From an uncultured Acetobacterium sp. (GTDB taxonomy: Bacteria; Bacillota; Clostridia; Eubacteriales; Eubacteriaceae), in the NCBI RefSeq assembly GCF_963664135.1, contig NZ_OY760905.1, positions 3,560,736 through 3,624,735 of the forward strand: a stretch of DNA of 64,000 nucleotides, read 5' to 3'. How positions within the stretch are numbered: the stretch's first letter is position 1; every line of letters starts with the position of its first letter. The notes under the pieces were generated by a model that saw only the letters and a program-made list of their open reading frames with translations, was not told the DNA's origin and did not search any database. Below, piece by piece: positions 1-64,000 of this stretch. The position numbers and the translations under genes are program-made.

Positions 1-780
1 CAGGATCGGGTCTATTTTTATACCCATTCACAGGAACCGGTGGACTTAAAACGAGCAGAAACCTATCGCAGTGCCATAGAAAGACGCTGCCAATTAGAAC
101 CAGTAGCCTATATTCTGGGAAAAAAAGAATTTATGGGGATGGACTTTTTTGTTAATCACCATGTTTTGATTCCCCGACCAGATACCGAGCCAATGGTTGA
201 GTATCTGCTTGATTATTTACAGGTGAACTACCCGAAAGGTGCAAAAATTCTGGATTTATGCACCGGCAGTGGTGCCATTGGCATTGCCATTAAGAACTAC
301 TTTAAGCAGGGAAAAGTCAGTCTCAGCGATTTTTCAGCAGAGGCATTGGCGGTGGCTAAGATCAATGCCAGCCAGTTGGTAAATGGAGACTTATCTTTAT
401 ACGAAGGTGATCTGTTTGCGGCCCTTCCCCAGGGTGAAACCTTCGACGTGATTGTTTCCAATCCGCCCTATATCAGTCAGGCAGATATGAAACAACTGGC
501 CAAAGACATTATTGAATATGAACCGCGGATGGCTCTGGATGGCGGCGAATCCGGACTGGATTTTTACCGGCGAATCATTGATGAGGCGCATTTGTTTTTG
601 AAAAAAAACGGTCTTCTGGCGCTGGAAATTGGGGATGATCAGACCGATTCTGTCAATGACTTACTAAAAAATAACGGATATGAAGAGATAAAAACCATTC
701 GGGATCTGGGCGGACACATACGGTGTCTGACCGGCAAATTATCCGTAAGTAAACCCGGTGATATTAATAAATTGGGATGA
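1..780 (+). CDS. prmC: Release factor glutamine methyltransferase PrmC (5' end outside window)
   Basis: Methylates the glutamine of the GGQ loop of peptide release factors with S-adenosylmethionine, in the cytosol. The frame is already open at base 1 and reads DRVYFYTHS before a GTG at 40, so the start lies upstream of the window and the GTG is internal. The N-terminal helical part contains EPVAYILGKKEFMG, typical of the family. The SAM-binding motif DLCTGSGAIG starts at base 253, and the catalytic NPPY is at bases 460-471. The usual partner prfA would be expected just upstream. Family assignment is firm; only the start is missing. Confidence 0.96.
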   Translation, partial: QDRVYFYTHSQEPVDLKRAETYRSAIERRCQLEPVAYILGKKEFMGMDFFVNHHVLIPRPDTEPMVEYLLDYLQVNYPKGAKILDLCTGSGAIGIAIKNYFKQGKVSLSDFSAEALAVAKINASQLVNGDLSLYEGDLFAALPQGETFDVIVSNPPYISQADMKQLAKDIIEYEPRMALDGGESGLDFYRRIIDEAHLFLKKNGLLALEIGDDQTDSVNDLLKNNGYEEIKTIRDLGGHIRCLTGKLSVSKPGDINKLG

Positions 781-857
781 CGTCTCTCAAGAATTGTGAT
801 AGAATAATAACATTGAATTGAAAAGAAAAAATTAACATATGCATAGCGGAGGTAAAC

Positions 858-1415
858 ATGGTATCAGCAGGAGATTTTAAAAAAGGTGTAACGTTTGAAA
901 TGGATGGTCATACATTTACCATCATCGAATTTCAACACGTAAAACCAGGAAAAGGCGCAGCCTTTGTTCGAACAAAGATTCGAAATGTTATAACAGGCGC
1001 AGTGGTAGAAAAATCATTCAACCCAACGGAACGTTATCCTAAAGCACAGGTTGAAACCCGAGAAATGGAGTACTTATATGAAGACGGTGGTTTATACTAC
1101 TTCATGGATCTGGAATCCTATGAACAGATTCCGTTAAACTTGAGTCAAGTTGAAGAAGCTTTGAAATATCTGAAAGAAAATGACATTGCTACCGTAAAAT
1201 CATTAAAAGGCGTGGCATTCTCGGTTGCAGCTCCTAATTTTGTGGAACTGGAAGTTGTCAAGACCGATCCAGGCTTTAAGGGCGACACTGCCACCGGAGC
1301 AAACAAACCAGCAACTGTTGAAACTGGAGCAATTATCACCGTCCCACTTTTTGTGGAACAAGGTGATAAAATTCGAATCGATACCCGTACGGGCGATTAT
1401 ATGGAAAGGGTATAA
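858..1415 (+). CDS. efp: Elongation factor P
   Basis: Binds between the ribosomal P and E sites and relieves stalling at polyproline stretches. The 185 residues are the normal length: an N-terminal KOW-like domain followed by two OB domains. The loop [12 protein letters not shown] carries Lys32, which is the position modified in EF-P of other Bacillota. The C-terminal signature [17 protein letters not shown] is intact. The start is supported by the ribosome binding site GGAGG seven bases upstream (849-853). It is followed after three bases by the next gene, so both are probably co-transcribed. Confidence 0.98.
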
Positions 1416-1418
1416 AAA

Positions 1419-1853
1419 ATGAAATACATTAATGAGAAAGTTGCTTATACCAAAGGTTTGGTAGATGGGTTAGCATTGGATCAGTCTTCTAGTGAAGGCA
1501 AGGTTCTAGTTCAGGTACTGGATATCCTTGAAGATATCGTTGATGCCCTGGATGGCATTACCGAGGCCCAGGAAGAATTGGAAGAGTATGTGGAAATGGT
1601 CGATGATGATCTATCTGAATTAGAAGAATTTATTTTAGATGAAGATTTTGATTCCGATGACGATTTTGAGTTTGATGAAGAAGACTATTACGAAATCATT
1701 TGTCCAGAATGCGGCAATATTTATATCACCGAATTTGAATCTTTTGAAAATAACACCGTGGCCTGCCCAGATTGCGGCGCACCATTTAAATTGAACGAAG
1801 AAGTTGCATCATGCTGTGGCGAAGATGGCTGCGACTGTCATCAGGAAGTCTAA
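1419..1853 (+). CDS. CD1247 N-terminal-domain-like acidic zinc-ribbon protein
   Basis: A 144-residue protein of unknown function that resembles the Clostridia family named after the CD1247 N-terminal domain. The first 70 residues form a helical region (YTKGLVDGLALD, then heptad-like acidic helices). Residues 72-92 are almost entirely Asp/Glu. A four-cysteine zinc ribbon follows, with CPEC at 95-98 and CPDC at 116-119. The tail SCCGEDGCDC (131-140) adds four more cysteines and may bind metal. It sits between efp and asp23, an arrangement recalled as common in Clostridia. Role is unknown; the zinc binding is inferred from the Cys pairs. Confidence 0.85.
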   Translation: MKYINEKVAYTKGLVDGLALDQSSSEGKVLVQVLDILEDIVDALDGITEAQEELEEYVEMVDDDLSELEEFILDEDFDSDDDFEFDEEDYYEIICPECGNIYITEFESFENNTVACPDCGAPFKLNEEVASCCGEDGCDCHQEV

Positions 1854-1873
1854 AGAACTCAGGTAAAATAAAG

Positions 1874-2218
1874 ATGAAAATAGAAATGAAAAACAATCAG
1901 TCACCGGATATTAATGACGAAATGATCGCTTCAATTGTCAGCTTAGCGGCTACCGGCGTTAACGGTGTGGAGCGTATTTCATTGAGAACCACGGATGAAA
2001 TCATGGATAAGCTCTATCTGACAGCGACAATAAAAGGTGTTAAGATTGCCAGAAATCCGGAAGGCCTAATGATTTGGGTCTATCTCATCACCGAACCTGG
2101 TGTTGAAATTGTCAAGGTTTCAAAAGCGGTTCAGAAAAAAGTTAAAATTGCAGTGGAGTCCATGGCCGGTTTCCAGGTGGCTTCAGTTAACGTGCGAATT
2201 GAAGGTTCTGGCATTTAG
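1874..2218 (+). CDS. Asp23/Gls24 family protein
   Basis: A 114-residue Asp23/Gls24 domain protein (YqhY/YloU-like), a family linked to the cell envelope and to acyl metabolism in Bacillota. The domain runs nearly end to end, with the conserved VAATGVNGVERIS-like segment near the N-terminus and a C-terminal VASVNVRIEG strand. The frame is open upstream to 1811, but that stretch overlaps the preceding gene and has no ribosome binding site. The ATG at 1874, with AGG about ten bases before it, gives the usual family N-terminus. A hairpin with a T run follows at 2301. The family call is sure; the function is not. Confidence 0.9.
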   Translation: MKIEMKNNQSPDINDEMIASIVSLAATGVNGVERISLRTTDEIMDKLYLTATIKGVKIARNPEGLMIWVYLITEPGVEIVKVSKAVQKKVKIAVESMAGFQVASVNVRIEGSGI

Positions 2219-2300
2219 ATCTGATCTTCATGTAAATTTCAGATGCTGTTGATAAAATGAAATTGACGATCTGTCGTTATGATATTCTGCAAAATGATAA

Positions 2301-2320
2301 GGGGCGTATGCCCCTTTTTA
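2301..2320 (+). terminator. Hairpin with T run between asp23 and nusB
   Basis: A perfect 5-bp GC-rich stem (GGGGC, loop GTAT, GCCCC) is followed directly by TTTTT. It lies 83 bases past the Asp23 stop and 28 bases before the nusB start, so it could end the upstream transcript or act as an attenuator in the nusB leader. The stem is short, so strength is uncertain. Confidence 0.6.
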
Positions 2321-2347
2321 TACAATAAACAACAAAAAGGAGTGCCC

Positions 2348-2764
2348 ATGAGTCGAAAAAAGGAACGGGAATATGCGTTAAAAGGTGTATTTCAAATAGA
2401 CTTTCACCCGGAACCAGGAGATTTTACCGATAGTATTGCATATTTTTTAGAGGATAATGAGCTGGATCTGACCTATGGAAAGACTTTGATCGATACCACT
2501 GAAGCGCATCTTTCTGAAATTGATGACATCTTAGATGATTATCTTAAAAGCACCTGGAAAATTGATCGAATTCCCAAGGTAGAAAAATCAATTCTGCGTT
2601 TGGCCATTTGTGAGTTAAAATATATGGATGAAAAAGTACCATTTGAAGTTGTCATTAACGAGGCAATTGAGCTTACAAAAAAATTCGGAGACGAGGATGG
2701 AAAAAATTACGTTAATGGTATTTTAAATAAAATCGTTAAGGACGAACTCAATGAGTGCCCTTAG
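2348..2764 (+). CDS. nusB: Transcription antitermination factor NusB
   Basis: Binds boxA RNA together with ribosomal protein S10 and keeps RNA polymerase elongating through rRNA operons. The 138-residue, all-helical protein shows the typical C-terminal features: IDRIPKVEKSILRLAICEL and, near the end, the YVNGILNKI helix. The ATG at 2348 has the ribosome binding site AGGAG at 2338-2342. An upstream in-frame ATG at 2279 is rejected because the terminator-like hairpin 2301-2320 would lie inside the coding sequence. The stop overlaps the start of the next gene by 14 bases, indicating translational coupling. Confidence 0.95.
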   Translation: MSRKKEREYALKGVFQIDFHPEPGDFTDSIAYFLEDNELDLTYGKTLIDTTEAHLSEIDDILDDYLKSTWKIDRIPKVEKSILRLAICELKYMDEKVPFEVVINEAIELTKKFGDEDGKNYVNGILNKIVKDELNECP

Positions 2765-3713
2765 TCTTGGAATTGATACCAGTAATTATACAACTTCGGT
2801 TGCCTTAGTGGACGAAAATGAAAACATGATTTATAACAAGGGCATCCTATTGGAAGTGAAGTCAGGAGAAAGAGGACTTCGTCAATCGGATGCCCTTTTT
2901 CAGCATGTGCATCATTTACCGATGTTGCTTCAAGATCTGGCTCGAGGACGGGAAATTGAGGTGATCTGCTATTCAGAACGACCCCGGCCACTGGCCGATT
3001 CCTACATGCCGGTCTTTCGTTCCGGTGAATCGATGGCCCGTTCTTTGGCTGGGGTATTGGGGGTTAAACGACTGGCGGTGAGTCACCAGGAGAATCATAT
3101 TCGGGCGGCTATTTATGGCAGCGGGTCGCCGCAACTGGAAGAGACCTTCTGTGCGGTTCATTTTTCTGGCGGGACATCAGAAATTCTATTGGTCAAAAAG
3201 AAAGACATCGGTTATGACTGCGAAATCATCGCCCAGACCCTGGATCTCAATGCCGGACAGTTGGTCGATCGCATTGGGGTACTGATGGGCTGTGATTTTC
3301 CCGCTGGAAAAGCACTGGAAGCGTTGGCCAACCAGGCCGTATTTGAATCCATAGACAACAAATTTGTTATCTCATCGACTATGGATGGCGTAAACTTTCA
3401 TTTCTCCGGTCAGGAAAATCAGTCCCAGAAACTTTTGCACGATGGGGCCGGTCAAGAATTGGTAGCCTACCTGGTCCTTAAGTCGATTGCCAAAACCCTG
3501 TCAAAATCCATTGTCGGATTAGGAAAGCAGTATCCCTTTCAGTCCGTCCTTTTTTCCGGTGGGGTAATGTCCAATCTGATCATCAAGAAGATTGTTGAAA
3601 AAGAATTAAAATCATCAGGATTAAATCTTTGTTTTTCACCAGGTGAATTTTCCAGGGATAATGCGGCTGGTAACGCCCTGATGGGAATGGATTATTACAA
3701 AGCAATGAGGTAG
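2751..3713 (+). CDS. Kae1/TsaD-like domain protein (second, non-canonical paralogue)
   Basis: A 320-residue ASKHA-fold protein related to TsaD/Kae1, the enzyme family that makes the t6A modification of tRNA. It opens with SLGIDTSNYTTSVALVD, the phosphate-1 loop. It keeps the metal-site HQENHIRAA (HxxxH, around 117-125), followed by HFSGGTSEILL and a C-terminal FSRDNAAGNALMG. It is shorter and more divergent than true TsaD and is placed between nusB and xseA, a position recalled for the Kae1-like paralogue of Clostridia. Whether it acts in tRNA modification is not known. It overlaps nusB by 14 bases. Confidence 0.85.
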   Translation: MSALSLGIDTSNYTTSVALVDENENMIYNKGILLEVKSGERGLRQSDALFQHVHHLPMLLQDLARGREIEVICYSERPRPLADSYMPVFRSGESMARSLAGVLGVKRLAVSHQENHIRAAIYGSGSPQLEETFCAVHFSGGTSEILLVKKKDIGYDCEIIAQTLDLNAGQLVDRIGVLMGCDFPAGKALEALANQAVFESIDNKFVISSTMDGVNFHFSGQENQSQKLLHDGAGQELVAYLVLKSIAKTLSKSIVGLGKQYPFQSVLFSGGVMSNLIIKKIVEKELKSSGLNLCFSPGEFSRDNAAGNALMGMDYYKAMR

Positions 3714-3717
3714 AACA

Positions 3718-4926
3718 ATGACAAATGTAAAGATTCTCAGTGTTTCTGAGGTTAACCAATATGTTAAAACCCTGTTGGAATCCAATAGCCTGCTTAAAAA
3801 CCTGGCGATTCAGGGGGAACTGTCCAATGTGAAACGGGCAGCTTCCGGACATTTATATTTTTCCCTGAAAGATTCTGGCAGTAAAATCGATTGCGTGATG
3901 TTTAAAAACGCCGCCATGGGACTCAAGTTTCTGCCCAAAGAAGGTCAGAAGGTAACCCTACGGGGGAGTTTGGGATTATATCTGCCAAGTGGACAATATC
4001 AGATTACGGTCCGGTCGATGGAACCCCAGGGGCTGGGCGATCTTTTTCAGGCCTATTTGGTATTAAAAGACGAACTGGAAGCCAAAGGTTATTTTGCTCG
4101 GGACCATAAAAAAGAGCTGCCGGAAATCATCAGTCGGGTGGGACTGATCACATCGCCTACCGGAGCCGCGGTCAAAGACATGATCTCGATTATCAAACGA
4201 CGAAATCCTCTGATGGATATTGTCATTTATCCCAGTCTGGTTCAGGGGGATGAAGCAGCCGGGAATCTTATCAAAGGCATTCAGGCATTTAATGCCAACC
4301 AATTAGTCGATGTCATTATCATTGGCCGGGGCGGTGGTTCCATTGAAGACTTATGGGCCTTTAATGATGAGCGCTTGGCCAAAGCCATTTATGAATCCGA
4401 ATTACCCATCGTTTCGGCAGTGGGACATGAAATTGATTTTTCCATTGCTGATTTTGTTGCTGATTTGCGGGCACCAACGCCTTCCGGGGCTGCCGAGCTG
4501 GTGGCTGAAGAAACTCTGAGCATTATCCGAGCGCTGGTGATGCAAAAAGGTCGATTAATCCAGGTTATGGAAAACAAAATCAAGAAAAATCGAGAAATTT
4601 TGATGCAGATGAAAAAAGATTTCATGCGGTTTCGACCCCGAGAACGGATTGAAGAAATGCGGCTGCATCTGGATATGATCCAGGAGCGAATGATTCGTGC
4701 ACTGATGAATCGGATAAAAAATGAGCGCCTGCTCTTGAATAATTATAAAACCCGAATCGAAGCCATGAATCCCATCCAGGTGCTAAAAAAAGGCTATGTT
4801 CGCGTAACCGATAAAAGCGGACTTCCGATTGGTTCGGTAGCCAGTTTAACGGTTGATCAGGTTGTAACCCTCCGTTTTGTGGATGGGGTGGTTGATGCAA
4901 ACATTCAATCCATAAAGGAGAATTAA
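3718..4926 (+). CDS. xseA: Exodeoxyribonuclease VII large subunit
   Basis: Catalytic subunit of exonuclease VII, which degrades single-stranded DNA from both ends in repair and recombination. The 402 residues give an N-terminal OB fold (LAIQGELSNVKRAASGHLYFSLKD), the conserved GRGGGSIEDLWAFNDE near residue 205 and GHEIDFSIADFVADLRAPTP around 240. A long coiled-coil region and a small C-terminal domain (LKKGYVRVTD) follow. Length is slightly below the E. coli enzyme but usual for Clostridia. The small subunit follows after two bases, so both are made from one transcript. Confidence 0.97.
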   Translation: MTNVKILSVSEVNQYVKTLLESNSLLKNLAIQGELSNVKRAASGHLYFSLKDSGSKIDCVMFKNAAMGLKFLPKEGQKVTLRGSLGLYLPSGQYQITVRSMEPQGLGDLFQAYLVLKDELEAKGYFARDHKKELPEIISRVGLITSPTGAAVKDMISIIKRRNPLMDIVIYPSLVQGDEAAGNLIKGIQAFNANQLVDVIIIGRGGGSIEDLWAFNDERLAKAIYESELPIVSAVGHEIDFSIADFVADLRAPTPSGAAELVAEETLSIIRALVMQKGRLIQVMENKIKKNREILMQMKKDFMRFRPRERIEEMRLHLDMIQERMIRALMNRIKNERLLLNNYKTRIEAMNPIQVLKKGYVRVTDKSGLPIGSVASLTVDQVVTLRFVDGVVDANIQSIKEN

Positions 4927-4928
4927 TA

Positions 4929-5147
4929 ATGGCAGTTAAAAAACTTAAAAGTAAGATGAGCCGTTTGGAGACCATCGCCCAATTACTTGAAGAAGATAAT
5001 CAGGAAATTGAAGCCTCGATGAAGTTGTTTGAAGAAGGTATGAAGCTCATTAACGAGTGCAGTACTGATTTGGATACCCTGGAAGGAAAAATAACGATCA
5101 TGATTGATGGGCAGGAACAGGAATTTGAAGGGAGCGTGGACGCATGA
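4929..5147 (+). CDS. xseB: Exodeoxyribonuclease VII small subunit
   Basis: A 72-residue helical-hairpin protein that coats the coiled coil of XseA in exonuclease VII. The family pattern is visible: SRLETIAQLLEE, then IEASMKLFEEGMKLINEC, and a C-terminal LDTLEGKITIM. The gene starts two bases after the xseA stop. Its own stop overlaps the ispA start by four bases (ATGA), so xseA, xseB and ispA are translationally linked. Confidence 0.95.
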   Translation: MAVKKLKSKMSRLETIAQLLEEDNQEIEASMKLFEEGMKLINECSTDLDTLEGKITIMIDGQEQEFEGSVDA

Positions 5148-6040
5148 GCAATTTCAAAGTTCAGCTTAATACCAGGGTAGCTGAAATTAATAGCGATCTT
5201 GAAAAAGTCTTCCAGCAAAACCTGGATACCCCGGAAGTCATTATCGAAGCCATGAAATACAGTCTCTTTGCTGGTGGAAAGCGGCTCAGACCGATATTAA
5301 TGATGGAAACCTGCCGGGCTTTGGAAGGGAATCTGAATATTATCCGACCGCTGGCCATGGGGATAGAAATGATCCATACCTATTCACTGATTCATGACGA
5401 TTTACCGGCTATGGACAATGACGATCTGCGGCGCGGCAAACCAACTAATCATAAGGTTTATGGCGATGCCATGGCTATTCTGGCGGGTGATGCACTGTTA
5501 AATTATGCTGTCGAAACCATGCTTCAGGGAACCCAGGGGTTATCTGGTACAGCGCTGACAAACTATATCAGTGCGATGCGATGTATTATGGGCGCTTCCG
5601 GGATTTTAGGGATGGTTGGTGGTCAGGTGGCCGATATGCTCAGTGAAGACCGGGTGATCAGCCTGGATGAGATGGATTATATTCATTTGCACAAAACTGC
5701 GGCGCTGTTGGAAGCCTGTGTTCAAAGTGGCTGCATTATTGCCGAAGCCGAACCGGCAACCCAGGGACGGCTGATCAGCTACAGTCATCGGATCGGCCTG
5801 GCTTTTCAGATTGTCGATGACATTCTCGATATCGAGGGCAACGTTGAAGATCTGGGCAAACCCATTGGCAGCGATGAAAAAAATCATAAATCAACCTTTG
5901 TCTCGCTTTATGGTCTCGAAGCATCAAAAATAAAGGTCGCTGAATTGGAAACAGAAGCGCTGGAAATGCTTAAACCAATCGGCGAACGAACGACTTTTCT
6001 CCAGAAATTGGCGAGCTATATTTGTCAACGTCGGAAATAA
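5144..6040 (+). CDS. ispA: Geranyl/farnesyl diphosphate synthase
   Basis: Condenses isopentenyl diphosphate with dimethylallyl and geranyl diphosphate to give farnesyl diphosphate for undecaprenyl and quinone-type lipids. The 298-residue protein shows the first Asp-rich motif DDLPAMDNDD (85-94) followed by RRG, and the second motif DDILD (225-229). GGKRLRP (44-50) binds the diphosphate. It overlaps xseB by four bases. In many Clostridia dxs follows; here tlyA follows after 65 bases, so dxs must be elsewhere or further away. Confidence 0.95.
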   Translation: MSNFKVQLNTRVAEINSDLEKVFQQNLDTPEVIIEAMKYSLFAGGKRLRPILMMETCRALEGNLNIIRPLAMGIEMIHTYSLIHDDLPAMDNDDLRRGKPTNHKVYGDAMAILAGDALLNYAVETMLQGTQGLSGTALTNYISAMRCIMGASGILGMVGGQVADMLSEDRVISLDEMDYIHLHKTAALLEACVQSGCIIAEAEPATQGRLISYSHRIGLAFQIVDDILDIEGNVEDLGKPIGSDEKNHKSTFVSLYGLEASKIKVAELETEALEMLKPIGERTTFLQKLASYICQRRK

Positions 6041-6105
6041 AAAATTACAGAAATCAGAAATTTTATATTATAAATTATAAATGGAACCCATGAAAAGAGG
6101 AAAAA

Positions 6106-6933
6106 TTGAAAGAACGTTTAGATAAGTTATTAGTAAGCCTGAATTATTTTGATACCCGGGAGCGGGCCAAAAAAGCCATTATGGCTGGGCTGGTTCAGGT
6201 AAATGACCAGATCAAGGACAAGGCCGGTGATTTGGTGGATACTGAAGCAACGATTGTCGTTAAAGGCAGTGACATGCCCTATGTGAGCCGCGGCGGTTTA
6301 AAACTGGAAAAGGGCTTAGCCGTCTTTGATATGGAAGTGGCGGGGAAAACCTTCATCGATATCGGCTCATCCACCGGTGGTTTTACCGATTGTCTGCTGC
6401 AAAACGGCGCGGAAAAAGTTTATGCTGTCGATGTCGGTTATGGTCAGCTGGATTGGAAATTACGAAATGATCCCCGGGTTGTTTCCATGGAACGCACCAA
6501 TTTTCGATATCTGACGGCCGAACATATTCCTGAAATGGTGGATGGTACCGTTATGGATGTGTCGTTCATTTCGATTACAAAACTGATCCCCACCATCAAA
6601 CTGTTCATGAAACCCGGTGCCAAAGGAATCTGGCTGATCAAGCCCCAGTTTGAAGCCGGTCGGGAAAGAATTGGTAAAAACGGCGTCATCCGGGACAAAA
6701 AAGTTCACGAGTCAATCCTGTTCGAAGTGATGAGTGCCATTGAAAATCAAAATGTACTAATAACAGGTCTGGATTTTTCTCCCATTCAGGGACCGAAAGG
6801 TAATATTGAATTTCTGGTTTTTGTTGAAAATACCGAACCGACGGTTGAAGGAGATTGGGCAAAAATGATTCATCCAGTTGTAACCATTGCCCATGAAAGC
6901 TGCAAGAAAAAGAAGGAACCACTAGACGAATAG
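6106..6933 (+). CDS. tlyA: TlyA-family rRNA (cytidine-2'-O)-methyltransferase
   Basis: Predicted S-adenosylmethionine-dependent 2'-O-methyltransferase acting on ribosomal RNA; the mycobacterial TlyA modifies 16S and 23S rRNA. Residues 1-60 form an S4 RNA-binding domain (RERAKKAIMAGLVQVN). Then comes an FtsJ-like Rossmann domain with FIDIGSSTGGFTDCLL (about 83-98) and VMDVSFISITKLIP. The start is a TTG at 6106 with AGAGG five bases upstream. Nearby ATGs at 6081 and 6090 are in another frame and lead to an early stop. It lies between ispA and nadK, a common Bacillota order. Confidence 0.93.
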   Translation: MKERLDKLLVSLNYFDTRERAKKAIMAGLVQVNDQIKDKAGDLVDTEATIVVKGSDMPYVSRGGLKLEKGLAVFDMEVAGKTFIDIGSSTGGFTDCLLQNGAEKVYAVDVGYGQLDWKLRNDPRVVSMERTNFRYLTAEHIPEMVDGTVMDVSFISITKLIPTIKLFMKPGAKGIWLIKPQFEAGRERIGKNGVIRDKKVHESILFEVMSAIENQNVLITGLDFSPIQGPKGNIEFLVFVENTEPTVEGDWAKMIHPVVTIAHESCKKKKEPLDE

Positions 6934-6940
6934 GATGTGA

Positions 6941-7819
6941 ATGGTTTTGGAAACTGAATTTAAAAATTTTAAAGAAATCGGTATTTATCTTAATATGGAC
7001 AAGCCGGATAGCCCAGCATTAGCAAAAAAATGTATGGATTATTTAATTTGTCATGGTTTTAAAATCGCCTTATTGGAAGGTCAAATAGAATATCTTCATG
7101 AGAGTGTTGTTTACTATCCCAAAAACCTTTTTTACCGAAAACCGGATTGCATTCTGGTGCTGGGCGGTGATGGAACCCTCTTATTTGTGGCCAGAAAGGT
7201 TTGCTTCTATTCGATTCCGATTTTCGGAATCAATCTGGGGAAACTCGGGTTTTTAACCGAAGGCGAAGCCGGTAACTATGAAGAGGCACTGAAAAATTTA
7301 ACTTCCGGCGACTACTACATTGAAGAGCGAATGATGCTGAGCTGCAGCATTAAAAAGGAAAATGAGAGTGCCTGCTTCTATATGGCTTTAAACGATGTGT
7401 TGGTTAAAAGCCGAGGCTTTCGAATGATGGATATTGAGGCCAAAGCTGGCGGGTCGACGATTGATAAATTCCGAGCTGATGGATTGATTATTGCTACGCC
7501 TACCGGCTCAACTGGCTATTCACTGGCCGCCGGCGGCCCGGTAGTATCCCCCCAGGCCAATGTAATGATTCTCAACCCGATTTGTCCTCATCGTCTCCAT
7601 GACCGGTCTTATATACTGCCCGAGAACGAGGTGATTAATCTTGAATTTGGAGACCGTGAAAAGGACATCATGGTGACCTTTGATGGGCAGACAACCGTTT
7701 CGATTACCCCCAATGATGCAGTTAAGGTAAAAAAAGCCACCTATTGTACCCGTCTCATTCGGCTCAATAATATGAGCAGCTATGATCGGTTGAGAATTAA
7801 GCTTTCCAGCGACTATTAA
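6941..7819 (+). CDS. nadK: NAD kinase
   Basis: Phosphorylates NAD to NADP. The 292-residue protein has the diagnostic GGDG at residues 75-78 (LVLGGDGTLL), NLGKLGFLTE, the NAD-binding PTGSTGYSLAAGGP and a C-terminal VTFDGQ. It follows tlyA after seven bases with AGGA just before the ATG. With argR and recN downstream this makes the standard tlyA - nadK - argR - recN block of Bacillota. Confidence 0.97.
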   Translation: MVLETEFKNFKEIGIYLNMDKPDSPALAKKCMDYLICHGFKIALLEGQIEYLHESVVYYPKNLFYRKPDCILVLGGDGTLLFVARKVCFYSIPIFGINLGKLGFLTEGEAGNYEEALKNLTSGDYYIEERMMLSCSIKKENESACFYMALNDVLVKSRGFRMMDIEAKAGGSTIDKFRADGLIIATPTGSTGYSLAAGGPVVSPQANVMILNPICPHRLHDRSYILPENEVINLEFGDREKDIMVTFDGQTTVSITPNDAVKVKKATYCTRLIRLNNMSSYDRLRIKLSSDY

Positions 7820-7850
7820 AAACTGGCTTTATAGAAGGAGGGATGAAAAT

Positions 7851-8300
7851 ATGAAAGTATCGAGACAATTAAAAATTATTGAAATCATTGAAAATAACCT
7901 TATCGAAACCCAGGAAGAACTTGCCCAGGCATTAAAAGACTCGGGTTTTCCGGTAACTCAGGCAACGATATCCCGGGACATTAAAGAGTTAAAGCTGATT
8001 AAGGTAAGCAGTCATGATGGGATTCAGCATTATGCACCGTTAAAGGACATTGGCACTATCTATAATGAGCGGGTTACCGCGGTTTTTAAAGAATCGGTGT
8101 TAACCATTGATTATGTTGAAAATACCATTGTGCTAAGAACCCTTCCGGCCATGGCTCAGGCCGCCGCTCTGGCCATTGACTCCATGGACTGGTGCGAAAT
8201 TGTCGGGACCATCGCTGGGGATGATACGATCTTTGTGCTCGTCCGTAACCGTGATATGGTGGGTGAAATTGTGGGAAAATTCAAAAAGTTGATGAAATAG
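7851..8300 (+). CDS. argR: Arginine repressor ArgR/AhrC
   Basis: Arginine-responsive hexameric regulator of arginine synthesis and breakdown. Residues 1-70 are the winged helix (ETQEELAQALKDSGF, then QATISRDIKELKL). The C-terminal oligomerisation and arginine-binding part contains GTIAGDDTIFVLVR. Length 149 is normal. A strong ribosome binding site GGAGGG lies ten bases upstream. Its likely targets in this window are argGH and argCJBD at 18-25 kb, whose shared promoter region holds ARG-box-like sites (20617-20634 and 20689-20706). Confidence 0.96.
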   Translation: MKVSRQLKIIEIIENNLIETQEELAQALKDSGFPVTQATISRDIKELKLIKVSSHDGIQHYAPLKDIGTIYNERVTAVFKESVLTIDYVENTIVLRTLPAMAQAAALAIDSMDWCEIVGTIAGDDTIFVLVRNRDMVGEIVGKFKKLMK

Positions 8301-8310
8301 GGAGGGCTCT

Positions 8311-10050
8311 ATGCTGAGAAATCTCGTTGTAAATGATTATGCACTGATCGACCATCTGTCGGTGGATTTTAGTCCGAGACTTAATGTGATCACCGGCGAA
8401 ACCGGGGCTGGTAAATCGATTGTGATTGATGCGCTGACGCTGGTGCTGGGAAATCGCGGTAACAAAACCAACATCCGTCAGGGAAAAAGTAAGATGACCG
8501 TTCAGGGGCTTTTTGACATCAGTGAACAAACAAGTCTGATTGAAAAATGTTCAGAATACGGCATCCCCATGGAAGATGGCCAATTAATTCTGATTCGGGA
8601 GATGGATGATCGGGGTCGCAATATTTGCCGGGCCAACGGCTTGATTATCACCGTCGCCCAATTAAAAACAATTGGTGATGCGCTCATTGATATTCACGGT
8701 CAGCATGAGCATCAATCCCTGTTTAAACGGGAAAACCATCGGCACTTGCTGGATGCCTTTGGTGGAGAGAAAAGCCGTAAATACCGGCAACAGACAGCCG
8801 CTGATGCCGATGAAATCAAACGCATCAAAGATCAGATCAATGAATTGGAAACAAATGAACGGGAATTGGAACGGGAAAAAGAAACCCTACAGTTTGAAAT
8901 CAATGAGATTGAAGCAGCCGCCCTGATTGTTGGTGAAGATGAAGAATTGGAAGAAGAAAAGCGAATTCTTGAGAATAAGGAGCGACTTTTTTCCAATACC
9001 AGTCGTGCTTACGAGCTGCTCCGAGGGGAAAATTCTGATCAGAACCCAATTCTTGATGCTATGAGTTTGCTGGCCGAAAACATTGCTGAAATTGCCAAAA
9101 TAGACAGCAGTTTTCAGGAAAAACTGGAAAGGTTCAATGGAATTTTCAATGAAGCTGAAAGCCTTTCTTTTGAGATCCGCTCTTATTTAGAAGATATGGA
9201 ATATAGTTTGGGTGATTTGGATGAAATCGAGACCCGGCTCAGCGTGATTGCCAAACTTAAACGAAAATATGGCCATGATATTACTGAAATCCTGACCTAT
9301 GCAGAAGAAATCGAGATCCGCTTTAAAAGCCTGTTAAACCGAGATGAAAGCCTGCAGTCTTACTATCAGGAATTAGGCGGCGTTCAAGATAAGTATTATA
9401 AGGTTAGTGAATCACTTTATCAGTTGCGCTTAAAAACCGCCAGTACTTTAAAGATTGCCCTTGAAAAAGAACTGGGCGAACTGGCGATGGAGAAAGTTCA
9501 GGTGGAGATTTCGGTGGAACATGATCCCGAGCGGATTGCCGCCTATGGCCAGGACATGGTAGAATTTTTAATTTCGGTTAATCCGGGACAGCCTCCAAAA
9601 CCGCTGGGTAAGGTTGCCTCTGGCGGGGAAATTTCCCGCATTATGCTGAGTCTTAAAAGTATTTTCGGTGCCCTGGATGCCATTGAAACCATGGTGTTTG
9701 ACGAAATCGATACGGGCATCAGTGGCCGTACTGCCCAGGTTGTTGCCGAAAAAATACAAGCTTTAAGTGTCACCCCGCCTACCGGTCGGCAGATTATCTG
9801 TATTACCCATTTACCCCAGATTGCTGCCATGGCCGACCAGCACTTTATGGTCGAAAAACGGGCGACCGAGGATACTGTGGAGGTTCGTTTTATACCCCTG
9901 GACGAAAAGGGTAAAAAAGAGGAACTTTCCCGAATGCTCGGCGGTGCCGAAGTAACCCAAAAAACTTGGGAGCATGCCCAGGAAATGCTGGAACTAAGCC
10001 AAAAAATAAAAAAATCAAAAAAAATCAAAAAAGACAAAATATTGTCTTAA
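8311..10050 (+). CDS. recN: DNA repair protein RecN
   Basis: SMC-like ATPase recruited early to double-strand breaks. The 579 residues contain Walker A GETGAGKS (29-36), two coiled-coil arms around a central hinge (about 150-370), and a C-terminal ABC signature region LGKVASGGEISRIMLSL. Walker B FDEIDTGISG follows, then the H-loop ITHLPQIAAMAD. The gene starts ten bases after argR with the ribosome binding site GGAGGG. The C-terminus is a Lys-rich tail. No obvious terminator follows before pduL. Confidence 0.97.
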   Translation: MLRNLVVNDYALIDHLSVDFSPRLNVITGETGAGKSIVIDALTLVLGNRGNKTNIRQGKSKMTVQGLFDISEQTSLIEKCSEYGIPMEDGQLILIREMDDRGRNICRANGLIITVAQLKTIGDALIDIHGQHEHQSLFKRENHRHLLDAFGGEKSRKYRQQTAADADEIKRIKDQINELETNERELEREKETLQFEINEIEAAALIVGEDEELEEEKRILENKERLFSNTSRAYELLRGENSDQNPILDAMSLLAENIAEIAKIDSSFQEKLERFNGIFNEAESLSFEIRSYLEDMEYSLGDLDEIETRLSVIAKLKRKYGHDITEILTYAEEIEIRFKSLLNRDESLQSYYQELGGVQDKYYKVSESLYQLRLKTASTLKIALEKELGELAMEKVQVEISVEHDPERIAAYGQDMVEFLISVNPGQPPKPLGKVASGGEISRIMLSLKSIFGALDAIETMVFDEIDTGISGRTAQVVAEKIQALSVTPPTGRQIICITHLPQIAAMADQHFMVEKRATEDTVEVRFIPLDEKGKKEELSRMLGGAEVTQKTWEHAQEMLELSQKIKKSKKIKKDKILS

Positions 10051-10114
10051 CATTTCATCAGTTATTGGATAAAATAAAGATTGTTAAAAATATATTTAAT
10101 TAAGGAGATATAAA

Positions 10115-10684
10115 TTGGAAAGAACAGTACCCATCGGGTTATCAAACAAGCACATTCATGTATCACAGGCAGATTTAGAAACATTATTCGGTAAAGGCTA
10201 CCAATTAACACCAATGAAAGATTTATCACAACCAGGACAATACGCCGCAGAAGAAAAAATTGATGTGGTTGGACCTAAGGGAACATTAAAAGGGATTCGT
10301 ATTCTTGGACCAGTTCGTCCTGAAACCCAATTGGAAGTATCTGTCGGAGATGGTTTCTGTTTAGGAATCAAAGCACCACTTCGTAATTCAGGAGATATTG
10401 CCGACACCCCAGGGGTTAAACTAATCGGACCTGCAGGCGAAGTAGAAATTGCTAAAGGTGCCATCGTGGCTGCCCGTCATATCCATATGAGCACTGAAGA
10501 AGGCGCAGCCTATGGATTAAAAGACAAAGATGTTGTCTGTGTAAAATTGGATGGTCCTCGTGGTCTGACATTTGACAACGTATTAGTTCGCGTTCACCCA
10601 GATTTCAAACTAGACATGCATCTTGACGTTGAAGAAGGAAATGCAGCCGCTGCTAAAAACGGGCAAATCGCAACCATTCTTTAA
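10115..10684 (+). CDS. pduL: PduL-type phosphotransacylase (phosphate acyltransferase)
   Basis: Interconverts acyl-CoA and acyl phosphate (acetyl or propanoyl) with release of CoA; in acetogens this feeds acetate kinase and ATP formation. The 189-residue protein has both family halves: NKHIHVS at 11-17, ARHIHMS at 120-126 and MHLDVEEGNAA at 168-178, which supply the zinc-binding His residues. It starts directly at the first barrel with no N-terminal extension, so no microcompartment targeting peptide is seen and a cytosolic role is likely. The start is TTG, with GGAGAT eight bases upstream. Substrate preference cannot be read from the sequence. Confidence 0.93.
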   Translation: MERTVPIGLSNKHIHVSQADLETLFGKGYQLTPMKDLSQPGQYAAEEKIDVVGPKGTLKGIRILGPVRPETQLEVSVGDGFCLGIKAPLRNSGDIADTPGVKLIGPAGEVEIAKGAIVAARHIHMSTEEGAAYGLKDKDVVCVKLDGPRGLTFDNVLVRVHPDFKLDMHLDVEEGNAAAAKNGQIATIL

Positions 10685-10686
10685 TT

Positions 10687-11472
10687 ATGATTGCACCAAA
10701 CCCAATCGCTTTTGCCGCATTTGGCCTTGAAGTCAGGTGGTATGGGGTTTTAATTGCCTCCGCATTACTGATTGGTCTGTTCATAGCGATAAAACGGGCA
10801 CCCAAATATGGGCTTGATCCTGAGATCATTATGGATTTCTTTCTGTTCATGACACCAGCGGTGATCATTGGTGCCCGGCTCTACTATGTCATCTTTAGTT
10901 ATGACTATTATGTCGCCCATCCGGAAGAAATTATCGCAACCTGGCATGGCGGACTGGCTATTCACGGTGGTATTATTGCCGGTATGATCGTGGCCATTAT
11001 TTTGTGTCGGGTCAAAAAGATCAGTTTTTTCGCTTTAGCGGATGTCCTGATTCCCGGTTTACCGTTAGGCCAGGCCATTGGGCGCTGGGGGAATTTCTTT
11101 AATCAGGAAGCCTATGGTTCACAAACCGATTTACCTTGGGCCATCACAGTAAATGACGCTGCCCTGGGAATCATCAAGGTGCATCCGACCTTCCTTTATG
11201 AGTCGGTTTGGAACGTGATGATTTTTGGTTTTCTCTTTTTTTATGAAGATAAAATTAAAAAGGTCGACGGCGAATTACTCTTTGTTTACCTGGGTTTATA
11301 TTCTGTCGGACGCTTTTTCATCGAAGGGCTAAGAACGGATAGCCTGATGTTTATGGGACTGCGAACAGCCCAACTGATCAGTCTGGCATTGGTCATTATT
11401 GGAATTGGCGGACTTTGGTATTTGCGGAAAAACGAAGATCGATTTACGAATTCACTGATAAAAAATAAATAA
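10687..11472 (+). CDS. lgt: Prolipoprotein diacylglyceryl transferase
   Basis: Transfers diacylglycerol from phosphatidylglycerol to the lipobox cysteine of prelipoproteins in the membrane. The 261 residues form about seven membrane helices and contain the Lgt signature GRWGNFFNQEAYG (132-144) and HGGLAIHGGI around 87-96. It starts two bases after pduL, so both share a transcript. A strong bidirectional terminator follows. Clients in this window include the amino acid binding lipoprotein at 37868 and the GH8-like lipoprotein at 58474. Confidence 0.97.
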   Translation: MIAPNPIAFAAFGLEVRWYGVLIASALLIGLFIAIKRAPKYGLDPEIIMDFFLFMTPAVIIGARLYYVIFSYDYYVAHPEEIIATWHGGLAIHGGIIAGMIVAIILCRVKKISFFALADVLIPGLPLGQAIGRWGNFFNQEAYGSQTDLPWAITVNDAALGIIKVHPTFLYESVWNVMIFGFLFFYEDKIKKVDGELLFVYLGLYSVGRFFIEGLRTDSLMFMGLRTAQLISLALVIIGIGGLWYLRKNEDRFTNSLIKNK

Positions 11473-11479
11473 GTTAAAA

Positions 11480-11515
11480 AAAGACTGTCAGTTATTATGA
11501 ACTGGCAGTCTTTTT
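11480..11515. terminator. Bidirectional terminator between lgt and comM
   Basis: AAAGACTGTCAGTT and AACTGGCAGTCTTT form a 14-bp stem (one wobble pair) around a 6-base loop. There are A residues before and T residues after the stem, so it can end both lgt on the plus strand and comM on the minus strand. Confidence 0.9.
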
Positions 11516-11561
11516 GCGTGCAACAGCGAGGTTCGTGGAGCTAAACTTGTGACCGCGTCAG

Positions 11562-13088
11562 TTAGGGCAACTTAGTCATTCCCCGATATTGAATGGCTTC
11601 AGTCAAATGTGAAACCTGAATGGCTTCGGAACGATCCAAATCAGCAATGGTTCGGGCCAGTTTCAAAATTCGGTGATACCCTCTGGCGCTGAGTTTCATC
11701 TTGGTATAGACTTTTTCCATCAACTTTTCCTCAGCAGTACCGAGAGCACAGAAGCTTTCCATCAGCTTTGGTGTGAGTTGGGCGTTGTAGAAAATATCCA
11801 GATCCTGATAGCGTTGATTTTGCCGTTCGCGGGCAGCATCCACCCGCATTTTGATGGCATGAGAGGTTTCGCCCTTGGGTTTAGTTTGCAGTTCATCATA
11901 GGTCGTACTGGGAATCTCCACAAAAATATCCAATCGATCCATCAGCGGTCCGGATATTTTTCCCTGATAGTTTTTGATTTGCTGGGGGGTGCAGATACAT
12001 TCATGAGCAGGGTCGGTAAGATAACCGCAGGGGCAGGGATTCATGGATGTGATCAGGGTAAAACTGGCCGGAAAGGTCAGTGAGGCATTGACCCGGGAGA
12101 TGGTGACCTCCTGATCTTCAATCGGTTGACGCAGAACTTCCAGGGCTGATTTTTGAAACTCAGGCAGTTCATCAAGAAAGAGCACGCCCAAATGAGCAAG
12201 GGAAACTTCGCCGGGTTTGGGAATCCGCCCACCGCCCACCAAGGAAACCTTGGAAATGGTATGATGCGGCGAACGAAAGGGGCGTTGGCTGATAATGGCA
12301 TTGTTTTTTAAGAGACCGGAAATACTGTGGATCTTGGTGATTTCCAGCGCCTCGTCGATGGTCAGGTCAGGGAGGATGGACGGAAAACCTTTGGCCAACA
12401 TCGTTTTTCCAGATCCGGGAGGGCCTGACATCATTACGTTGTGAGCCCCGGCGGCAGCAATCTCTAACGCCCGTTTGCCTTGATCCTGACCGCGGACATC
12501 AGAAAAATCGATGGCATGACTGCTGCTTTCCAGAGCTAAGAGCATATTGAGATCAACCTTAAAGGAATCGATGATCAGTTCTTTCTTGATAAAAGAAACG
12601 GCTTCATCAAAGTCTTTTACTGGAAAAACATCAACATTTTGAACCACGGCCGCCTCGTGTCGGTTATCAAAGGGCACGAGAATATTGGAAATACCAGCTT
12701 CTTTTGCTGCCAATACCATCGGCAGTACCCCGTTGACGCTTCTTATTTCACCGCTGAGAGAGAGCTCTCCGATAATCAGATAATCCTCTGGATGATCCCA
12801 GGTTAATTGCTCAGAAGCGGCTAAAATCCCCAGCGCAATGGCCAAATCAAAAGCAGGCCCTTCTTTTTTGAGATCTGCCGGGGCCAGATTGATCGTGATC
12901 CGTTCCATCGGATATTTAAAGCCATTGTTCTTAATAGCCGAAAAAACCCGGTCTTTTGATTCTTTAATGCCGGTGTCAGGAAGGCCCACCAGGGAATAGG
13001 AGGGCAAGCCCCGGGAAATATCAATTTCGACAGTGACAATAACGCCATTTACACCAAGCAATCCGCTACTTTTAATCTGTGACAACAT
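11562..13088 (-). CDS. comM: YifB/ComM-family Mg-chelatase-like AAA+ ATPase
   Basis: AAA+ protein of the ComM family; the studied ComM is a hexameric helicase that promotes branch migration during natural transformation. The 508 residues begin with the Lon-protease-like N-domain (VEIDISRGLPSYSLVGLPD). The Mg-chelatase core has Walker A GPPGSGKTM and Walker B LFLDELPEF, and SMNPCPCGY follows. The C-terminal lid region ends with RGYHRILKLARTIADLD. It is read alone on the minus strand, with ribosome binding site GGAGG before the ATG and a possible -10 TATAAT at 13118-13123. A comEA gene occurs at 41.4 kb, so DNA uptake is conceivable. Confidence 0.94.
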   Translation of the reverse strand: MLSQIKSSGLLGVNGVIVTVEIDISRGLPSYSLVGLPDTGIKESKDRVFSAIKNNGFKYPMERITINLAPADLKKEGPAFDLAIALGILAASEQLTWDHPEDYLIIGELSLSGEIRSVNGVLPMVLAAKEAGISNILVPFDNRHEAAVVQNVDVFPVKDFDEAVSFIKKELIIDSFKVDLNMLLALESSSHAIDFSDVRGQDQGKRALEIAAAGAHNVMMSGPPGSGKTMLAKGFPSILPDLTIDEALEITKIHSISGLLKNNAIISQRPFRSPHHTISKVSLVGGGRIPKPGEVSLAHLGVLFLDELPEFQKSALEVLRQPIEDQEVTISRVNASLTFPASFTLITSMNPCPCGYLTDPAHECICTPQQIKNYQGKISGPLMDRLDIFVEIPSTTYDELQTKPKGETSHAIKMRVDAARERQNQRYQDLDIFYNAQLTPKLMESFCALGTAEEKLMEKVYTKMKLSARGYHRILKLARTIADLDRSEAIQVSHLTEAIQYRGMTKLP

Positions 13089-13173
13089 ATAAAGTTTACC
13101 TCCGCCTTATTAAAACTATTATACCGGAAATAAAAACAAATAAATACAAAAACATAGGGAAAAATTTTGAGGG

Positions 13174-13187
13174 TTATGATATCATAA
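13174..13187. promoter_or_regulatory. 14-bp perfect palindrome upstream of the EamA gene
   Basis: TTATGATATCATAA is a perfect 14-bp palindrome 28 bases before the EamA start, in the intergenic region between divergent comM and EamA. It also contains TATGAT, a possible -10. It could be an operator, but no regulator is adjacent. Confidence 0.35.
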
Positions 13188-13215
13188 AAAAAGAAATCAA
13201 CAGAAGGAGGTACCC

Positions 13216-14061
13216 ATGGAAAAAAATACACAGGGCACCTTGTATGTGCTCATTGCGATGGTATTATTCAGTACCGGCGGGCTGTTTATCAAGCTGATCG
13301 ACGCCAATGCTTTTACCATTACGTTTGGACGGGCGCTCATCGCAGGCCTTATTTTTTTGCCCATGATTCAATGGAAAAAAATAAGGTTTTCAAAATATTA
13401 TGTCGGTCTTGTCATTGCTTATTGTTATCTGTGCGTGATGTTTGTGCTGACAACTAAGATGACAACGGCGGCTAATGCCATCATTCTTCAGTGTACTGCA
13501 CCTTTATGGCTTTACTTGTTTTACGTAGTCAAAGGAAAGAAAGTAACCAAGCGTGATTTGATTCCGCGATTGTTTATTCTTTTAGGAATCATCGTCATCC
13601 TAAGTGCTTCAGATGGCGGAAACGCCTGGGGTGATCTGCTGGCGTTAACCAATGGGATTGCCTATGCGGTGGTTCAGTATTTATTGGATAAAGACTATCC
13701 GATATCCGATGCTTCAATCGTTGGTTTAAATAACCTGTGGCTGGGTCTGGTGATCCTTTTGACCATGTCTAATCAGCTGGACTTTTCCGGTATCTCTGTT
13801 TATGGCTGGCTGGGATTGATTTTTCTGGGTGTCTTTCAGATTGGGATTGCCTATCTCTTTTTCTCCGGCGGTGTTCGCCTGATTTCGCCATTGAAAGCGT
13901 CGATTTTATCATTGGCAGAACCCATCCTTAATCCTATATTTGTATTCTTTTTTGTGGGAGAAACCCCGTCCTTTCTCTCATTAACCGGATTTTCGGTCAT
14001 TCTGATGGGAATTGGTCTGACAATGGTTCGCCCCAAAAATCTCGAAGAGATTAATGAGTAG
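13216..14061 (+). CDS. DMT-superfamily EamA transporter
   Basis: Ten-helix drug/metabolite transporter-type permease of 281 residues, made of two EamA repeats (about 8-135 and 150-280). The substrate cannot be deduced; relatives export amino acids or small metabolites. Family marks include the start VLIAMVLFSTGGLFIKL and, in the second half, SPLKASILSLAEPILNPIF. The ATG has a strong ribosome binding site GGAGG seven bases upstream (13206-13210). It is a single-gene unit closed by a long hairpin at 14077. Confidence 0.88.
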   Translation: MEKNTQGTLYVLIAMVLFSTGGLFIKLIDANAFTITFGRALIAGLIFLPMIQWKKIRFSKYYVGLVIAYCYLCVMFVLTTKMTTAANAIILQCTAPLWLYLFYVVKGKKVTKRDLIPRLFILLGIIVILSASDGGNAWGDLLALTNGIAYAVVQYLLDKDYPISDASIVGLNNLWLGLVILLTMSNQLDFSGISVYGWLGLIFLGVFQIGIAYLFFSGGVRLISPLKASILSLAEPILNPIFVFFFVGETPSFLSLTGFSVILMGIGLTMVRPKNLEEINE

Positions 14062-14076
14062 GTCAGAATAATACTA

Positions 14077-14122
14077 TACAACAAAAAAACCACAACACTG
14101 AAGTTGTGGTTTTTTTGTTGTA
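14077..14122. terminator. Bidirectional terminator between EamA and MFS genes
   Basis: Two perfectly complementary 20-base arms surround a 6-base loop (ACTGAA). The arms contain a run of 7 A on one side and 7 T on the other, so it works for the convergent EamA (plus) and MFS (minus) genes. Confidence 0.92.
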
Positions 14123-14134
14123 AATCTACAAATG

Positions 14135-15313
14135 TTATTCTGGTTGAGGCACACTTTGTTGTTTTGGTTTAATAAACAGAAGTGCTACCGCAATAACCGC
14201 AAAAGCAATCATTGAGATATAGAAAGGGAATTTAATGGTAACAGTCATATCCACACCCATGATTCCAGCTAAAATTGCGAAGAAATAGGCTGAACAGAAT
14301 CCGCCGACATTCATGGATGCCATAACGATGCCGGATGCAGTTGGCATTTGGCTTGGATGAACTGCAGCGCCCAAATTCATAAAGATACTTGGCATGATAA
14401 AACTGAAGCCAATGCCGGCAATGGTTGTGCCAATATACATAAATGCAATGCTGTTTCCCAAACCAATACTGGCCATGGCAACTGCTAAAAGTACAACACC
14501 GACTGGCATGGTATTACTTTTGAAAATACCGAATATTTTTGCGAAAATCAATCCACCAAGCATTCCACCAACTGTGAACATGGTTAAAACAAGCGCTGCA
14601 TCACCAGCAGTACCCATACCGCTGACAGCAATAATTGTTGACATATTAACCAGCATTGGGTAGATGAGAATCATCATAAAGAAAATTAGACCGGCAAATA
14701 CGAATACGGCGCCTGGTAGTTTTGGCTTTGCTTCGCCAGCAGCTTGAGCTGGAGCTTTAGCTGGCTCTGGCAGAAACAGAATAATAATTAAGGTTAGGAT
14801 ACCTAATCCGTGAATCAGGAAAGCATATTCCCAGGAAATTGTTGCGGCAAACCCGCCAAGCAATTGGAAAAGAATACCACCAACGTTAGCAACAACGTTA
14901 CTTAAACCCATCATCTGGGCTCGAGTTTCACCATCAAAGAAAGCGATGATTAGCGCAGCACCAAGCGGTGTGACAATCCCAAGACCGATCCCAAAGATCG
15001 CACGAACTGCCAGGATTGCAGTAAAGCTGGAAGTGGTCATGAAATAAGGTGCCATACCACCACCGATAAAGAGAATCATACCGATAATTAACAACGTTTT
15101 GTATTTAACCGCACCACCGGCTAGTCGACCGGAAATGAGTGTTGCCGGTACAGACATCAGTACCGCCAAGGTTGATACAAGTAATAGAGTTGTAAATGGA
15201 ACAGACGGGAAGGCAGCAGCAATATTAGCAATTGCTGGCGTAATGGTACCAACACCCATTTGCACAAAGAATACAGACAAAACAGCAACTTTTAAAAATG
15301 TCTTATTTTTCAT
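14135..15313 (-). CDS. Major facilitator superfamily transporter
   Basis: A 392-residue permease with 12 predicted membrane helices and a central cytoplasmic loop rich in Ala, Pro and Lys (PAKAPAQAAGEAKPK, about 190-205). The first half has the MFS pattern SGRLAGGAVKYKTLL between helices 2 and 3. The family contains many drug and organic-anion carriers and the substrate is not identifiable. The ribosome binding site AGAGGTG precedes the ATG. An 825-base region without genes lies upstream, followed by a TetR gene on the same strand, which may regulate it. Confidence 0.85.
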   Translation of the reverse strand: MKNKTFLKVAVLSVFFVQMGVGTITPAIANIAAAFPSVPFTTLLLVSTLAVLMSVPATLISGRLAGGAVKYKTLLIIGMILFIGGGMAPYFMTTSSFTAILAVRAIFGIGLGIVTPLGAALIIAFFDGETRAQMMGLSNVVANVGGILFQLLGGFAATISWEYAFLIHGLGILTLIIILFLPEPAKAPAQAAGEAKPKLPGAVFVFAGLIFFMMILIYPMLVNMSTIIAVSGMGTAGDAALVLTMFTVGGMLGGLIFAKIFGIFKSNTMPVGVVLLAVAMASIGLGNSIAFMYIGTTIAGIGFSFIMPSIFMNLGAAVHPSQMPTASGIVMASMNVGGFCSAYFFAILAGIMGVDMTVTIKFPFYISMIAFAVIAVALLFIKPKQQSVPQPE

Positions 15314-15648
15314 AATTTCACCTCTTCTTCAGAATATCTCTCAAAATTGAATTTGAAAGACGTTAATTTTTATCAATAACCGTAGTTTCAAAACACGGTT
15401 ATGACAATACAGCTACACTGAAAATGCTGCACTGGTTTAAAATAACAAGTTTAGTAATAAATGCGAAACATTTTTTACTTTGCGACTCAGTGCTAACGGC
15501 AAAGTAATTAGTTTTATCCGTTGACCCTCCTTTTTGAAAGATTTTCCATACAAGGTACAATAGTTATTTATAACCTTTGAATGAAATTAATTATGGTTTT
15601 TGGTATTTATAGCATACACTCATAGCAATATTTTAATTACTGAGTGTC

Positions 15649-15678
15649 GTTATAAGTGAGAATTTACAAATAGGGCAA
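15649..15678 (-). promoter_or_regulatory. Possible MFS promoter overlapping the cre-like site
   Basis: Read on the minus strand, TTGCCC (15673-15678) and TATAAC (15649-15654) are separated by 18 bases. The -35 overlaps the cre-like sequence at 15674-15687. It would give a leader of about 330 bases before the MFS start. Confidence 0.35.
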
Positions 15679-15687
15679 GCGTTTACA
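15674..15687 (-). promoter_or_regulatory. cre-like operator (CcpA/LacI-family type)
   Basis: On the minus strand TGTAAACGCTTGCC matches 13 of 14 positions of the catabolite-response-element pattern TGNAARCGNWWNCA. It overlaps a possible -35. A LacI-family regulator is encoded at 34459, but a direct link is only inference. Confidence 0.45.
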
Positions 15688-15877
15688 TAATAAGCGCTAA
15701 GACCGTGATTGGTTAAACTATCATCAGGAAGTAACTTCGATATTAACCAGAGGTCTGATTGAATGTAAGAAATACGCTCTAAAACTCAATGATAGTGCAC
15801 ATTATTGATAGTAGTCAGAAAGCACATACTAATTAAATTATCTGCAATTAATATTAGTTATGTTTAAACATGGTTTG

Positions 15878-15906
15878 ATAATAGCATGATAAACAGCGTT
15901 TGTCCA
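15878..15906 (-). promoter_or_regulatory. Possible MFS promoter with palindrome at the start point
   Basis: On the minus strand TGGACA (15901-15906) and TATTAT (15878-15883) are exactly 17 bases apart. The expected start point falls in the perfect 12-bp palindrome ATGTTTAAACAT (15860-15871), a plausible operator. It would give a leader of about 560 bases. Confidence 0.4.
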
Positions 15907-16088
15907 GCATAAAATATATAAAAATTGCAAATTACGAAAAAAAGCATAAAAATATCAATTGATAAACGTTTAAAACATAAAACAAACTGTATTTACAGTT
16001 GGGAGAATGAAGGAATAGATGGAATAGTTTAAAGAATGATCAAAATATTAATTGAAGTTAAATTATATATTTGAGAAATTAGAAAAAA

Positions 16089-16112
16089 AGCGTAGTGACA
16101 ATTCACTACGCT
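16089..16112 (-). terminator. Terminator of the TetR-family gene
   Basis: AGCGTAGTGA and TCACTACGCT form a perfect 10-bp stem with a 4-base loop. On the minus strand it is followed by seven T (16083-16089), 27 bases after the tetR stop. Confidence 0.88.
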
Positions 16113-16138
16113 GATATTGCAGATGTCTAAAATTATGT

Positions 16139-16810
16139 TTATATGGAAGAGATGACTGAAAAGTTTTTTTCGATACGAACAGAAAACTTTTTTTCAATTT
16201 CATAGGATTCATTAATAACATGATTGTTTTGTTCAGGATCAATCCCCATATTGGTCAGCAACAGATGAATACTGGCATTAATGAAATCTTGAGAAGAACA
16301 ATCGATTAGTCCGGCATCATAGGCAAGATTGATCCCTTGAGTAGCTCCGGCACTGGCATAAGAAATAAAAGCTATTTCAAATTCACTGTAATGAAGACCA
16401 CAACTCAGTGCCAGCTTGCGATAAAAATCGGTTACAATACTTTGCTCTTTATAGAGAACATTTTCACCCAGCAGATCATAATAAAAACGGCTGAAATTTT
16501 TATTAAATCGCATATTGTTATTTAACACCCGCCATTCGACGGCGGTTTGTAATAAAAGTGTGGTTTCGATATTTAATTCTGTTAATTTTTCAGAAACCCG
16601 GGATTTGATGGAAGACATAATGTCATTGTATACTTCAATTCCCAAACCACCCTTAGAACCATAATAATAATTAATCAGCCCAACATTTGCACCGGATTCT
16701 TTAGCGATTTTCAGGCAGGTGGTATTGGTGTAACCATTCTCATAAAATAAAGCTTTAGAAGCTTCGTAGATTTTCTCTTTTGTTTCTTTGCCAACCTTAT
16801 ATTTTCCCAT
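16139..16810 (-). CDS. TetR/AcrR-family transcriptional regulator
   Basis: A 223-residue regulator. Residues 10-55 are the TetR DNA-binding domain (IYEASKALFYENGYTNTT, then IAKESGANVGLINYYYGSK). The ligand-binding C-terminal part is unassigned. Its own terminator is at 16089-16112. Its promoter reads TTGTTT-17-TATGCT (16871-16899, minus strand). The MFS transporter lies downstream on the same strand but 825 bases away; it is a natural regulatory target but this is inference. Confidence 0.9.
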   Translation of the reverse strand: MGKYKVGKETKEKIYEASKALFYENGYTNTTCLKIAKESGANVGLINYYYGSKGGLGIEVYNDIMSSIKSRVSEKLTELNIETTLLLQTAVEWRVLNNNMRFNKNFSRFYYDLLGENVLYKEQSIVTDFYRKLALSCGLHYSEFEIAFISYASAGATQGINLAYDAGLIDCSSQDFINASIHLLLTNMGIDPEQNNHVINESYEIEKKFSVRIEKNFSVISSI

Positions 16811-16870
16811 ATCTTACTCTCTATTTCTATATTTTAGTTAAGTTTAAAATTACGTTTATTCATTTTTTAA

Positions 16871-16899
16871 AGCATAACATATTTCATTGTGAAAAACAA
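16871..16899 (-). promoter_or_regulatory. Promoter of the TetR-family gene
   Basis: On the minus strand TTGTTT (16894-16899) and TATGCT (16871-16876) are 17 bases apart, about 60 bases before the tetR start. Confidence 0.55.
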
Positions 16900-16924
16900 G
16901 ACAAAGGAAGTGAAAAAAACTTTC

Positions 16925-16953
16925 TTGACTTAATTGGCACGGTATGATAAATT
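16925..16953 (+). promoter_or_regulatory. Promoter of the DUF6530-like/GIY-YIG pair
   Basis: TTGACT (16925-16930) and TAAATT (16948-16953) are separated by 17 bases. The expected start point falls at the left arm of the 22-bp inverted repeat 16956-17010. Confidence 0.6.
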
Positions 16954-16955
16954 AA

Positions 16956-17010
16956 TATTGCATTTAGTACTTTAGTAGTTTACTAAATTACTAAAGTACT
17001 AAATGCAATA
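16956..17010. repeat. Perfect 22-bp inverted repeat in the leader of the small gene pair
   Basis: The arms 16956-16977 and 16989-17010 are perfectly complementary over 22 bases, with an 11-base loop. Each arm also contains a smaller repeated unit (TAGTACTTTAGTA type). It sits between the promoter and the ribosome binding site GAGG at 17018-17021. It could be an operator for a dimeric repressor or a very stable mRNA hairpin. It lacks a T run, so it is not a normal terminator. Confidence 0.85.
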
Positions 17011-17027
17011 ATGAAATGAGGATAAAA

Positions 17028-17504
17028 ATGAAAATTCCAACAACACTTAAACATAAGCCAGTGATCGTCTCAGAGGATTACGATAAAATAGACGGTCGAG
17101 ATATCAAATCGGATGCCAAGGGGTTATCGGTCGGACTGGCGCAGTGGAATGATCGGGGAAAGGTCGATATATCAGCTAAAATATGGCGCTATACTGGCGA
17201 AAAATGGTCTCGTCAGTCCGAAGAAATGCCACTGCATCGGGTCATCGATCTGGCTATATTTGTTTGCCGCGCCAAGCAGTATTTCAGAGAAGCTTATCAA
17301 TATGAAAAATTATATGATGAAAATCAAACCCAAATTGATCGCATTGCCTTACAAGGGGGAGCTATGAATGTTTCTGTCTGCATGGATAATCCTTTTTTAG
17401 ATGAAGATATCAAAATGGTGGCTGAAGTGCTTCAACAGGATGATGAGCTTTTAGGAGAGCGCCTAGCCAGATTGGCAGGGATTTTAAAAGAAATGGGTTA
17501 TTAG
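17028..17504 (+). CDS. DUF6530-like protein of unknown function
   Basis: A 158-residue soluble protein, probably of the DUF6530 family by recall. Conserved-looking parts are LKHKPVIVSEDYDKIDGR, then GLSVGLAQWNDRGKVDISAKIWR, and TGEKWSRQSEEMPLHRVIDLA. There are no membrane segments and no known catalytic motif. The ATG at 17028 has GAGG six bases upstream; an ATG at 17016 is in frame but overlaps that ribosome binding site. It is the first gene of a two-gene unit with the GIY-YIG-like gene one base downstream. Function unknown. Confidence 0.75.
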   Translation: MKIPTTLKHKPVIVSEDYDKIDGRDIKSDAKGLSVGLAQWNDRGKVDISAKIWRYTGEKWSRQSEEMPLHRVIDLAIFVCRAKQYFREAYQYEKLYDENQTQIDRIALQGGAMNVSVCMDNPFLDEDIKMVAEVLQQDDELLGERLARLAGILKEMGY

Positions 17505-17505
17505 A

Positions 17506-17853
17506 ATGAGAAAAAGCGAAACGAAGAAAGAAATTATCACGGCCTATAAAGAGAAGAAATCGGTTGGTGGGATTTATATTATTCGAAATACCCGATCAGG
17601 CAAACTGTTTTTGGATGCAACGCCAAATATTGTCGGGATTGAGAATCGATTTGAGTTTTCTAAAAAAACGAAATTATGTTTTACCATCAAACTCCAAAAA
17701 GAATGGACACCGGAAAACAGTGACGATTTCACGATTGAAATATTGGAAGAATTGGAAATGAGGGCTGATCAAACCAAGAAGTCATTCAAAGAAGATCTTG
17801 AAATTCTTAAAAAAATGTGGCAGGAAAAACTTGTCGGGGAATGTTTTTATTAA
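17506..17853 (+). CDS. GIY-YIG-like small protein
   Basis: A 115-residue protein resembling the short GIY-YIG nuclease family. The GIY element is present as VGGIYIIRNTRSGKLFLD. The YIG element is replaced by FLD, so nuclease activity is doubtful. A segment FTIKLQKEWTPENSDDFTIEILEEL follows, as in these small relatives. It starts one base after the stop of the DUF6530-like gene, so the two are certainly co-transcribed. A strong terminator is at 17888. Confidence 0.7.
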   Translation: MRKSETKKEIITAYKEKKSVGGIYIIRNTRSGKLFLDATPNIVGIENRFEFSKKTKLCFTIKLQKEWTPENSDDFTIEILEELEMRADQTKKSFKEDLEILKKMWQEKLVGECFY

Positions 17854-17887
17854 ATCAATTCACAAAAATATTTTGATAAGTGCACAA

Positions 17888-17922
17888 AAAAGAGAAACCG
17901 GTTTAGTGTCGGTTTCTCTTTT
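17888..17922. terminator. Bidirectional terminator between the GIY-YIG-like gene and argH
   Basis: AAAAGAGAAACCG and CGGTTTCTCTTTT form a perfect 13-bp stem with a 9-base loop. The A and T ends serve both convergent genes. Confidence 0.92.
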
Positions 17923-17965
17923 GCAGGTGTCACAATATTTAAGGATCAGTGTTTATTCCAGACGA

Positions 17966-19345
17966 TTAATTCTGCGCCAACCACTGACGATTAATAGCAA
18001 TAGCTTTTCTGACCTGTTCTTCGGCAGGCCCGCCGATAATATTACGCTGATTTACACAGACATTTAAGTCAATGGCTTCAAAAATAGTTCCATCAAAAAC
18101 TGGGGAAACACTCTGATATTCTTCCAATGTCAGTTCATCCAGACTTTTCTGCTCTTCCAGGGCAAAGAATACTAGCTTGCCGATGATTTCATGGGCATCA
18201 CGAAAGGCAACGCCATGTTTTACCAGCCAATCGGCAGCATCGGTAGCATTAGAAAATCCGCCCGCCGCAGCCTTTTTCATCGTGTCTTTATTGACGGTTA
18301 AGGTTTTGATCATTTTGGCAAAGGTGATCAGGCAGATGTTAATGGTATCGTAGCTATCAAAAACCGGCTCTTTATCTTCCTGCATATCCTTATTGTAAGC
18401 CAAAGGAATCCCCTTCATGGTGGTTAACAGACCCATTAAATTTCCATAAACCCGTCCGGTTTTGCCGCGAACCAACTCGGCGATATCCGGGTTTTTTTTC
18501 TGGGGCATGATGCTACTGCCGGTACTGAAGGCGTCATCCAGGGTAATAAAATTAAACTCACTACTGCACCAGAGAATAATTTCTTCGGAAAAACGACTGA
18601 GGTGCATCATTAAAACAGAGGCGGCTTCCAGAAAATCAAGACAGAAATCCCGGTCGGAAACGCCATCCAGACTGTTAAGTGATACGGCAGAGAATTTTAG
18701 TTCCTGAGCAACCGATTCCCGATCCAGTGGATAAGTAGTGGTTGCCAACGCTCCGGAGCCCAGCGGCAGGGTGTCGGTCATGGCTTTAACCTGGGTCATT
18801 CGGATCATGTCCCGTTTAAACATTTCCACATAGGCCATCAAGTGATGGCTGAAGGTAATCGGTTGAGCCCGCTGTAAGTGAGTATAACCCGGCATAATGG
18901 TATTGGTGTGATCTTCGGCCAGATCCAGCAGGGTAATGACAAGATTCTGGATTAATAATTTGCTGTCGGCAGCAATTTCTTTAACATAAAGACGCATATC
19001 GGTGGCCACCTGATCGTTTCGGCTGCGGCCAGTATGGAGTTTTTTCCCGACATCACCGATCCGTTCGGTGAGAATCGCTTCCACATTCATATGAATATCT
19101 TCCATGGCAACAGAAAATTCAATTTGTCCGGCTTCAATGTCCAGTAAGATTTCTTCCAGCGTTTTAATAATCAGTTCGGACTCTTCGGGATCAATGATAT
19201 TCTGTTTCCCCAGCATCCGGGCATGGGCAATACTTCCGGTGATATCCTGCTTATATAAGCGTTGATCAAAAGAAATAGACGAGTTAAAATCATCAGTTAA
19301 AAGGTCGGTTTTTTTAGAAAACCGACCTCCCCACATTTTTTTCAT
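17966..19345 (-). CDS. argH: Argininosuccinate lyase
   Basis: Splits argininosuccinate into arginine and fumarate, the last step of arginine synthesis. The 459 residues carry HTGRSRNDQ (104-112), GYTHLQRAQP (153-162) and the fumarase/aspartase superfamily signature GSSIMPQKKNPD (276-287), with the catalytic Ser in this loop. It follows argG after six bases on the minus strand. The fumarate it releases could be used by the fumarase at 31.7 kb. Confidence 0.98.
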   Translation of the reverse strand: MKKMWGGRFSKKTDLLTDDFNSSISFDQRLYKQDITGSIAHARMLGKQNIIDPEESELIIKTLEEILLDIEAGQIEFSVAMEDIHMNVEAILTERIGDVGKKLHTGRSRNDQVATDMRLYVKEIAADSKLLIQNLVITLLDLAEDHTNTIMPGYTHLQRAQPITFSHHLMAYVEMFKRDMIRMTQVKAMTDTLPLGSGALATTTYPLDRESVAQELKFSAVSLNSLDGVSDRDFCLDFLEAASVLMMHLSRFSEEIILWCSSEFNFITLDDAFSTGSSIMPQKKNPDIAELVRGKTGRVYGNLMGLLTTMKGIPLAYNKDMQEDKEPVFDSYDTINICLITFAKMIKTLTVNKDTMKKAAAGGFSNATDAADWLVKHGVAFRDAHEIIGKLVFFALEEQKSLDELTLEEYQSVSPVFDGTIFEAIDLNVCVNQRNIIGGPAEEQVRKAIAINRQWLAQN

Positions 19346-19351
19346 GATATT

Positions 19352-20569
19352 TTATTCCCCTTTTTCTTCTCGGCTGAGTCGCATTAAAGCACGAACCTTA
19401 AGCGGTAAGCCAAATAAATGAATAAAGCCTTCGGCATCTTTATGATCATATAAATCGCCGGTGGTAAAGCTGGCAATTTCGGCATTATAAAGTGAGTATG
19501 GTGAGCTCACGCCGATCAGGATAATATTGCCTTTATAGAGTTTTAAGCGAACATTTCCGGTAACGGTTTTTTGGGTTTCATCCACAAAAGCAGTCAGCGC
19601 TTCGCGAAGCGGCGTATACCATTCGCCATTATAGGCTAATTCGGCAAATTTAACGGCGGCCTGTTGTTTAAAGCCAAAGGTTTGACGATCCAGACACATA
19701 TGCTCCAATTCTTCATGAGCATTGTAGAGGATTGAACCGCCGGGAGTTTCATAAATCCCTCGGGATTTCATGCCAACCACCCGGTTTTCAATTAAATCTA
19801 CTACCCCAATGCTGTGACGTCCGCCGATGATATTGAGTTGTTCCAGCAGCTCGCGGCCGGAAAGTTCAACGCCGTTTAATCGGACCGGAATACCTTCTTC
19901 AAAGTCAAGACTGACAATTTCAGCTTCATCTGGGGCTTCTTCAAGAGGGGTTGTCATTTGCAGTAGTTTTTTATATTGTGGTTCCAAAGAAGGATCTTCC
20001 AATTCCAGACCTTCATGACTCATATGTAAGATGTTTTTATCACGGCTGTAGCTATTGCTGATCGACATCGGCACCTTGATATCATGCATGACACAATAGT
20101 CCATGGCATCTTCTCGGGATTTAATATCCCAAATTCGCCAGGGGGCAATGATTTTTAATTGTGGTGCCAAAGCGCCAATCGTCAGTTCAAAACGAACCTG
20201 GTCATTTCCTTTACCGGTAGCGCCATGACAAATGGCTTCAGCGCCTTCCAGTTCTGCATATTTTACCAGAACCTTGGCAATTAAGGGACGAGCCAGGGAA
20301 GTCCCTAACAAATATTTTTTCTCATAAATAGCGTCAGCTTTAAGGGCAGGCCAGACAAAATCTTCCACAAACTCATCGGTAACGTCTTCTATATATAACT
20401 TGCTGGCTCCGGAAGCAAGGGCTCGTTCTTCAAGGCCTTCCAGTTCGGTTCCCTGTCCGACATCTACACACACGGCGATAACGTCGTAGTCATAGGTGTT
20501 TTTAAGCCATGGTATAATCGTTGTGGTATCTAATCCACCGGAATAGGCAAGAATTACTTTTTTCTTCAA
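19352..20569 (-). CDS. argG: Argininosuccinate synthase
   Basis: Joins citrulline and aspartate using ATP. The 405-residue protein has the N-type ATP pyrophosphatase loop AYSGGLDTT (8-16). The substrate-binding [15 protein letters not shown] lies near residue 117. It is the first gene of argGH. Ribosome binding site AGGAGG is upstream of the ATG. A clear promoter TTGCAT-17-TATAAT lies at 20625-20653 on the minus strand, with an ARG-box-like sequence over the -10. Confidence 0.98.
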
Positions 20570-20616
20570 TTTTATATCCTCCTGAAAATTATCACTCTGT
20601 ATAATCTATTTAATTA

Positions 20617-20634
20617 CATGAATGATTATACAAT
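20617..20634 (+). promoter_or_regulatory. ARG-box-like ArgR site over the argG -10
   Basis: CATGAATGATTATACAAT matches 14 of 18 positions of the Bacillus ARG-box pattern CATGAATAAAAATKCAAK. It covers the argG -10 (20625-20630), a position suited to repression by ArgR with arginine. A weaker match (13 of 18) at 20689-20706 overlaps the argC -35. Confidence 0.6.
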
Positions 20635-20653
20635 CATTTTATAGGAAATGCAA
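20625..20653 (-). promoter_or_regulatory. argG promoter
   Basis: On the minus strand TTGCAT (20648-20653) and TATAAT (20625-20630) are separated by 17 bases, 56 bases before the argG start. Confidence 0.75.
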
Positions 20654-20703
20654 GTATAAAAAGAAAAAAAATAGAATTAGTTAATAATTATGCATAAAAA
20701 CGC

Positions 20704-20732
20704 TTGATTATACATAAAATGTCTTGTATAAT
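20704..20732 (+). promoter_or_regulatory. argC promoter
   Basis: TTGATT (20704-20709) and a consensus TATAAT (20727-20732) are separated by 17 bases. The start point would be near 20739, about 200 bases before argC. Confidence 0.75.
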
Positions 20733-20837
20733 ACAGAAATAACTTATTAATTAATTTCACAAACTAACAGACAGATAACATTTATTTTGGTAAAATAAGT
20801 GTTTCAAGAAGTATTTGTGACAAGAATATTGAGGTTG

Positions 20838-20895
20838 TAGACAAACGACTGTACCGATTAAATATCGACACGATCAAAATAACCCTGTTTGTCTA
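20838..20895 (+). other. Stem-loop in the argC leader
   Basis: TAGACAAAC (20838-20846) pairs perfectly with GTTTGTCTA (20887-20895). The 40 bases enclosed contain a smaller CGAT/ATCG pair. It is not followed by a T run, so it is not a terminator. Role unknown. Confidence 0.45.
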
Positions 20896-20940
20896 GACTC
20901 TTACTATTCTTAAGTGAATGTGTTAAGAAAGGATGATGAA

Positions 20941-21981
20941 ATGATTAAAGCATCTGTTATTGGAGGAACTGGTTACGCAGGACAGGAACTGATCCGCATT
21001 TTAATGCGGCACCCGGAAGTTGAAGTGGTGACCATCGGAACCCGGAGTTATTCGGGGCAAAAATTCAGTGATATCTATGGGAACTTTGAAAGCATTACCG
21101 ATCTTGTTTGTGAAGCAACCGATATTAACGAATTGGCAGAAAAGTCGGATGTGGTATTTTTGGCTTTACCCCATGGGATTGCCTCAAAAACGATTACCGA
21201 GGAAGTGTTAAAGAAAACAAAAGTAATTGACCTGGGAGCTGATTTCCGGCTTAAGGATATCAATATATATGAAGACTGGTACAAAACCGAACATTTTAAC
21301 CAACCATTATTAAAAGATGCGGTTTATGGATTGTGTGAACTGCATCGGGATGAGATAAAAAAAGCGCAGCTGATTTCAAATCCCGGCTGTTATACCACCT
21401 GTAGTATTTTGAGTTTGGCACCGTTAATTAAAAATAATCTTATTGATACAAAAAGCATCATCGTTGATGCGAAATCTGGCGTCACTGGAGCTGGCCGCGG
21501 CACTGTGACAGAGCTGATGTATAGCGAATGCAACGAAACCATTAAAGCCTATAAAATTGGGTCGCATCGGCACACTCCGGAAATTGAACAGGAGTTGCGG
21601 TTACTAAATGGCGAAGCGTTTAATATCCTTTTCACCCCTCATCTGGTTCCGATGAACCGGGGGATTCTGGCGCTTTCCTATGCAAACTTAACCGTGGATC
21701 TGAGTTTGGATGAGGTCAAAGCGATTTACCGGGACTTCTATCAAGGTGAGTATTTTGTCAGAATTCTGGAAAATCGGATGCCGGAAACCCGCTGGGTCAA
21801 AGGCACAAATTATTGTGATATCGGGCTCACCATTGATCCTCGTACCAACCACATCATTGTGGTTGGTGCCATTGACAACCTGATTAAAGGTGCAGCCGGA
21901 CAGGCCGTTCAAAATATGAATATCTGTTTTGATTTAGCAGAAAAAACTGGAATCGACTTTATCGCCGATTTCCCCATTTAA
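20941..21981 (+). CDS. argC: N-acetyl-gamma-glutamyl-phosphate reductase
   Basis: NADPH-dependent reduction of N-acetylglutamyl phosphate to the semialdehyde. The 346-residue protein shows the Rossmann start IGGTGYAGQELIR and the active-site Cys150 in SNPGCYTT. The conserved HRHTPEIEQE is also present. The ATG at 20941 is preceded by AAAGGATGATGAA; a GTG at 20914 is in frame but unlikely as start. First gene of argC - argJ - argB - argD. Confidence 0.97.
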   Translation: MIKASVIGGTGYAGQELIRILMRHPEVEVVTIGTRSYSGQKFSDIYGNFESITDLVCEATDINELAEKSDVVFLALPHGIASKTITEEVLKKTKVIDLGADFRLKDINIYEDWYKTEHFNQPLLKDAVYGLCELHRDEIKKAQLISNPGCYTTCSILSLAPLIKNNLIDTKSIIVDAKSGVTGAGRGTVTELMYSECNETIKAYKIGSHRHTPEIEQELRLLNGEAFNILFTPHLVPMNRGILALSYANLTVDLSLDEVKAIYRDFYQGEYFVRILENRMPETRWVKGTNYCDIGLTIDPRTNHIIVVGAIDNLIKGAAGQAVQNMNICFDLAEKTGIDFIADFPI

Positions 21982-22023
21982 ATAAAGTGATGGATAGTGT
22001 CCATTTAAATAAGGAGTAAAGAC

Positions 22024-23247
22024 ATGAAAGTAATAAAGACAGGCGGAGTCACAACACCCACGGGCTTTAAAACGGGGGGACTGAACTGTGGCATCAAAAA
22101 TAGCGGAAAAAATGACCTGATCATGATTGTTTCGGAAGTACTAGGAGCAACAAGTATTATGACAACCACCAATATGGTCAAAGCTGCCCCGATTCTCTGG
22201 TGTAATAAGGTGATCGCTAACCCCTACAAGCAGGCAGTTATCGTTAACAGTGGCAATGCCAATGCTTGTACCGGGCAAAAAGGAATTGAAGCTGTGGCAG
22301 CAACGGCCAATAAGGTGGCTGCCGTTCTGGATTTAAAACCGGAAGATGTGCTGGTGGCGTCCACTGGCATTATTGGATTGACGTTGCCGGTTGAGAAAAT
22401 CCTCACTGGGATTGAAACGCTGGCACCAAAACTTGGAAGTACTGAAGCGGATGGAGACCTGGCCGCTAATGCCATTTTGACCACCGATACGGTTCAAAAA
22501 ACAGTGGCAGTGGAAGTCGAAATTCAGGGTAAGTCGGTCAAAATCGGCGGTATGGCCAAAGGCTCCGGGATGATCCATCCCAATATGGCGACGATGCTGT
22601 CCTTTGTCACCACCGATGTGAAGATTGAACCGGAACTGTTACACAAGCTCCTGAAAGAAACCACTATTGATACCTATAACATGATTTCAGTGGATGGCGA
22701 TACCAGCACCAATGATATGGTTACGGTGATTGCCAACGGGTTGGCTGGTAATCAGCCGCTGGAAGAAAATTCCGCTGATTACGAAATTTTTAAAGAAGCA
22801 TTTATCTATGTCCATAAAACTCTGGCGAAAAAAATTATTCGTGACGGCGAAGGCGCCACCAAATTTGTGGAAGTCGAAGTCCACGGAACCAAAACCAAAG
22901 AAGATGCCCGAACCCTGGCAAAATCCGTGATCACTTCCAGTCTGGTAAAAACGGCTCTCTTCGGCGAAGATGCTAACTGGGGCCGCGTGCTATGTGCATT
23001 GGGTTATTCCGGAGCAACCTTTGATCCATTAAAAGTATCGCTGGTTTTCTCAAGTCAGGCCGGGATGATTACCCTTTTAAATGATGGGGTACCGATTTCG
23101 TTTGATGAAGATGAAGCTAAAAAAGTCCTTTCGGAAACCGATCTTTATATTTCAGTTGAAATGAAAGAAGGGGACGAAAAAGCAGTAGCTTGGGGTTGTG
23201 ATCTGTCCTACGATTATGTTAAGATCAATGGCGATTACCGAAGTTAA
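22024..23247 (+). CDS. argJ: Bifunctional ornithine acetyltransferase/N-acetylglutamate synthase
   Basis: Moves the acetyl group from N-acetylornithine to glutamate, recycling it, and may also acetylate glutamate from acetyl-CoA. The 407-residue precursor is autocatalytically cut before Thr190, seen in [16 protein letters not shown]. Having argJ rather than argE places the pathway in the cyclic, acetyl-saving form. Ribosome binding site AAGGAG precedes the ATG. It lies 42 bases after argC and 23 bases before argB. Confidence 0.97.
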
Positions 23248-23270
23248 TATTAAAAAGAAAAGAGTAACAA

Positions 23271-24140
23271 ATGGAAAAATATATTGAAAAGGCAAAGATT
23301 CTGATTGAAGCTTTGCCCTATATCCAACAGTTTAAAAAGAAAACCATGGTTATTAAATACGGCGGCAGTTTTATGTATGATGAGGAGCGAAAGCAGTCGG
23401 TAATGGATGACATATCCCTGATGCGGCTGGTGGGTATCCGTCTGATCATTGTACATGGCGGCGGTAAAGATATCTCTGGAATGCTGAATGATCTGGAGAT
23501 CCAAACTGAATTTGTGGAGGGGTTGCGGATCACCAATGAAAAGGTGGTGGAAGTTGCCGAGATGGTATTGTCCGGAAAAATCAACAAAGAACTGGTCCAA
23601 TTGCTTCAGAATCGTGAAATAAGCGCCGTTGGACTTTCCGGTAAAGACGGTGGTATGATCAAGGTAAAAAAGAAATTTGTCAATAATCTGGACATCGGTT
23701 TTGTGGGCGATATTATCCATGTCGATAACCGACTACTCACGACATTACTCAAAGATGATTATCTGCCAGTAATTGCACCGATTGGAACGGATAAGACCGG
23801 ACAAAGCTATAACATCAACGCTGATCACGTGGCTTATGCCATTGCCAAAGCGGTTAAAGCGGAAAAACTGATTTATTTAACCGATACCGATGGCGTTTAT
23901 ATGGATCCGGATAATCCTGATTCAATTATTCGCCGGCTCTTTGCTGAAAATGTCCCCAAGCTCATTGAAGAAGGAGTTATTTCCGGCGGCATGATCCCCA
24001 AGGTGGAAAACAGCGTTGATGCCTTGAACCAGGGAGTTAATTCGGTGCATATATTAGACGGTAAGGTGGAGCATTCGATGCTGCTGGAACTCTTTACAGC
24101 CGCTGGTGTGGGAACAATGATTCGTCGTTCGATTATATAG
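23271..24140 (+). CDS. argB: Acetylglutamate kinase
   Basis: Phosphorylates N-acetylglutamate; usually the step inhibited by arginine in organisms with the cyclic pathway. The 289-residue amino acid kinase has VIKYGGSFM near residue 25, IIVHGGGKDISGML near 60 and a C-terminal SGGMIPKVENSVDAL. The N-terminal helix (EKYIEKAKILIEALPYIQQF) resembles the extension used for hexamer formation in arginine-sensitive enzymes, so feedback inhibition is plausible but not proven. Confidence 0.97.
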   Translation: MEKYIEKAKILIEALPYIQQFKKKTMVIKYGGSFMYDEERKQSVMDDISLMRLVGIRLIIVHGGGKDISGMLNDLEIQTEFVEGLRITNEKVVEVAEMVLSGKINKELVQLLQNREISAVGLSGKDGGMIKVKKKFVNNLDIGFVGDIIHVDNRLLTTLLKDDYLPVIAPIGTDKTGQSYNINADHVAYAIAKAVKAEKLIYLTDTDGVYMDPDNPDSIIRRLFAENVPKLIEEGVISGGMIPKVENSVDALNQGVNSVHILDGKVEHSMLLELFTAAGVGTMIRRSII

Positions 24141-24149
24141 GAGGTTAAA

Positions 24150-25322
24150 ATGGATTTAATAACACGTGGAAGTAACGTAATTATGGAAACCTATAAACGG
24201 TTTCCGATCGTTTTTGATAAGGGCCAGGGCTGCGTCCTCACCGATAGTCACGGCAAAGAATATTTGGATTTTGTGGCCGGAATTGCCGTAGATGCACTCG
24301 GTCATGCTCACCCAGGATTGCTAAAGGCAATGCAGATCCAAATGGAAAAACTGGTTCATATCTCCAATTTATATTGGTCTGAACCGGGAATCGAACTGGC
24401 TGAAATGCTGACCAAAGAAAGTAGCCTGGACAAGGTTTTCTTTTGTAACAGCGGGGCCGAAGCCTGTGAAGCGGCATTAAAACTTTGCCGTGTTTACGGA
24501 AAACTCAAGAAAAATACCGAAGCGGTAGAGATCATTGCCATGAACCAGTCTTTCCATGGCCGGACCTATGCGGCGATTACCGCCACCGGCCAGCCAAAAT
24601 ATCAGGAAAATCTGGAGCCATTGATGCCGGAAATCTATCATGTGCCTTACAATGATATTGAAGCCCTCAAGGCGCAGATCAGCCCTAAAACCTGTGGCAT
24701 TATCTTAGAACCGATTCAAGGCGAAGGCGGGATTTATCCAGCTGATCCGGAATATCTAAAAGCAGTCCGTAAAATCTGTGATGAACAAAACATCGTGCTG
24801 ATCTTTGATGAAGTTCAAACGGGGATTGGACGATCGGGAAAACTCTTCGCCTATCAGCAATATGGAGTTATACCAGATGTGGTGACTATGGCCAAAGGTT
24901 TAGGTGGCGGCGTTCCGATCGGCGGCATTATTGCCAAAGACCATATAGCCGAAGTCTTTAAACCAGGAACCCACGCATCTACCTTTGGAGGCAATCCCTT
25001 TGTTTGTGCGACGGCCAAATATGTCATTGAAACCCTGACGTCGCCAGGCTTTTTTGAATCAGTGGTCGAAAAGGGCGACTATCTTAAAGCTAAACTGGAA
25101 GCATTAAAAAAAGACCATCCTTCAGTTAAAGAGGTCCGAGGCATGGGACTGATTGTGGGTGTTCAGGTTGACGCTGATCTTGGCGCCATCGTTGCCAAGG
25201 CCATGGAAAAGGGCTTACTGCTGATCACTGCCGGCAGCAACGCCATTCGTTTTGTGCCACCGCTGGTTGTTACCAAAGCAGAAATTGATCAGGCCGTACA
25301 GATTTTTTCTGAATGTTTATAA
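24150..25322 (+). CDS. argD: Acetylornithine aminotransferase
   Basis: PLP-dependent class III aminotransferase that makes N-acetylornithine from the semialdehyde with glutamate. The 390 residues show FCNSGAEACEAALKL, the cofactor-binding LIFDEVQTGIGRSGKLF, and the lysine in MAKGLGGGVPIGG. Ribosome binding site GGAGG is seven bases upstream. Last gene of the argCJBD unit, followed by a terminator at 25348. Carbamoyl phosphate synthetase and argF are not in the window. Confidence 0.96.
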   Translation: MDLITRGSNVIMETYKRFPIVFDKGQGCVLTDSHGKEYLDFVAGIAVDALGHAHPGLLKAMQIQMEKLVHISNLYWSEPGIELAEMLTKESSLDKVFFCNSGAEACEAALKLCRVYGKLKKNTEAVEIIAMNQSFHGRTYAAITATGQPKYQENLEPLMPEIYHVPYNDIEALKAQISPKTCGIILEPIQGEGGIYPADPEYLKAVRKICDEQNIVLIFDEVQTGIGRSGKLFAYQQYGVIPDVVTMAKGLGGGVPIGGIIAKDHIAEVFKPGTHASTFGGNPFVCATAKYVIETLTSPGFFESVVEKGDYLKAKLEALKKDHPSVKEVRGMGLIVGVQVDADLGAIVAKAMEKGLLLITAGSNAIRFVPPLVVTKAEIDQAVQIFSECL

Positions 25323-25347
25323 AAGAAACTCAATCAATAAGTTAATG

Positions 25348-25375
25348 GGGCGAATCTAATGATTCGCCCTTTTTT
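25348..25375 (+). terminator. Terminator of argCJBD
   Basis: GGGCGAATC, loop TAAT, GATTCGCCC: a perfect 9-bp stem followed by six T, 26 bases after argD. Confidence 0.95.
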
Positions 25376-26852
25376 AATGCTTTTTCAAAAAAATCGAAGC
25401 TTTAGTGCCTTGATTTAATTCGCTGGTGATTACCAGTTTGCCACGATGAATGCTGATGATGCTGTCAATAATGGATAAACCCAAACCGGAGCCACCGGTT
25501 GCCCGGGAACGATCGCTGCTAACACGGTAGAATCGTTCTTTTATTTTCCCCAATTCGGTTCCAGGTATGCCACAGCCGGTATCGATGACCGAGATTTCAT
25601 TCATTTTTTTATTGTGTACCTTGCAGTTGATTGTGATGGTGCCACCAATGGGGGTGTATTTGCGGCTATTGTCGAGAAGACCACGAATCGCCTGGATCAG
25701 TAATCCTTCATTACCGCGAACAAAGGCATCCTCGCAGGATTCCAGAATGTACTGATGGTTTGGATCAATCATCAGACTTTGGTGATAAATCTTTTCCAGC
25801 AAGACGGAGACATCGAGAATTTCGAAATCTTCATCAAAATAATTGTTTTCAATTCGGGTAATTAATAGCAAGTCTTCAACCATTCGGTTCATGCCCTGGA
25901 TTTCATCCCGAATGGCCTCAATGGATTCATCGCAAAGCTGTGGATCGCTCTTTCCCCAATCCGCCAGGATATCAATGTAGCCCTGGATAACGGTGAGGGG
26001 AATCCGCAATTCATGGGAGGCGTCCGAAACGAACCGCTTTTGATTATTGAAAGCTGACTCTAGTTTTTTGATCATCTGATTCAGGGACATAATCAATTGA
26101 TCCAACTCATCTTTATTACCGGTTTCTTCAATCCGAATGTTAAGGTTATTTTCGGTAATGTTTTTAGCCGTCTCGGAAATTTCAATCAGGGGTTTTAAGG
26201 TTTGTTTGGTGCCATAGATGCCCAGCAGGATAATGGCAACCAGGCCAAGAATACTAATCGAGACCATCAAAATGAATAAGGTTGTCATAAAGACATAGCT
26301 GTCGTTAAGGTTTTTAACGATCTGAATATAGATAATATCGCCATCTTCCAGCACGTAGTAGGACCCAAGATAAAAATATTCGATTTGATGATAGCGCAGG
26401 GAATTCACCGAGATCATTTGATCGCTATTGTTTTTCGAACTGAACTCAAATAAATGAAAATCGTATTTCTCCAGATTTTCAGCAATCAGAAGATCAGTTA
26501 AGATTTCTGATGATTGATAAATATTTCCTTTGTTATCCTTTAACTGATAAGCAATCAGGGAATTGTCCTTAACATAGGGATAGAGTTTTTCCGAAATATA
26601 ATCTAGCCGTTTTTCAGCCGGTAAACTGAGGAGATCAGGCATGTTTTCATTCAGTGTGTTGATAACATAATTGTTGAAACGAATCATCGTCGACTTACTC
26701 TCATTTAAAATAAGTTGTTGCGAAAAAAAGAATACCATTAAAAATGACAGGGTCAAAACAGCGGTCAAGGCCAGAATAAAAAAGAAAACAATGCGATGAT
26801 AGATTTTGAGCGGCTTTTTTCGCCCGGGAAAATTTAGCTTATCGAACCACAT
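25374..26852 (-). CDS. Sensor histidine kinase (first two-component system)
   Basis: A 492-residue membrane kinase. It has a membrane helix at about 19-45, an extracytoplasmic sensor region to 185, and a second helix at about 186-212. A HAMP linker follows, then HisKA with the phospho-acceptor His280 in SDASHELRIPLT. The catalytic domain has NSRKYTPIGG, DTGCGIPG and GGSGLGLSI boxes. The chosen ATG at 26852 overlaps the regulator stop by 14 bases, giving translational coupling; an in-frame ATG at 26891 is possible but has a poor ribosome binding site. The stimulus is unknown. Confidence 0.92.
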   Translation of the reverse strand: MWFDKLNFPGRKKPLKIYHRIVFFFILALTAVLTLSFLMVFFFSQQLILNESKSTMIRFNNYVINTLNENMPDLLSLPAEKRLDYISEKLYPYVKDNSLIAYQLKDNKGNIYQSSEILTDLLIAENLEKYDFHLFEFSSKNNSDQMISVNSLRYHQIEYFYLGSYYVLEDGDIIYIQIVKNLNDSYVFMTTLFILMVSISILGLVAIILLGIYGTKQTLKPLIEISETAKNITENNLNIRIEETGNKDELDQLIMSLNQMIKKLESAFNNQKRFVSDASHELRIPLTVIQGYIDILADWGKSDPQLCDESIEAIRDEIQGMNRMVEDLLLITRIENNYFDEDFEILDVSVLLEKIYHQSLMIDPNHQYILESCEDAFVRGNEGLLIQAIRGLLDNSRKYTPIGGTITINCKVHNKKMNEISVIDTGCGIPGTELGKIKERFYRVSSDRSRATGGSGLGLSIIDSIISIHRGKLVITSELNQGTKASIFLKKH

Positions 26853-27516
26853 AACCCCGCCCCCGAACAGTTTGGATATACTTTTCATCAAAATCCCGAT
26901 CTATTTTGTCCCGCAGATATTTAATGTATACATCGACAATATTATCGCCGCCATCATAATCAAATCCCCATACTTTGTCTAAAATCTGTTCCCGGGATTG
27001 AACCAGATCGTGGTTGAGAACAAGATAGTAAAATAAATCAAATTCGGTACGAGAAAGGGTGATTTCCTGAGACTGTCGCTTGACGCTAAAGGCATCTAGG
27101 TCGATTTCAATATCTTTAAAGACCAGATGGGTATTTAAAGACGCTTCCGGCATATTTTTTCGTATATTGGCTTTGATCCGGGCTAACAGTTCATCAAAAT
27201 TAAACGGCTTGGTGACATAATCATCAGCACCCAGTTCAAAACCAGTTACCACATCGCTGGTATCGTCTTTTGCGGTTAACAGAATAATGGGCAGATGATG
27301 ATTTTGCGCTTTAATGTATTTAAGAACATCGTAACCAGAGACTTCTGGGAGCATGATATCAAGTAAAACGAGATCAAAAGCCGGATTTTGATTATAGGCT
27401 TCAATGCCTTCCCGACCAGTAAACGCTTTAACCGTTTCAAAACCAGCATGCTTTAATTGAAGCTCAATAATTCGTGATATTTTCTTATCATCTTCGATAA
27501 TGAGTATTTCTTTCAT
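26839..27516 (-). CDS. OmpR/PhoB-family response regulator (first system)
   Basis: A 225-residue regulator. The receiver domain has the acidic pair in IIEDDKK and phospho-acceptor Asp53 (LLDIMLPEVSG). The switch Thr is in LLTAKDD and the Lys in YVTKPF. A winged-helix output domain ends with VRGRGYVVR. The ATG at 27516 has GGAGGT seven bases upstream; the frame is open further but that part encodes nothing family-like and covers the repeat at 27542-27714. Read first in a regulator-kinase pair on the minus strand. Confidence 0.94.
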   Translation of the reverse strand: MKEILIIEDDKKISRIIELQLKHAGFETVKAFTGREGIEAYNQNPAFDLVLLDIMLPEVSGYDVLKYIKAQNHHLPIILLTAKDDTSDVVTGFELGADDYVTKPFNFDELLARIKANIRKNMPEASLNTHLVFKDIEIDLDAFSVKRQSQEITLSRTEFDLFYYLVLNHDLVQSREQILDKVWGFDYDGGDNIVDVYIKYLRDKIDRDFDEKYIQTVRGRGYVVR

Positions 27517-27541
27517 AGGAACCTCCAAATTACTAAAATGA

Positions 27542-27714
27542 TATAGGTGATTTTGCAGTTCATAAACATCGAACAATGTTTGCTTTACGCTCAGTTTCCA
27601 CAAACAATTTCGTAACGTGTAGTCGAACAGGCGGTAGCCTGTACGCCGTACAGTGTAGAAATTGTTTCGTGCGAAACTGAGCGTAAAGCTCACGGCACTT
27701 TCGTAATTACCTGA
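27542..27714. repeat. Palindromic dispersed-repeat candidate (about 170 bp)
   Basis: A long imperfect inverted repeat fills the region between two divergent response regulator genes. The best part, GCTTTACGCTCAGTTTC (27582-27598), pairs perfectly with 27673-27689 and continues with a two-base bulge into CAATTTC/GAAATTG. The centre carries a hairpin ACAGGC-GGTA-GCCTGT. The outer part at 27686-27697 (AAGCTCACGGCA) recurs at 34403-34414. No open reading frame is inside. It looks like a small non-autonomous or REP-like element. Confidence 0.6.
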
Positions 27715-27821
27715 TAAGAATAATACCATATTTTTCTTGTTTTATATAGCTTTAAGATTTTGGCACTATAATTAGACTGTTAACTTATAATCAAAATTCA
27801 AAACATGGAAGGAGTCGCTTT

Positions 27822-28490
27822 ATGCGTATATTATTTGTAGAAGACGAAAAAAAGATAACCGATGCACTCCAGGAATTATGTAAAATACAAAACATCGATT
27901 GTGACATTGCCAATGATGGAGAGGAAGGATTATTGTTTGCTCTGAATCCTATTTATGATGTCATTGTTTTAGATATCATGTTGCCCATTAAAAGTGGCAT
28001 CGAAATTTTACAACAGATCCGCGATCAGGGGATTAATACCCCGGTTTTAATGCTGACAGCAAAAGGCACCATTGATGACAAGGTCAAAGGTCTTGATCTG
28101 GGCGCCGATGACTATTTAATCAAACCATTTTCTGCTAAGGAACTGTTTGCTCGAATTCGCGCCTTGGGACGCCGCCCTGATCATGGCATCAAAGGCGAAA
28201 CGATTGTCTTTGAAGATGTCAGCTTTAATACCAAAAAGAACATTCTGCAAACCGAGAATAAAGAATTCAAGCTGTCAGTTAAAGAAGCAAAAATTCTGGA
28301 AATGCTGTTAAAACGACCCAATCAAGTCTTTACCAGAGAACAGATCCTAGACCGGGTCTGGGGATTTGACAAAGAAGTAAATGAAAATAATATTGAAATT
28401 TATGTTCACAATTTACGCAAGAAAATCGTCGATACGCAAGTCAAGATTGATACCATTCGAGGGGTAGGGTATACGCTTGGGAAAAAATAA
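27822..28490 (+). CDS. OmpR/PhoB-family response regulator (second system)
   Basis: A 222-residue regulator with receiver-domain marks FVEDEKK, phospho-acceptor Asp51 (LDIMLPIKSG), LTAKGT and YLIKPFSA. A winged helix (EQILDRVWGFD, ending TIRGVGYTLGKK) follows. A ribosome binding site GGAGT lies six bases upstream of the ATG. The cognate kinase follows after 18 bases. It is divergent from the other regulator-kinase pair; the two regulators are similar in type but clearly different in sequence. Confidence 0.94.
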   Translation: MRILFVEDEKKITDALQELCKIQNIDCDIANDGEEGLLFALNPIYDVIVLDIMLPIKSGIEILQQIRDQGINTPVLMLTAKGTIDDKVKGLDLGADDYLIKPFSAKELFARIRALGRRPDHGIKGETIVFEDVSFNTKKNILQTENKEFKLSVKEAKILEMLLKRPNQVFTREQILDRVWGFDKEVNENNIEIYVHNLRKKIVDTQVKIDTIRGVGYTLGKK

Positions 28491-28508
28491 GTTGGAGAGT
28501 TAAGGCCC

Positions 28509-29804
28509 ATGTTTAAAGAAATCAAGCGAAAGATTACACTATTTAATACGCTGATTCTGATTATTTTCATGTTCATGTTTATATTTCTGCTGGGTTTTTT
28601 AGTCAATTGGAGTCTCAGTCTTTCTGGTGAAATGTACCTGACCAATGTGGCCAAAGAAATCATTCAAAACAACGGCCAAACGACGTCCCAACCGATTGAC
28701 TCGGTTGATTCGGTTCACGACAAATTTGGCTATCAATTTATCATGTGGGATAGCGGTCACACGGTGAAAAACATGAAAGTGGATGATCGCAACCTGATTA
28801 TGTTGGGTTATGAACTCGCCATTAAAGAAAATACAACCCCTAAGTTTAGTTTACTGACCTCAGAAAATGTCGAATACCGGGTATATACACTTCCTTATTC
28901 AAATAATTCCAATGATTATACACTTCAGGTTTTTCAACAGGTGTCTACGGAAAGATCGATTATTGCCTATGTGATTTCGTTCCTGTTTTTAATTGGCATG
29001 GGTTCTATTGCGGTACTGATTCCGATCAGTTATTTTCTGGCGGGAAAATCACTTCAGCCAATTAAGGAGACCTTCGAAGATCAGAAGAAGTTTATTGCCA
29101 ATGCTTCCCACGAATTGCGAACCCCGCTGACCGTCATTCAAACCAATGTAGAAGTTTTGAAACTCAAAGAAGATGAACAGATCAAGGATAATATGAAGTG
29201 GCTGAACAACATTGCCAGTGAAGGGGAAACCATGGCAAAACTCATCTCTGAGTTATTGCTGATTGCCCAGGCAGAAAATCAACAGCTCGCCATGGACAAG
29301 AACGTTTTTGATTTATCTTCCATGTGTCAGCAAATGGTTGATCTCATGACCGAATTGGCCAATGAAAAAGAAATTGAGCTCAGTGAAAATATTTCCCAGG
29401 GCATCCAGTATCGGGGCGATGAAGAACGTCTTAAACAGGCAGTGCGAATTTTGGTTGACAATGCCATTAAATACACACCAGTTGGCGGAAAAGTTCAACT
29501 GTGTCTGGTCCAAGGAAAAAGACATCTTGTGATAGAAGTCAAGGATACGGGCATCGGCTTGACCGAAGAAGAAAAAGCGAAAGTTTTCAGTCGCTTTTAT
29601 CGGGTCGACGATGCCAGAAACCGGGAAACCGGTGGCGTCGGTCTTGGTTTAAATATTGCCGATTATATCGTCAAAAAACACAATGGTAAAATAAAAATCG
29701 ATTCTGTGCCCAATAAGGGAAGTACTTTTTCGATTGTTTTACCTAAAACCAATCAAAAACCAGATTCAAAAAAAAGCAACGCAAAAAGCGATACCTTCCA
29801 ATAA
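28509..29804 (+). CDS. Sensor histidine kinase (second two-component system)
   Basis: A 431-residue membrane kinase with helices at about 12-34 and 152-175 around a 115-residue external region. The HisKA helix carries His201 (IANASHELRTPLT). The ATPase domain has DNAIKYTPVGG, VKDTGIGL and GGVGLGLNIADYI. No clear HAMP domain is seen between helix 2 and HisKA, a layout common in small Bacillota kinases. It ends with a Lys/Ser-rich tail and is followed by a terminator at 29817. The signal is unknown. Confidence 0.93.
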   Translation: MFKEIKRKITLFNTLILIIFMFMFIFLLGFLVNWSLSLSGEMYLTNVAKEIIQNNGQTTSQPIDSVDSVHDKFGYQFIMWDSGHTVKNMKVDDRNLIMLGYELAIKENTTPKFSLLTSENVEYRVYTLPYSNNSNDYTLQVFQQVSTERSIIAYVISFLFLIGMGSIAVLIPISYFLAGKSLQPIKETFEDQKKFIANASHELRTPLTVIQTNVEVLKLKEDEQIKDNMKWLNNIASEGETMAKLISELLLIAQAENQQLAMDKNVFDLSSMCQQMVDLMTELANEKEIELSENISQGIQYRGDEERLKQAVRILVDNAIKYTPVGGKVQLCLVQGKRHLVIEVKDTGIGLTEEEKAKVFSRFYRVDDARNRETGGVGLGLNIADYIVKKHNGKIKIDSVPNKGSTFSIVLPKTNQKPDSKKSNAKSDTFQ

Positions 29805-29816
29805 ATAATCAAAAAT

Positions 29817-29870
29817 AAAAAGTCCAATTTCTTTGTTTGAATAAAATCAACGAAGAAGTAGGACTTTTTT
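29817..29870 (+). terminator. Terminator after the second two-component system
   Basis: AAAAAGTCC pairs with GGACTTTTT. The inner TTTCTTTGTTTGA/TCAACGAAGAA part pairs imperfectly, and a T run follows. Confidence 0.85.
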
Positions 29871-29917
29871 CCCATTATAATAATAAATACGAATGACAGA
29901 GATGAAAAGGAAAAAAT

Positions 29918-30382
29918 ATGAATATTGTATTATATCAACCAGAAATACCTCAAAATACCGGAAATATTGCCAGAACCTGTGCTTTAACAGAGACCAATCT
30001 TCATCTGATCAAACCATTGGGATTTTCCTTGGATGAAAAACATTTAAAGCGGGCGGGTCTGGATTATTGGGATTTGGTGAATGTCAATGTCTATGAATCG
30101 TTTGATGATTTTATTGAAAAGAATCCTGATATAAAACTGTATCTCCTGACGACTAAGGCTGACAAATTTTATCATGAAATTGAATATGATCCCAATGCTT
30201 TTTTGATGTTTGGTAAGGAAACCGCTGGAATTCCCGAAGAAATTCATCAGGCTTACCCGGATAACCGATTTCGAATTCCAATGAGAAACCACCCAAAAGC
30301 ACGGTCGCTGAATCTTTCAAATGCGGTCAATATCGTTCTTTTTGAAGCATTAAGACAAAATGATTTTATCGGATTGATTTAA
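29918..30382 (+). CDS. trmL: tRNA (cytidine/uridine-34-2'-O)-methyltransferase TrmL
   Basis: SPOUT-class enzyme that methylates the wobble ribose of leucine tRNAs. The 154-residue protein has the family start IVLYQPEIPQNTGNIARTC. It also has FGKETAGIPEEI and the knot segment RIPMRNHPKARSLNLSNAV. Ribosome binding site AAAGGA precedes the ATG. It appears to be a single gene. Confidence 0.95.
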   Translation: MNIVLYQPEIPQNTGNIARTCALTETNLHLIKPLGFSLDEKHLKRAGLDYWDLVNVNVYESFDDFIEKNPDIKLYLLTTKADKFYHEIEYDPNAFLMFGKETAGIPEEIHQAYPDNRFRIPMRNHPKARSLNLSNAVNIVLFEALRQNDFIGLI

Positions 30383-30529
30383 AAGAAATGAGTCGCACAT
30401 TTCGGCGTTACCTGGAGACTTAAGCAACACCAGTTTCCATTGTTGTTGGATGGCGAAGATAAAATGAATAAAAGTGGCATGAAAACGTATGAAAATAACT
30501 GAAAATTACATTACTTTATTACAGTCGTG

Positions 30530-30538
30530 TGTTATAAT
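30530..30538 (+). promoter_or_regulatory. Extended -10 promoter upstream of the flippase-like gene
   Basis: TGTTATAAT contains the extended -10 element TGN-TATAAT. No good -35 is seen. It lies 31 bases before the start at 30569. Confidence 0.5.
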
Positions 30539-30568
30539 AAAGGGAATTGTATAGTAGGGTGGGATAGA

Positions 30569-31732
30569 ATGGATCATATGAAAATTGAAAAAAAGTCGAG
30601 GGTATCAAAAATCTGGGAAAAGTATTCCAATATTATTTTTTTAATTTTTCTAATTGGTGCGACTACTTTAATAATTTTAACCCAGGTTGATCCCGAGACA
30701 TTTATAAACACCATTAAGCAGGCTAATGGATGGTATCTGCTTTTGGGAATCGTTTGTGTTTTTGTTTATTGGGCTTTAGAAGCGTTTATGCTTTTTAAAC
30801 TGATGCTGCGAGATAATCCAAAAGAAACTTTTCATTTTGCATGGACGCTGACCATTGTTGGTCAGTACTACAATTTACTGGATCCCAGTTCAACCGGTGG
30901 GCAACCTGTTCAATTATATGAGATGTCAAAAAGAAATTATAAATTAGGATCTGGGACAGCGGTTCTGATTCAAAAATATGCACTTTATCAAATTACCACT
31001 ACTTTTCTGGCATTAATATCAATCATCTTCAGTATTACTGAACTTCATCAAAGTCTGGATGCAGCAAAATGGCTAATCATCATTGGGTTGATATTAAATG
31101 TTGGGGCAGTTATTCTGATTATTATTCTGGTTTTTCGACCAAAGTCGGCCAAGGCGATTATTCTGGGCTGTGTGAATTTTCTGTTAAAAATTCGGATTCT
31201 CAAGAATCCTGAAAAATACTATCGCAAAGTTGATCATTTTGTTGGCGAATATAAAATTGCAATTGAAGAGTTAAAAAGTCATAAATTACAGACTTTTCAA
31301 ATGTTCATCATTTCTATTATTCAAATATTGATTTTTTATTCCATTAATTACTGGGTGTATCGTTCCCTGGGATTAAGTGCAGTTAATGCGATAACCATCA
31401 TTTCGCTCCAGGCAATTCTTTATGTTGCAGTGGCCTTTGTGCCAACACCGGGAGCGGCAGGTGGTGCCGAGGCCGGATTTTTATTAATTTTTGGTCCTAT
31501 CTTCGGCCCTGCCTACACACCAGTAGCAATGATACTGTGGCGGATGATCAGTTTTTATTTTATTCTATTATTTGGCGGTATTTATTTATCGATCCATTCC
31601 ATAAAAATGGGTAAAGGAAGAGTAAAGGCCATCGAAGAAGAAATAGATGAAGAAGTAAATCTTGTCATTGAGGAAAGTGAAAAACAAGGAGAATTCAGTG
31701 AAAACAATCCAAATAAAGCAGATTATCGATAA
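30569..31732 (+). CDS. Lysylphosphatidylglycerol synthase TM-region/YbhN-like membrane protein
   Basis: A 387-residue integral membrane protein of the flippase-like family related to the membrane half of MprF (AglD/YbhN group). About eight helices are visible. Family marks are YYNLLDPSSTGGQPVQLYEM near residue 105 and VAFVPTPGAAGGAEAGF near 300. It has no lysyltransferase domain, so it is not a full MprF. The start at 30569 follows AGGGTGGGA; the frame is open to 30527, but that overlaps the -10. Its end overlaps the fumarase start by 35 bases. Confidence 0.85.
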   Translation: MDHMKIEKKSRVSKIWEKYSNIIFLIFLIGATTLIILTQVDPETFINTIKQANGWYLLLGIVCVFVYWALEAFMLFKLMLRDNPKETFHFAWTLTIVGQYYNLLDPSSTGGQPVQLYEMSKRNYKLGSGTAVLIQKYALYQITTTFLALISIIFSITELHQSLDAAKWLIIIGLILNVGAVILIIILVFRPKSAKAIILGCVNFLLKIRILKNPEKYYRKVDHFVGEYKIAIEELKSHKLQTFQMFIISIIQILIFYSINYWVYRSLGLSAVNAITIISLQAILYVAVAFVPTPGAAGGAEAGFLLIFGPIFGPAYTPVAMILWRMISFYFILLFGGIYLSIHSIKMGKGRVKAIEEEIDEEVNLVIEESEKQGEFSENNPNKADYR

Positions 31733-32540
31733 TGTTGCTGAAATGTGTATTGAAGCCAATACATTTTTATCAGAAGATATGATCGCGGGTTTGCGCAAAG
31801 CAGAAGCAACAGAAGAATCTCAGAATGGCAAAGAGATCCTCGGAACCATGCTCAGTAATTTTGAAATAGCTAAAAATAAAAATATTCCCATCTGTCAGGA
31901 TACCGGTATGGTCGTCATGTTTGTGTCTTTTGGGCAGGATCTGAACATTGCAGGAGGGAGTCTTGAAGAGGCCCTTCAGGCAGGGGTAGCAAAAGGATAT
32001 GAGGAAGGCTATCTCCGCAAATCGGTCGTTTCCGATCCCTTTATCCGCACCAATACTAATAATAATACCCCGGCAGTGATTCACTATACGGTGGTTCCTG
32101 GCAACGGATTAAAAATAAAGATTTTGCCAAAAGGATTTGGCAGTGAAAACACCAGTGCGCTTAAAATGTTAAAACCAGCTGATGGCATGGCCGGAGTCAA
32201 GGAGTTTGTCTTAAAAACTGTCGAAATCGGCAGTCCCAATGCCTGCGCGCCGATTGTCGTGGGCGTTGGTGTGGGTGGTACCATGGAAAAGGCGGCAATC
32301 ATGGCTAAGGAAGCATTAGGAAGACCTTTAGGTGAACATAATCCTTTGGAGCATATTGAAGCCCTGGAAGATCATCTTCTGGAGGCCTGTAATAATCTGG
32401 GAATCGGTCCGATGGGACTCGGCGGCATCAACACCGTGCTGGGGGTCAATGTAGAGGTCTTTCCAACACATATAGCGGGGCTACCGGTGGCAGTTAATAT
32501 CACCTGTTACGTTAATCGACATGTGGAAAGGGAATTTTAG
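31698..32540 (+). CDS. fumA: Class I fumarate hydratase, alpha subunit
   Basis: Iron-sulfur subunit of the two-subunit fumarase that interconverts fumarate and malate. The 280 residues contain ICQDTGM with Cys66, a cluster ligand, then SPNACAPIVVGVG and NNLGIGPMGLGG. The start is GTG at 31698 with a perfect AAGGAG six bases upstream, inside the end of the preceding gene; an ATG at 31662 has no such site. The beta subunit follows after one base. The same family includes L(+)-tartrate dehydratase, so the substrate is probable rather than certain. Confidence 0.92.
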   Translation: MKTIQIKQIIDNVAEMCIEANTFLSEDMIAGLRKAEATEESQNGKEILGTMLSNFEIAKNKNIPICQDTGMVVMFVSFGQDLNIAGGSLEEALQAGVAKGYEEGYLRKSVVSDPFIRTNTNNNTPAVIHYTVVPGNGLKIKILPKGFGSENTSALKMLKPADGMAGVKEFVLKTVEIGSPNACAPIVVGVGVGGTMEKAAIMAKEALGRPLGEHNPLEHIEALEDHLLEACNNLGIGPMGLGGINTVLGVNVEVFPTHIAGLPVAVNITCYVNRHVEREF

Positions 32541-32541
32541 A

Positions 32542-33105
32542 ATGGCTGTTGTTAATATTAAAACACCTTTGGGTAAGAAGGAAAGAAGAAAATTAAGAGC
32601 TGGAGATCATGTCCGGATTTCGGGGACAATTTATACAGCTCGGGATGCTGCCCATAAGCGGATGATGGAATCTTTGGAACAAGGGTTGCCATTACCCATG
32701 GATTTTACTGATGAAATTATTTATTATGTGGGACCATGCCCAGCTAAACCGGGAGAAATCATTGGTTCAGCAGGACCGACAACCAGCGGACGAATGGATA
32801 GCTATACGCCAGAACTACTGGATCGTGGACTTGCTGGGATGATTGGCAAGGGAAACCGAAGTGAACGGGTTATCAATAGTATGATGAGCAATGATGCCGT
32901 TTATTTTGCCTGTGTCGGCGGGGCCGGGGCATTGTTGCAAGACTGCATCAAATCAGTTGAAATTATCGCCTATGAGGATCTGGGGACCGAGGCAATCAGG
33001 AAAATTGAAGTAGAAGATTTTCCGGCAATTGTCGTAATCGATACCCTGGGAAATAACTTATATGAAACAGAAAGAAAAAAATTCGCAAATAAGCAATGGA
33101 ATTAA
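32542..33105 (+). CDS. fumB: Class I fumarate hydratase, beta subunit
   Basis: The 187-residue C-terminal-type fumarase subunit, which supplies the substrate-binding half. Typical pieces are LRAGDHVRISGTIYTARDAAHKR (first half) and YYVGPCPAKPGEIIGSAGPTTSGRMD. The beta-specific EVEDFPAIVVIDTLGN comes near the end. The ATG at 32542 lies one base after the alpha stop, with AAGGGA upstream. The unit probably continues into the aminotransferase gene 11 bases later. Confidence 0.92.
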   Translation: MAVVNIKTPLGKKERRKLRAGDHVRISGTIYTARDAAHKRMMESLEQGLPLPMDFTDEIIYYVGPCPAKPGEIIGSAGPTTSGRMDSYTPELLDRGLAGMIGKGNRSERVINSMMSNDAVYFACVGGAGALLQDCIKSVEIIAYEDLGTEAIRKIEVEDFPAIVVIDTLGNNLYETERKKFANKQWN

Positions 33106-33116
33106 TGGGAGGAAAA

Positions 33117-34373
33117 ATGAAAAAAGCGCAAATGGTTATTGAAACATCGTTAAGAGAGGGTGGAACAGACCCTATTTTCAGAATTGCCGGAGAAGCGGCA
33201 GCCCGTACCAAAGAATTGGGACCAGAAGCAGTGATTAATTCAACCATCGGAGCACTGATGGATGACAATGGTGAGTTAGTGACGTTTAAGGCCGTTTACG
33301 ATACCTTAAAGGGACTACCAAATAATCTGATTGCTGATTATTCAGGTCTTGCCGGACAGCCGGATTTTCTGGAAAAAATTACTGAAGCCTGTTTTAAAGA
33401 ATGCAAGCCCGAAGGTTTTATTCGTGCAATCGCAACCCCAGGCGGAACCGGTGCCATTCGACATGCGTTTTGTAATTATACTCAACTGGGCGACACTATT
33501 TTACTGACCGACTGGTACTGGGCAGCCTATAGCACCATTGCCGATGAAAATCACCGAAAGATCACAACCTTCCCTTTATATAATGAACAGGGCGGATTTA
33601 ATATAGAAGCCTGGAAAAAGAACATTCTAGAACTTTTAGAAAAACAGCAACGGGTATTAACTGTTCTCAATACACCAGCGCATAACCCTACCGGTTATAC
33701 CATTTCACTTAAAGAATGGGTAGCGATCAAAACTTTTGTAACCGAAACTGCCAAAGCTCAGCCTGATTCAAAAATCATTCTACTGGTGGATCTGGCATAC
33801 ATTGATTTTGCCGGTGAAGGGGATGAAGCCCGACAGTTTATGAAGATGCTTACCGGGATGCCACACAATGTGCTGACCCTATATGCGTTCAGCTGTTCAA
33901 AAGGTTATACTATGTATGGTCTCAGAAATGGTGCCATTCTTTGCGTGGCGCCCACCGAAGAAATCGCCAGTGAATTTGCCAACGCCTGTACCTATTCCAA
34001 CCGCGGTAACTGGTCAAACGGTACCCGGGGTGCCATGGAAACCATCACCCAAATTTTCAGTAATGAAGAGCTGTATAATCAGGCTATGGCAGAACAGAGT
34101 TTCAATAAAAGTGTTTTAAGACGTCGAGCCGCCGCCTTTGTTGAAGAAGCCAATAAAATAGGCTTGAAAATGATGACCTATTGCGATGGATTCTTTATCA
34201 GTATCCCTTGCGATAAACCAAAAGAAGTCAGTAGTCATTTAATGGAAAAAAATACCTTCGTGGTAGCCTTGGGAAAAGGCCTTCGTTTTGCTCCCTGTGC
34301 AGTATCAGAAGAAAAGTGTCGCCGCTCTCCACAGTTAATCCTGGAAGCGATTAATGAGGTGGAAGGTCGTTAA
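33117..34373 (+). CDS. Class I/II PLP-dependent aminotransferase (aromatic/aspartate type)
   Basis: A 418-residue fold-type I aminotransferase. It shows the cofactor region ATPGGTGAIRHAFCNY, NTPAHNPTGYTIS and LLVDLAYIDFAGEG. The PLP lysine is in SCSKGYTMYGLRNG, and the C-terminal Arg region is KGLRFAPCAVS. The SxSKxYxMYGxR pattern is of the aspartate/aromatic group. The ATG at 33117 follows GGGAGG. It is in line with the fumarase genes, so it may join malate/oxaloacetate and aspartate metabolism; no malate dehydrogenase is nearby, so this is inference. Confidence 0.88.
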   Translation: MKKAQMVIETSLREGGTDPIFRIAGEAAARTKELGPEAVINSTIGALMDDNGELVTFKAVYDTLKGLPNNLIADYSGLAGQPDFLEKITEACFKECKPEGFIRAIATPGGTGAIRHAFCNYTQLGDTILLTDWYWAAYSTIADENHRKITTFPLYNEQGGFNIEAWKKNILELLEKQQRVLTVLNTPAHNPTGYTISLKEWVAIKTFVTETAKAQPDSKIILLVDLAYIDFAGEGDEARQFMKMLTGMPHNVLTLYAFSCSKGYTMYGLRNGAILCVAPTEEIASEFANACTYSNRGNWSNGTRGAMETITQIFSNEELYNQAMAEQSFNKSVLRRRAAAFVEEANKIGLKMMTYCDGFFISIPCDKPKEVSSHLMEKNTFVVALGKGLRFAPCAVSEEKCRRSPQLILEAINEVEGR

Positions 34374-34384
34374 TAATTGGCATT

Positions 34385-34437
34385 TATAAATAAGTAATTG
34401 CGAAGCTCACGGCAGTGTCGCAAGCACCTATTGTTTA
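34385..34437. repeat. Short copy of the dispersed palindromic repeat
   Basis: The 12-base AAGCTCACGGCA at 34403-34414 is identical to 27686-27697. The next bases also correspond (TNTCGNAANNACCT pattern). The flanks ATAAATAAGTAATTGCGA and TCGCAAGCACCTATTGTTTAT are imperfect inverted arms. It lies between the aminotransferase and the LacI-type gene and may act as a terminator or a repeat remnant. Confidence 0.5.
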
Positions 34438-34458
34438 TGAAATTTGAAAGGTGAAGAG

Positions 34459-35472
34459 ATGAGAGTAAAAATCGTTGATGTTGCTAGAGAAGCGAACGTT
34501 TCCGTTGCAACAGTATCCCGAGTTGTTAATAATATTCCGTTAGTAAACGAAGAGACCAAGGAACGGGTATTGGAAGCCATCAAAAAAACCGGCTATAAAC
34601 CCAATGCCATTGCCAGAAGTTTGAAAATTCAGAAAACCAATACCATGGGGATCATGATTCCTGATATTACCAATCCCTACTATACCGAAATCGTTCGTGG
34701 AGCCGAAGATGTCTGCGGCATCTATCACTATAATATTATCTTGAGTAATACTGATTTTGATCCGGAAAAGGAAAAAAAATCACTGAACGTTTTGGTTGAA
34801 AAACAATGTGATGGGATTATCTATGTTGGCAAAGACCTCAGCGCTGAAATGCAGGCAGAACTGATTGATGCACCCAGCGAGGTCGTTTTAGGCTGTATTC
34901 CTGATGATAGTGGATTTCTCAGTGGGGTTTTAATCAATAACGAAGCAGCTGCTTATGAATTAGCGACTGAACTCATTAAAATGGGGCACAAAAAATTTAT
35001 GTTGTTTTTTGATGAACTGGAAGAAGGTTATATTTATCAAGAGCGAAAAAAAGGCTTTATCAAAGCCTTCGATGAAAACAATATTGAATTTGATGACAGC
35101 CGCATCCTGAGAGAAAAGCTGAGTCTTTCTGGTGGCTACAGTATGATGGAAGAAGCCATTAACTCCGGTGTAGATTTCACCTGTGTTTTCTGCTTTAATG
35201 ATCAAACTGCACTGGGCGCCATTCGCTGTGCTGAAGAAATGGGTAAAAAAATTCCTGAGGATATTAGTATTTGTGGTTTCAATAACTTTTGGATTGCCGA
35301 ATGGACCAGACCTCAAATTACCACCGTGGCGCAACCAATGTATGACATTGGTGCCATCGCCATGCGGATGCTGATTAAGCTTTGTGAAAAAGATGGCGAC
35401 CGAACAGTAAAAAACGTTTATGTACCTCATGAGGTTCATATCCGGGGTTCAGTTGCAAAGATTGATTCGTAG
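34459..35472 (+). CDS. LacI-family transcriptional regulator
   Basis: A 337-residue CcpA/RbsR-like regulator. Residues 1-55 are the LacI helix-turn-helix with hinge (VKIVDVAREANVSVATVSRV, ending in NAIARSLK). The rest is a periplasmic-binding-protein fold (IMIPDITNPYYTEIVRGAED, GFNNFWIAEWTRPQITTV). The ATG at 34459 follows AAAGGTGAAGAG. Ligand and targets are unknown; a sugar or HPr-type effector would be usual for the family. The lipoate ligase gene follows after ten bases and may be co-transcribed. Confidence 0.92.
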   Translation: MRVKIVDVAREANVSVATVSRVVNNIPLVNEETKERVLEAIKKTGYKPNAIARSLKIQKTNTMGIMIPDITNPYYTEIVRGAEDVCGIYHYNIILSNTDFDPEKEKKSLNVLVEKQCDGIIYVGKDLSAEMQAELIDAPSEVVLGCIPDDSGFLSGVLINNEAAAYELATELIKMGHKKFMLFFDELEEGYIYQERKKGFIKAFDENNIEFDDSRILREKLSLSGGYSMMEEAINSGVDFTCVFCFNDQTALGAIRCAEEMGKKIPEDISICGFNNFWIAEWTRPQITTVAQPMYDIGAIAMRMLIKLCEKDGDRTVKNVYVPHEVHIRGSVAKIDS

Positions 35473-35482
35473 ATAAAGCTTT

Positions 35483-36484
35483 ATGAATTACATTGATATG
35501 AAGTATATTGATTGGAAAGAAACAGATCCTCAAATAAACCTTGCTTTTGAAGAATATGTTTTTGACCAAATGGATAAAAACGAAAGCTATTTTCTATTAT
35601 GGCAGAATGATAATGCTGTCATTGTCGGAAAACATCAGAATACCATTGAGGAAATCAACCAGGAATATATTAAAGATAATGATATCAAGGTTGTTCGCCG
35701 ACTTTCTGGTGGTGGTGCAGTTTACCACGATCTTGGTAATTTGAACTTCACCTTTATTGTCAATGATAGCAGTAAGGATCAATTTGATTTCAAAACCTTT
35801 ACCCGCCCCTTAGTGGATGCACTTAAAACCATGGGAGTCGATGCCGAATTTAATAGTCGAAATGATATTGCCATCGACGGAAAAAAGTTTTCCGGCAATT
35901 CCCAGTATGCTAAACGCGGACGGATACTTCACCATGGTACCATCTTGTTCAATTCCAAACTGGATACCATCCAGAGTGCTTTAAATGTAAAAAATGATAA
36001 GATCGAATCGAAGGGAATTAAATCGATTAAGAGTCGGGTTACCAACATTGTCGACTATCTGGATGAAGGGTACACCCTGGAGAATTTTAAAGCGGCTTTG
36101 CTTGCTGCAATGTTTGAAAATGATCACTTAGAAGAAATCACACTTACAGATGAAGATATTCTTGCGATTGAACAATTAAAAATAGAAAAATATGCAACCT
36201 GGGATTGGAATTATGGAAAATCCCCCCAATATAATTTGCGGAAAGAACGAAAATGTAATTTTGGTTTAATCACCATCCTGCTGCAGGTTGAAAAGGGCGA
36301 AATCAAAGAGCTTCATTTTTATGGCGATTATTTTGGCAATGGGGATGTTCAGGAATTGGAAACCAGATTTATCGGGGTTAACCCCACTGAAGAAGCCTTA
36401 TCAGCTGTTCTGAAAAACATTGATCTGGCGGATTATATAAATGGACTGGATTCAAAAACATTAATTGATTTAATTTTATATTAA
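35483..36484 (+). CDS. lplA: Lipoate-protein ligase A
   Basis: Activates free lipoate with ATP and attaches it to acceptor proteins such as glycine cleavage H protein or 2-oxoacid/acetoin dehydrogenase E2. The 333 residues show NDNAVIVGKHQNTIEEIN, then VVRRLSGGGAVYHDLGNLN, and the lysine-containing KFSGNSQYAKRGRILHHGTI. A C-terminal accessory domain follows (from about 250). Both domains are present, so it can do both half-reactions. It is followed by a terminator at 36508-36557. No acceptor gene is in the window. Confidence 0.95.
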   Translation: MNYIDMKYIDWKETDPQINLAFEEYVFDQMDKNESYFLLWQNDNAVIVGKHQNTIEEINQEYIKDNDIKVVRRLSGGGAVYHDLGNLNFTFIVNDSSKDQFDFKTFTRPLVDALKTMGVDAEFNSRNDIAIDGKKFSGNSQYAKRGRILHHGTILFNSKLDTIQSALNVKNDKIESKGIKSIKSRVTNIVDYLDEGYTLENFKAALLAAMFENDHLEEITLTDEDILAIEQLKIEKYATWDWNYGKSPQYNLRKERKCNFGLITILLQVEKGEIKELHFYGDYFGNGDVQELETRFIGVNPTEEALSAVLKNIDLADYINGLDSKTLIDLILY

Positions 36485-36507
36485 TATCAGCAATTAAGCA
36501 TTAGGAT

Positions 36508-36557
36508 AACTGGTCAGCGTGGTTGATTTTGTATCATACTGTGTTGACCAGTTTTTT
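36508..36557 (+). terminator. Terminator of lplA
   Basis: AACTGGTCA (36508-36516) pairs perfectly with TGACCAGTT (36545-36553), followed by a T run to 36557. The loop is long (28 bases). Its presence rules out the GTG at 36519 as the start of the next gene. Confidence 0.8.
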
Positions 36558-36581
36558 CTAGGCTTAAAGAAAGGAAGTTCA

Positions 36582-37748
36582 TTGGAATCAAATATTACAC
36601 GGCTTAATTATAATGACAAAGAAATTATTTTAATCGGAACGGCTCATGTTTCAAAAAATAGCGTCGATGAAGTGCGGGAAACGATTGAAAAGGAGCGGCC
36701 GGATTCCATCTGCATCGAATTAGACCAACAACGGTTTGAAGCAATTAATCAAAAGGACAAATGGTCCAATACTGATCTTGTCCAGATTATCAAAAGCAAA
36801 CGCGCTGGTTTTATGTTTGTCAATATTTTATTGTCCAACTACCAGCGAAAGCTGGCCGAACAGTTCGGAATTGAATCTGGTCAGGAAATGATGGAAGGAA
36901 TCGCCTGTGCCAAAGAATACGGTGCTGAACTGGTGCTGGCCGATCGCAGCATTCAGGTTACCTTTAATCGCATCTGGCGGGGCTGCAGTTTGTGGGAAAA
37001 AATTAAGGTGCTTTTTTCAATCGTGCTCAGTGTGGTCGATGACGAAGAAATAACCGAGGAAGATCTGGAAAATCTCAAATCAGAAGATATGCTCACCGCC
37101 GCTCTTTCAGAGATGGGTTCTGCTTTCAAAGGTGTCAAAAAATATCTGGTCGACGAGCGGGATCAATATCTGGCTTATAAAATAAAGAATGCTCCCGGCG
37201 ATAAGATCGTGGCAGTTCTTGGTGCTGCCCATGTGCCAGGTATAAAAGAAGAAATTTACAAAGAACAGAATATTGCAGAACTGGAGCTCATCCCCCCTAA
37301 ATCCAACGTCGGTAAAGTGATTGGCTGGATGATTCCCATTTTGTTAATCGCTTTAATTGTGGTTACCTTTATTTTTAATCCCAGCTCCGGTTGGGAACAG
37401 GCAAAAACCTGGATTCTCTGGACCGGTTCGCTGGCGGCGCTGGGAACCTTGCTGGCTGGTGGGCATATTCTCTCGGCAGTGACTGCTTTTGTCGCAGCGC
37501 CGATTACCACCCTTCATCCATTATTGGCGGCTGGTTGGTTTGCCGGGATGACCGAAGCCCATTTCCGAAAACCAAAAGTAGAAGACTTTGAATCACTACC
37601 GAAGGATCTGGGCAGTATCCGAGGTCTTTGGCGAAATAAGGTAACAAAGGTTTTAATGGTGGTTGTTTTTGCTAATTTGGGGAGCAGTTTGGGAACCTGG
37701 TTAGGCGGGATCAATATCATTGGTATTTTTATCAATACGTTTTCATAA
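36582..37748 (+). CDS. TraB/PrgY-family membrane protein
   Basis: A 388-residue TraB-domain protein related to enterococcal TraB/PrgY, which limits pheromone activity; its general function is unknown. The N-terminal domain has the conserved EIILIGTAHVSKNSVDEV, CIELDQQRFEA and VLGAAHVPGI. The C-terminal third has about four membrane helices starting with GWMIPILLIALIVVTFIF. The TTG at 36582 has AGGAAG five bases upstream; the in-frame GTG at 36519 lies inside the lplA terminator and is rejected. Tiki/TraB proteins are candidate metalloproteases; the His and Glu are present but activity is untested. Confidence 0.87.
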   Translation: MESNITRLNYNDKEIILIGTAHVSKNSVDEVRETIEKERPDSICIELDQQRFEAINQKDKWSNTDLVQIIKSKRAGFMFVNILLSNYQRKLAEQFGIESGQEMMEGIACAKEYGAELVLADRSIQVTFNRIWRGCSLWEKIKVLFSIVLSVVDDEEITEEDLENLKSEDMLTAALSEMGSAFKGVKKYLVDERDQYLAYKIKNAPGDKIVAVLGAAHVPGIKEEIYKEQNIAELELIPPKSNVGKVIGWMIPILLIALIVVTFIFNPSSGWEQAKTWILWTGSLAALGTLLAGGHILSAVTAFVAAPITTLHPLLAAGWFAGMTEAHFRKPKVEDFESLPKDLGSIRGLWRNKVTKVLMVVVFANLGSSLGTWLGGINIIGIFINTFS

Positions 37749-37805
37749 AAACAGGATTAAGGTTTCCTCTTGTAGTTTTGAATGTTCTTTGGGTTTCAAA
37801 AAAAC

Positions 37806-37834
37806 TTGTTAATGTTTACAAAATAATATATAAT
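37806..37834 (+). promoter_or_regulatory. Promoter of the amino acid ABC transporter
   Basis: TTGTTA (37806-37811) and TATAAT (37829-37834) are separated by 17 bases, 33 bases before the binding-protein gene. Confidence 0.75.
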
Positions 37835-37867
37835 TAACAGCATTAGGAATTTAGAAAGGAGAAAATA

Positions 37868-38698
37868 ATGAAAAGAAAATTATTAGGTTTATCACTGGTT
37901 GTTTTATTAGTAGCAGCTTTTGCCCTGACAGGCTGTTCCTCAGGAGGATCAAAAACTTCAGAGGATGCTTTAGCAGATGGCGTATTAAGTGTTGGTGTGG
38001 ATGACTCTTATTTACCAATGGAATTTAGAGATAATCAAAACGAGTTAGTTGGTTTTGATATTGATTTTGCCAATGCATTAGCTGAACAATTGGGGGTCAA
38101 GGTTGAATTTCAGACCGTTGCCTGGGATGGTATCTTCAATGGCTTGAATGCCAAGCAATATGATGCTATTATTTCCAGCACCAGTATTACACCAGAGCGT
38201 TTAAAAGGATTCAGCATGACTGATCCTTACGTAGCTAATGGTATTGTTATTGTTTCGAGAAAAGATGCCACACCCGTTAAAACGTTCAAAGAACTTGAAG
38301 GAAAAACGCTGGGTGCTCAAATTGAAACGACTGCAGATATCGCCGCTGAAAAGTTAAAGGTTCAAGAAGGCGTTAACGTTGAAATCAAGAAATTTGATGG
38401 GATGTTAGATGCGTTTGCAGCACTGCAAGGAAAACAAATCGATAACGTTATTACTGATGTTGGGGTAGCAATGTACTATGTTGCTCAAAATCCTGATTTG
38501 TATGTTGTCAGTTCAGATGTATTAACAAACGAACCGATTGGTATTACCTCACGTTTAGCTGATACAGCAACAACCGCAAAATTGAATGAAGCCATCAAAG
38601 CTTTACAAAAAAGTGGGAAAATGTCAGAAATTTCAATGAAATGGTTTGGCGAAGATATGACAAAAAATATTGATTCTAAACTGGTTGTTATTGAGTAG
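37868..38698 (+). CDS. Polar amino acid ABC transporter, substrate-binding lipoprotein
   Basis: Captures an amino acid outside the cell and hands it to the permease. Residues 1-23 are a lipoprotein signal with lipobox LTGC (Cys23), to be processed by Lgt/LspA. The mature part is a family 3 solute-binding fold (LSVGVDDSYLPMEFRDNQN, then VGFDIDFANALAEQLGV and TITPERLKGF-like SITPERLKGFSM). Relatives bind glutamine, glutamate, arginine or cystine; the substrate is open. It is separated from its permease by about 345 bases containing a hairpin, an arrangement that can raise binding-protein dosage. Confidence 0.94.
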   Translation: MKRKLLGLSLVVLLVAAFALTGCSSGGSKTSEDALADGVLSVGVDDSYLPMEFRDNQNELVGFDIDFANALAEQLGVKVEFQTVAWDGIFNGLNAKQYDAIISSTSITPERLKGFSMTDPYVANGIVIVSRKDATPVKTFKELEGKTLGAQIETTADIAAEKLKVQEGVNVEIKKFDGMLDAFAALQGKQIDNVITDVGVAMYYVAQNPDLYVVSSDVLTNEPIGITSRLADTATTAKLNEAIKALQKSGKMSEISMKWFGEDMTKNIDSKLVVIE

Positions 38699-39043
38699 GA
38701 TTTTCCAAAACTAAATAAATCAATGGAATAGGACTTGGTACAGATTCTGTGACAAGTCCTGTTCATCTGTTTACAGACTGGTAAATAATTAAGGTGGAAT
38801 TTACATCTGTGATGTCTGGTCTAAAGCATCAGGAAATCCACCAAGTGTGTTTCTAATATATAATATGAGCAGCTATTCGTGAGGGTTGTAGACAAAGTAA
38901 TTAAGCTGTTAATGTCTTTTTCAGTGATGCGTGATTAGATCTTTTGATTAGATCTGATGATTAAGAGCATGGTTGAAAAAGGTTTTGTCTGCAGTCTGAC
39001 AGGAGTCAGTGTTCAAAATTTTTATGACGAAGGGAAGATCAAC
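38699..39043 (+). other. Gene-free region between binding protein and permease genes
   Basis: Contains a stem-loop with perfect 8-bp arms AGGACTTG (38730-38737) and CAAGTCCT (38753-38760) but little T run. It also contains TATAAT at 38859-38864 without a clear -35, a small AGACA/TGTCTTTTT hairpin near 38893-38925, and a repeated TTAGATC/GATTAGATCT element. An in-frame extension of the permease to ATG 38957 covers part of it but lacks a ribosome binding site. Confidence 0.5.
38730..38760 (+). terminator. Stem-loop after the binding-protein gene (partial terminator or mRNA stabiliser)
   Basis: Perfect 8-bp stem AGGACTTG/CAAGTCCT with a 15-base loop that can form an inner ACAG/CTGT pair. It is followed by GTTCATCTGTTT, not a true T run, so read-through to the permease is likely. 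Confidence 0.5.
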
Positions 39044-39706
39044 GTGTTAACTGAAATCCAATTATGGGCAATTTTTAATGGAACCATTGTAACTCTTGAA
39101 ATTGCAATTGTAGCAATTGTTTTTGGTGCGATTTTCGGCGTAGTTGTTGCTCTTGGAAGACTCTCGAAAAATAAGGTAGCCAATGCACTATCATGGTTTT
39201 ATATTTGGTTTTTTAGAGGAACGCCATTATTGCTCCAATTATTTATTATTTATTATGCCATTCCGATTATTTATCTGGATGCAACCGGCATAACATTCGA
39301 AATCAATCCGATGATTTGTGCGTTTGTGGCATTTTCTTTAAATGCGACAGCTTATTTGGCAGAGATTATTCGGGCCGCTATTGAATCCATCGACGGTGGA
39401 CAAATGGAGGCTGCAAAGGCTTTGGGAATGAGTTATCGTCAAGCGATGACAAAAATCATTATTCCGCAAACCTATAAACGGCTGGTTGCCCCATTGGGTA
39501 ACGAGTTGATCATGCTCTTGAAAGATACATCGCTGGTATCGACAATTGCATTGTTTGACTTATTAAGAACGACAAAGACAATGGCAAGCGCAACCGGATC
39601 ATGGGTTTACTACATTTATGCAGCGGCCATTTATCTATTCTTAACAACCATTATTCAGGTAGTATTCGACATAATGGAAAAGAAACTTGGAATTTACGAA
39701 AGATAG
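39044..39706 (+). CDS. Polar amino acid ABC transporter, permease
   Basis: A membrane subunit of the HisMQ/GlnP family with about five helices (220 residues). It contains [18 protein letters not shown] and the ABC-docking loop [20 protein letters not shown]. The GTG at 39044 with AGGGAAG six bases upstream gives the usual family length. An in-frame ATG at 38957 would add 29 residues without membrane or family features and has no ribosome binding site, but cannot be excluded. Followed after ten bases by the ATPase gene. One permease only, so it probably forms a homodimer. Confidence 0.9.
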
Positions 39707-39716
39707 GGAAATGAAT

Positions 39717-40475
39717 ATGAGTATGGTAAAATTAGTGAACGTACGAAAATCTTTTGGCGATTTGGAGGTACTCAAGGGTGTTAATCTTGAGGTTCAGCAA
39801 GGCGAAGTAGTCTGTATAATCGGTGCCAGCGGCTCAGGAAAAAGTACCATGCTACGTTGTCTTAATCAACTGGAACGTATTTCCGACGGCGAGATCTATA
39901 TTGAGAATGAACTGTCAGATAAGCGAGCCAACAATAAAGATCTGATGAAGATTGATGCAGCTAAGGTGCAGTCATTGTGTACCGATCTGGGCATGGTTTT
40001 TCAGAATTTTAATCTCTTTCCGCATCTGACCGTCATTGATAATGTCACAATTGCGCCTTTAATTGTGAAAAAAACAGATAAAAAAATAGCTGAAACCAGA
40101 GCCTTGGATCTTCTGAGCATGGTTGGACTGTCGCAAAAGAAAGACGAATATCCGTCGCGATTATCCGGGGGACAGCAACAGCGGGTAGCAATTGCCAGAG
40201 CCCTGGCGATGGATCCTAAAATTATGATGTTTGATGAACCAACATCAGCGCTTGACCCCGAACTGGTTGGCGAAGTATTGGCAACCATGCGGCAATTGGC
40301 TGAAAAAGGGATGACAATGCTTATTGTTACCCATGAAATTGGCTTCGCCCGAGAAGTGGCGGACCGGGTTATTTTTATGGATGCCGGCGTCATTTGTGAA
40401 GAGGGAACTCCCGAAGAAGTACTGCTCAATCCTAAAGAAGAAAGAACGAAAAGTTTTCTCAATAAAATTTTATAA
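39717..40475 (+). CDS. Polar amino acid ABC transporter, ATP-binding protein
   Basis: A 252-residue ATPase of the GlnQ/HisP family that drives the transporter. Motifs are Walker [11 protein letters not shown]-loop [12 protein letters not shown], signature LSGGQQQRV, Walker [15 protein letters not shown] and the switch His in IVTHEIGFA. The ATG at 39717 is seven bases after AGGGA; nearby in-frame ATGs at 39711 and 39723 are alternatives. Last gene of the transporter, with a terminator at 40485. Confidence 0.95.
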
Positions 40476-40484
40476 ACAACGAAT

Positions 40485-40513
40485 AAAAAATTGTCGGATC
40501 GGCAATTTTTTTT
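40485..40513 (+). terminator. Terminator of the ABC transporter genes
   Basis: AAAAAATTGTCG, loop GAT, CGGCAATTTTTT: a 12-bp stem with one wobble pair followed by further T. Confidence 0.88.
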
Positions 40514-40575
40514 TATTTGCTTTACAATACATGTCATGATACAATCATCACATGCAAACTTTTGGAGGGATCAAA

Positions 40576-41427
40576 ATGTTACTGGCAAATTATCACATTC
40601 ATTCAGATTATTGCGATGGCAAAAATACTCTCGAGGAAATGGTAGTAGCGGGAATCACTGCAGGTCTAACCAGTTTAGGTCTATCAAGCCATTTACCCTT
40701 ACCATTTGCAAATGATTGGACAATGAAAGAAGAATATATTGACCAATATCTGAATGATGTCAAAAATCTTAAAGAAAAGTATGCATCAATAATTGAACTT
40801 TACTGTGGCATCGAAATTGACTTTTTCATTGATCGCCAGGATATCAGTGATCTGGCAAAAAAAATTATTCCAAGACTAGACTATACCATTATGTCCATTC
40901 ATTCACTGGGAAACACAAAGGGAGACGATGTGTCCTATATTGATGAATCTCAGCATGATTTTGAGCAGGGTATCGAAAAATACTATCAAGGGGATACCCA
41001 GGCGTATATTAAAGAATACTATCAGGGAATTGCAAAGATGGTGACCATGTTTGAACCGGACATATTAGGACATCTTGATTTAATCAAAAAATATAATCAG
41101 AATAATTACTTCTTCAACGAAAAGGATATCTGGTACCAGGAAACGGTAAAGCGCTGTCTGGATGTGATTGCAACAACAAAAACTAAAATAGAAATTAATA
41201 CCGGAGCAAATATGCGGACTCCCGGAGTGGGACGTTACCCTTCAGATTGGATGATACCCGAAATGAAAAAACGAAATATCCCGATTACAATTGGTGGCGA
41301 TAGTCATTCAGTTACCGGAATTGTTTATGAATATGAAGAAGCAGAAATATATTTAGAAAAATGTGGCTATCACGAATATTGGATGCTAAATAAAGGCCGA
41401 TGGGAAGCACAGCCCCTAGGAGTGTAG
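40576..41427 (+). CDS. PHP-domain phosphatase, histidinol-phosphatase (HisJ) family
   Basis: A 283-residue metal-dependent phosphoesterase. Metal-binding motifs of the PHP fold are in order: YHIHSDYCDG, SSHLP, CGIEIDFF, SIHSLG, LGHLDLI and GGDSHS. HisJ relatives remove phosphate from histidinol phosphate in histidine synthesis. No other his gene is nearby, so the exact substrate is not proven. The ATG at 40576 follows GGAGGG; the in-frame ATG at 40552 overlaps that site. comEA begins one base after the stop. Confidence 0.88.
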   Translation: MLLANYHIHSDYCDGKNTLEEMVVAGITAGLTSLGLSSHLPLPFANDWTMKEEYIDQYLNDVKNLKEKYASIIELYCGIEIDFFIDRQDISDLAKKIIPRLDYTIMSIHSLGNTKGDDVSYIDESQHDFEQGIEKYYQGDTQAYIKEYYQGIAKMVTMFEPDILGHLDLIKKYNQNNYFFNEKDIWYQETVKRCLDVIATTKTKIEINTGANMRTPGVGRYPSDWMIPEMKKRNIPITIGGDSHSVTGIVYEYEEAEIYLEKCGYHEYWMLNKGRWEAQPLGV

Positions 41428-41428
41428 A

Positions 41429-42007
41429 ATGGATAAGCTCGATCGAAATAAAATCCTGTACATTCTCATCGTGCTTGTTTTTTTGGGCGTTTTTTGGGGT
41501 TGGTATTATTTTAAAACCGCTAATGGGGTGGAAATGAAGGTTTCCGAAACGGCGACGTTAAAGGAAGTTGGCAGCGAAAACAATGAATCGGATAGCACTG
41601 AAATTATGGTCCACATCACTGGTGCTGTTGTTAAGCCCGGGGTGATTTCTTTAAATGCGGATGCGCGATTGGTTGAAGCTATCGAAAAAGTTGGTGGTTT
41701 AACTGAAAATGCCGATGTGAATAGTCTAAACCTAGCCAGGAAACTGCAAGATGAAGAGAAAATTCATGTTCCCGCCGTTGGCGAGGTGACCCAAACTTCA
41801 AACAGCAGTACCAGTCAGCAAATTAATATCAATACTGCCAGTCTGGAAGAATTAAAAAGCTTACCAGGCGTTGGCGATGTCATCGCTCAGGGGATCATTG
41901 ATTACCGCGAAAAAAACGGTGGATTCAAGCAATTAGAAGAATTGAAGAATGTTAATCGGATCGGTGATAAAATATATGAAGGAATAATCGACTCAATAAC
42001 CATATGA
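41429..42007 (+). CDS. comEA: ComEA-family DNA-binding protein
   Basis: Membrane-anchored DNA receptor of competence-type DNA uptake. The 192 residues comprise a membrane helix (about 10-27), an extracytoplasmic SLBB domain (MVHITGAVVKPGVISL, to about 112) and a helix-hairpin-helix pair (ININTASLEELKSLPGVGDV, then LEELKNVNRIGDK). The layout is the full ComEA form. No comEC or comEB gene follows, so it stands apart from the rest of the uptake machinery. Together with comM at 11.5 kb it suggests that DNA uptake genes exist in this genome. Confidence 0.92.
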   Translation: MDKLDRNKILYILIVLVFLGVFWGWYYFKTANGVEMKVSETATLKEVGSENNESDSTEIMVHITGAVVKPGVISLNADARLVEAIEKVGGLTENADVNSLNLARKLQDEEKIHVPAVGEVTQTSNSSTSQQININTASLEELKSLPGVGDVIAQGIIDYREKNGGFKQLEELKNVNRIGDKIYEGIIDSITI

Positions 42008-42072
42008 AAATGGTTACATACAACTTAAATGATAAAAAGTTATCAGTATAGTTTAAAAAAAATATTTAACTG

Positions 42073-42100
42073 TTTACAATAGAATGATATGTGTTATACT
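42073..42100 (+). promoter_or_regulatory. Promoter of the ccpN-PDRP-ppdK operon
   Basis: TTTACA (42073-42078) and TATACT (42095-42100) are 16 bases apart, with TGT directly before the -10 (extended -10 form), 32 bases before the ATG. Confidence 0.65.
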
Positions 42101-42132
42101 TAATAAATCAAACAGATTCTAAGGGGTTGAAC

Positions 42133-42771
42133 ATGGAGTTATCAAGCAGGCAAAAAGAAATAATCGAAATAGTAAAAGAGAAGCAACCCGTAAAGAGCAA
42201 TGAAATTGCTGAGTTGCTTAATATCAATCGTGCTACCATTCGTCCGGATCTTAAAATCCTGACCATGATGGGTATATTAGAAGCCAAGCGAAAGGTTGGT
42301 TATTATTATACTGGACGTTCTTTGTTGAACATTTTAGGAAGTTATATCAAAACGATCAGTATTATGGATATCCAAACCGAGCCAACAGTGGTTGAAGAAA
42401 CAACATCCATCTATGATGGGATTATTACCATGTTCACAAAAAATGCTGGAACACTGTATGTCGTCGACGGAAAATACCTATCGGGGATTGTGTCGAGAAA
42501 GGACTTTATCAAAGCCATGATTGGGAGAAAAGAGGTAGAGTCGCTACCAATTCCAATGATCATGACGCGAATGCCCAACATTATTTATCTGGAACAAAAC
42601 GAATCTGTTTATGATGCCGCCTATAAAACCATGTACTATGAGGTAGAATCCCTGCCCATTGTTACCAAGGAAATTGATGAAAAGGGAAACCAGCGATTAG
42701 TTTTGATTGGTAAGGTATCACGCACAAACATTACCCGCTATGTGGTAAACATGGGGAGAAGCGCAGAATAA
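42133..42771 (+). CDS. ccpN: CcpN-like HTH/CBS-domain regulator
   Basis: A 212-residue regulator of the CcpN (YqzB) type, which in Bacillus represses gluconeogenic genes in response to the ATP/ADP state. A winged helix (ELSSRQKEIIEIVKEKQPVK, then INRATIRPDLKIL) is followed by two CBS motifs (about 75-135 and 140-205). The ATG at 42133 follows AAGGGG. The next genes encode the PPDK regulatory protein and PPDK, so local control of pyruvate to PEP conversion is the natural reading. Confidence 0.9.
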   Translation: MELSSRQKEIIEIVKEKQPVKSNEIAELLNINRATIRPDLKILTMMGILEAKRKVGYYYTGRSLLNILGSYIKTISIMDIQTEPTVVEETTSIYDGIITMFTKNAGTLYVVDGKYLSGIVSRKDFIKAMIGRKEVESLPIPMIMTRMPNIIYLEQNESVYDAAYKTMYYEVESLPIVTKEIDEKGNQRLVLIGKVSRTNITRYVVNMGRSAE

Positions 42772-42783
42772 TGAGGTAGAAAA

Positions 42784-43587
42784 TTGAAAAGTATTGTAAT
42801 TTTCGTCGTTTCCGATACACCTACCGAAATCGGTGAGCTCCTGGTAAAAGCAGGGACGAGTGTTTTTGAAAACTCTATTCGGGAAGTGCGTTTTCATCCC
42901 TTTGTGGATGATAAGTTGAGTATTGATTACCTGCTGGATTTAGCGAAACATGAAAATGGTCTAGTCGTTTATAGTTTTGCATCAGCCGAATTAAAAACTC
43001 ATATGGAAACTGAGGCTAAAGCCAGAGGGGTACCCATTTATGATGTAATGGGGTCGCTGGTAGAAACGCTAAGAAATATCACTGGCGAAGAACCGGCCAG
43101 AAACCTGACATCCAGTCGGGAACTGGATGCCCACTATATGAAAAAAATTGAAGCCATTGAGTTTGCCGTAAAATATGATGATGGGAAAAACACCTCTGAT
43201 TTGGATCAGGCAGATATCATTTTGATCGGCGTCTCCCGAACATCAAAAACACCAATTAGCATTTATCTGGCCAATAATAATTATAAAGTTGCCAATATTC
43301 CTTTAATGCCGGAGGTAGAACCGCCAAAGGAATTATTTGAAATATCAAACAAAAAAATATTTGGACTGATCTTGGATCCACACCATCTTGTGAATATTCG
43401 TTCGGAAAGAATCCGGGCCATGGGACTCACAGGAACATCAAATTATGGAAGTTACGAAAGAGTGATGTTGGAGTTAGAAAAAGCACAACAGCTTTTCGAT
43501 AAATTAGGGTGTACTGTCATTGACGTCACTTCAAAAGCAATTGAAGAAATTGCAGCGATTATACTTGCAAATATAATGAGGAGGTAG
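42784..43587 (+). CDS. Pyruvate, phosphate dikinase regulatory protein (kinase/pyrophosphorylase)
   Basis: Switches PPDK off by ADP-dependent phosphorylation of a threonine and on again by phosphate-dependent removal. The 267-residue DUF299 protein has the P-loop GVSRTSKTP at 149-157 and the C-terminal ERIRAMGLTGTSNYGSYE. The start is TTG with GAGGT five bases upstream. It lies between ccpN and ppdK; the target Thr453 of the encoded PPDK is present two residues before its catalytic His. Confidence 0.95.
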   Translation: MKSIVIFVVSDTPTEIGELLVKAGTSVFENSIREVRFHPFVDDKLSIDYLLDLAKHENGLVVYSFASAELKTHMETEAKARGVPIYDVMGSLVETLRNITGEEPARNLTSSRELDAHYMKKIEAIEFAVKYDDGKNTSDLDQADIILIGVSRTSKTPISIYLANNNYKVANIPLMPEVEPPKELFEISNKKIFGLILDPHHLVNIRSERIRAMGLTGTSNYGSYERVMLELEKAQQLFDKLGCTVIDVTSKAIEEIAAIILANIMRR

Positions 43588-43593
43588 AGGAAA

Positions 43594-46239
43594 TTGTCAA
43601 AAAAATGGGTTTATTTGTTTAAAGAAGGTAATGCAAACATGAAGGAATTGCTAGGGGGTAAGGGTGCCGGTCTAGCGGAGATGACAAACATCGGTTTGCC
43701 AGTTCCAGGAGGCTTTACCGTTACAACAGAGGCATGTACAGAATATTATAATCAAGATCAAAAACTTTCGGATGAAATCATCGGTCAGATTAATGATAAT
43801 TTACTAATTTTAGAAAAAGAATGTGAAAAACAGTTTGGGAATGTAGACAATCCCTTATTGGTGTCTGTTCGTTCTGGAGCAAAATTTTCAATGCCAGGGA
43901 TGATGGATACGATCCTGAATCTGGGCCTCAACGATGAAACCGTTGCGGGGATTGCAAAATCAACAAATAACGAACGTTTTGCATTTGACAGCTATCGCCG
44001 TTTTATTCAAATGTTCGGTGATGTCGTGCAAGAAATTGGCAAAGCTAAATTTGATCATGTTTTAGAAACTGCTAAAGAAAAAAATGGTTATAAAGACGAT
44101 ACCGAATTGACAGCTGATGATTTAAAAGAAGTTGTTGTCGCATACAAGAAAATTGTTAAAGATGAAACCGGAAAAGATTTTCCAATGGATCCTAAAGAGC
44201 AATTATTAATGGCGATCGAAGCGGTATTCCGATCATGGAATAATAACCGCGCCATCAGCTACCGAAATATGAATGATATCCCTCATGACATTGGCACGGC
44301 TGTCAACGTTCAGTCCATGGTTTATGGAAACATGGGCGATGACTGTGGAACCGGGGTTGCATTTACCCGAAATCCCGCCACCGGCCAGAAAAAACTATTT
44401 GGTGAATTTTTAATCAATGCCCAGGGGGAAGATGTTGTTGCCGGAATCCGGACTCCAAGAGATATTGATGATCTTAAAGACATCATGCCTGAAGTTTATA
44501 AACAATTCCACGAAACTGCCGATTTACTTGAAAATCACTATAAAGATATGCAGGATATTGAGTTTACCATTGAAAAAAGTAAACTTTACATGCTCCAAAC
44601 CCGAACTGGAAAAAGAACTGCCGCTGCGGCACTTTGCGCTGCTGTCGAAATGGAACAGGAAGGTTTAATTACTAAGGAAGAAGCGATTCTGCGGTTAGAT
44701 CCTCTATCTCTGGATCAACTGCTTCACCCAACCTTTGAAGCTGCGGCATTAAAAGCAGCGGAACTGCTGGCCACCGGACTTCCTGCTTCGCCAGGAGCTG
44801 CCACCGGAAAAATTTACTTTACTGCCGAAGCTGTTTGTGCAGCAGTGGCAAATGGTGAAGAAACGCTACTGGTACGAAAAGAAACATCGCCAGAAGATAT
44901 TGAAGGTATGTACGCTGCCAATGGTATTTTGACCGCCCGCGGTGGGATGACTTCTCATGCGGCTGTTGTTGCCAGAGGCATGGGTAAATGCTGTGTAGCC
45001 GGATGTGAATCCATTAAAGTGGATGAAGCAGCCAAACAATTTACAGTTGGTGGTCAGGTCTTTACTGAAGGCGACTATATCTCCTTAAACGGTAGCACCG
45101 GAAGTGTTTACAAGGGTAGTATTAAAACCGTAACACCAGAATTATCTGGTCATTTTGGTGAGATCATGGCCTGGGCTGATGAATACCGAACCCTGAAAGT
45201 TCGAACCAATGCTGACACGCCCAAAGATGCTTCAGTTGCCGTCCGTTTTGGTGCTGAAGGAATCGGTCTTTGCCGAACTGAGCACATGTTCTTTGATGAA
45301 CAACGTCTGCCAAGTGTTCGTCGCATGATTCTTTCTGAAACCACCGAGCAACGAAAAAAAGCATTAGCTGAAATTCTGCCAATGCAAAAAGAAGATTTTA
45401 TCGGCATTTATAAGGCCATGGAAGAACGCCCGGTTACTGTTCGTTTACTGGATCCACCCCTTCACGAATTCCTGCCAAAAGAAATCAAGGATATTGAAAC
45501 CTTAGCAAAAGATATGGGGATCGACACCGAAGATATGATCACCGTTATTCAAGGACTGGAAGAATTTAACCCAATGCTGGGTCACCGTGGCTGTCGTCTG
45601 GCGATCACCTTCCCAGAAATTGCTGAAATGCAAACTCGGGCGATCATGGAAGCAGCTATTGAAGTTAAAGCACAGTATGGCTTTAACGTGATTCCAGAAA
45701 TCATGATTCCTTTGATTGGGATTAACGAAGAATTAACTTACCTTGATAAAGTTGTCAGAGATACTGCGGAGCTGGTTAAAACAGAGAAAAAATCCGATAT
45801 TGAATATCTGGTGGGAACCATGATGGAAATTCCACGGGCGACTTTAATTGCTGACAAAATTGCCGAAACAGCGGAATTCTTCTCCTTTGGAACCAATGAC
45901 CTGACTCAGATGACATATGGTTTCTCACGAGATGACGCTGGTAAATTTATTACCGATTACAAAGACAAAGGGATTCTGCCAAATGATCCATTCCAGAGTA
46001 TTGACGTTGAAGGCGTCGGCAAACTGGTAGAAATGGGTGTCACCCTTGGTCGTAAAACGAAACCAGATCTTAAAATCGGGGTTTGCGGCGAACATGGCGG
46101 CGATCCAAAATCGATTTTCTTCTTCCACCAGGTAGGACTGAGCTATGTTTCCTGCTCACCATTCCGGGTGCCAATTGCCCGACTGGCAGCAGCTCAAGCA
46201 GTTTTAAGCGAAAACAAAACTTCATTTACTGACAAATAA
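43594..46239 (+). CDS. ppdK: Pyruvate, phosphate dikinase
   Basis: Reversibly converts pyruvate, ATP and phosphate to PEP, AMP and pyrophosphate. In an anaerobe growing on C1 or acetate-level substrates it is an entry to gluconeogenesis. The 881 residues contain the ATP-grasp domain (GGKGAGLAEMTNIGLPVP near the start), the phosphohistidine loop GGMTSHAAVVARG with His455 and regulatory Thr453, and the PEP/pyruvate barrel with Cys831 in GVCGEHGG. Start is TTG with GGAGGT upstream. It ends at a clear terminator. Confidence 0.97.
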   Translation: MSKKWVYLFKEGNANMKELLGGKGAGLAEMTNIGLPVPGGFTVTTEACTEYYNQDQKLSDEIIGQINDNLLILEKECEKQFGNVDNPLLVSVRSGAKFSMPGMMDTILNLGLNDETVAGIAKSTNNERFAFDSYRRFIQMFGDVVQEIGKAKFDHVLETAKEKNGYKDDTELTADDLKEVVVAYKKIVKDETGKDFPMDPKEQLLMAIEAVFRSWNNNRAISYRNMNDIPHDIGTAVNVQSMVYGNMGDDCGTGVAFTRNPATGQKKLFGEFLINAQGEDVVAGIRTPRDIDDLKDIMPEVYKQFHETADLLENHYKDMQDIEFTIEKSKLYMLQTRTGKRTAAAALCAAVEMEQEGLITKEEAILRLDPLSLDQLLHPTFEAAALKAAELLATGLPASPGAATGKIYFTAEAVCAAVANGEETLLVRKETSPEDIEGMYAANGILTARGGMTSHAAVVARGMGKCCVAGCESIKVDEAAKQFTVGGQVFTEGDYISLNGSTGSVYKGSIKTVTPELSGHFGEIMAWADEYRTLKVRTNADTPKDASVAVRFGAEGIGLCRTEHMFFDEQRLPSVRRMILSETTEQRKKALAEILPMQKEDFIGIYKAMEERPVTVRLLDPPLHEFLPKEIKDIETLAKDMGIDTEDMITVIQGLEEFNPMLGHRGCRLAITFPEIAEMQTRAIMEAAIEVKAQYGFNVIPEIMIPLIGINEELTYLDKVVRDTAELVKTEKKSDIEYLVGTMMEIPRATLIADKIAETAEFFSFGTNDLTQMTYGFSRDDAGKFITDYKDKGILPNDPFQSIDVEGVGKLVEMGVTLGRKTKPDLKIGVCGEHGGDPKSIFFFHQVGLSYVSCSPFRVPIARLAAAQAVLSENKTSFTDK

Positions 46240-46245
46240 ATCATC

Positions 46246-46271
46246 AGAAACCCTTCGGGGTTTCTTTTTTT
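46246..46271 (+). terminator. Terminator of ppdK
   Basis: AGAAACCC, loop TTCG, GGGTTTCT: a perfect 8-bp stem with a stable UUCG tetraloop and a run of T. Confidence 0.95.
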
Positions 46272-46329
46272 TGAAAAAAGATCTATAATAAAGATAATTT
46301 GTTAATAAAAATAGAATCGAGGAATAGCG

Positions 46330-47337
46330 ATGAAAATACTCGTCTGCGGAGGCGCAGGATATATTGGATCACACGTGGTCAGAGCCCTAGCGGAGCTTCA
46401 ATACGATGTGGTTGTAGTGGATAATTTCTCAACCGGACATCGGGGAGCAGTGCCAGAAAATGTGCCAGTTATTGAAGGCGATATCCGGGATCAGGTTTTA
46501 TTAAAAAGGGTTTTTGAAGAACACACCATTGGCTGCGTCATGCATTTTTGTGCCAATTCGCTGGTTGGCGAATCGATGGAACAGCCAATTAAATACTACC
46601 ATAATAATGTCTATGGTACCTTATGTCTGCTGGAAACCATGGTTGAATATAATATTAAGAAGTTTGTTTTTTCATCCTCAGCAGCTGTTTATGGCGAGCC
46701 GGAAGAGCTGCTGATCACTGAAGAAACTGAAAAAAGTCCAACGAATACCTATGGGGAAACAAAACTGACCGTGGAAAAAATGCTGAAATGGATGGATGTA
46801 GCCTATGGTCTAAAATCCATGGTATTCCGTTATTTCAATGCCGCCGGAGCCCATCCGACCGGAGAAATTGGCGAAGATCATGATCCGGAAACCCACTTGA
46901 TTCCACTTATTTTACAGACAGCCCTGGGACTCAGAGAAAAGATCAGCATTTTTGGAGAAGACTACAATACCCCAGACGGCAGCTGTGTCCGGGATTATAT
47001 CCATGTGCTGGATATTGCCGCGGCTCACATTTTGGGCATGGAAAAACTAATGTCCGGTGGTGGTAGTAATATTTATAATCTTGGTGATGGTCAGGGTTTT
47101 TCAGTAAAGGAAGTTATTAAAAAAACGAAAGAACTCACTGGCAGAGAATTTAAAGTGGCGATGGCCGAGCGTCGTCCCGGAGATCCGGCAACGCTGATTG
47201 CCTCATCAGAAAAAGCCAAACAAGAATTGGGCTGGTCGCCCGAACATTCTGATTTAGACAATATCATAAAAACAGCCTGGAAATGGCATTTAAACCATCC
47301 CCAGGGCTATGAAGTATTAAAAAACATAGAAGAATAA
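46330..47337 (+). CDS. galE: UDP-glucose 4-epimerase
   Basis: Interconverts UDP-glucose and UDP-galactose, possibly also the N-acetyl forms. The 335-residue extended short-chain dehydrogenase shows the NAD motif GGAGYIGSH (7-15), the catalytic SSSAAVYG (115-122) and Tyr141/Lys145 in YGETK. The SCVRDYIHVLDIA segment is also present. It is a single gene but may supply sugar nucleotides for the polysaccharide locus that begins 2.4 kb downstream. Confidence 0.96.
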   Translation: MKILVCGGAGYIGSHVVRALAELQYDVVVVDNFSTGHRGAVPENVPVIEGDIRDQVLLKRVFEEHTIGCVMHFCANSLVGESMEQPIKYYHNNVYGTLCLLETMVEYNIKKFVFSSSAAVYGEPEELLITEETEKSPTNTYGETKLTVEKMLKWMDVAYGLKSMVFRYFNAAGAHPTGEIGEDHDPETHLIPLILQTALGLREKISIFGEDYNTPDGSCVRDYIHVLDIAAAHILGMEKLMSGGGSNIYNLGDGQGFSVKEVIKKTKELTGREFKVAMAERRPGDPATLIASSEKAKQELGWSPEHSDLDNIIKTAWKWHLNHPQGYEVLKNIEE

Positions 47338-47340
47338 AAA

Positions 47341-47487
47341 AGCAGTACCGACAATTATTAGATCATGTTGTTTGCCTCAAGGCGAACAGTTGCAGTCAAA
47401 AGCTAGCGTATTTGATATCACTTACTTCGCAGCTGTACGAATTGCCCGCAAACAACAGATTAATAATTGATCGGTGCTAGTGTCTAA
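47341..47487. repeat. Large imperfect inverted repeat (about 145 bp)
   Basis: Arms of about 34 bases are near-complementary: left AGTACCGACAATTATTA and TGTTGTTTGC, right GCAAACAACA and TAATAATTGATCGGTGCT. Pairing continues inward with gaps (GGCGAACAGTTGCAG against GCAGCTGTACGAATTGCC). It lies between convergent galE and arsR and may also end both transcripts. No open reading frame is inside. It is different in sequence from the repeat at 27.5 kb. Confidence 0.6.
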
Positions 47488-47517
47488 CAAGTAATCTTAG
47501 GTAAAAAACGACATAAA

Positions 47518-47814
47518 TTAAAATTCCAGGGTGTTGAAATACTCAGCTGCGGTTAGATCCATGGCCGCGAGAAGTTTTTCAATACCTTTTAATTTTACCC
47601 GATAATGCATCTCAACACCAATTTTTTGATTGTCCAATACGCCGGCTTCCCGAAGTATTTTTAAATGTTGGGAGAGATTGGCTTGGCTGTAATCAAACAA
47701 CTGATTGAGTACGCATACACATTGGGGCTCAATTAAAAGAAATTTCACGATTTGTAAGCGAACCGGATGTCCCAACGCTTTAAAAATTTTTACTGAAACA
47801 TCATCAGCATTCAT
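47518..47814 (-). CDS. ArsR/SmtB-family regulator with CxC motif
   Basis: A 98-residue winged-helix repressor (FKALGHPVRLQIVKFL, then YSQANLSQHLKILREAGV). Cys32 and Cys34 form CVC in the position of the metal-binding ELCVC motif of arsenic/cadmium sensors. The gene lies 17 bases downstream of the rhodanese domain and is read in the same direction, so it may regulate the sulfur-handling gene before it. Metal, metalloid or sulfane sulfur are all possible signals. Confidence 0.88.
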   Translation of the reverse strand: MNADDVSVKIFKALGHPVRLQIVKFLLIEPQCVCVLNQLFDYSQANLSQHLKILREAGVLDNQKIGVEMHYRVKLKGIEKLLAAMDLTAAEYFNTLEF

Positions 47815-47831
47815 AAATAGCCTCTTTTCTG

Positions 47832-48095
47832 TTAGTCTTTGGTGGCATCATAAAATTGATAGCCGCCGGAAAGATTATAAACGTTTTTAAAATTATGGTT
47901 GAGTAAAATATTCTGGGTGGCATTGCCGGTCACCCCTTTGTTGCAATAAGTGACAATGGGCCGGGTGGGATCTAGCTGATCAAGCTTTTGCCGGAGCAAC
48001 TCATGAGGCAGGTTGATCGCATCAGGCAAATGCCCGGCCGCATACTGTTCAGGAACCCGGGTATCGATGATTAGGTAAGATTTCCCGTCAATCAG
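47832..48095 (-). pseudogene. Rhodanese domain, C-terminal part of a frame-split CoADR-rhodanese fusion
   Basis: The 87 codons from 48095 encode a complete single rhodanese domain: LIDGKSYLIIDTRVPEQY, then HLPDAINLPHE, and the active-site loop YCNKGVTG with its Cys. There is no start codon at the domain's beginning; the only ATG (48029) would lose the first third of the fold. It directly continues the upstream reductase if one A is removed from the 11-A run at 48096-48106. It is annotated as a separated fragment, but it could be expressed by slippage on that run. Confidence 0.8.
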
Positions 48096-49470
48096 TTTTT
48101 TTTTTTAAGCCCTGGGGCGTTATCAGTTTTCGTCCCTTGTTGATGGCATTATCTAAAATCATCCCAGTATAGTGAACGGGATCTTTGGTGGTTGAAAATG
48201 GTGGGGCATAACCCAAATCCAGATTGAAAATCTCATTCACTGTGGCACCATAGGTGATCAGCGTAACAAATACATCCAAGCGTTTATCTACGCCTTCATG
48301 GCCAATAATTTGGACCCCCAGAATTTTTTGGGTTGCCCGGTCGGCGATGCCTTTAATTAGCATTTCCTGGCCGCCCAAATAGCCCGGGAGATTCGGTTTG
48401 ATATTGTGAGAAATTTCGATATCATAGCCTAAATTTATTGCTTCAGCTTCAGAAAGACCAGTACTGGCTACGCTGATATCAAACACTTTGAAAATTCCAG
48501 TACTCAGGTTGCCAGGATAGATGACATTACCACCGGTAATGTTATCGCCGCAGATTCGGCCGGTTTTATTGGCGGTTGATCCCAAAGGTCGATAATGTGG
48601 TCGCTTCGTAATCGCTGACCAGGTTTCGATACAGTCACCACAGGCATAGATATCCGTATCAATTGTCATCATCCGTTCATCCACCCGGATGGCACCGGTT
48701 ACGCCCAAAAGAAGTCCGGCTTCCTTAGCCAGGGCGACATTGGGTTTAACGCCAGTGGCCACAATAATCATATCACCATCGATAACGGTACCATCTTCTA
48801 AAATGACACCGGTATTTGTGGCCTCAACCACATTGGCATTTTTGAGAACCGGGATTTCTTTTTTGATTAACATCGTTTCAAGATATTGGGACATATCTTC
48901 ATCCAGGTTCGGCGTGAGTTTGCCCGCCCGTTCAACCAATGTTACCTTGATGTTGTTTTCCATCAGACTTTCCATCACTTCAAAGCCAATAAAACCTGTC
49001 CCCACGACAACAGCAGTCTGGGGATGCTGGGTGTCGATAAAGGATTTTATGGCGAGGGCATCTTGAACATTTCTCAGAAAAAAAACATTGTCATTGTCAA
49101 CACCTTTGATGGATGGGACAAAGGCCTGAGCACCGGTACTGATGATAAGCTTATCATAACGATCGTTAAAAACAGCACCGGATTCCAGATTTTTAATCAC
49201 TAACGTTTTAGTGGGAATATCAATTTTTAATACCTCATGGCGGACATGAATGTCGATATTATATTTAGATTTAAAAAACTCGGTTGTACGGGGTGTTAAT
49301 TCCATAATGGAAGAAACCTTGCCCCCGATAAAATAAGGAAGACCACACCCGGAATAGGAAATATCCTGATCTTTTTCATAGATAGTAATTTCTGCAGAAT
49401 CATTGTTTCGACGTGCTTTAGCCGCCGCAGACGTGCCACCGGCAACTGCACCTATGACGATTATTTTCAT
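48088..49470 (-). CDS. CoA-disulfide reductase/NADH oxidase-type flavoprotein (N-terminal part of CoADR-rhodanese)
   Basis: A 460-residue FAD/NAD(P)H pyridine nucleotide-disulfide oxidoreductase of the CoA-disulfide reductase family. The FAD motif IGAVAGGTSAAAKAR is at 6-20, redox Cys42 in YSGCGLPYF, and NAD-binding VVVGTGFIGFEVMESL in the middle. The dimerisation domain carries the tyrosine region LGYAPPFSTTKDP. The protein stops in KKKTD just after a run of 11 A; in the next frame a rhodanese domain follows. Full-length fusions of this kind reduce persulfides and polysulfides with NADH. The truncated form may still work as CoA-disulfide reductase or NADH oxidase. Confidence 0.9.
   Translation of the reverse strand: MKIIVIGAVAGGTSAAAKARRNNDSAEITIYEKDQDISYSGCGLPYFIGGKVSSIMELTPRTTEFFKSKYNIDIHVRHEVLKIDIPTKTLVIKNLESGAVFNDRYDKLIISTGAQAFVPSIKGVDNDNVFFLRNVQDALAIKSFIDTQHPQTAVVVGTGFIGFEVMESLMENNIKVTLVERAGKLTPNLDEDMSQYLETMLIKKEIPVLKNANVVEATNTGVILEDGTVIDGDMIIVATGVKPNVALAKEAGLLLGVTGAIRVDERMMTIDTDIYACGDCIETWSAITKRPHYRPLGSTANKTGRICGDNITGGNVIYPGNLSTGIFKVFDISVASTGLSEAEAINLGYDIEISHNIKPNLPGYLGGQEMLIKGIADRATQKILGVQIIGHEGVDKRLDVFVTLITYGATVNEIFNLDLGYAPPFSTTKDPVHYTGMILDNAINKGRKLITPQGLKKKTD
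48096..48106 (-). other. A11 homopolymer at the reductase-rhodanese frame junction
   Basis: The coding strand reads CTTAAAAAAAAAAACTG with 11 A. With 10 A the frame would pass from LKKK into LIDGKSY of the rhodanese domain. Such runs are known sites of polymerase slippage, phase variation and also of sequencing error. Confidence 0.9.
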
Positions 49471-49531
49471 GGTTTTCTCCTTTATTTAAATCGCTTTAGT
49501 TTTGCGAAACGATTCGATCCGCATTAAATAC

Positions 49532-49560
49532 ATTATAATCAATTGAATCTTCAAAAGCAA
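49532..49560 (-). promoter_or_regulatory. Promoter of the CoA-disulfide reductase gene
   Basis: On the minus strand TTGCTT (49555-49560) and TATAAT (49532-49537) are 17 bases apart, 62 bases before the start at 49470. Confidence 0.65.
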
Positions 49561-49682
49561 TGGCGTTTTCCCGAAACAACTGTGAATATATGAAAGGAAA
49601 TAGCGGTTCTCCGGTAACTAAATGATTTTAAAGAGGTGTATTGGGTAAAACACTATGATATACTATACAGAATTTAATAAAC

Positions 49683-49708
49683 AAAAGCTCCTGGCTGATG
49701 GAGCTTTT
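49683..49708 (+). promoter_or_regulatory. Hairpin in the leader of the polysaccharide operon
   Basis: AAAAGCTCC, loop TGGCTGAT, GGAGCTTTT: a perfect 9-bp stem ending in TTTTAT, 22 bases before the first start codon. A possible promoter TTGGGT-17-TATACA is at 49641-49669. It could be an attenuator; it also excludes the in-frame ATG at 49655 as the start. Confidence 0.6.
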
Positions 49709-49729
49709 ATAAAACAGGGGGAAGGGGTC

Positions 49730-51337
49730 ATGGATAAAGACATCAACGGCAGAAATAATGACAATAATGTAATCGATTCAAGGAAAATCCCTGCGGATTC
49801 AAAAAAGATGCATGAAAAAATCGGTATCTGGATTTTTACCTACCTCCTAAGACCTTCGGTGTTGGGTATTCTTGTTTTATTTGGACTGCTCTGCTTTGTT
49901 TTATATCTTAATCCGGTTATTGGAATGGGCGATGATGGTAGCACCGCTGGGGTTATTGCTGGAAGTGATTTATACGATCTGGGTGAATTGAGTCCCCAGG
50001 AATCGATGGAGTATTTTCAAAATAACTGGGGGATCAGGCAGTATTATAATGATGCTCCCAATATCCAGATCACATCGCAGACGCCCTTTCTCCTCACCGG
50101 AAAGAGACTGGACATGGCCTTTACTTGGGACTGGCTGTTTGATATGCGGTTTTACGCCGCTGTAATTACAGTATTTTATCTTCTGGCTATGTATTTATTA
50201 TTTGAAACAGTAACCTATGGCAAACGTTCAAAATGGACCTATGCAGTTGTCGCTTTGGGGGTTGTTATTTTTGGGGATACAGCCTATACAGCCTGGATCA
50301 ATTCCTTTTATACCCAGGCCCTTAGCTTTTTTTTGATCATCATTCTGGGAACCTCCCTCATTTTAATGGGACAGGAAAAACTCAGTGATTTTCTGCTGGT
50401 CAGCTTGTATTTTTTAAGCAGCCTGCTTTTTTGTTTGCTCAATCAGCAATATGCTTTTCTGGGTGTTTGTCTGGGGATTTTGGGATTCAACCTGAAATAT
50501 ATAAATCCCCGAAAGCGATACAAAGATCTTTGTCGGATTTGTGGCAGTTTGCTGATTGTGGTGTCACTGGTGGGCTGGATTTTTATGCCCAATGGTTTGA
50601 CAAACCTCAGTAAATATCACAGTATGACCCGCGGTGTTTTGATGACTGCTGAGAATCCGGAAACAGCTCTGGAATATTTTGGAATCAATCCTCAATATGC
50701 AGTCTTAACTGGAAGTTCTTACTATGAGGCGATTTCTCCAGCAACCATGAATAGTTCTGAAATGCAAAATAATTTTTTCAAGAAATTTAATCCGGTGAGT
50801 GTTGCCGTTTATTATGCGGGCAATCCCAATCAATTATATAGCATGCTCAATCAAGCCGTTGACAGCAGTTTTAATATCCGGCCTTCCTGGCTCGGTAATT
50901 ATGAAATCGCCCAGGGCTATCCGCCGGGAACACAAACCAAATTTTTTACGATCTGGAGTACCTTCAAGTCGGAGATAATGCCTGGAAATTTTGGATTTGT
51001 GACCATCTGGATGGGTATGATTATCGTCGTCTATGTGCGAAATTTCCGAACCGGTATTATTGAAAAAAATGAACGAAACACACTGCGGTTTATCGGACTG
51101 ATGACCTGGCTCTTTATCGGTCTCTGGCAATTATATTTTTCAATCATCACTTCTGGAGACATGGATTCTCTGGGACGACTATTTATTTTCTCCCTTACCT
51201 TTGATCTGGTTTCATTTGTCGTTTTAGGAAAACTGATTCACTGGTTTGAAAAAAAATTGCGAAAAGTGGATTGGGAAGCTCAGAAGAAGATCTTCTTTAA
51301 TAAAGGCAATCAGGATGATCAGGGAGGCTACCGATGA
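49730..51337 (+). CDS. Polytopic GT-C-like membrane protein of the polysaccharide operon
   Basis: A 535-residue membrane protein with about ten helices. A first helix (PSVLGILVLFGLLCFVLYL) is followed by an external loop with the acidic GMGDDGS, the place where GT-C glycosyltransferases carry their catalytic acid. A second large external domain lies in the middle (SKYHSMTRGVLM through the ISPATMN region). It resembles membrane hexosyltransferases such as WsfD by general layout only. It overlaps the next gene by four bases. The ATG at 49730 follows GAAGGGG. Possible role: adding a lipid-linked sugar to, or exporting, the polysaccharide. Confidence 0.65.
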   Translation: MDKDINGRNNDNNVIDSRKIPADSKKMHEKIGIWIFTYLLRPSVLGILVLFGLLCFVLYLNPVIGMGDDGSTAGVIAGSDLYDLGELSPQESMEYFQNNWGIRQYYNDAPNIQITSQTPFLLTGKRLDMAFTWDWLFDMRFYAAVITVFYLLAMYLLFETVTYGKRSKWTYAVVALGVVIFGDTAYTAWINSFYTQALSFFLIIILGTSLILMGQEKLSDFLLVSLYFLSSLLFCLLNQQYAFLGVCLGILGFNLKYINPRKRYKDLCRICGSLLIVVSLVGWIFMPNGLTNLSKYHSMTRGVLMTAENPETALEYFGINPQYAVLTGSSYYEAISPATMNSSEMQNNFFKKFNPVSVAVYYAGNPNQLYSMLNQAVDSSFNIRPSWLGNYEIAQGYPPGTQTKFFTIWSTFKSEIMPGNFGFVTIWMGMIIVVYVRNFRTGIIEKNERNTLRFIGLMTWLFIGLWQLYFSIITSGDMDSLGRLFIFSLTFDLVSFVVLGKLIHWFEKKLRKVDWEAQKKIFFNKGNQDDQGGYR

Positions 51338-52968
51338 TGAAACGAAAAAAGTTGATCTTTTTGGTGCTGGTTTTCATTCTGGTGCCAATGACTGGGCTAA
51401 ATGACCAGGAAAATATGATTCAAGTAAATGCGGCGCAAAATGAGATAACCGGGAATAATATGATGGAACCAAAGGAGGTACTGGTCATCTTTGATAACTT
51501 GGGCATTGGTACCACCAACAGCAATAATCTTAATTCGTTGGAAACCCTACTTTCAGACCTAACCCAGACAGCAGAAATAACAATGATTGATGATTATCAG
51601 GCGGGGCGGATGATGGATTATCAAAAAGTGATTATCTTAAAAAATTCCGAGAATGCCATCGACAATGAATCCTTCCGATTGGATTGTCAGAAATTTTCCG
51701 GGGAAATAGTATATATCGGTTTTATCTCAACCGGATTGCTGCCCGGACTGGAGGGGCTTTCAATAGAATGCCAGATGGGGCGAACGGTGTCTTTAAACAA
51801 AGGCGAGATGACCATCAACAGCATCTGGGTGGAGGATTTACGGGTAATTAACCAGTTACCCAGTATTGGAGAAGCAACCATTGTGGCGGGCGAAAAGCGG
51901 TATCCCTTTTCGGTAAAGCTTAATAACATAACCGTTGTCCCCACCTATATTGGCAATCAAAGTTTTCAACTTTGTCTCGGGGATCTTCTTAAAAATTGGC
52001 TCACACCCAGTGCTGCTGTCAGCATGCTCGTGCTGGTTCCGGGAATTTATCCCTTTTCAGACTTGAATCAGGTGGTTGCCATGAGTGATGCTTTTTATGC
52101 CAGTGGGATTCCCTTTGCTTTAGGTGTGGTGCTCATTGATGACAATATGGATTATCCGGCAATGGCACGGTTTTACCAGGTGCTACGTTATGTTCAATCG
52201 CGAAATGGTACCATTCTCATTCATCGTCCCAGCCCGGAAACCGTCTCTGACAGTGATACGGATTTGGCCGAGAAAATGTATGCCGTGATGAATAAAATGG
52301 TGGAAAATAGAATTTACCCATTGGGTTTGGTAACTGGAGAAGATCTTTTTTTTGATGATTTCAATTCACTTACCCCGCTCAATGCATTCTCATCAGGCAT
52401 TATTATATCGGATCCAGTTCAAGCTACGCAAATCATCCCCGCTGGAAATGAAACCTGGGCGCTCAATCGAGCCAGTCTGGGGATTGATCTGGAAACGGTG
52501 GTGAATACTCAAAGTCAACCCCGGAATTTTAGAAATTATCCCATCAGCACCGCCATTGTTTTATCTTTGCCGAAAGATGAGGCGGCTTTAACTGACCAGG
52601 TTGAAGTGATCAACAATAAATGGCTGTCGTTAACCGATTATAAAAATCTGGAGAATTACTGGAGCATCGGACAGAATACCATTCAAAGCGGATCAGGGGA
52701 AATTCGTCTCAATGGGATGCCGGTTTCATTGGCTTATAATGAAGAACCGGTGGATGATCAGTACGCCTACCAGAAACCACCGGAATATAATCTGGCAAAG
52801 TTGTTTACGGCAGGGAATGTGTTTCTGTTAACCGTCGTTGGGATCATTATTATCGTTTTTATCATTATTGTTATATTCAGCCGGCGAATTTATTTAAATA
52901 AGTTTCGCAGAATTGTTGATCAGGATGAGCACAAAAAGCCCGTAAGCGAGGAGGACAAACCGCAATGA
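51334..52968 (+). CDS. DUF2334 (YdaL-like) membrane-anchored protein
   Basis: A 544-residue protein with an N-terminal signal sequence (KKLIFLVLVFILVPMTG), a long extracytoplasmic part and a C-terminal membrane helix (VFLLTVVGIIIIVFIIIVIF). A basic and acidic tail follows. The middle is a DUF2334 domain, related to polysaccharide deacetylases (VLVPGIYPF, YASGIPFALGVVLIDD, GTILIHRPSPE). A similar protein, YdaL, occurs in the Bacillus subtilis ydaJKLMN operon. It could deacetylate or trim the polymer outside the membrane. Four-base overlaps link it to both neighbours. Confidence 0.82.
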   Translation: MMKRKKLIFLVLVFILVPMTGLNDQENMIQVNAAQNEITGNNMMEPKEVLVIFDNLGIGTTNSNNLNSLETLLSDLTQTAEITMIDDYQAGRMMDYQKVIILKNSENAIDNESFRLDCQKFSGEIVYIGFISTGLLPGLEGLSIECQMGRTVSLNKGEMTINSIWVEDLRVINQLPSIGEATIVAGEKRYPFSVKLNNITVVPTYIGNQSFQLCLGDLLKNWLTPSAAVSMLVLVPGIYPFSDLNQVVAMSDAFYASGIPFALGVVLIDDNMDYPAMARFYQVLRYVQSRNGTILIHRPSPETVSDSDTDLAEKMYAVMNKMVENRIYPLGLVTGEDLFFDDFNSLTPLNAFSSGIIISDPVQATQIIPAGNETWALNRASLGIDLETVVNTQSQPRNFRNYPISTAIVLSLPKDEAALTDQVEVINNKWLSLTDYKNLENYWSIGQNTIQSGSGEIRLNGMPVSLAYNEEPVDDQYAYQKPPEYNLAKLFTAGNVFLLTVVGIIIIVFIIIVIFSRRIYLNKFRRIVDQDEHKKPVSEEDKPQ

Positions 52969-54221
52969 ATGTATTCGACTATTTAATGGTGATCAACATC
53001 ATTCTGATCTGGAGCCTGCTGTTTGTGAATATTGTCCTGATTGTTGGGGGCTATATTTATTACATCAAGGTTGAAAATGAGTCACCGCCGCAGGTTGTGG
53101 GAGAACATCCCTTTGTTTCCATTATGGTACCAGCCCATAATGAAGGGATCGTTATTGTGAAAACCGTGGAAGCCTTGCTGAATTTTGATTATCCCGAAGA
53201 CCGTTACGAAATCATCGTCATCAATGATAATTCCACTGACAACAGTGCCGAGTTGTTAAAAAAAATTCAGGATGAAAATCCAACCAGGAAGTTGATTGTC
53301 ATCAATACCAATAAGATTACCGGAGGAAAGGGAAAATCCAATGCCCTTAATATCGGCTACCAGCAGAGCAGCGGCGAATTCATCGCTATCTACGATGCCG
53401 ACAATACCCCGGAACGAAAGGCCCTTTCGTATCTGGCAGCGGAACTGAAAGCTGATGATTCCCTGGGGGCAGTGATTGGAAAATTCCGAACCCGAAATAA
53501 GGAGGTTAATCTGCTGACTCGGTTTATTAATATTGAAACCTTGTCCTTTCAGTGGATGGCTCAGGCGGGCCGCTGGCAGTTGATGAAGCTGTGTACTATC
53601 CCGGGGACCAATTTTATTCTCCGCCGAACCATCATCGAGGCCATCGGTGGGTGGGACGAAAAAGCCGTGGCTGAAGATACCGAGATCAGTTTTCGGATTT
53701 ATTTAATGGGTTATAAGATCAAATTTCAACCCAAGGCGGTCACTTGGGAGCAGGAGCCGCAAACGCTGGCGGTTTGGTTCCGACAGCGAACCCGTTGGGT
53801 AAAAGGAAATGTTTATGTGCTCATCAAAAATATCGGTTATCTGGTGGACCCTAAAGCAAAAAAAATTCGTTTCGATATTTTTTATTTTTTATCAACCTAC
53901 TTCCTATTATTAACGGCACTGGTGGTATCGGATATCATTTTCGTCATGAATATGGCGGGACTGGTATCCACCTCCATCCAGGGATTCAGTAATCTACTCT
54001 GGTTTACCGCTTTTATCATGTTTGTCTTAGGGGTATTTATTTCTCTGACCACCGAAAAAGGGGAAATGTCAGTTTCGAATTTCTTTGTCATTGCCCTGAT
54101 GTATTTTACCTATTGTCAGTTATGGATCATCGTAACTGTCTATGGCGTATTTCAATATTTTAAAGACCGCATTAAAAAACAGGATAGCAAATGGTATAAA
54201 ACCGAACGCTTCCAGGGCTAG
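52965..54221 (+). CDS. Processive family 2 glycosyltransferase (YdaM/PgaC-like synthase)
   Basis: A 418-residue polymer synthase of the cellulose/poly-GlcNAc synthase group. One N-terminal membrane helix is followed by a cytosolic GT-A domain. It carries the first Asp motif INDNST (87-91), DAD (144-146), the catalytic AEDTE (237-241) and QRTRW (274-278), which marks processive enzymes. Three or four membrane helices form the export channel. There is no C-terminal PilZ domain, so c-di-GMP control must come from another protein, probably the degenerate GGDEF protein at 56356. Confidence 0.92.
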   Translation: MNVFDYLMVINIILIWSLLFVNIVLIVGGYIYYIKVENESPPQVVGEHPFVSIMVPAHNEGIVIVKTVEALLNFDYPEDRYEIIVINDNSTDNSAELLKKIQDENPTRKLIVINTNKITGGKGKSNALNIGYQQSSGEFIAIYDADNTPERKALSYLAAELKADDSLGAVIGKFRTRNKEVNLLTRFINIETLSFQWMAQAGRWQLMKLCTIPGTNFILRRTIIEAIGGWDEKAVAEDTEISFRIYLMGYKIKFQPKAVTWEQEPQTLAVWFRQRTRWVKGNVYVLIKNIGYLVDPKAKKIRFDIFYFLSTYFLLLTALVVSDIIFVMNMAGLVSTSIQGFSNLLWFTAFIMFVLGVFISLTTEKGEMSVSNFFVIALMYFTYCQLWIIVTVYGVFQYFKDRIKKQDSKWYKTERFQG

Positions 54222-54244
54222 AACGACAGACAAAGGAGGAGAAA

Positions 54245-56359
54245 ATGAAAAAGAGATTAACCATGACGCTGATCCTGATGGCAAGTCTGCTGGTGATGTT
54301 GATTCAGCCGGTGGCTGCGGCCAATTATGGTGGGGAAGCGCAAACCGATTTGCGAACAGCCCCCCAGACTTTTACGACCAACTTTACAGATTATGCCATG
54401 AAGGGGCTGTTTTCAACGGTGGAACAAACTTTTTGGGTGGCAAAAGACTGGAATGTCCAAAGTGTGTTGCTTCATCTGGAATACCGGGCGACGCCTTTGG
54501 CGGACACCCAATTATCCAGTCTGACGGTGGCTATTAATGATTCCTATTTTTATTCCTTCCGCCCGGCGGACAACACCAGCGGTCGCCACGGCATTGATAT
54601 TTATGTGCCCTTGGAGTTTTTGAATGCCGGCTACAATAATATCCGAATTGACGGTTACATGCGAACCCAGGACGCTCTGCCCTGTGTAGATGATGTCAGT
54701 GAGGCAAATTGGCTAGATATCTTCAAGGAATCAGCCATCTTTGTTCAATATGACAAGAATGCCTTTACCACAAGTATTGAATCCTTTTATAATCGTTTTT
54801 TTGAGGTCGATTCATTACGATATGGTGAATCGGTGTTTGTTGTTTCAGATACCAATAATACCGGGGAACTCAATGCGGCCCTTTGGGGTGTCTCTGGTTT
54901 ATCCAATCAAACCATCTATGCCGACGGTTATTTTCCCATTTTGACCAGCAGTGATCCCGCCGCCAATCAGGCCAAAAACAGAATTGTGATATCAAAGTAC
55001 GACCAGCTGACTGCCAATTATCGTAGTGTGGTTGATCAGATTGGGCTTAATGATGAAGATGCGCTGCTGGTGCTTGTCAATGAAGGCACCGGAACAAATA
55101 CGCTTGTCATAAGTGCAAAAAATGATGTCGCCTTAATCAATGCGGGTGAGATGCTGGGGAATCCCTCGTTAATGAACCAGCTCAAAGCAAACATAAAAGT
55201 GTTGGGAAAAAACGAAGATGTCAAAACTCCGGTAGTTGAACCGGAAACGTACATCAATTTTGCTGGCAACGAGGGTACGTATTTTAAGGGTGCCTTTCGG
55301 CAGGTCAAAGAATTTACCATCAATTATCCGGCCAACCGTAGTCTTTCTGACGCCAGCGAGTTTTATCTGAATTATCGGTATTCTGAAAACCTCGATTTTG
55401 ACCGGTCATTGATGACGGTTTATATCAATGATATTCCGGTAGGTAGCCGAAAGCTTTTCTTGGAAAAGGCCGGCGGCGATGAAGCGACCATTGCCATCCC
55501 CACCGACATTGACATTGGCGGTGCCTTTCAGGTAAAGATTGCCTTTGATCTTGAAATCAAAGATCTCTGGTGCAGCTTGCGACAGGGCGATATGCCCTGG
55601 GCCTATCTTACCCAGGAGACGATGCTCAAAATAAATTCGGTGGCCAGTGATGATTTGATTTTTGAAAATTATCCGTCACCGTTTGTATCGGATTACAATT
55701 TTAATGCGGTGACCATGGTGGTGCCCGATCAATTGGATAAAGACACCAGCAATACGTTGGCCAAAATGTTCCGGGTATTAGGGCGCTATACAAAAGGCAA
55801 TAACGGCGAATTGACGGTGATCCATCCGGATGGGATGAATGAAACCGCCGTGTCTTCCAATATTATTGCCCTGGGTACCGATCAGAATAACAGTTTTATT
55901 AAAAACAGTAACGATAAGCTGTATTTCAAATTCAATGCCGAGGGCACAACCTTTGAAACCAATGAGAAACTCATCATTGACCCAGTTTATGGTGAAACGC
56001 TGGGGTCAGTTCAGCTGCTGAACTCGCTTTACAGCAAACCGGGTCGGGCCGCCTTGATGGTCACAGCCCCTCAAAATATTGGTTTGACAGCCATTGGCAA
56101 TAATCTCGGTGAGCTGAAAAATCTTGGCAGATTGACCGGTGACGCCGCCCTGGCAGACACCAACGGAAAGGTGATGACCTATCGATTCAAAGCCATTCAA
56201 AACCCCACCGTTGCGGTGGTTAAACAAGTTGCCTTGCGACAGGATGCCCAGATTTTTATTCTGGTCAGCGTTATGTTCCTGATTCTGCTGGCAGTGGGCG
56301 TCGCCTTTGTTATTCGTAAGAATGGCATTCAACTGAAGAAGGGAGGCTGGCGGAAATGA
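54245..56359 (+). CDS. BcsB-like (YdaN) extracytoplasmic polysaccharide synthesis protein
   Basis: A 704-residue protein with a signal peptide (ILMASLLVMLIQPVAAA), a large extracellular BcsB-type region of alternating carbohydrate-binding and ferredoxin-like parts, and a C-terminal membrane anchor (QIFILVSVMFLILLAVGVAFVI). Family marks are LHLEYRATPLADTQLSSLTV, the NNIRIDGYMRTQDALPCVDD segment and a repeated module after 370 (LNYRYSENLDFDRSLMTVYI). In cellulose systems BcsB binds the emerging chain and completes the membrane channel with the synthase. The next gene starts four bases inside its end. Confidence 0.9.
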   Translation: MKKRLTMTLILMASLLVMLIQPVAAANYGGEAQTDLRTAPQTFTTNFTDYAMKGLFSTVEQTFWVAKDWNVQSVLLHLEYRATPLADTQLSSLTVAINDSYFYSFRPADNTSGRHGIDIYVPLEFLNAGYNNIRIDGYMRTQDALPCVDDVSEANWLDIFKESAIFVQYDKNAFTTSIESFYNRFFEVDSLRYGESVFVVSDTNNTGELNAALWGVSGLSNQTIYADGYFPILTSSDPAANQAKNRIVISKYDQLTANYRSVVDQIGLNDEDALLVLVNEGTGTNTLVISAKNDVALINAGEMLGNPSLMNQLKANIKVLGKNEDVKTPVVEPETYINFAGNEGTYFKGAFRQVKEFTINYPANRSLSDASEFYLNYRYSENLDFDRSLMTVYINDIPVGSRKLFLEKAGGDEATIAIPTDIDIGGAFQVKIAFDLEIKDLWCSLRQGDMPWAYLTQETMLKINSVASDDLIFENYPSPFVSDYNFNAVTMVVPDQLDKDTSNTLAKMFRVLGRYTKGNNGELTVIHPDGMNETAVSSNIIALGTDQNNSFIKNSNDKLYFKFNAEGTTFETNEKLIIDPVYGETLGSVQLLNSLYSKPGRAALMVTAPQNIGLTAIGNNLGELKNLGRLTGDAALADTNGKVMTYRFKAIQNPTVAVVKQVALRQDAQIFILVSVMFLILLAVGVAFVIRKNGIQLKKGGWRK

Positions 56360-57219
56360 AAAATAGAGATCAGGTTTTGTCAGATCTTGGCATCGTCTTC
56401 TTTTTGGTGTTGTCCTTTGTTACCATTGTTTTTACCGCCTCGGATTCGGCTAATTATATTTTGAATCTGGTGATGCTCAATGTCACCTTTGTGGTAATCA
56501 TTATTACCTATTTCAGCAATATTACCCTGGGCCTGGTGACCAATGGAATTGTGATTTTTGCTTATATTTCCTACACGATTTTTCTGACCCTGGGTTATGG
56601 GGAACCGATCGAGGCAAAAAACTATTTTTGGATTGTGGCATTGCCCCTGTATACCTACGTTGTTACCTTAATGACTGGCGGAAATCTGGCGCTTCAGCGA
56701 CGGGTGAGAGAGTTGGAAGATGAAAATGTCAGCCTCTCCACCGTTGACCCGGAAACCGGATTACGAAACCTGCGTACCTTGATTGCTGATGCGAAAATTT
56801 TTATTGGCATGTCCAAAAGAGGGCAGATTGAGTTATCGCTGATGATGATTAAATTCAGACATTATAAGGAGATCAAGCGAATTCTGGGGGAAGAACGACT
56901 GCCGCTGTTTATCCGACAGATGACCGAAGTTATGCATCGCAGCCTCAGAGTTGAGGATACCCTGTATCTGATTGAAAAAGATGACATTACCTTTGGATTG
57001 TTTTTAATCACCGACACAGCCGGTACAAAAATTGTCGAGCAGCGAATCAGAGATTCTATGAAACATGAAGATTTTTATACGATCACGGCGCCCTATGAAG
57101 TGGATATCGACCTGAAAATCGGTGTTTTTCATTATGAAGATAGTGGAAAAGGAGAAATTGTATCACCGTTGGAATTTATTGAAAGAGCCCGAAAAGAAAT
57201 GGAATACGATGTGGGGTAA
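56356..57219 (+). CDS. Degenerate GGDEF membrane protein with intact c-di-GMP I-site (YdaK/PssE-like)
   Basis: A 287-residue protein with about four N-terminal membrane helices (12-110), a short coiled coil (RRVRELEDENVSL) and a GGDEF-type domain starting with DPETGLRNLRTL (131-142). The catalytic GGDEF is replaced by EKDDI (207-211), so it should not make c-di-GMP. Exactly five residues before it lies RVED (198-201), the RxxD inhibitory site that binds c-di-GMP. This matches the role of YdaK in Bacillus and PelD-like receptors: binding c-di-GMP and activating the synthase. It is coupled to the BcsB-like gene by a four-base overlap. Confidence 0.85.
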   Translation: MKNRDQVLSDLGIVFFLVLSFVTIVFTASDSANYILNLVMLNVTFVVIIITYFSNITLGLVTNGIVIFAYISYTIFLTLGYGEPIEAKNYFWIVALPLYTYVVTLMTGGNLALQRRVRELEDENVSLSTVDPETGLRNLRTLIADAKIFIGMSKRGQIELSLMMIKFRHYKEIKRILGEERLPLFIRQMTEVMHRSLRVEDTLYLIEKDDITFGLFLITDTAGTKIVEQRIRDSMKHEDFYTITAPYEVDIDLKIGVFHYEDSGKGEIVSPLEFIERARKEMEYDVG

Positions 57220-57261
57220 GCCACATCGGATGAGGTTGTTAATACGAGAAAGCGAGTGACG

Positions 57262-58392
57262 ATGAAAAAAAATAAAATCATGATTCTTTTTGGTACCCGG
57301 CCGGAGGCGATTAAAATGGCACCACTGGTGATTGCTTTGAAAAAAGATCTCCGCTTTGAGACCATGGTAACTCTGACCGCTCAGCACCGGGAAATGCTGG
57401 ATCAGGTGCTGGAACAGTTTGCCATTGCGGCGGACTATGATCTCAATTTAATGAAGCCGGGTCAAACCCTGGCCTATCTAACAGCAAGCATTCTGGAAGA
57501 GCTGAAACCAATTCTGGAACAAGAGCAGCCGCAGATGATTCTGGTTCACGGCGACACCACCACCGCTTTTGCTTCAGCCCTTTCGGCTTTTTATCAGCAG
57601 ATTGCTATTAGCCACGTGGAGGCGGGACTGCGAACTAAAAATAAATATTCCCCCTACCCGGAGGAAATGAACCGTACCCTGATCGGACAATTGGGGGATC
57701 TGCATTTTGCGCCAACCATCGGGAATCAAGCCAATCTTTTAAAAGAAGATATTTCGCCAGAAAAAATTGTGATTACCGGTAATACGGTTATCGATGCGCT
57801 ACTAATGACGGTGAAAGTAGATTATCATTTTGCTAACCCAGTGCTTAATGCTATTGACTATCAAAACCACCGGGTGATTCTGTTAACCTGCCATCGCCGT
57901 GAAAATCTGGGGCAACCGATGGAACAGATTTTTTCAGCCATACAGGAATTGGTGCTGGCCAATCCGGATATTGAGGTCGTGTTTCCGATGCATCCCAACC
58001 CAGCCATTTCCGAAAAAGCCTTGCCGTTGCTTAAAGATCTTGATCAGGTGCATATTTTATCTCCACTGGATTATGGTGAAATATCCAATCTGATGGGACG
58101 CGTCTATCTGGTCCTTACCGATTCAGGGGGGATTCAGGAAGAAGCCCCAGCTTTAGGAAAGCCGGTGGTGGTACTGCGCCAGGAAACCGAGCGGCCAGAG
58201 GCCGTCGCCGCCGGGACGGTGATCATGGGTGGCGTAGAAAAGCATAACATTCTCAAAGTCACCCAAAATCTTCTGGATGATCCCGCTGCCTACCAGGCTA
58301 TGGCTCATGCCGTCAACCCTTATGGTGATGGCAAAGCATCGCAGCGGATTTGTGAAGCCCTGGCAGATTATTTTACAGTTGAAAATCAATAG
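57262..58392 (+). CDS. wecB: UDP-N-acetylglucosamine 2-epimerase (non-hydrolysing)
   Basis: Interconverts UDP-GlcNAc and UDP-ManNAc. The 376-residue GT-B-fold enzyme shows the start FGTRPEAIKMAPLV, HGDTTTAFASALSAFY, SHVEAGLRT and the C-terminal TDSGGIQEEAPALGKPVVVL. It is the last gene of the polysaccharide operon, 42 bases after the GGDEF-like gene. Its presence suggests that ManNAc, or a derivative, is part of the polymer or of a lipid-linked starter; this is inference. The start is ATG 57262 or GTG 57256. Confidence 0.95.
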   Translation: MKKNKIMILFGTRPEAIKMAPLVIALKKDLRFETMVTLTAQHREMLDQVLEQFAIAADYDLNLMKPGQTLAYLTASILEELKPILEQEQPQMILVHGDTTTAFASALSAFYQQIAISHVEAGLRTKNKYSPYPEEMNRTLIGQLGDLHFAPTIGNQANLLKEDISPEKIVITGNTVIDALLMTVKVDYHFANPVLNAIDYQNHRVILLTCHRRENLGQPMEQIFSAIQELVLANPDIEVVFPMHPNPAISEKALPLLKDLDQVHILSPLDYGEISNLMGRVYLVLTDSGGIQEEAPALGKPVVVLRQETERPEAVAAGTVIMGGVEKHNILKVTQNLLDDPAAYQAMAHAVNPYGDGKASQRICEALADYFTVENQ

Positions 58393-58397
58393 TCTCT

Positions 58398-58452
58398 AAA
58401 AAAGCTGTCCCCCTAATTCATTGTATTGTTGAATTAGGGGGACAGCTTTTTT
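58398..58452. terminator. Strong bidirectional terminator between wecB and the GH8-like gene
   Basis: Arms 58398-58420 and 58430-58452 are perfectly complementary over 23 bases, with a 9-base loop, starting with six A and ending with six T. It separates the two convergent halves of the polysaccharide region. Confidence 0.95.
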
Positions 58453-58473
58453 GATATCACCGAGGCGGTCTAA

Positions 58474-59622
58474 TTAGTGATTATAAACCAGACCCAAAAG
58501 AGCCTGCAGGTTATCATAGGAATAGGCATTGCCGTTGTAAGCAAAGCCACCATAAAAGGTACTCTGCTTATCTGTGTTCTGATGACTTTTCAGTTGGGTT
58601 AAAGCGTTGCCGGTTAAAAAATCATTTCCCAGGGCCGCTCCGATCTGGGCGGTGAGACCATATGCCGCCGAGGATTCCTGTTTGTCCAGGGCTTCCCCAG
58701 TGCTGGAATCATAGTAAGAATAGAGGGTGCCGCTGACAACTTTTTCTTCCAGCCAGTCCAGTGACTTTGGTGAATAAATCCCCAGCTGGGCCATATTCAG
58801 CATCACCATCAGGCTGTCGAGAATATTGATTTTCCCGTCGGCATCTTCATAAATACCTTTTTGGGGGTTGTAAGTCTTGTGGTATAACGGAAGGGTTTCA
58901 CTGATAAAGCTGCCTAACAGCAGTTTTTTATTTACTTTCAGGGCATCTGTTATTTGAGGTTCGGCCTGGACCAGTGTGCTAATAGCACTGAGGTTGAGAT
59001 AGGCCATTTCCACACTGTTGTCCTGGGTGGGACTGGTGGCGCCGTAATAGCTGACCAGGTAATTGGCATGAAAGCCCCGGGAGGGTAACTGGCTTTCAAG
59101 GGCTTCAAACAATTTTTTGCCCGAATCGTTGAGGGGCCACAGCTTTTGGGCCTGCGCCAGGGTCTCATAGATCCGCAGATCATCAATGGTGGCCGAAACA
59201 TCGGTAATCGGCGCCTCTCCTTCAACAATCCGCCACAGCAGAATATCACTAACCAATAGATTTTTTTCGATATAGTCGGCAGTTTGATTAAATAACTGCT
59301 GATCCCTGGTAAGCCAGGCATATTCTAATTGCAAGCCCATGGATTCCGAAAGAATTTCATGACCGGTTGATAAGTCGGTGGTTTGAGTATTGTTTTGATA
59401 ATTGGTGTAAATACCACCCAGTGGCGAGCTTAATTCATTCTGAACAAACGAAAAACACAGCCCCGCTTCATTTGATAGCGGGGTTGCCACCGCTAAGGTA
59501 TGCGAATCACTGGTGGTGTAACTGGCCAGCTCGGAATTATCTTCCGGTTGGTTTACGCAACATCCCCCCAGAGACAACACGATCAGGACGAAAAGAAAGG
59601 AGACACTAATTTTTTTTGCCAT
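58474..59622 (-). CDS. GH8-like (YdaJ-type) lipoprotein
   Basis: A 382-residue lipoprotein with lipobox LSLGGC (Cys21). The rest looks like a six-hairpin (alpha/alpha) glycosidase fold of family GH8, as in YdaJ of the Bacillus ydaJKLMN operon (ILSESMGLQLEYAWLTRDQQ, LLWRIVEGEAPITDVSATID, VEMAYLNLSAIS). It would cut or edit the polymer outside the cell. Unlike in Bacillus it lies on the opposite strand, overlapping the ThrE-like gene by 17 bases and so coupled to that unit. Catalytic residues were not verified. Confidence 0.72.
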   Translation of the reverse strand: MAKKISVSFLFVLIVLSLGGCCVNQPEDNSELASYTTSDSHTLAVATPLSNEAGLCFSFVQNELSSPLGGIYTNYQNNTQTTDLSTGHEILSESMGLQLEYAWLTRDQQLFNQTADYIEKNLLVSDILLWRIVEGEAPITDVSATIDDLRIYETLAQAQKLWPLNDSGKKLFEALESQLPSRGFHANYLVSYYGATSPTQDNSVEMAYLNLSAISTLVQAEPQITDALKVNKKLLLGSFISETLPLYHKTYNPQKGIYEDADGKINILDSLMVMLNMAQLGIYSPKSLDWLEEKVVSGTLYSYYDSSTGEALDKQESSAAYGLTAQIGAALGNDFLTGNALTQLKSHQNTDKQSTFYGGFAYNGNAYSYDNLQALLGLVYNH

Positions 59623-60088
59623 AAGGATACTTCTTTCCCATCCGGGCCTTGCTTTTTAACATAACCTTCCGGACCAGATTGACAGTGGAAGAGACCATGA
59701 TAATTCCGACGGCCAGGGCTCCGGAAATCAACAGGGTTTCAATGCCGGTGGATGCTCCCAGCTCAATGTCGCCATTGATAAAATACAACATGGTATAGTA
59801 GATACCTCCTCCGGGAACCAGGGGAATCAGGGCCACCGCCAGATAAATGGTGGTGGGGGATTTGGTCAATCGTGCCATGACCTCCGCATAAAGGGCAATA
59901 GCAATGGTTGCCAGCATGTAAGACGCCGCCTGGTTGGAAAGGACATTCAAAAATACCACAAAAGCCAGTTGCCCCAACATGCCGCCAAGGGCAGAAAGGA
60001 GCAGTTTGTTTCGCTGAATATTAAAAACGATGGCAAATGCGAAGGAAGCCCCAAAAGCGTATAAACAGGGTAAAATATAATTCATCAT
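59606..60088 (-). CDS. Threonine/serine exporter family protein (YjjB/ThrE C-terminal half)
   Basis: A 160-residue membrane protein with about five helices, the small partner of two-gene ThrE-type exporters (ThrE_2 domain). Marks are SALGGMLGQLAFVVFLN and the central ALIPLVPGGGIYYTML. The larger partner lies one base upstream. In Corynebacterium both halves are one protein that exports threonine and serine; the E. coli YjjPB pair is reported as a succinate exporter, so the substrate here is open. The Lys-rich C-terminus overlaps the start of the GH8-like gene. Confidence 0.88.
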   Translation of the reverse strand: MMNYILPCLYAFGASFAFAIVFNIQRNKLLLSALGGMLGQLAFVVFLNVLSNQAASYMLATIAIALYAEVMARLTKSPTTIYLAVALIPLVPGGGIYYTMLYFINGDIELGASTGIETLLISGALAVGIIMVSSTVNLVRKVMLKSKARMGKKYPYGKKN

Positions 60089-60089
60089 C

Positions 60090-60854
60090 TCATCCTCCCC
60101 AGAATGGTCGCAGCAGACTCAGTGGCACGGCGACGCCAGTAGCAATAGCAGAACCAATTAACAGCGCTTCCACGCCTTTTGTTAAACCGGAAAGATAATC
60201 ACCGGCAATAATATCTCGAATCGAATTAGTGATGACAAGACCAGGAACCAAAGTCATAATGGAGCCGATGATAATGGTGTTCATATTAGCCGTCAACCCT
60301 AAACCGGCAGCAATTACTGCCACTGTAGAGGCAATAATTCCGCCCACGATATTGATGAAAAAGCTGTTCGTTTCCAGACGACCCATCACATCCATTTGCA
60401 ATTTTATACCGAAACCAATAATAAAACCCAGGCAACTGTCCAGAAAATTCCCCCCAAAAAAGAGGGTGAACATCTGCGCGATAAAGGCAAATGCCAATAA
60501 ATGGAGAAGATAGGAATAGGATGGAATGGCATTGATGCGATCAATTTCGCTGATCAGTTCATCATAGGATAGGGGTTCATAGCAAATCTGCCGGGATAAA
60601 TGATTCATATCGGCCACTTTGTGCAAATCGGTTTTGCGGGAGTGAATCCGTCGGGTTCGAGTTAGGGGAATTTCATTTGGCATTGTAATGGTGATAATGA
60701 TGGTCGAGGGGACAACAAAAATTTCAGCTTCCCGGGCTCCCAGAGCAAAACAAATCCGCTGCATTGATTCTTCTACCCGGTAGGTTTCAGCACCATTGGA
60801 AAGGAGGATGATCCCCATTTCCATGGCCACATGACTTAGCTGGGAACCGGTCAT
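60090..60854 (-). CDS. Threonine/serine exporter family protein (YjjP/ThrE N-terminal half)
   Basis: A 254-residue protein. A cytosolic N-terminal part (ILLSNGAETYRVEESMQRIC and the FVVPSTIIITITMPN strand) precedes about five membrane helices, including FIIGFGIKLQMDVMG and LVPGLVITNSIRDIIAGDYL. This is the ThrE/DUF1212 pattern. It begins in the TAATG overlap with the coaBC stop, so its translation is coupled to coaBC. Together with the next gene it forms one exporter. Confidence 0.9.
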   Translation of the reverse strand: MTGSQLSHVAMEMGIILLSNGAETYRVEESMQRICFALGAREAEIFVVPSTIIITITMPNEIPLTRTRRIHSRKTDLHKVADMNHLSRQICYEPLSYDELISEIDRINAIPSYSYLLHLLAFAFIAQMFTLFFGGNFLDSCLGFIIGFGIKLQMDVMGRLETNSFFINIVGGIIASTVAVIAAGLGLTANMNTIIIGSIMTLVPGLVITNSIRDIIAGDYLSGLTKGVEALLIGSAIATGVAVPLSLLRPFWGG

Positions 60855-62053
60855 TACAGTTCATCCAGGATGGCGTCAAGAATTCGATGGGCTACTGCAT
60901 CCTTGGATAAAAGCGGAAGCGCTTCGGTTCTTTCAATCGTAATGATCGTCACCCGGTTGGTGGACGTGTTAAAACCGGCACCTTTTTCCTTTAAATTATT
61001 AGCCACCATCATATTCACATTTTTTAAATAGAGCTTTTCCCTGGAATTTTCAATCATATTTTCTGTTTCCATGGAAAAACCGCAAATAAACTGATCCGGT
61101 CGTTTCTTTTCGCCAATTGTTTTTAGAATATCAATGGTTGGTGTTAACACAATTTCTGGCTTTCCATCACGTTTTTTCAGCTTCTCAGTAGCATATTTCT
61201 TTGGCTTGAAGTCGGCAACGGCAGCGGCTTTGATCACGATATCCGTCTTTTCGAAATGATCCATTACCTCGGAACACATTTCACTGGCAGAAAAAACCGG
61301 TACAAACGTGACGAAGGCCGGTGGCGCTAAAGCAGTTTTTCCGCTGATCAGGGTGACATCTGCACCCCGGAGCATAGCGGCATTAGCCAAGGCATAACCC
61401 ATTTTACCGCTGGAATGATTGGTAATATAGCGAACCGGGTCAATCGCTTCGCCGGTGGGACCGGCAGTAACCAGAATGCTTTTTCCAGTCAGGTCATGAT
61501 GAAAGGCAATTTCATGGAGAATATGATTAATCAGCAGTTCTTCATCTGGTAGTTTACCAGCACCAACATCCTTACAGGCCAGCATACCAACAGCCGGATC
61601 GATAATTTTGTAACCCAGGCTTTTGAGTTTCTTTAAATTATTCTGAACAATTGGGTTTTCGTACATGGCAGTATTCATGGCTGGGGCAATCAGCTTGGGA
61701 CAGCGACAGGCCATGATGGTGGTGGTCAGCATATCGTCCGCAATACCGGCATTGATTTTGCCAATAACATTGGCCGAGGCCGGAGCCACCATAAAAAGAT
61801 CGGCTCTTTTGGCCAGACTGATATGGGCCACATCATATGAAATATTGCGATCAAAGGTATCCACAATACATTTATTGCCAGTTAGGCTTTCAAAGACGAG
61901 GGGTGAAATAAATTCCTGGGCGTTTTTAGTCATAATAACCTGGACATCACAGCCCATTTTTGCCAGACTGCTGGCCACATTGGCCATTTTATAGGCAGCG
62001 ATGCTTCCGGTAATACCCAAAACAACGGTTTTGTTTTTTAATAAATTTTTCAT
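60854..62053 (-). CDS. coaBC: Bifunctional phosphopantothenoylcysteine decarboxylase/phosphopantothenate-cysteine ligase
   Basis: Two successive steps of coenzyme A synthesis: CoaB joins phosphopantothenate and cysteine, CoaC decarboxylates the product. The 399 residues contain the flavodoxin-like CoaC half (VLGITGSIAAYKMANVAS, VAPASANVIGKINAGIADD, APAMNTAMYENP) and the CoaB half (SILVTAGPTGEAIDPVRYI, NHSSGKMGYALA, AAAVADFKPK). It is first of a four-gene minus-strand unit. The divergent gene encodes an ECF S component, a likely pantothenate importer. Confidence 0.97.
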   Translation of the reverse strand: MKNLLKNKTVVLGITGSIAAYKMANVASSLAKMGCDVQVIMTKNAQEFISPLVFESLTGNKCIVDTFDRNISYDVAHISLAKRADLFMVAPASANVIGKINAGIADDMLTTTIMACRCPKLIAPAMNTAMYENPIVQNNLKKLKSLGYKIIDPAVGMLACKDVGAGKLPDEELLINHILHEIAFHHDLTGKSILVTAGPTGEAIDPVRYITNHSSGKMGYALANAAMLRGADVTLISGKTALAPPAFVTFVPVFSASEMCSEVMDHFEKTDIVIKAAAVADFKPKKYATEKLKKRDGKPEIVLTPTIDILKTIGEKKRPDQFICGFSMETENMIENSREKLYLKNVNMMVANNLKEKGAGFNTSTNRVTIITIERTEALPLLSKDAVAHRILDAILDEL

Positions 62054-62150
62054 TGGCTTTCCTTTACGAAATTTTTTTCATTCATTTTCATAATCATTAT
62101 ACCAAACCCAGGGGCAAGGAGTAAATATAAGTTTTTATTGTAATTTTTTA

Positions 62151-62179
62151 TTGTAATTAAATACAAAGGGCGTTAAAAT
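62151..62179 (+). promoter_or_regulatory. Promoter of the ECF S-component gene
   Basis: TTGTAA (62151-62156) and TAAAAT (62174-62179) are 17 bases apart, about 50 bases before the start at 62230. Confidence 0.6.
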
Positions 62180-62229
62180 ATAGGTGCATTGTATCCGGCG
62201 TGACTGGAACGATAGCAGGAGGTTAAGAA

Positions 62230-62859
62230 ATGAAAAATACCAAGACCAATGACCTGGTCAAACTATCTTTTTTTGTTGCAATCATTATTTTGTTGGCAGC
62301 GACACCGTTTTTAGGTTATATACCGCTGGGATTTACCCGGGCCACCATTATCCACATCCCTGTCATTATTGGCAGTATTCTTCTGGGACCATTCTATGGT
62401 GCTTTTCTGGGATTTGTTTTTGGTCTCACCAGCCTGATCAACAACACCTTTAATCCCACGGTGACATCTTTTGTTTTTACCCCTTTTTATTCACTGGGAA
62501 CCTATTCCGGTAATTTTTGGAGTCTGATAGTCTGTTTTGTGCCAAGAATTCTGGTCGGCGTGGTACCACATTATATTTATAAAGGCATGAAAAAAGTCAA
62601 AAATAATGATGCTTTGGCATTGACGGTTGCCGGTATCGGCGGATCGCTTACGAATACCCTGTTGGTTATGAATTTTATCTATCTGTTTTTTGGCCAAAGC
62701 TATGCCGAAGCTAAAAATGTGGCCTTGTCCACACTGTACGGCGTAATCTTGTCGGTCATTGCCATCAATGGCATTCCAGAAGCCATTGTCGCCGGAATTC
62801 TCACTGCCGCAATATGCAAGGCATTACTGAGGTACACGAACAAAGCGGCACTCCAATAA
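62230..62859 (+). CDS. ECF transporter S component (pantothenate-type candidate)
   Basis: A 209-residue substrate-binding membrane subunit of an energy-coupling factor transporter, with about six helices (LVKLSFFVAIIILLAATPF, IIHIPVIIGSILLGPFYGA, GIGGSLTNTLLVMNFIYLFF). The sequence type and the position next to coaBC point to pantothenate uptake (PanT-like), but that is inference from neighbourhood. The shared EcfA1A2T module is not in the window. Ribosome binding site AGGAGG is nine bases upstream. A terminator is at 62905. Confidence 0.85.
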   Translation: MKNTKTNDLVKLSFFVAIIILLAATPFLGYIPLGFTRATIIHIPVIIGSILLGPFYGAFLGFVFGLTSLINNTFNPTVTSFVFTPFYSLGTYSGNFWSLIVCFVPRILVGVVPHYIYKGMKKVKNNDALALTVAGIGGSLTNTLLVMNFIYLFFGQSYAEAKNVALSTLYGVILSVIAINGIPEAIVAGILTAAICKALLRYTNKAALQ

Positions 62860-62904
62860 GGTACAGGTACAAAATACAATAATTTGAAATTGATTAAAGC
62901 AAAT

Positions 62905-62943
62905 AAAACTGTTTCGGATGAAAATCCTGAGGCAGTTTTTTTT
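62905..62943 (+). terminator. Terminator after the ECF S component gene
   Basis: AAAACTGTTTCGGAT pairs with ATCCTGAGGCAGTTTT (with wobble pairs and a small bulge) around loop GAAA, followed by a long T run. Confidence 0.85.
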
Positions 62944-62965
62944 ATTGATTTTACTTTTTATTGCT

Positions 62966-62993
62966 TTGAAATCTTTCTGAAAGAATATATAAT
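62966..62993 (+). promoter_or_regulatory. Promoter of the 5'-nucleotidase gene
   Basis: TTGAAA (62966-62971) and TATAAT (62988-62993) are 16 bases apart, 75 bases before the start at 63069. Confidence 0.6.
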
Positions 62994-63068
62994 GATTATC
63001 AAATGAAAGAAACCAAAAAGAATTTCAATATCTAAGAATCGAACAATTAAGGAATGAGGAGCAAAACG

Positions 63069-64000
63069 ATGAAAAATTGGAAAAAGAGTTTGAGTATTGT
63101 GCTGATGGTGTTTTTGGTATCAGGAGTTTGGGGATCCTCAGTTTTTGGAGCAACCGTAAACGATGACCAAACCATTACCCTGAAGATCATTCATACCAAT
63201 GACACGCATTCCCGTTATACCTATAGTGCCAAAAATAATACCATCGGTTATGCCAAACTAAAAACCATCATCAATCAGGAAAATCCTGATTTGACGGTGG
63301 ATGCCGGCGATATTTTTCATGGACAGTCCTTTGCCACCATTGAACAAGGCGGCAGCATTGCTGAACTGGTGGCCGCCGTGGGTTTTGACGCCATCGCTCC
63401 GGGAAACCATGATTTTAATTACGGCAGTGCCCGGTTGCTGGAACTGGGTGCCATGGCCAACACCAAAATTCTGGGGAACAATGTCGTCTACGCTGATTCC
63501 GGAAACTCCTTTTTTAGTGAGAACTATTTAATAAAAGAAATTGATGTCAATGGTGAGGTCATCAAAATCGGCGTGTTTGGACTGATCAGCCCGGACATTT
63601 ATTCCGATACGGCACCAGCCAATGTGGCGGGACTTTCATTTGGTACCCGGGAATCCACGATTGAAACTGCCAAGCAATCCGTGGCGGCCCTGGAAGCCCA
63701 GGGCTGTGATGTGATTGTCGCCCTGACCCACATCGGCGATTCAGATAACGGTACCCTGATGCGCAGCGATGCCATTGCCGAAGGTGCTCCGGGTATTGAT
63801 GTGATTGTGGATGGGCACACCCATGATGTGGAAAACCGCGAAGTTAACGGTACCTTGATCGTCCAAACCGGTTGTTATTCCAGTGCCGTGGGTGAGGTGG
63901 ATATTACCCTGAAAAAAGCAGTGGCTCTGGTTGCCCGGGTAGAAAGTCCCGAGGAAACTGTGACGGATGCGTTAACAGAGGAAACAGATATATTACCAGC
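63069..64000 (+). CDS. Secreted 5'-nucleotidase/metallophosphatase (3' end outside window)
   Basis: The first 310 codons of a UshA/YfkN-like enzyme that hydrolyses nucleotides or related phosphate esters outside the cell. Residues 1-31 are a signal peptide (SLSIVLMVFLVSG, ending SSVFGA). The calcineurin-like metal site is seen as HTNDTHS, DAGDIFHG, PGNHDFNYG, LTHIGDS and DGHTHD, all intact. The start ATG at 63069 follows GAGGAG. The frame is open to the last base, so the C-terminal nucleotidase domain and any cell-wall anchor lie beyond the window. Confidence 0.92.
   Translation, partial: MKNWKKSLSIVLMVFLVSGVWGSSVFGATVNDDQTITLKIIHTNDTHSRYTYSAKNNTIGYAKLKTIINQENPDLTVDAGDIFHGQSFATIEQGGSIAELVAAVGFDAIAPGNHDFNYGSARLLELGAMANTKILGNNVVYADSGNSFFSENYLIKEIDVNGEVIKIGVFGLISPDIYSDTAPANVAGLSFGTRESTIETAKQSVAALEAQGCDVIVALTHIGDSDNGTLMRSDAIAEGAPGIDVIVDGHTHDVENREVNGTLIVQTGCYSSAVGEVDITLKKAVALVARVESPEETVTDALTEETDILP

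Follow-up and report, generated by a model that had tools for sequence, protein, structure and literature searches.

The closest described systems to the locus analyzed here are the pssABCDE operon of Listeria and the ydaJKLMN operon of Bacillus subtilis. In the passages cited, the Listeria Pss polymer is given as beta-1,4-ManNAc carrying alpha-1,6-galactose (PMC11439720; PMC5039582) and a glycosidase gene is located with dgcA-dgcB-pdeC (PMC4125290). Listeria uses this gene set to form a sticky sugar coat in response to a rise in c-di-GMP. The literature passages on Listeria Pss that were available state no function for PssA. The ydaJKLMN genes, as described in parts of two papers, encode a hydrolase, a GGDEF receptor and three more synthesis/export proteins (PMC13274460; PMC5422440).

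The window is the whole 64-kb stretch of Acetobacterium DNA that was analyzed. Seven open reading frames of the cluster are found at the positions and on the strands proposed for them beforehand, and all seven frames are open. The first five, at positions 49655-57219, correspond gene for gene and in order to Listeria pssABCDE, whose genes also lie on one strand (3763-10924 of the Listeria stretch L047); the record is unannotated there and its genes are called pssA-E by homology and order. An earlier note on this DNA had described a ydaJKLMN-like exopolysaccharide machine with an added first gene and a different gene order. The kind of system was correctly recognized: the cluster is a c-di-GMP-type synthase-dependent machine of the yda kind, and a hydrolase, a GGDEF receptor and three synthesis/export genes are common to it and to B. 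subtilis, which is known here by description. However, the B. subtilis order is J-K-L-M-N without WsfD, whereas in Acetobacterium a WsfD gene heads the operon and the order is another one. Listeria pssABCDE has both this first gene and this gene order, so neither is new. In gene set and order, pssABCDE comes closer to the cluster than B. subtilis ydaJKLMN does and is the nearest system known. The cluster and pssABCDE have in common one protein model for the first gene and PssA, a 66% identical GT2 and a PssE-type receptor with an I-site, although the A, B, D and E proteins are only 22%-37% identical.

All seven loci that span A to E in full (L013-L016, L018-L020) keep the order A-B-C-D-E, as does the part that is present in the two incomplete loci, L017 and L021. 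The tenth locus, from the distant Lacrimispora (L022), displays the order A-E-B-C-D. The earlier note had let its proposal depend on a BcsB match and on a gene order conserved in relatives. Both are found (PF03170, 1e-43; 7 of 7 complete loci), and the proposed machine therefore stands in this respect.

The first gene, pssA-like (49655..51337, + strand), is predicted to encode a 560 amino acid multi-helix hexose transferase of the WsfD family, a candidate branching transferase. It scores 404.9 bits with the NCBIfam model NF051875 (WsfD, glycan hexose transferase; curated cut-off 80), and Listeria PssA scores 564.4 bits with the same model. The sequence displays the ten hydrophobic segments expected of a ten-helix protein (Kyte-Doolittle averages of at least 1.6 over 19 residues) and the GDDG motif as GMGDDG at residues 90-95. 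The protein is not a new addition to such a system, however, as a homologue is present in Listeria and Enterococcus. A WsfD match is absent from all 14 control genomes, including B. subtilis. Outside its own genome nine places are over the cut-off, and wider stretches were obtained for eight of these (all but the second of G259); genomes and contig loci probably overlap in species and are not summed. A profile search of the PDB with a wider alignment shows no relative up to E = 1, and an AlphaFold model from 10 rows has a mean pLDDT of 42.7, so that the GT-C fold suggested in the earlier note is a putative one. The WsfD of Paenibacillus alvei, namesake of the family, is proposed in the passage cited to transfer glucose in alpha-1,6 linkage to ManNAc from a lipid carrier donor (PMC2943079). 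The likeness is drawn through the family and this description. The P. alvei protein serves the glucose branch of an S-layer glycan, whereas in Acetobacterium the gene is the first of a c-di-GMP-type synthase operon.

The second gene, pssB/ydaL-like (51334..52968, + strand), encodes 544 amino acids with a hydrophobic segment near each end. The earlier note had assigned it to DUF2334, but its score with PF10096 (18.1 bits) is below the Pfam cut-off of 26. Among five relatives scanned, two are above this cut-off (L022, 42.2 bits; L040, 28.9 bits), Listeria is below it (22.1 bits) and two, E. faecalis and L037, are without a match. Compared with Listeria PssB over 496 positions, the identity is 22%. 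Here again a profile search of the PDB with a wider alignment gives nothing up to E = 1; the AlphaFold model, from 11 rows, has a mean pLDDT of 45.1.

The wecB gene (57256..58392, + strand) encodes a non-hydrolysing UDP-GlcNAc 2-epimerase, as had been suggested, with 499.7 bits on TIGR00236 (cut-off 210). It adjoins the operon in Acetobacterium together with the hydrolase gene, while the Listeria stretches L035 and L047 (17.9 and 22.0 kb) have no match for either. Its description as the last gene of the operon holds for the window and for an A. woodii MAG, where it is flipped into the operon, but in the other seven of the nine Acetobacterium-type loci having both genes wecB shares the strand of the hydrolase gene and runs opposite to the operon. 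In Lacrimispora it adjoins a hydrolase-like gene. WecB is the sole match in its own genome at E <= 0.001, and an orthologue (79%-100% identity) accompanies the BcsB gene in all 10 Acetobacterium genomes that have it and is missing from all 8 that lack it. Genomes under 90% complete are the positives G002, G004 and G015 and the negative G006; a relative at 51% identity is found in two cluster-negative genomes. Because wecB is single copy in the genome and its orthologue follows the cluster in this way, a ManNAc polymer would be the best reading of the product, and the hint of ManNAc in the earlier note is judged right. That note regarded the polymer itself as unknown, but a polymer of the nearer relative, Listeria, is published, in the form given above.

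A galE-like gene (46330..47337, + strand) upstream of the cluster is a possible UDP-Gal supplier by homology. A galE match is found in all 18 genomes of the genus, with or without the cluster (69%-100% identity in 17; 43% in G009), and in 9 of 10 positives, all but G009, it shares a contig with the WsfD gene and lies no more than about 6 kb from it. Its presence in the 8 cluster-negative genomes does not support galE as cluster-specific. A GtrB-GtrA fusion (G000:C1:2671683) as feeder of the first gene is likewise not supported. The single protein with a GtrA domain in the genome is distributed independently of the cluster, being matched at 60% identity or higher in 5 of the 10 positive and 5 of the 8 negative genomes. 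In both distributions only high-identity rows were counted as orthologues.

A strong terminator-like hairpin lies between wecB and the hydrolase gene (58397..58453). It has a 24-pair stem and a 9-base loop with an A run on the 5′ side and a T run on the 3′ side, and its folding energy is -41.7 kcal/mol (z -8.43; none of 200 shuffles equally stable). A similar hairpin is present in L013. An Rfam search of positions 40000-64000 up to E = 0.5 shows no family, thus no known c-di-GMP riboswitch class is present there. A promoter-pattern scan, on which nothing here relies, counted 27 sites (shuffle mean 20.5, sd 4.9).

The last gene (58474..59622, - strand) is convergent with the operon, on the opposite strand as reported, and encodes a 382 amino acid hydrolase with a lipobox-like LGGC sequence. 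It had been considered a GH8-like lipoprotein; no Pfam family, GH8 included, matches it up to E = 1, and the GH8 model gives 20.5 and 21.7 bits with the relatives L036 and L037 (cut-off 24). In the PDB its relatives are 3ren (7.5e-38, 133.7 bits) and 6r2m (5.7e-12, 48.5 bits), which are CPF_2247 and Listeria PssZ, both included in GH126 (PMC7479077, in the passage cited). The same passage gives Glu84, Asp136, Arg139, Tyr194 and Tyr307 (CPF_2247 numbering) as invariant. All five have counterparts in the window protein, E93, D147, R150, Y208 and Y321, as placed from the 3ren alignment and counted by hand with a constant offset of 21. They are invariant in an alignment of 10 of the 14 hydrolase genes (A3; L013, L015, L019 and L021 left out). 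Judged by its sequence, the hydrolase is a relative of GH126 and not of GH8. Each of the three cluster-linked hydrolases compared is nearer by score to CPF_2247 than to PssZ, the other two being L037 (165.1 and 52.8 bits) and L036 (139.7 and 33.4 bits). CPF_2247 is described as a probable amylase (PMC7479077), and the specificity of its branch is called rather unclear (PMC13363691), in the parts of these papers cited. No match for GH126 together with Acetobacterium is found in the open-licence literature.

The third gene, pssC/ydaM-like (52965..54221, + strand), encodes a 418 amino acid GT2 polymerase with a QRTRW motif (PF13641, 4.8e-30). Its identity to Listeria PssC is 66% over 416 positions; counterparts in Listeria, E. 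faecalis, G062 and G259 are 66%-69% identical (66%-68% for those of Listeria and Enterococcus), and two more 57%-59%. In these comparisons the E. faecalis BcsB-like row (frame split in that record), the Listeria innocua proteins (first-gene frame split) and L020 are absent. The GT2 also resembles PNAG synthases, with 197 bits on TIGR03937, below the cut-off of 422.3. This resemblance would fit a Yda-like system that makes a different polymer, unbranched or GlcNAc-based, with WecB as a chance neighbour serving another glycan, e.g. a wall polymer. The strand of wecB in 7 of 9 Acetobacterium-type loci, its absence beside the Listeria operon and the nearness of the hydrolase to CPF_2247 point in the same direction. 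Nevertheless such a polymer appears rather unlikely: the single WecB match, its co-occurrence with the cluster and its position beside a hydrolase-like gene in Lacrimispora speak against it, and among the matches listed (30 of 120) PssC resembles the GT2 much more closely than do the next plasmid matches (39%) or annotated pgaC PNAG synthases (25%-26%).

The fourth gene, pssD/ydaN-like (54245..56359, + strand), encodes a 704 amino acid BcsB-type export subunit with the PF03170 domain at residues 49-568; it is 35% identical to Listeria PssD. The BcsB-type subunit and a GT2 are common to the cluster and to Bcs cellulose synthase, and the GT2 has a distant similarity to cellulose synthase structures (2e-16). 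That the cluster is a cellulose synthase variant forming a beta-1,4-glucan is nonetheless very improbable, as Bcs has PilZ whereas Acetobacterium has an I-site receptor protein, the GT2 has no PilZ match in Pfam up to E = 1, its score on TIGR03030 (CelA) is 87.5 bits against a cut-off of 699.1, and its closest relatives among the matches listed are PssC-like.

Decay or silence of the cluster in this lineage is hardly to be expected given the open frames and the conserved order, even though the first two genes diverge fast (54%-70% identity to loci outside the A. woodii lineage, where the GT2 is 88%-91% identical).

The fifth gene, pssE/ydaK-like (56356..57219, + strand), encodes a 287 amino acid membrane protein with a GGDEF domain (PF00990, 3.9e-10) and 37% identity to Listeria PssE. 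The GGDEF motif is degenerate, EKDDI, and an RxxD I-site, RVED, is located five residues earlier. The BcsB, GT2 and degenerate GGDEF domains proposed before are thus all borne out by the domain models. The I-site is kept in 6 of 7 PssE-like proteins, that of the window included. The genome of the window has 69 GGDEF matches.

Taken as a whole, the cluster is best explained as a Pss-type, c-di-GMP-gated exopolysaccharide synthase, with a probability of roughly 0.78. Gene set, order, homology, key residues and genomic co-occurrence are direct observations. The reactions catalysed, the sugars involved and the control by c-di-GMP are transferred from work on Listeria, Bacillus and Paenibacillus. 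Points against this explanation are the greater nearness of the hydrolase to CPF_2247 than to PssZ, the lack of a wecB or hydrolase match in the Listeria stretches, the DUF2334-like protein with its 22% identity to PssB and its score below the cut-off, the GtrA-domain protein and galE in cluster-negative genomes, and the 51% WecB relative in two of these. WecB (57256) would convert UDP-GlcNAc to UDP-ManNAc. In the cytoplasm the GT2 (52965) would build a ManNAc chain, most likely with beta-1,4 linkages, and pass the chain through its own membrane channel to the BcsB-like protein (54245), which would take it up outside. Binding of c-di-GMP at the I-site of the degenerate GGDEF protein (56356) would switch on the GT2; the literature on PssE and on YdaK I-site mutants, in the parts available, is counted in favour of the explanation. 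On the outer face, the WsfD-type protein (49655) may draw on a lipid-linked donor to attach a hexose, galactose in Listeria, as a branch on ManNAc. The DUF2334-like protein (51334) may have an accessory role, and the GH126-like lipoprotein (58474) may cut or trim the polymer.

A joint proposal is put forward tentatively, at somewhat less than even odds. The WsfD-type protein, and hence PssA, would be an extracytoplasmic alpha-1,6 hexose branching transferase acting on poly-ManNAc as it leaves the c-di-GMP-gated synthase, with a dedicated WecB moved into the operon in the A. woodii lineage. In addition, since the three cluster-linked hydrolases are nearer to CPF_2247 than to Listeria PssZ, such a ManNAc polymer would be what GH126 enzymes of the CPF_2247 branch act on in nature.

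The cluster has the look of an already known machine in a host that is new for it, and not of a new machine. Among the papers listed from the open-licence literature, no title or abstract opening mentions it in Acetobacterium. What is new is the host, the linkage of wecB to Pss-type synthesis, and two proposals that can be tested, a role for PssA and a substrate for GH126 enzymes of the CPF_2247 branch. Pss-type clusters occur in several Bacillota lineages beyond Listeria, anaerobes included, and for an acetogen genus a concrete surface polymer can be predicted and a candidate receptor of c-di-GMP named.

The seven open reading frames across 49655–59622 lie where the earlier note had placed them, in a genome that is a single contig of 4.08 Mb around the window. 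The first six genes are on the plus strand, with junctions that are 4-base overlaps or gaps of 23 and 36 bases, and a lipoprotein hydrolase gene (58474–59622, minus strand) is convergent to this run. The GT2, BcsB, GGDEF and WecB domains are clear in Pfam and NCBIfam profile searches; the DUF2334 domain proposed for the second gene (51334–52968) is sub-threshold by Pfam. The cluster proteins display 93%–99% identity to those of a MAG named Acetobacterium woodii (L013).

When plasmid records are searched by tblastn, the BcsB-like protein (54245–56359) has matches in five: three Listeria, one Enterococcus and one cyanobacterial. The Listeria "plasmid" records (NZ_CP030101.1, NZ_CP095725.1 and NZ_LR134402.1) all match this protein, are 0.48–2.9 Mb in size and look chromosomal; the pss cluster is present in both of those examined. 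A Listeria monocytogenes stretch (L047), unannotated in its record, has five open reading frames ordered first gene, DUF2334-like, GT2, BcsB-like and GGDEF-like, which display 29, 22, 66, 35 and 37% identity, respectively, to the window proteins. This run is taken as the putative pssA-E operon (PMC4125290). The window gene order does differ from ydaJKLMN, but it is the Listeria pss order and thus not new. Nor is the first gene (49655–51337) an addition to a known system, since L047 has the same five-gene order, and PssA and other counterparts match the same WsfD model. However, WecB and hydrolase matches are absent from both Listeria stretches examined (L047 and L035, from L. innocua). The E. 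faecalis record contains the entire Z-A-B-C-D-E cluster (L036:6409-14916), with the BcsB-like frame split in the record.

The best reading of the polymer is a predicted ManNAc type, based on the closeness of the GT2 protein (52965–54221) to PssC, the Listeria glycosyltransferase (PMC4125290), and on the tracking of the cluster by wecB (57256–58392). Among the matches listed (30 of 120 records), the GT2 sequence has 66.3%–67.4% identity to four from Listeria and Enterococcus, 39% to the next best and 25%–26% to four annotated as pgaC. The Listeria polymer is described as beta-1,4-ManNAc with alpha-1,6-galactose (PMC11439720, PMC5039582). The BcsB-like gene is found in 10 of 18 Acetobacterium genomes, and the WsfD gene in the same 10; one genome additionally contains a more remote BcsB-like match (25% identity, G004:C137:24480-26273). 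WecB, with one match in the window's own genome, is present at 79%–100% identity in all 10 positives and in none of the eight negatives, where its relatives reach 51% in two, only 21%–26% in four and are lacking in two (three positives and one negative are <90% complete). wecB is also part of the cluster in a distant Lacrimispora locus (L022), where it comes directly after the hydrolase-like gene.

The orientation of wecB varies. In seven of nine Acetobacterium-type loci with both genes (L014–L016, L018–L021) it is opposite to the operon strand behind the hydrolase gene, at 26–46 bases in five, 211 in L015 and 311 in L019. In both L013 and the window, wecB shares the strand of the operon and lies 36 bases 3′ of the GGDEF gene. 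Counted by genome, two have the same strand (the window's own and G005), seven the opposite, and one has separate contigs. A terminator-like hairpin separates the GGDEF gene from wecB in six of the seven opposite-strand loci (the exception is L020). A strong hairpin is between wecB and the hydrolase gene in the window (−41.7 kcal/mol) and L013 (−42.4 kcal/mol); the shuffle test, made on the window hairpin only, gives z −8.43. Most simply, an inversion within the A. woodii lineage would have brought the precursor gene wecB into the synthase operon.

The genome displays 69 GGDEF matches, 67 of them over the cut-off, the window protein (56356–57219) included, which for 4.08 Mb we take to be a large c-di-GMP network. 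The window protein has RVED at the I-site and EKDDI as the degenerate motif, where the Listeria counterpart has RTSD and DKDDA. The I-site is kept in six of seven GGDEF proteins compared, window included; the E. faecalis protein is without RxxD at this position. The C-terminal tails of the GT2 protein (WxKTER[FY]) and the GGDEF protein (YDV) are each kept in all seven rows, window included, and one may speculate that they mark a contact. PssE is reported as an I-site c-di-GMP receptor required for exopolysaccharide synthesis (PMC4125290), and mutation of either I-site residue of B. subtilis YdaK as abolishing polymer production (PMC5422440).

The first gene shows no Pfam family over cut-off, but scores 404.9 bits (cut-off 80) on the NCBIfam model WsfD, "glycan biosynthesis hexose transferase". 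On the same model PssA reaches 564.4 bits, and its counterparts in E. faecalis, Lacrimispora and the genomes G232 and G062 reach 411–599. In the L. innocua record the match is in more than one segment (L035:5758-7216) and the gene may be interrupted in that strain. The reaction proposed for WsfD is the alpha-1,6-linked transfer of glucose from a lipid carrier to ManNAc of an S-layer glycan (PMC2943079); the Listeria polymer likewise has an alpha-1,6 hexose on ManNAc. By analogy, the first gene is a candidate branching enzyme that would add hexose to a ManNAc polymer. GT-C transferases are described as proteins of 8–13 helices that carry a DxD-like motif on an external loop and act together with a flippase, in many cases GtrA, and a lipid-sugar synthase (PMC8035078). 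The window protein has ten hydrophobic segments with GMGDDG after the first; neither a structure model nor a PDB profile search confirmed a GT-C fold. WsfD matches over cut-off occur in 8 of 398 genomes of the phylum sample, at 10 places. Among wider stretches fetched for eight of the nine places outside the window's genome, four (L039–L042) have a GtrA-family gene within ~1.2 kb of the WsfD gene and three (L037, L038, L040) have the WsfD gene inside a pss-type cluster. Against the branching role, no donor synthase is linked to the cluster in Acetobacterium, and the genome's single GtrA-domain protein does not track it. A WsfD match is absent from all 14 control genomes, B. subtilis among them, although yda-bearing spores of that species are reported to bind a lectin that recognises alpha-Gal or alpha-GalNAc (PMC13274460).

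The GH8 assignment of the lipoprotein hydrolase has to be abandoned: there is no Pfam match, and its PDB relatives, 3ren (CPF_2247) and 6r2m (PssZ), both belong to GH126 (PMC7479077), the same source noting that PssZ was called GH8 by its original authors. Five residues given there as invariant align, counted by hand on the alignment to the PDB relative, with E93, D147, R150, Y208 and Y321, which are invariant across a 10-row hydrolase alignment. Scores against CPF_2247 are 133.7 (window), 165.1 (L037, from G062) and 139.7 bits (E. faecalis); those against PssZ are 48.5, 52.8 and 33.4 bits. The window hydrolase is a GH126 relative, and the higher CPF_2247 scores count against a PssZ-type label. 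CPF_2247 is described as a probable amylase of unclear specificity (PMC7479077, PMC13363691). Because three cluster-linked hydrolases score nearer to it, its branch may act on Pss-like polymers, a lead from three comparisons without a tree. The Lacrimispora hydrolase has a long N-terminal extension, thioredoxin-like by eye, and an extra 649-aa protein is encoded between the BcsB-like and hydrolase genes (L022:11087-14670; PMT_2 22.1 bits, below the cut-off of 26.1).

That the WsfD-type protein is a branching transferase on poly-ManNAc and that such a polymer is also the substrate of the CPF_2247 branch is a tentative joint reading, with a probability of roughly 0.4. The cluster appears to be a known kind of machine in a new host, better filed under Listeria Pss than under Yda. 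What it adds is a conserved partnership with wecB, along with functions that can be tested for the hydrolase and the first gene.
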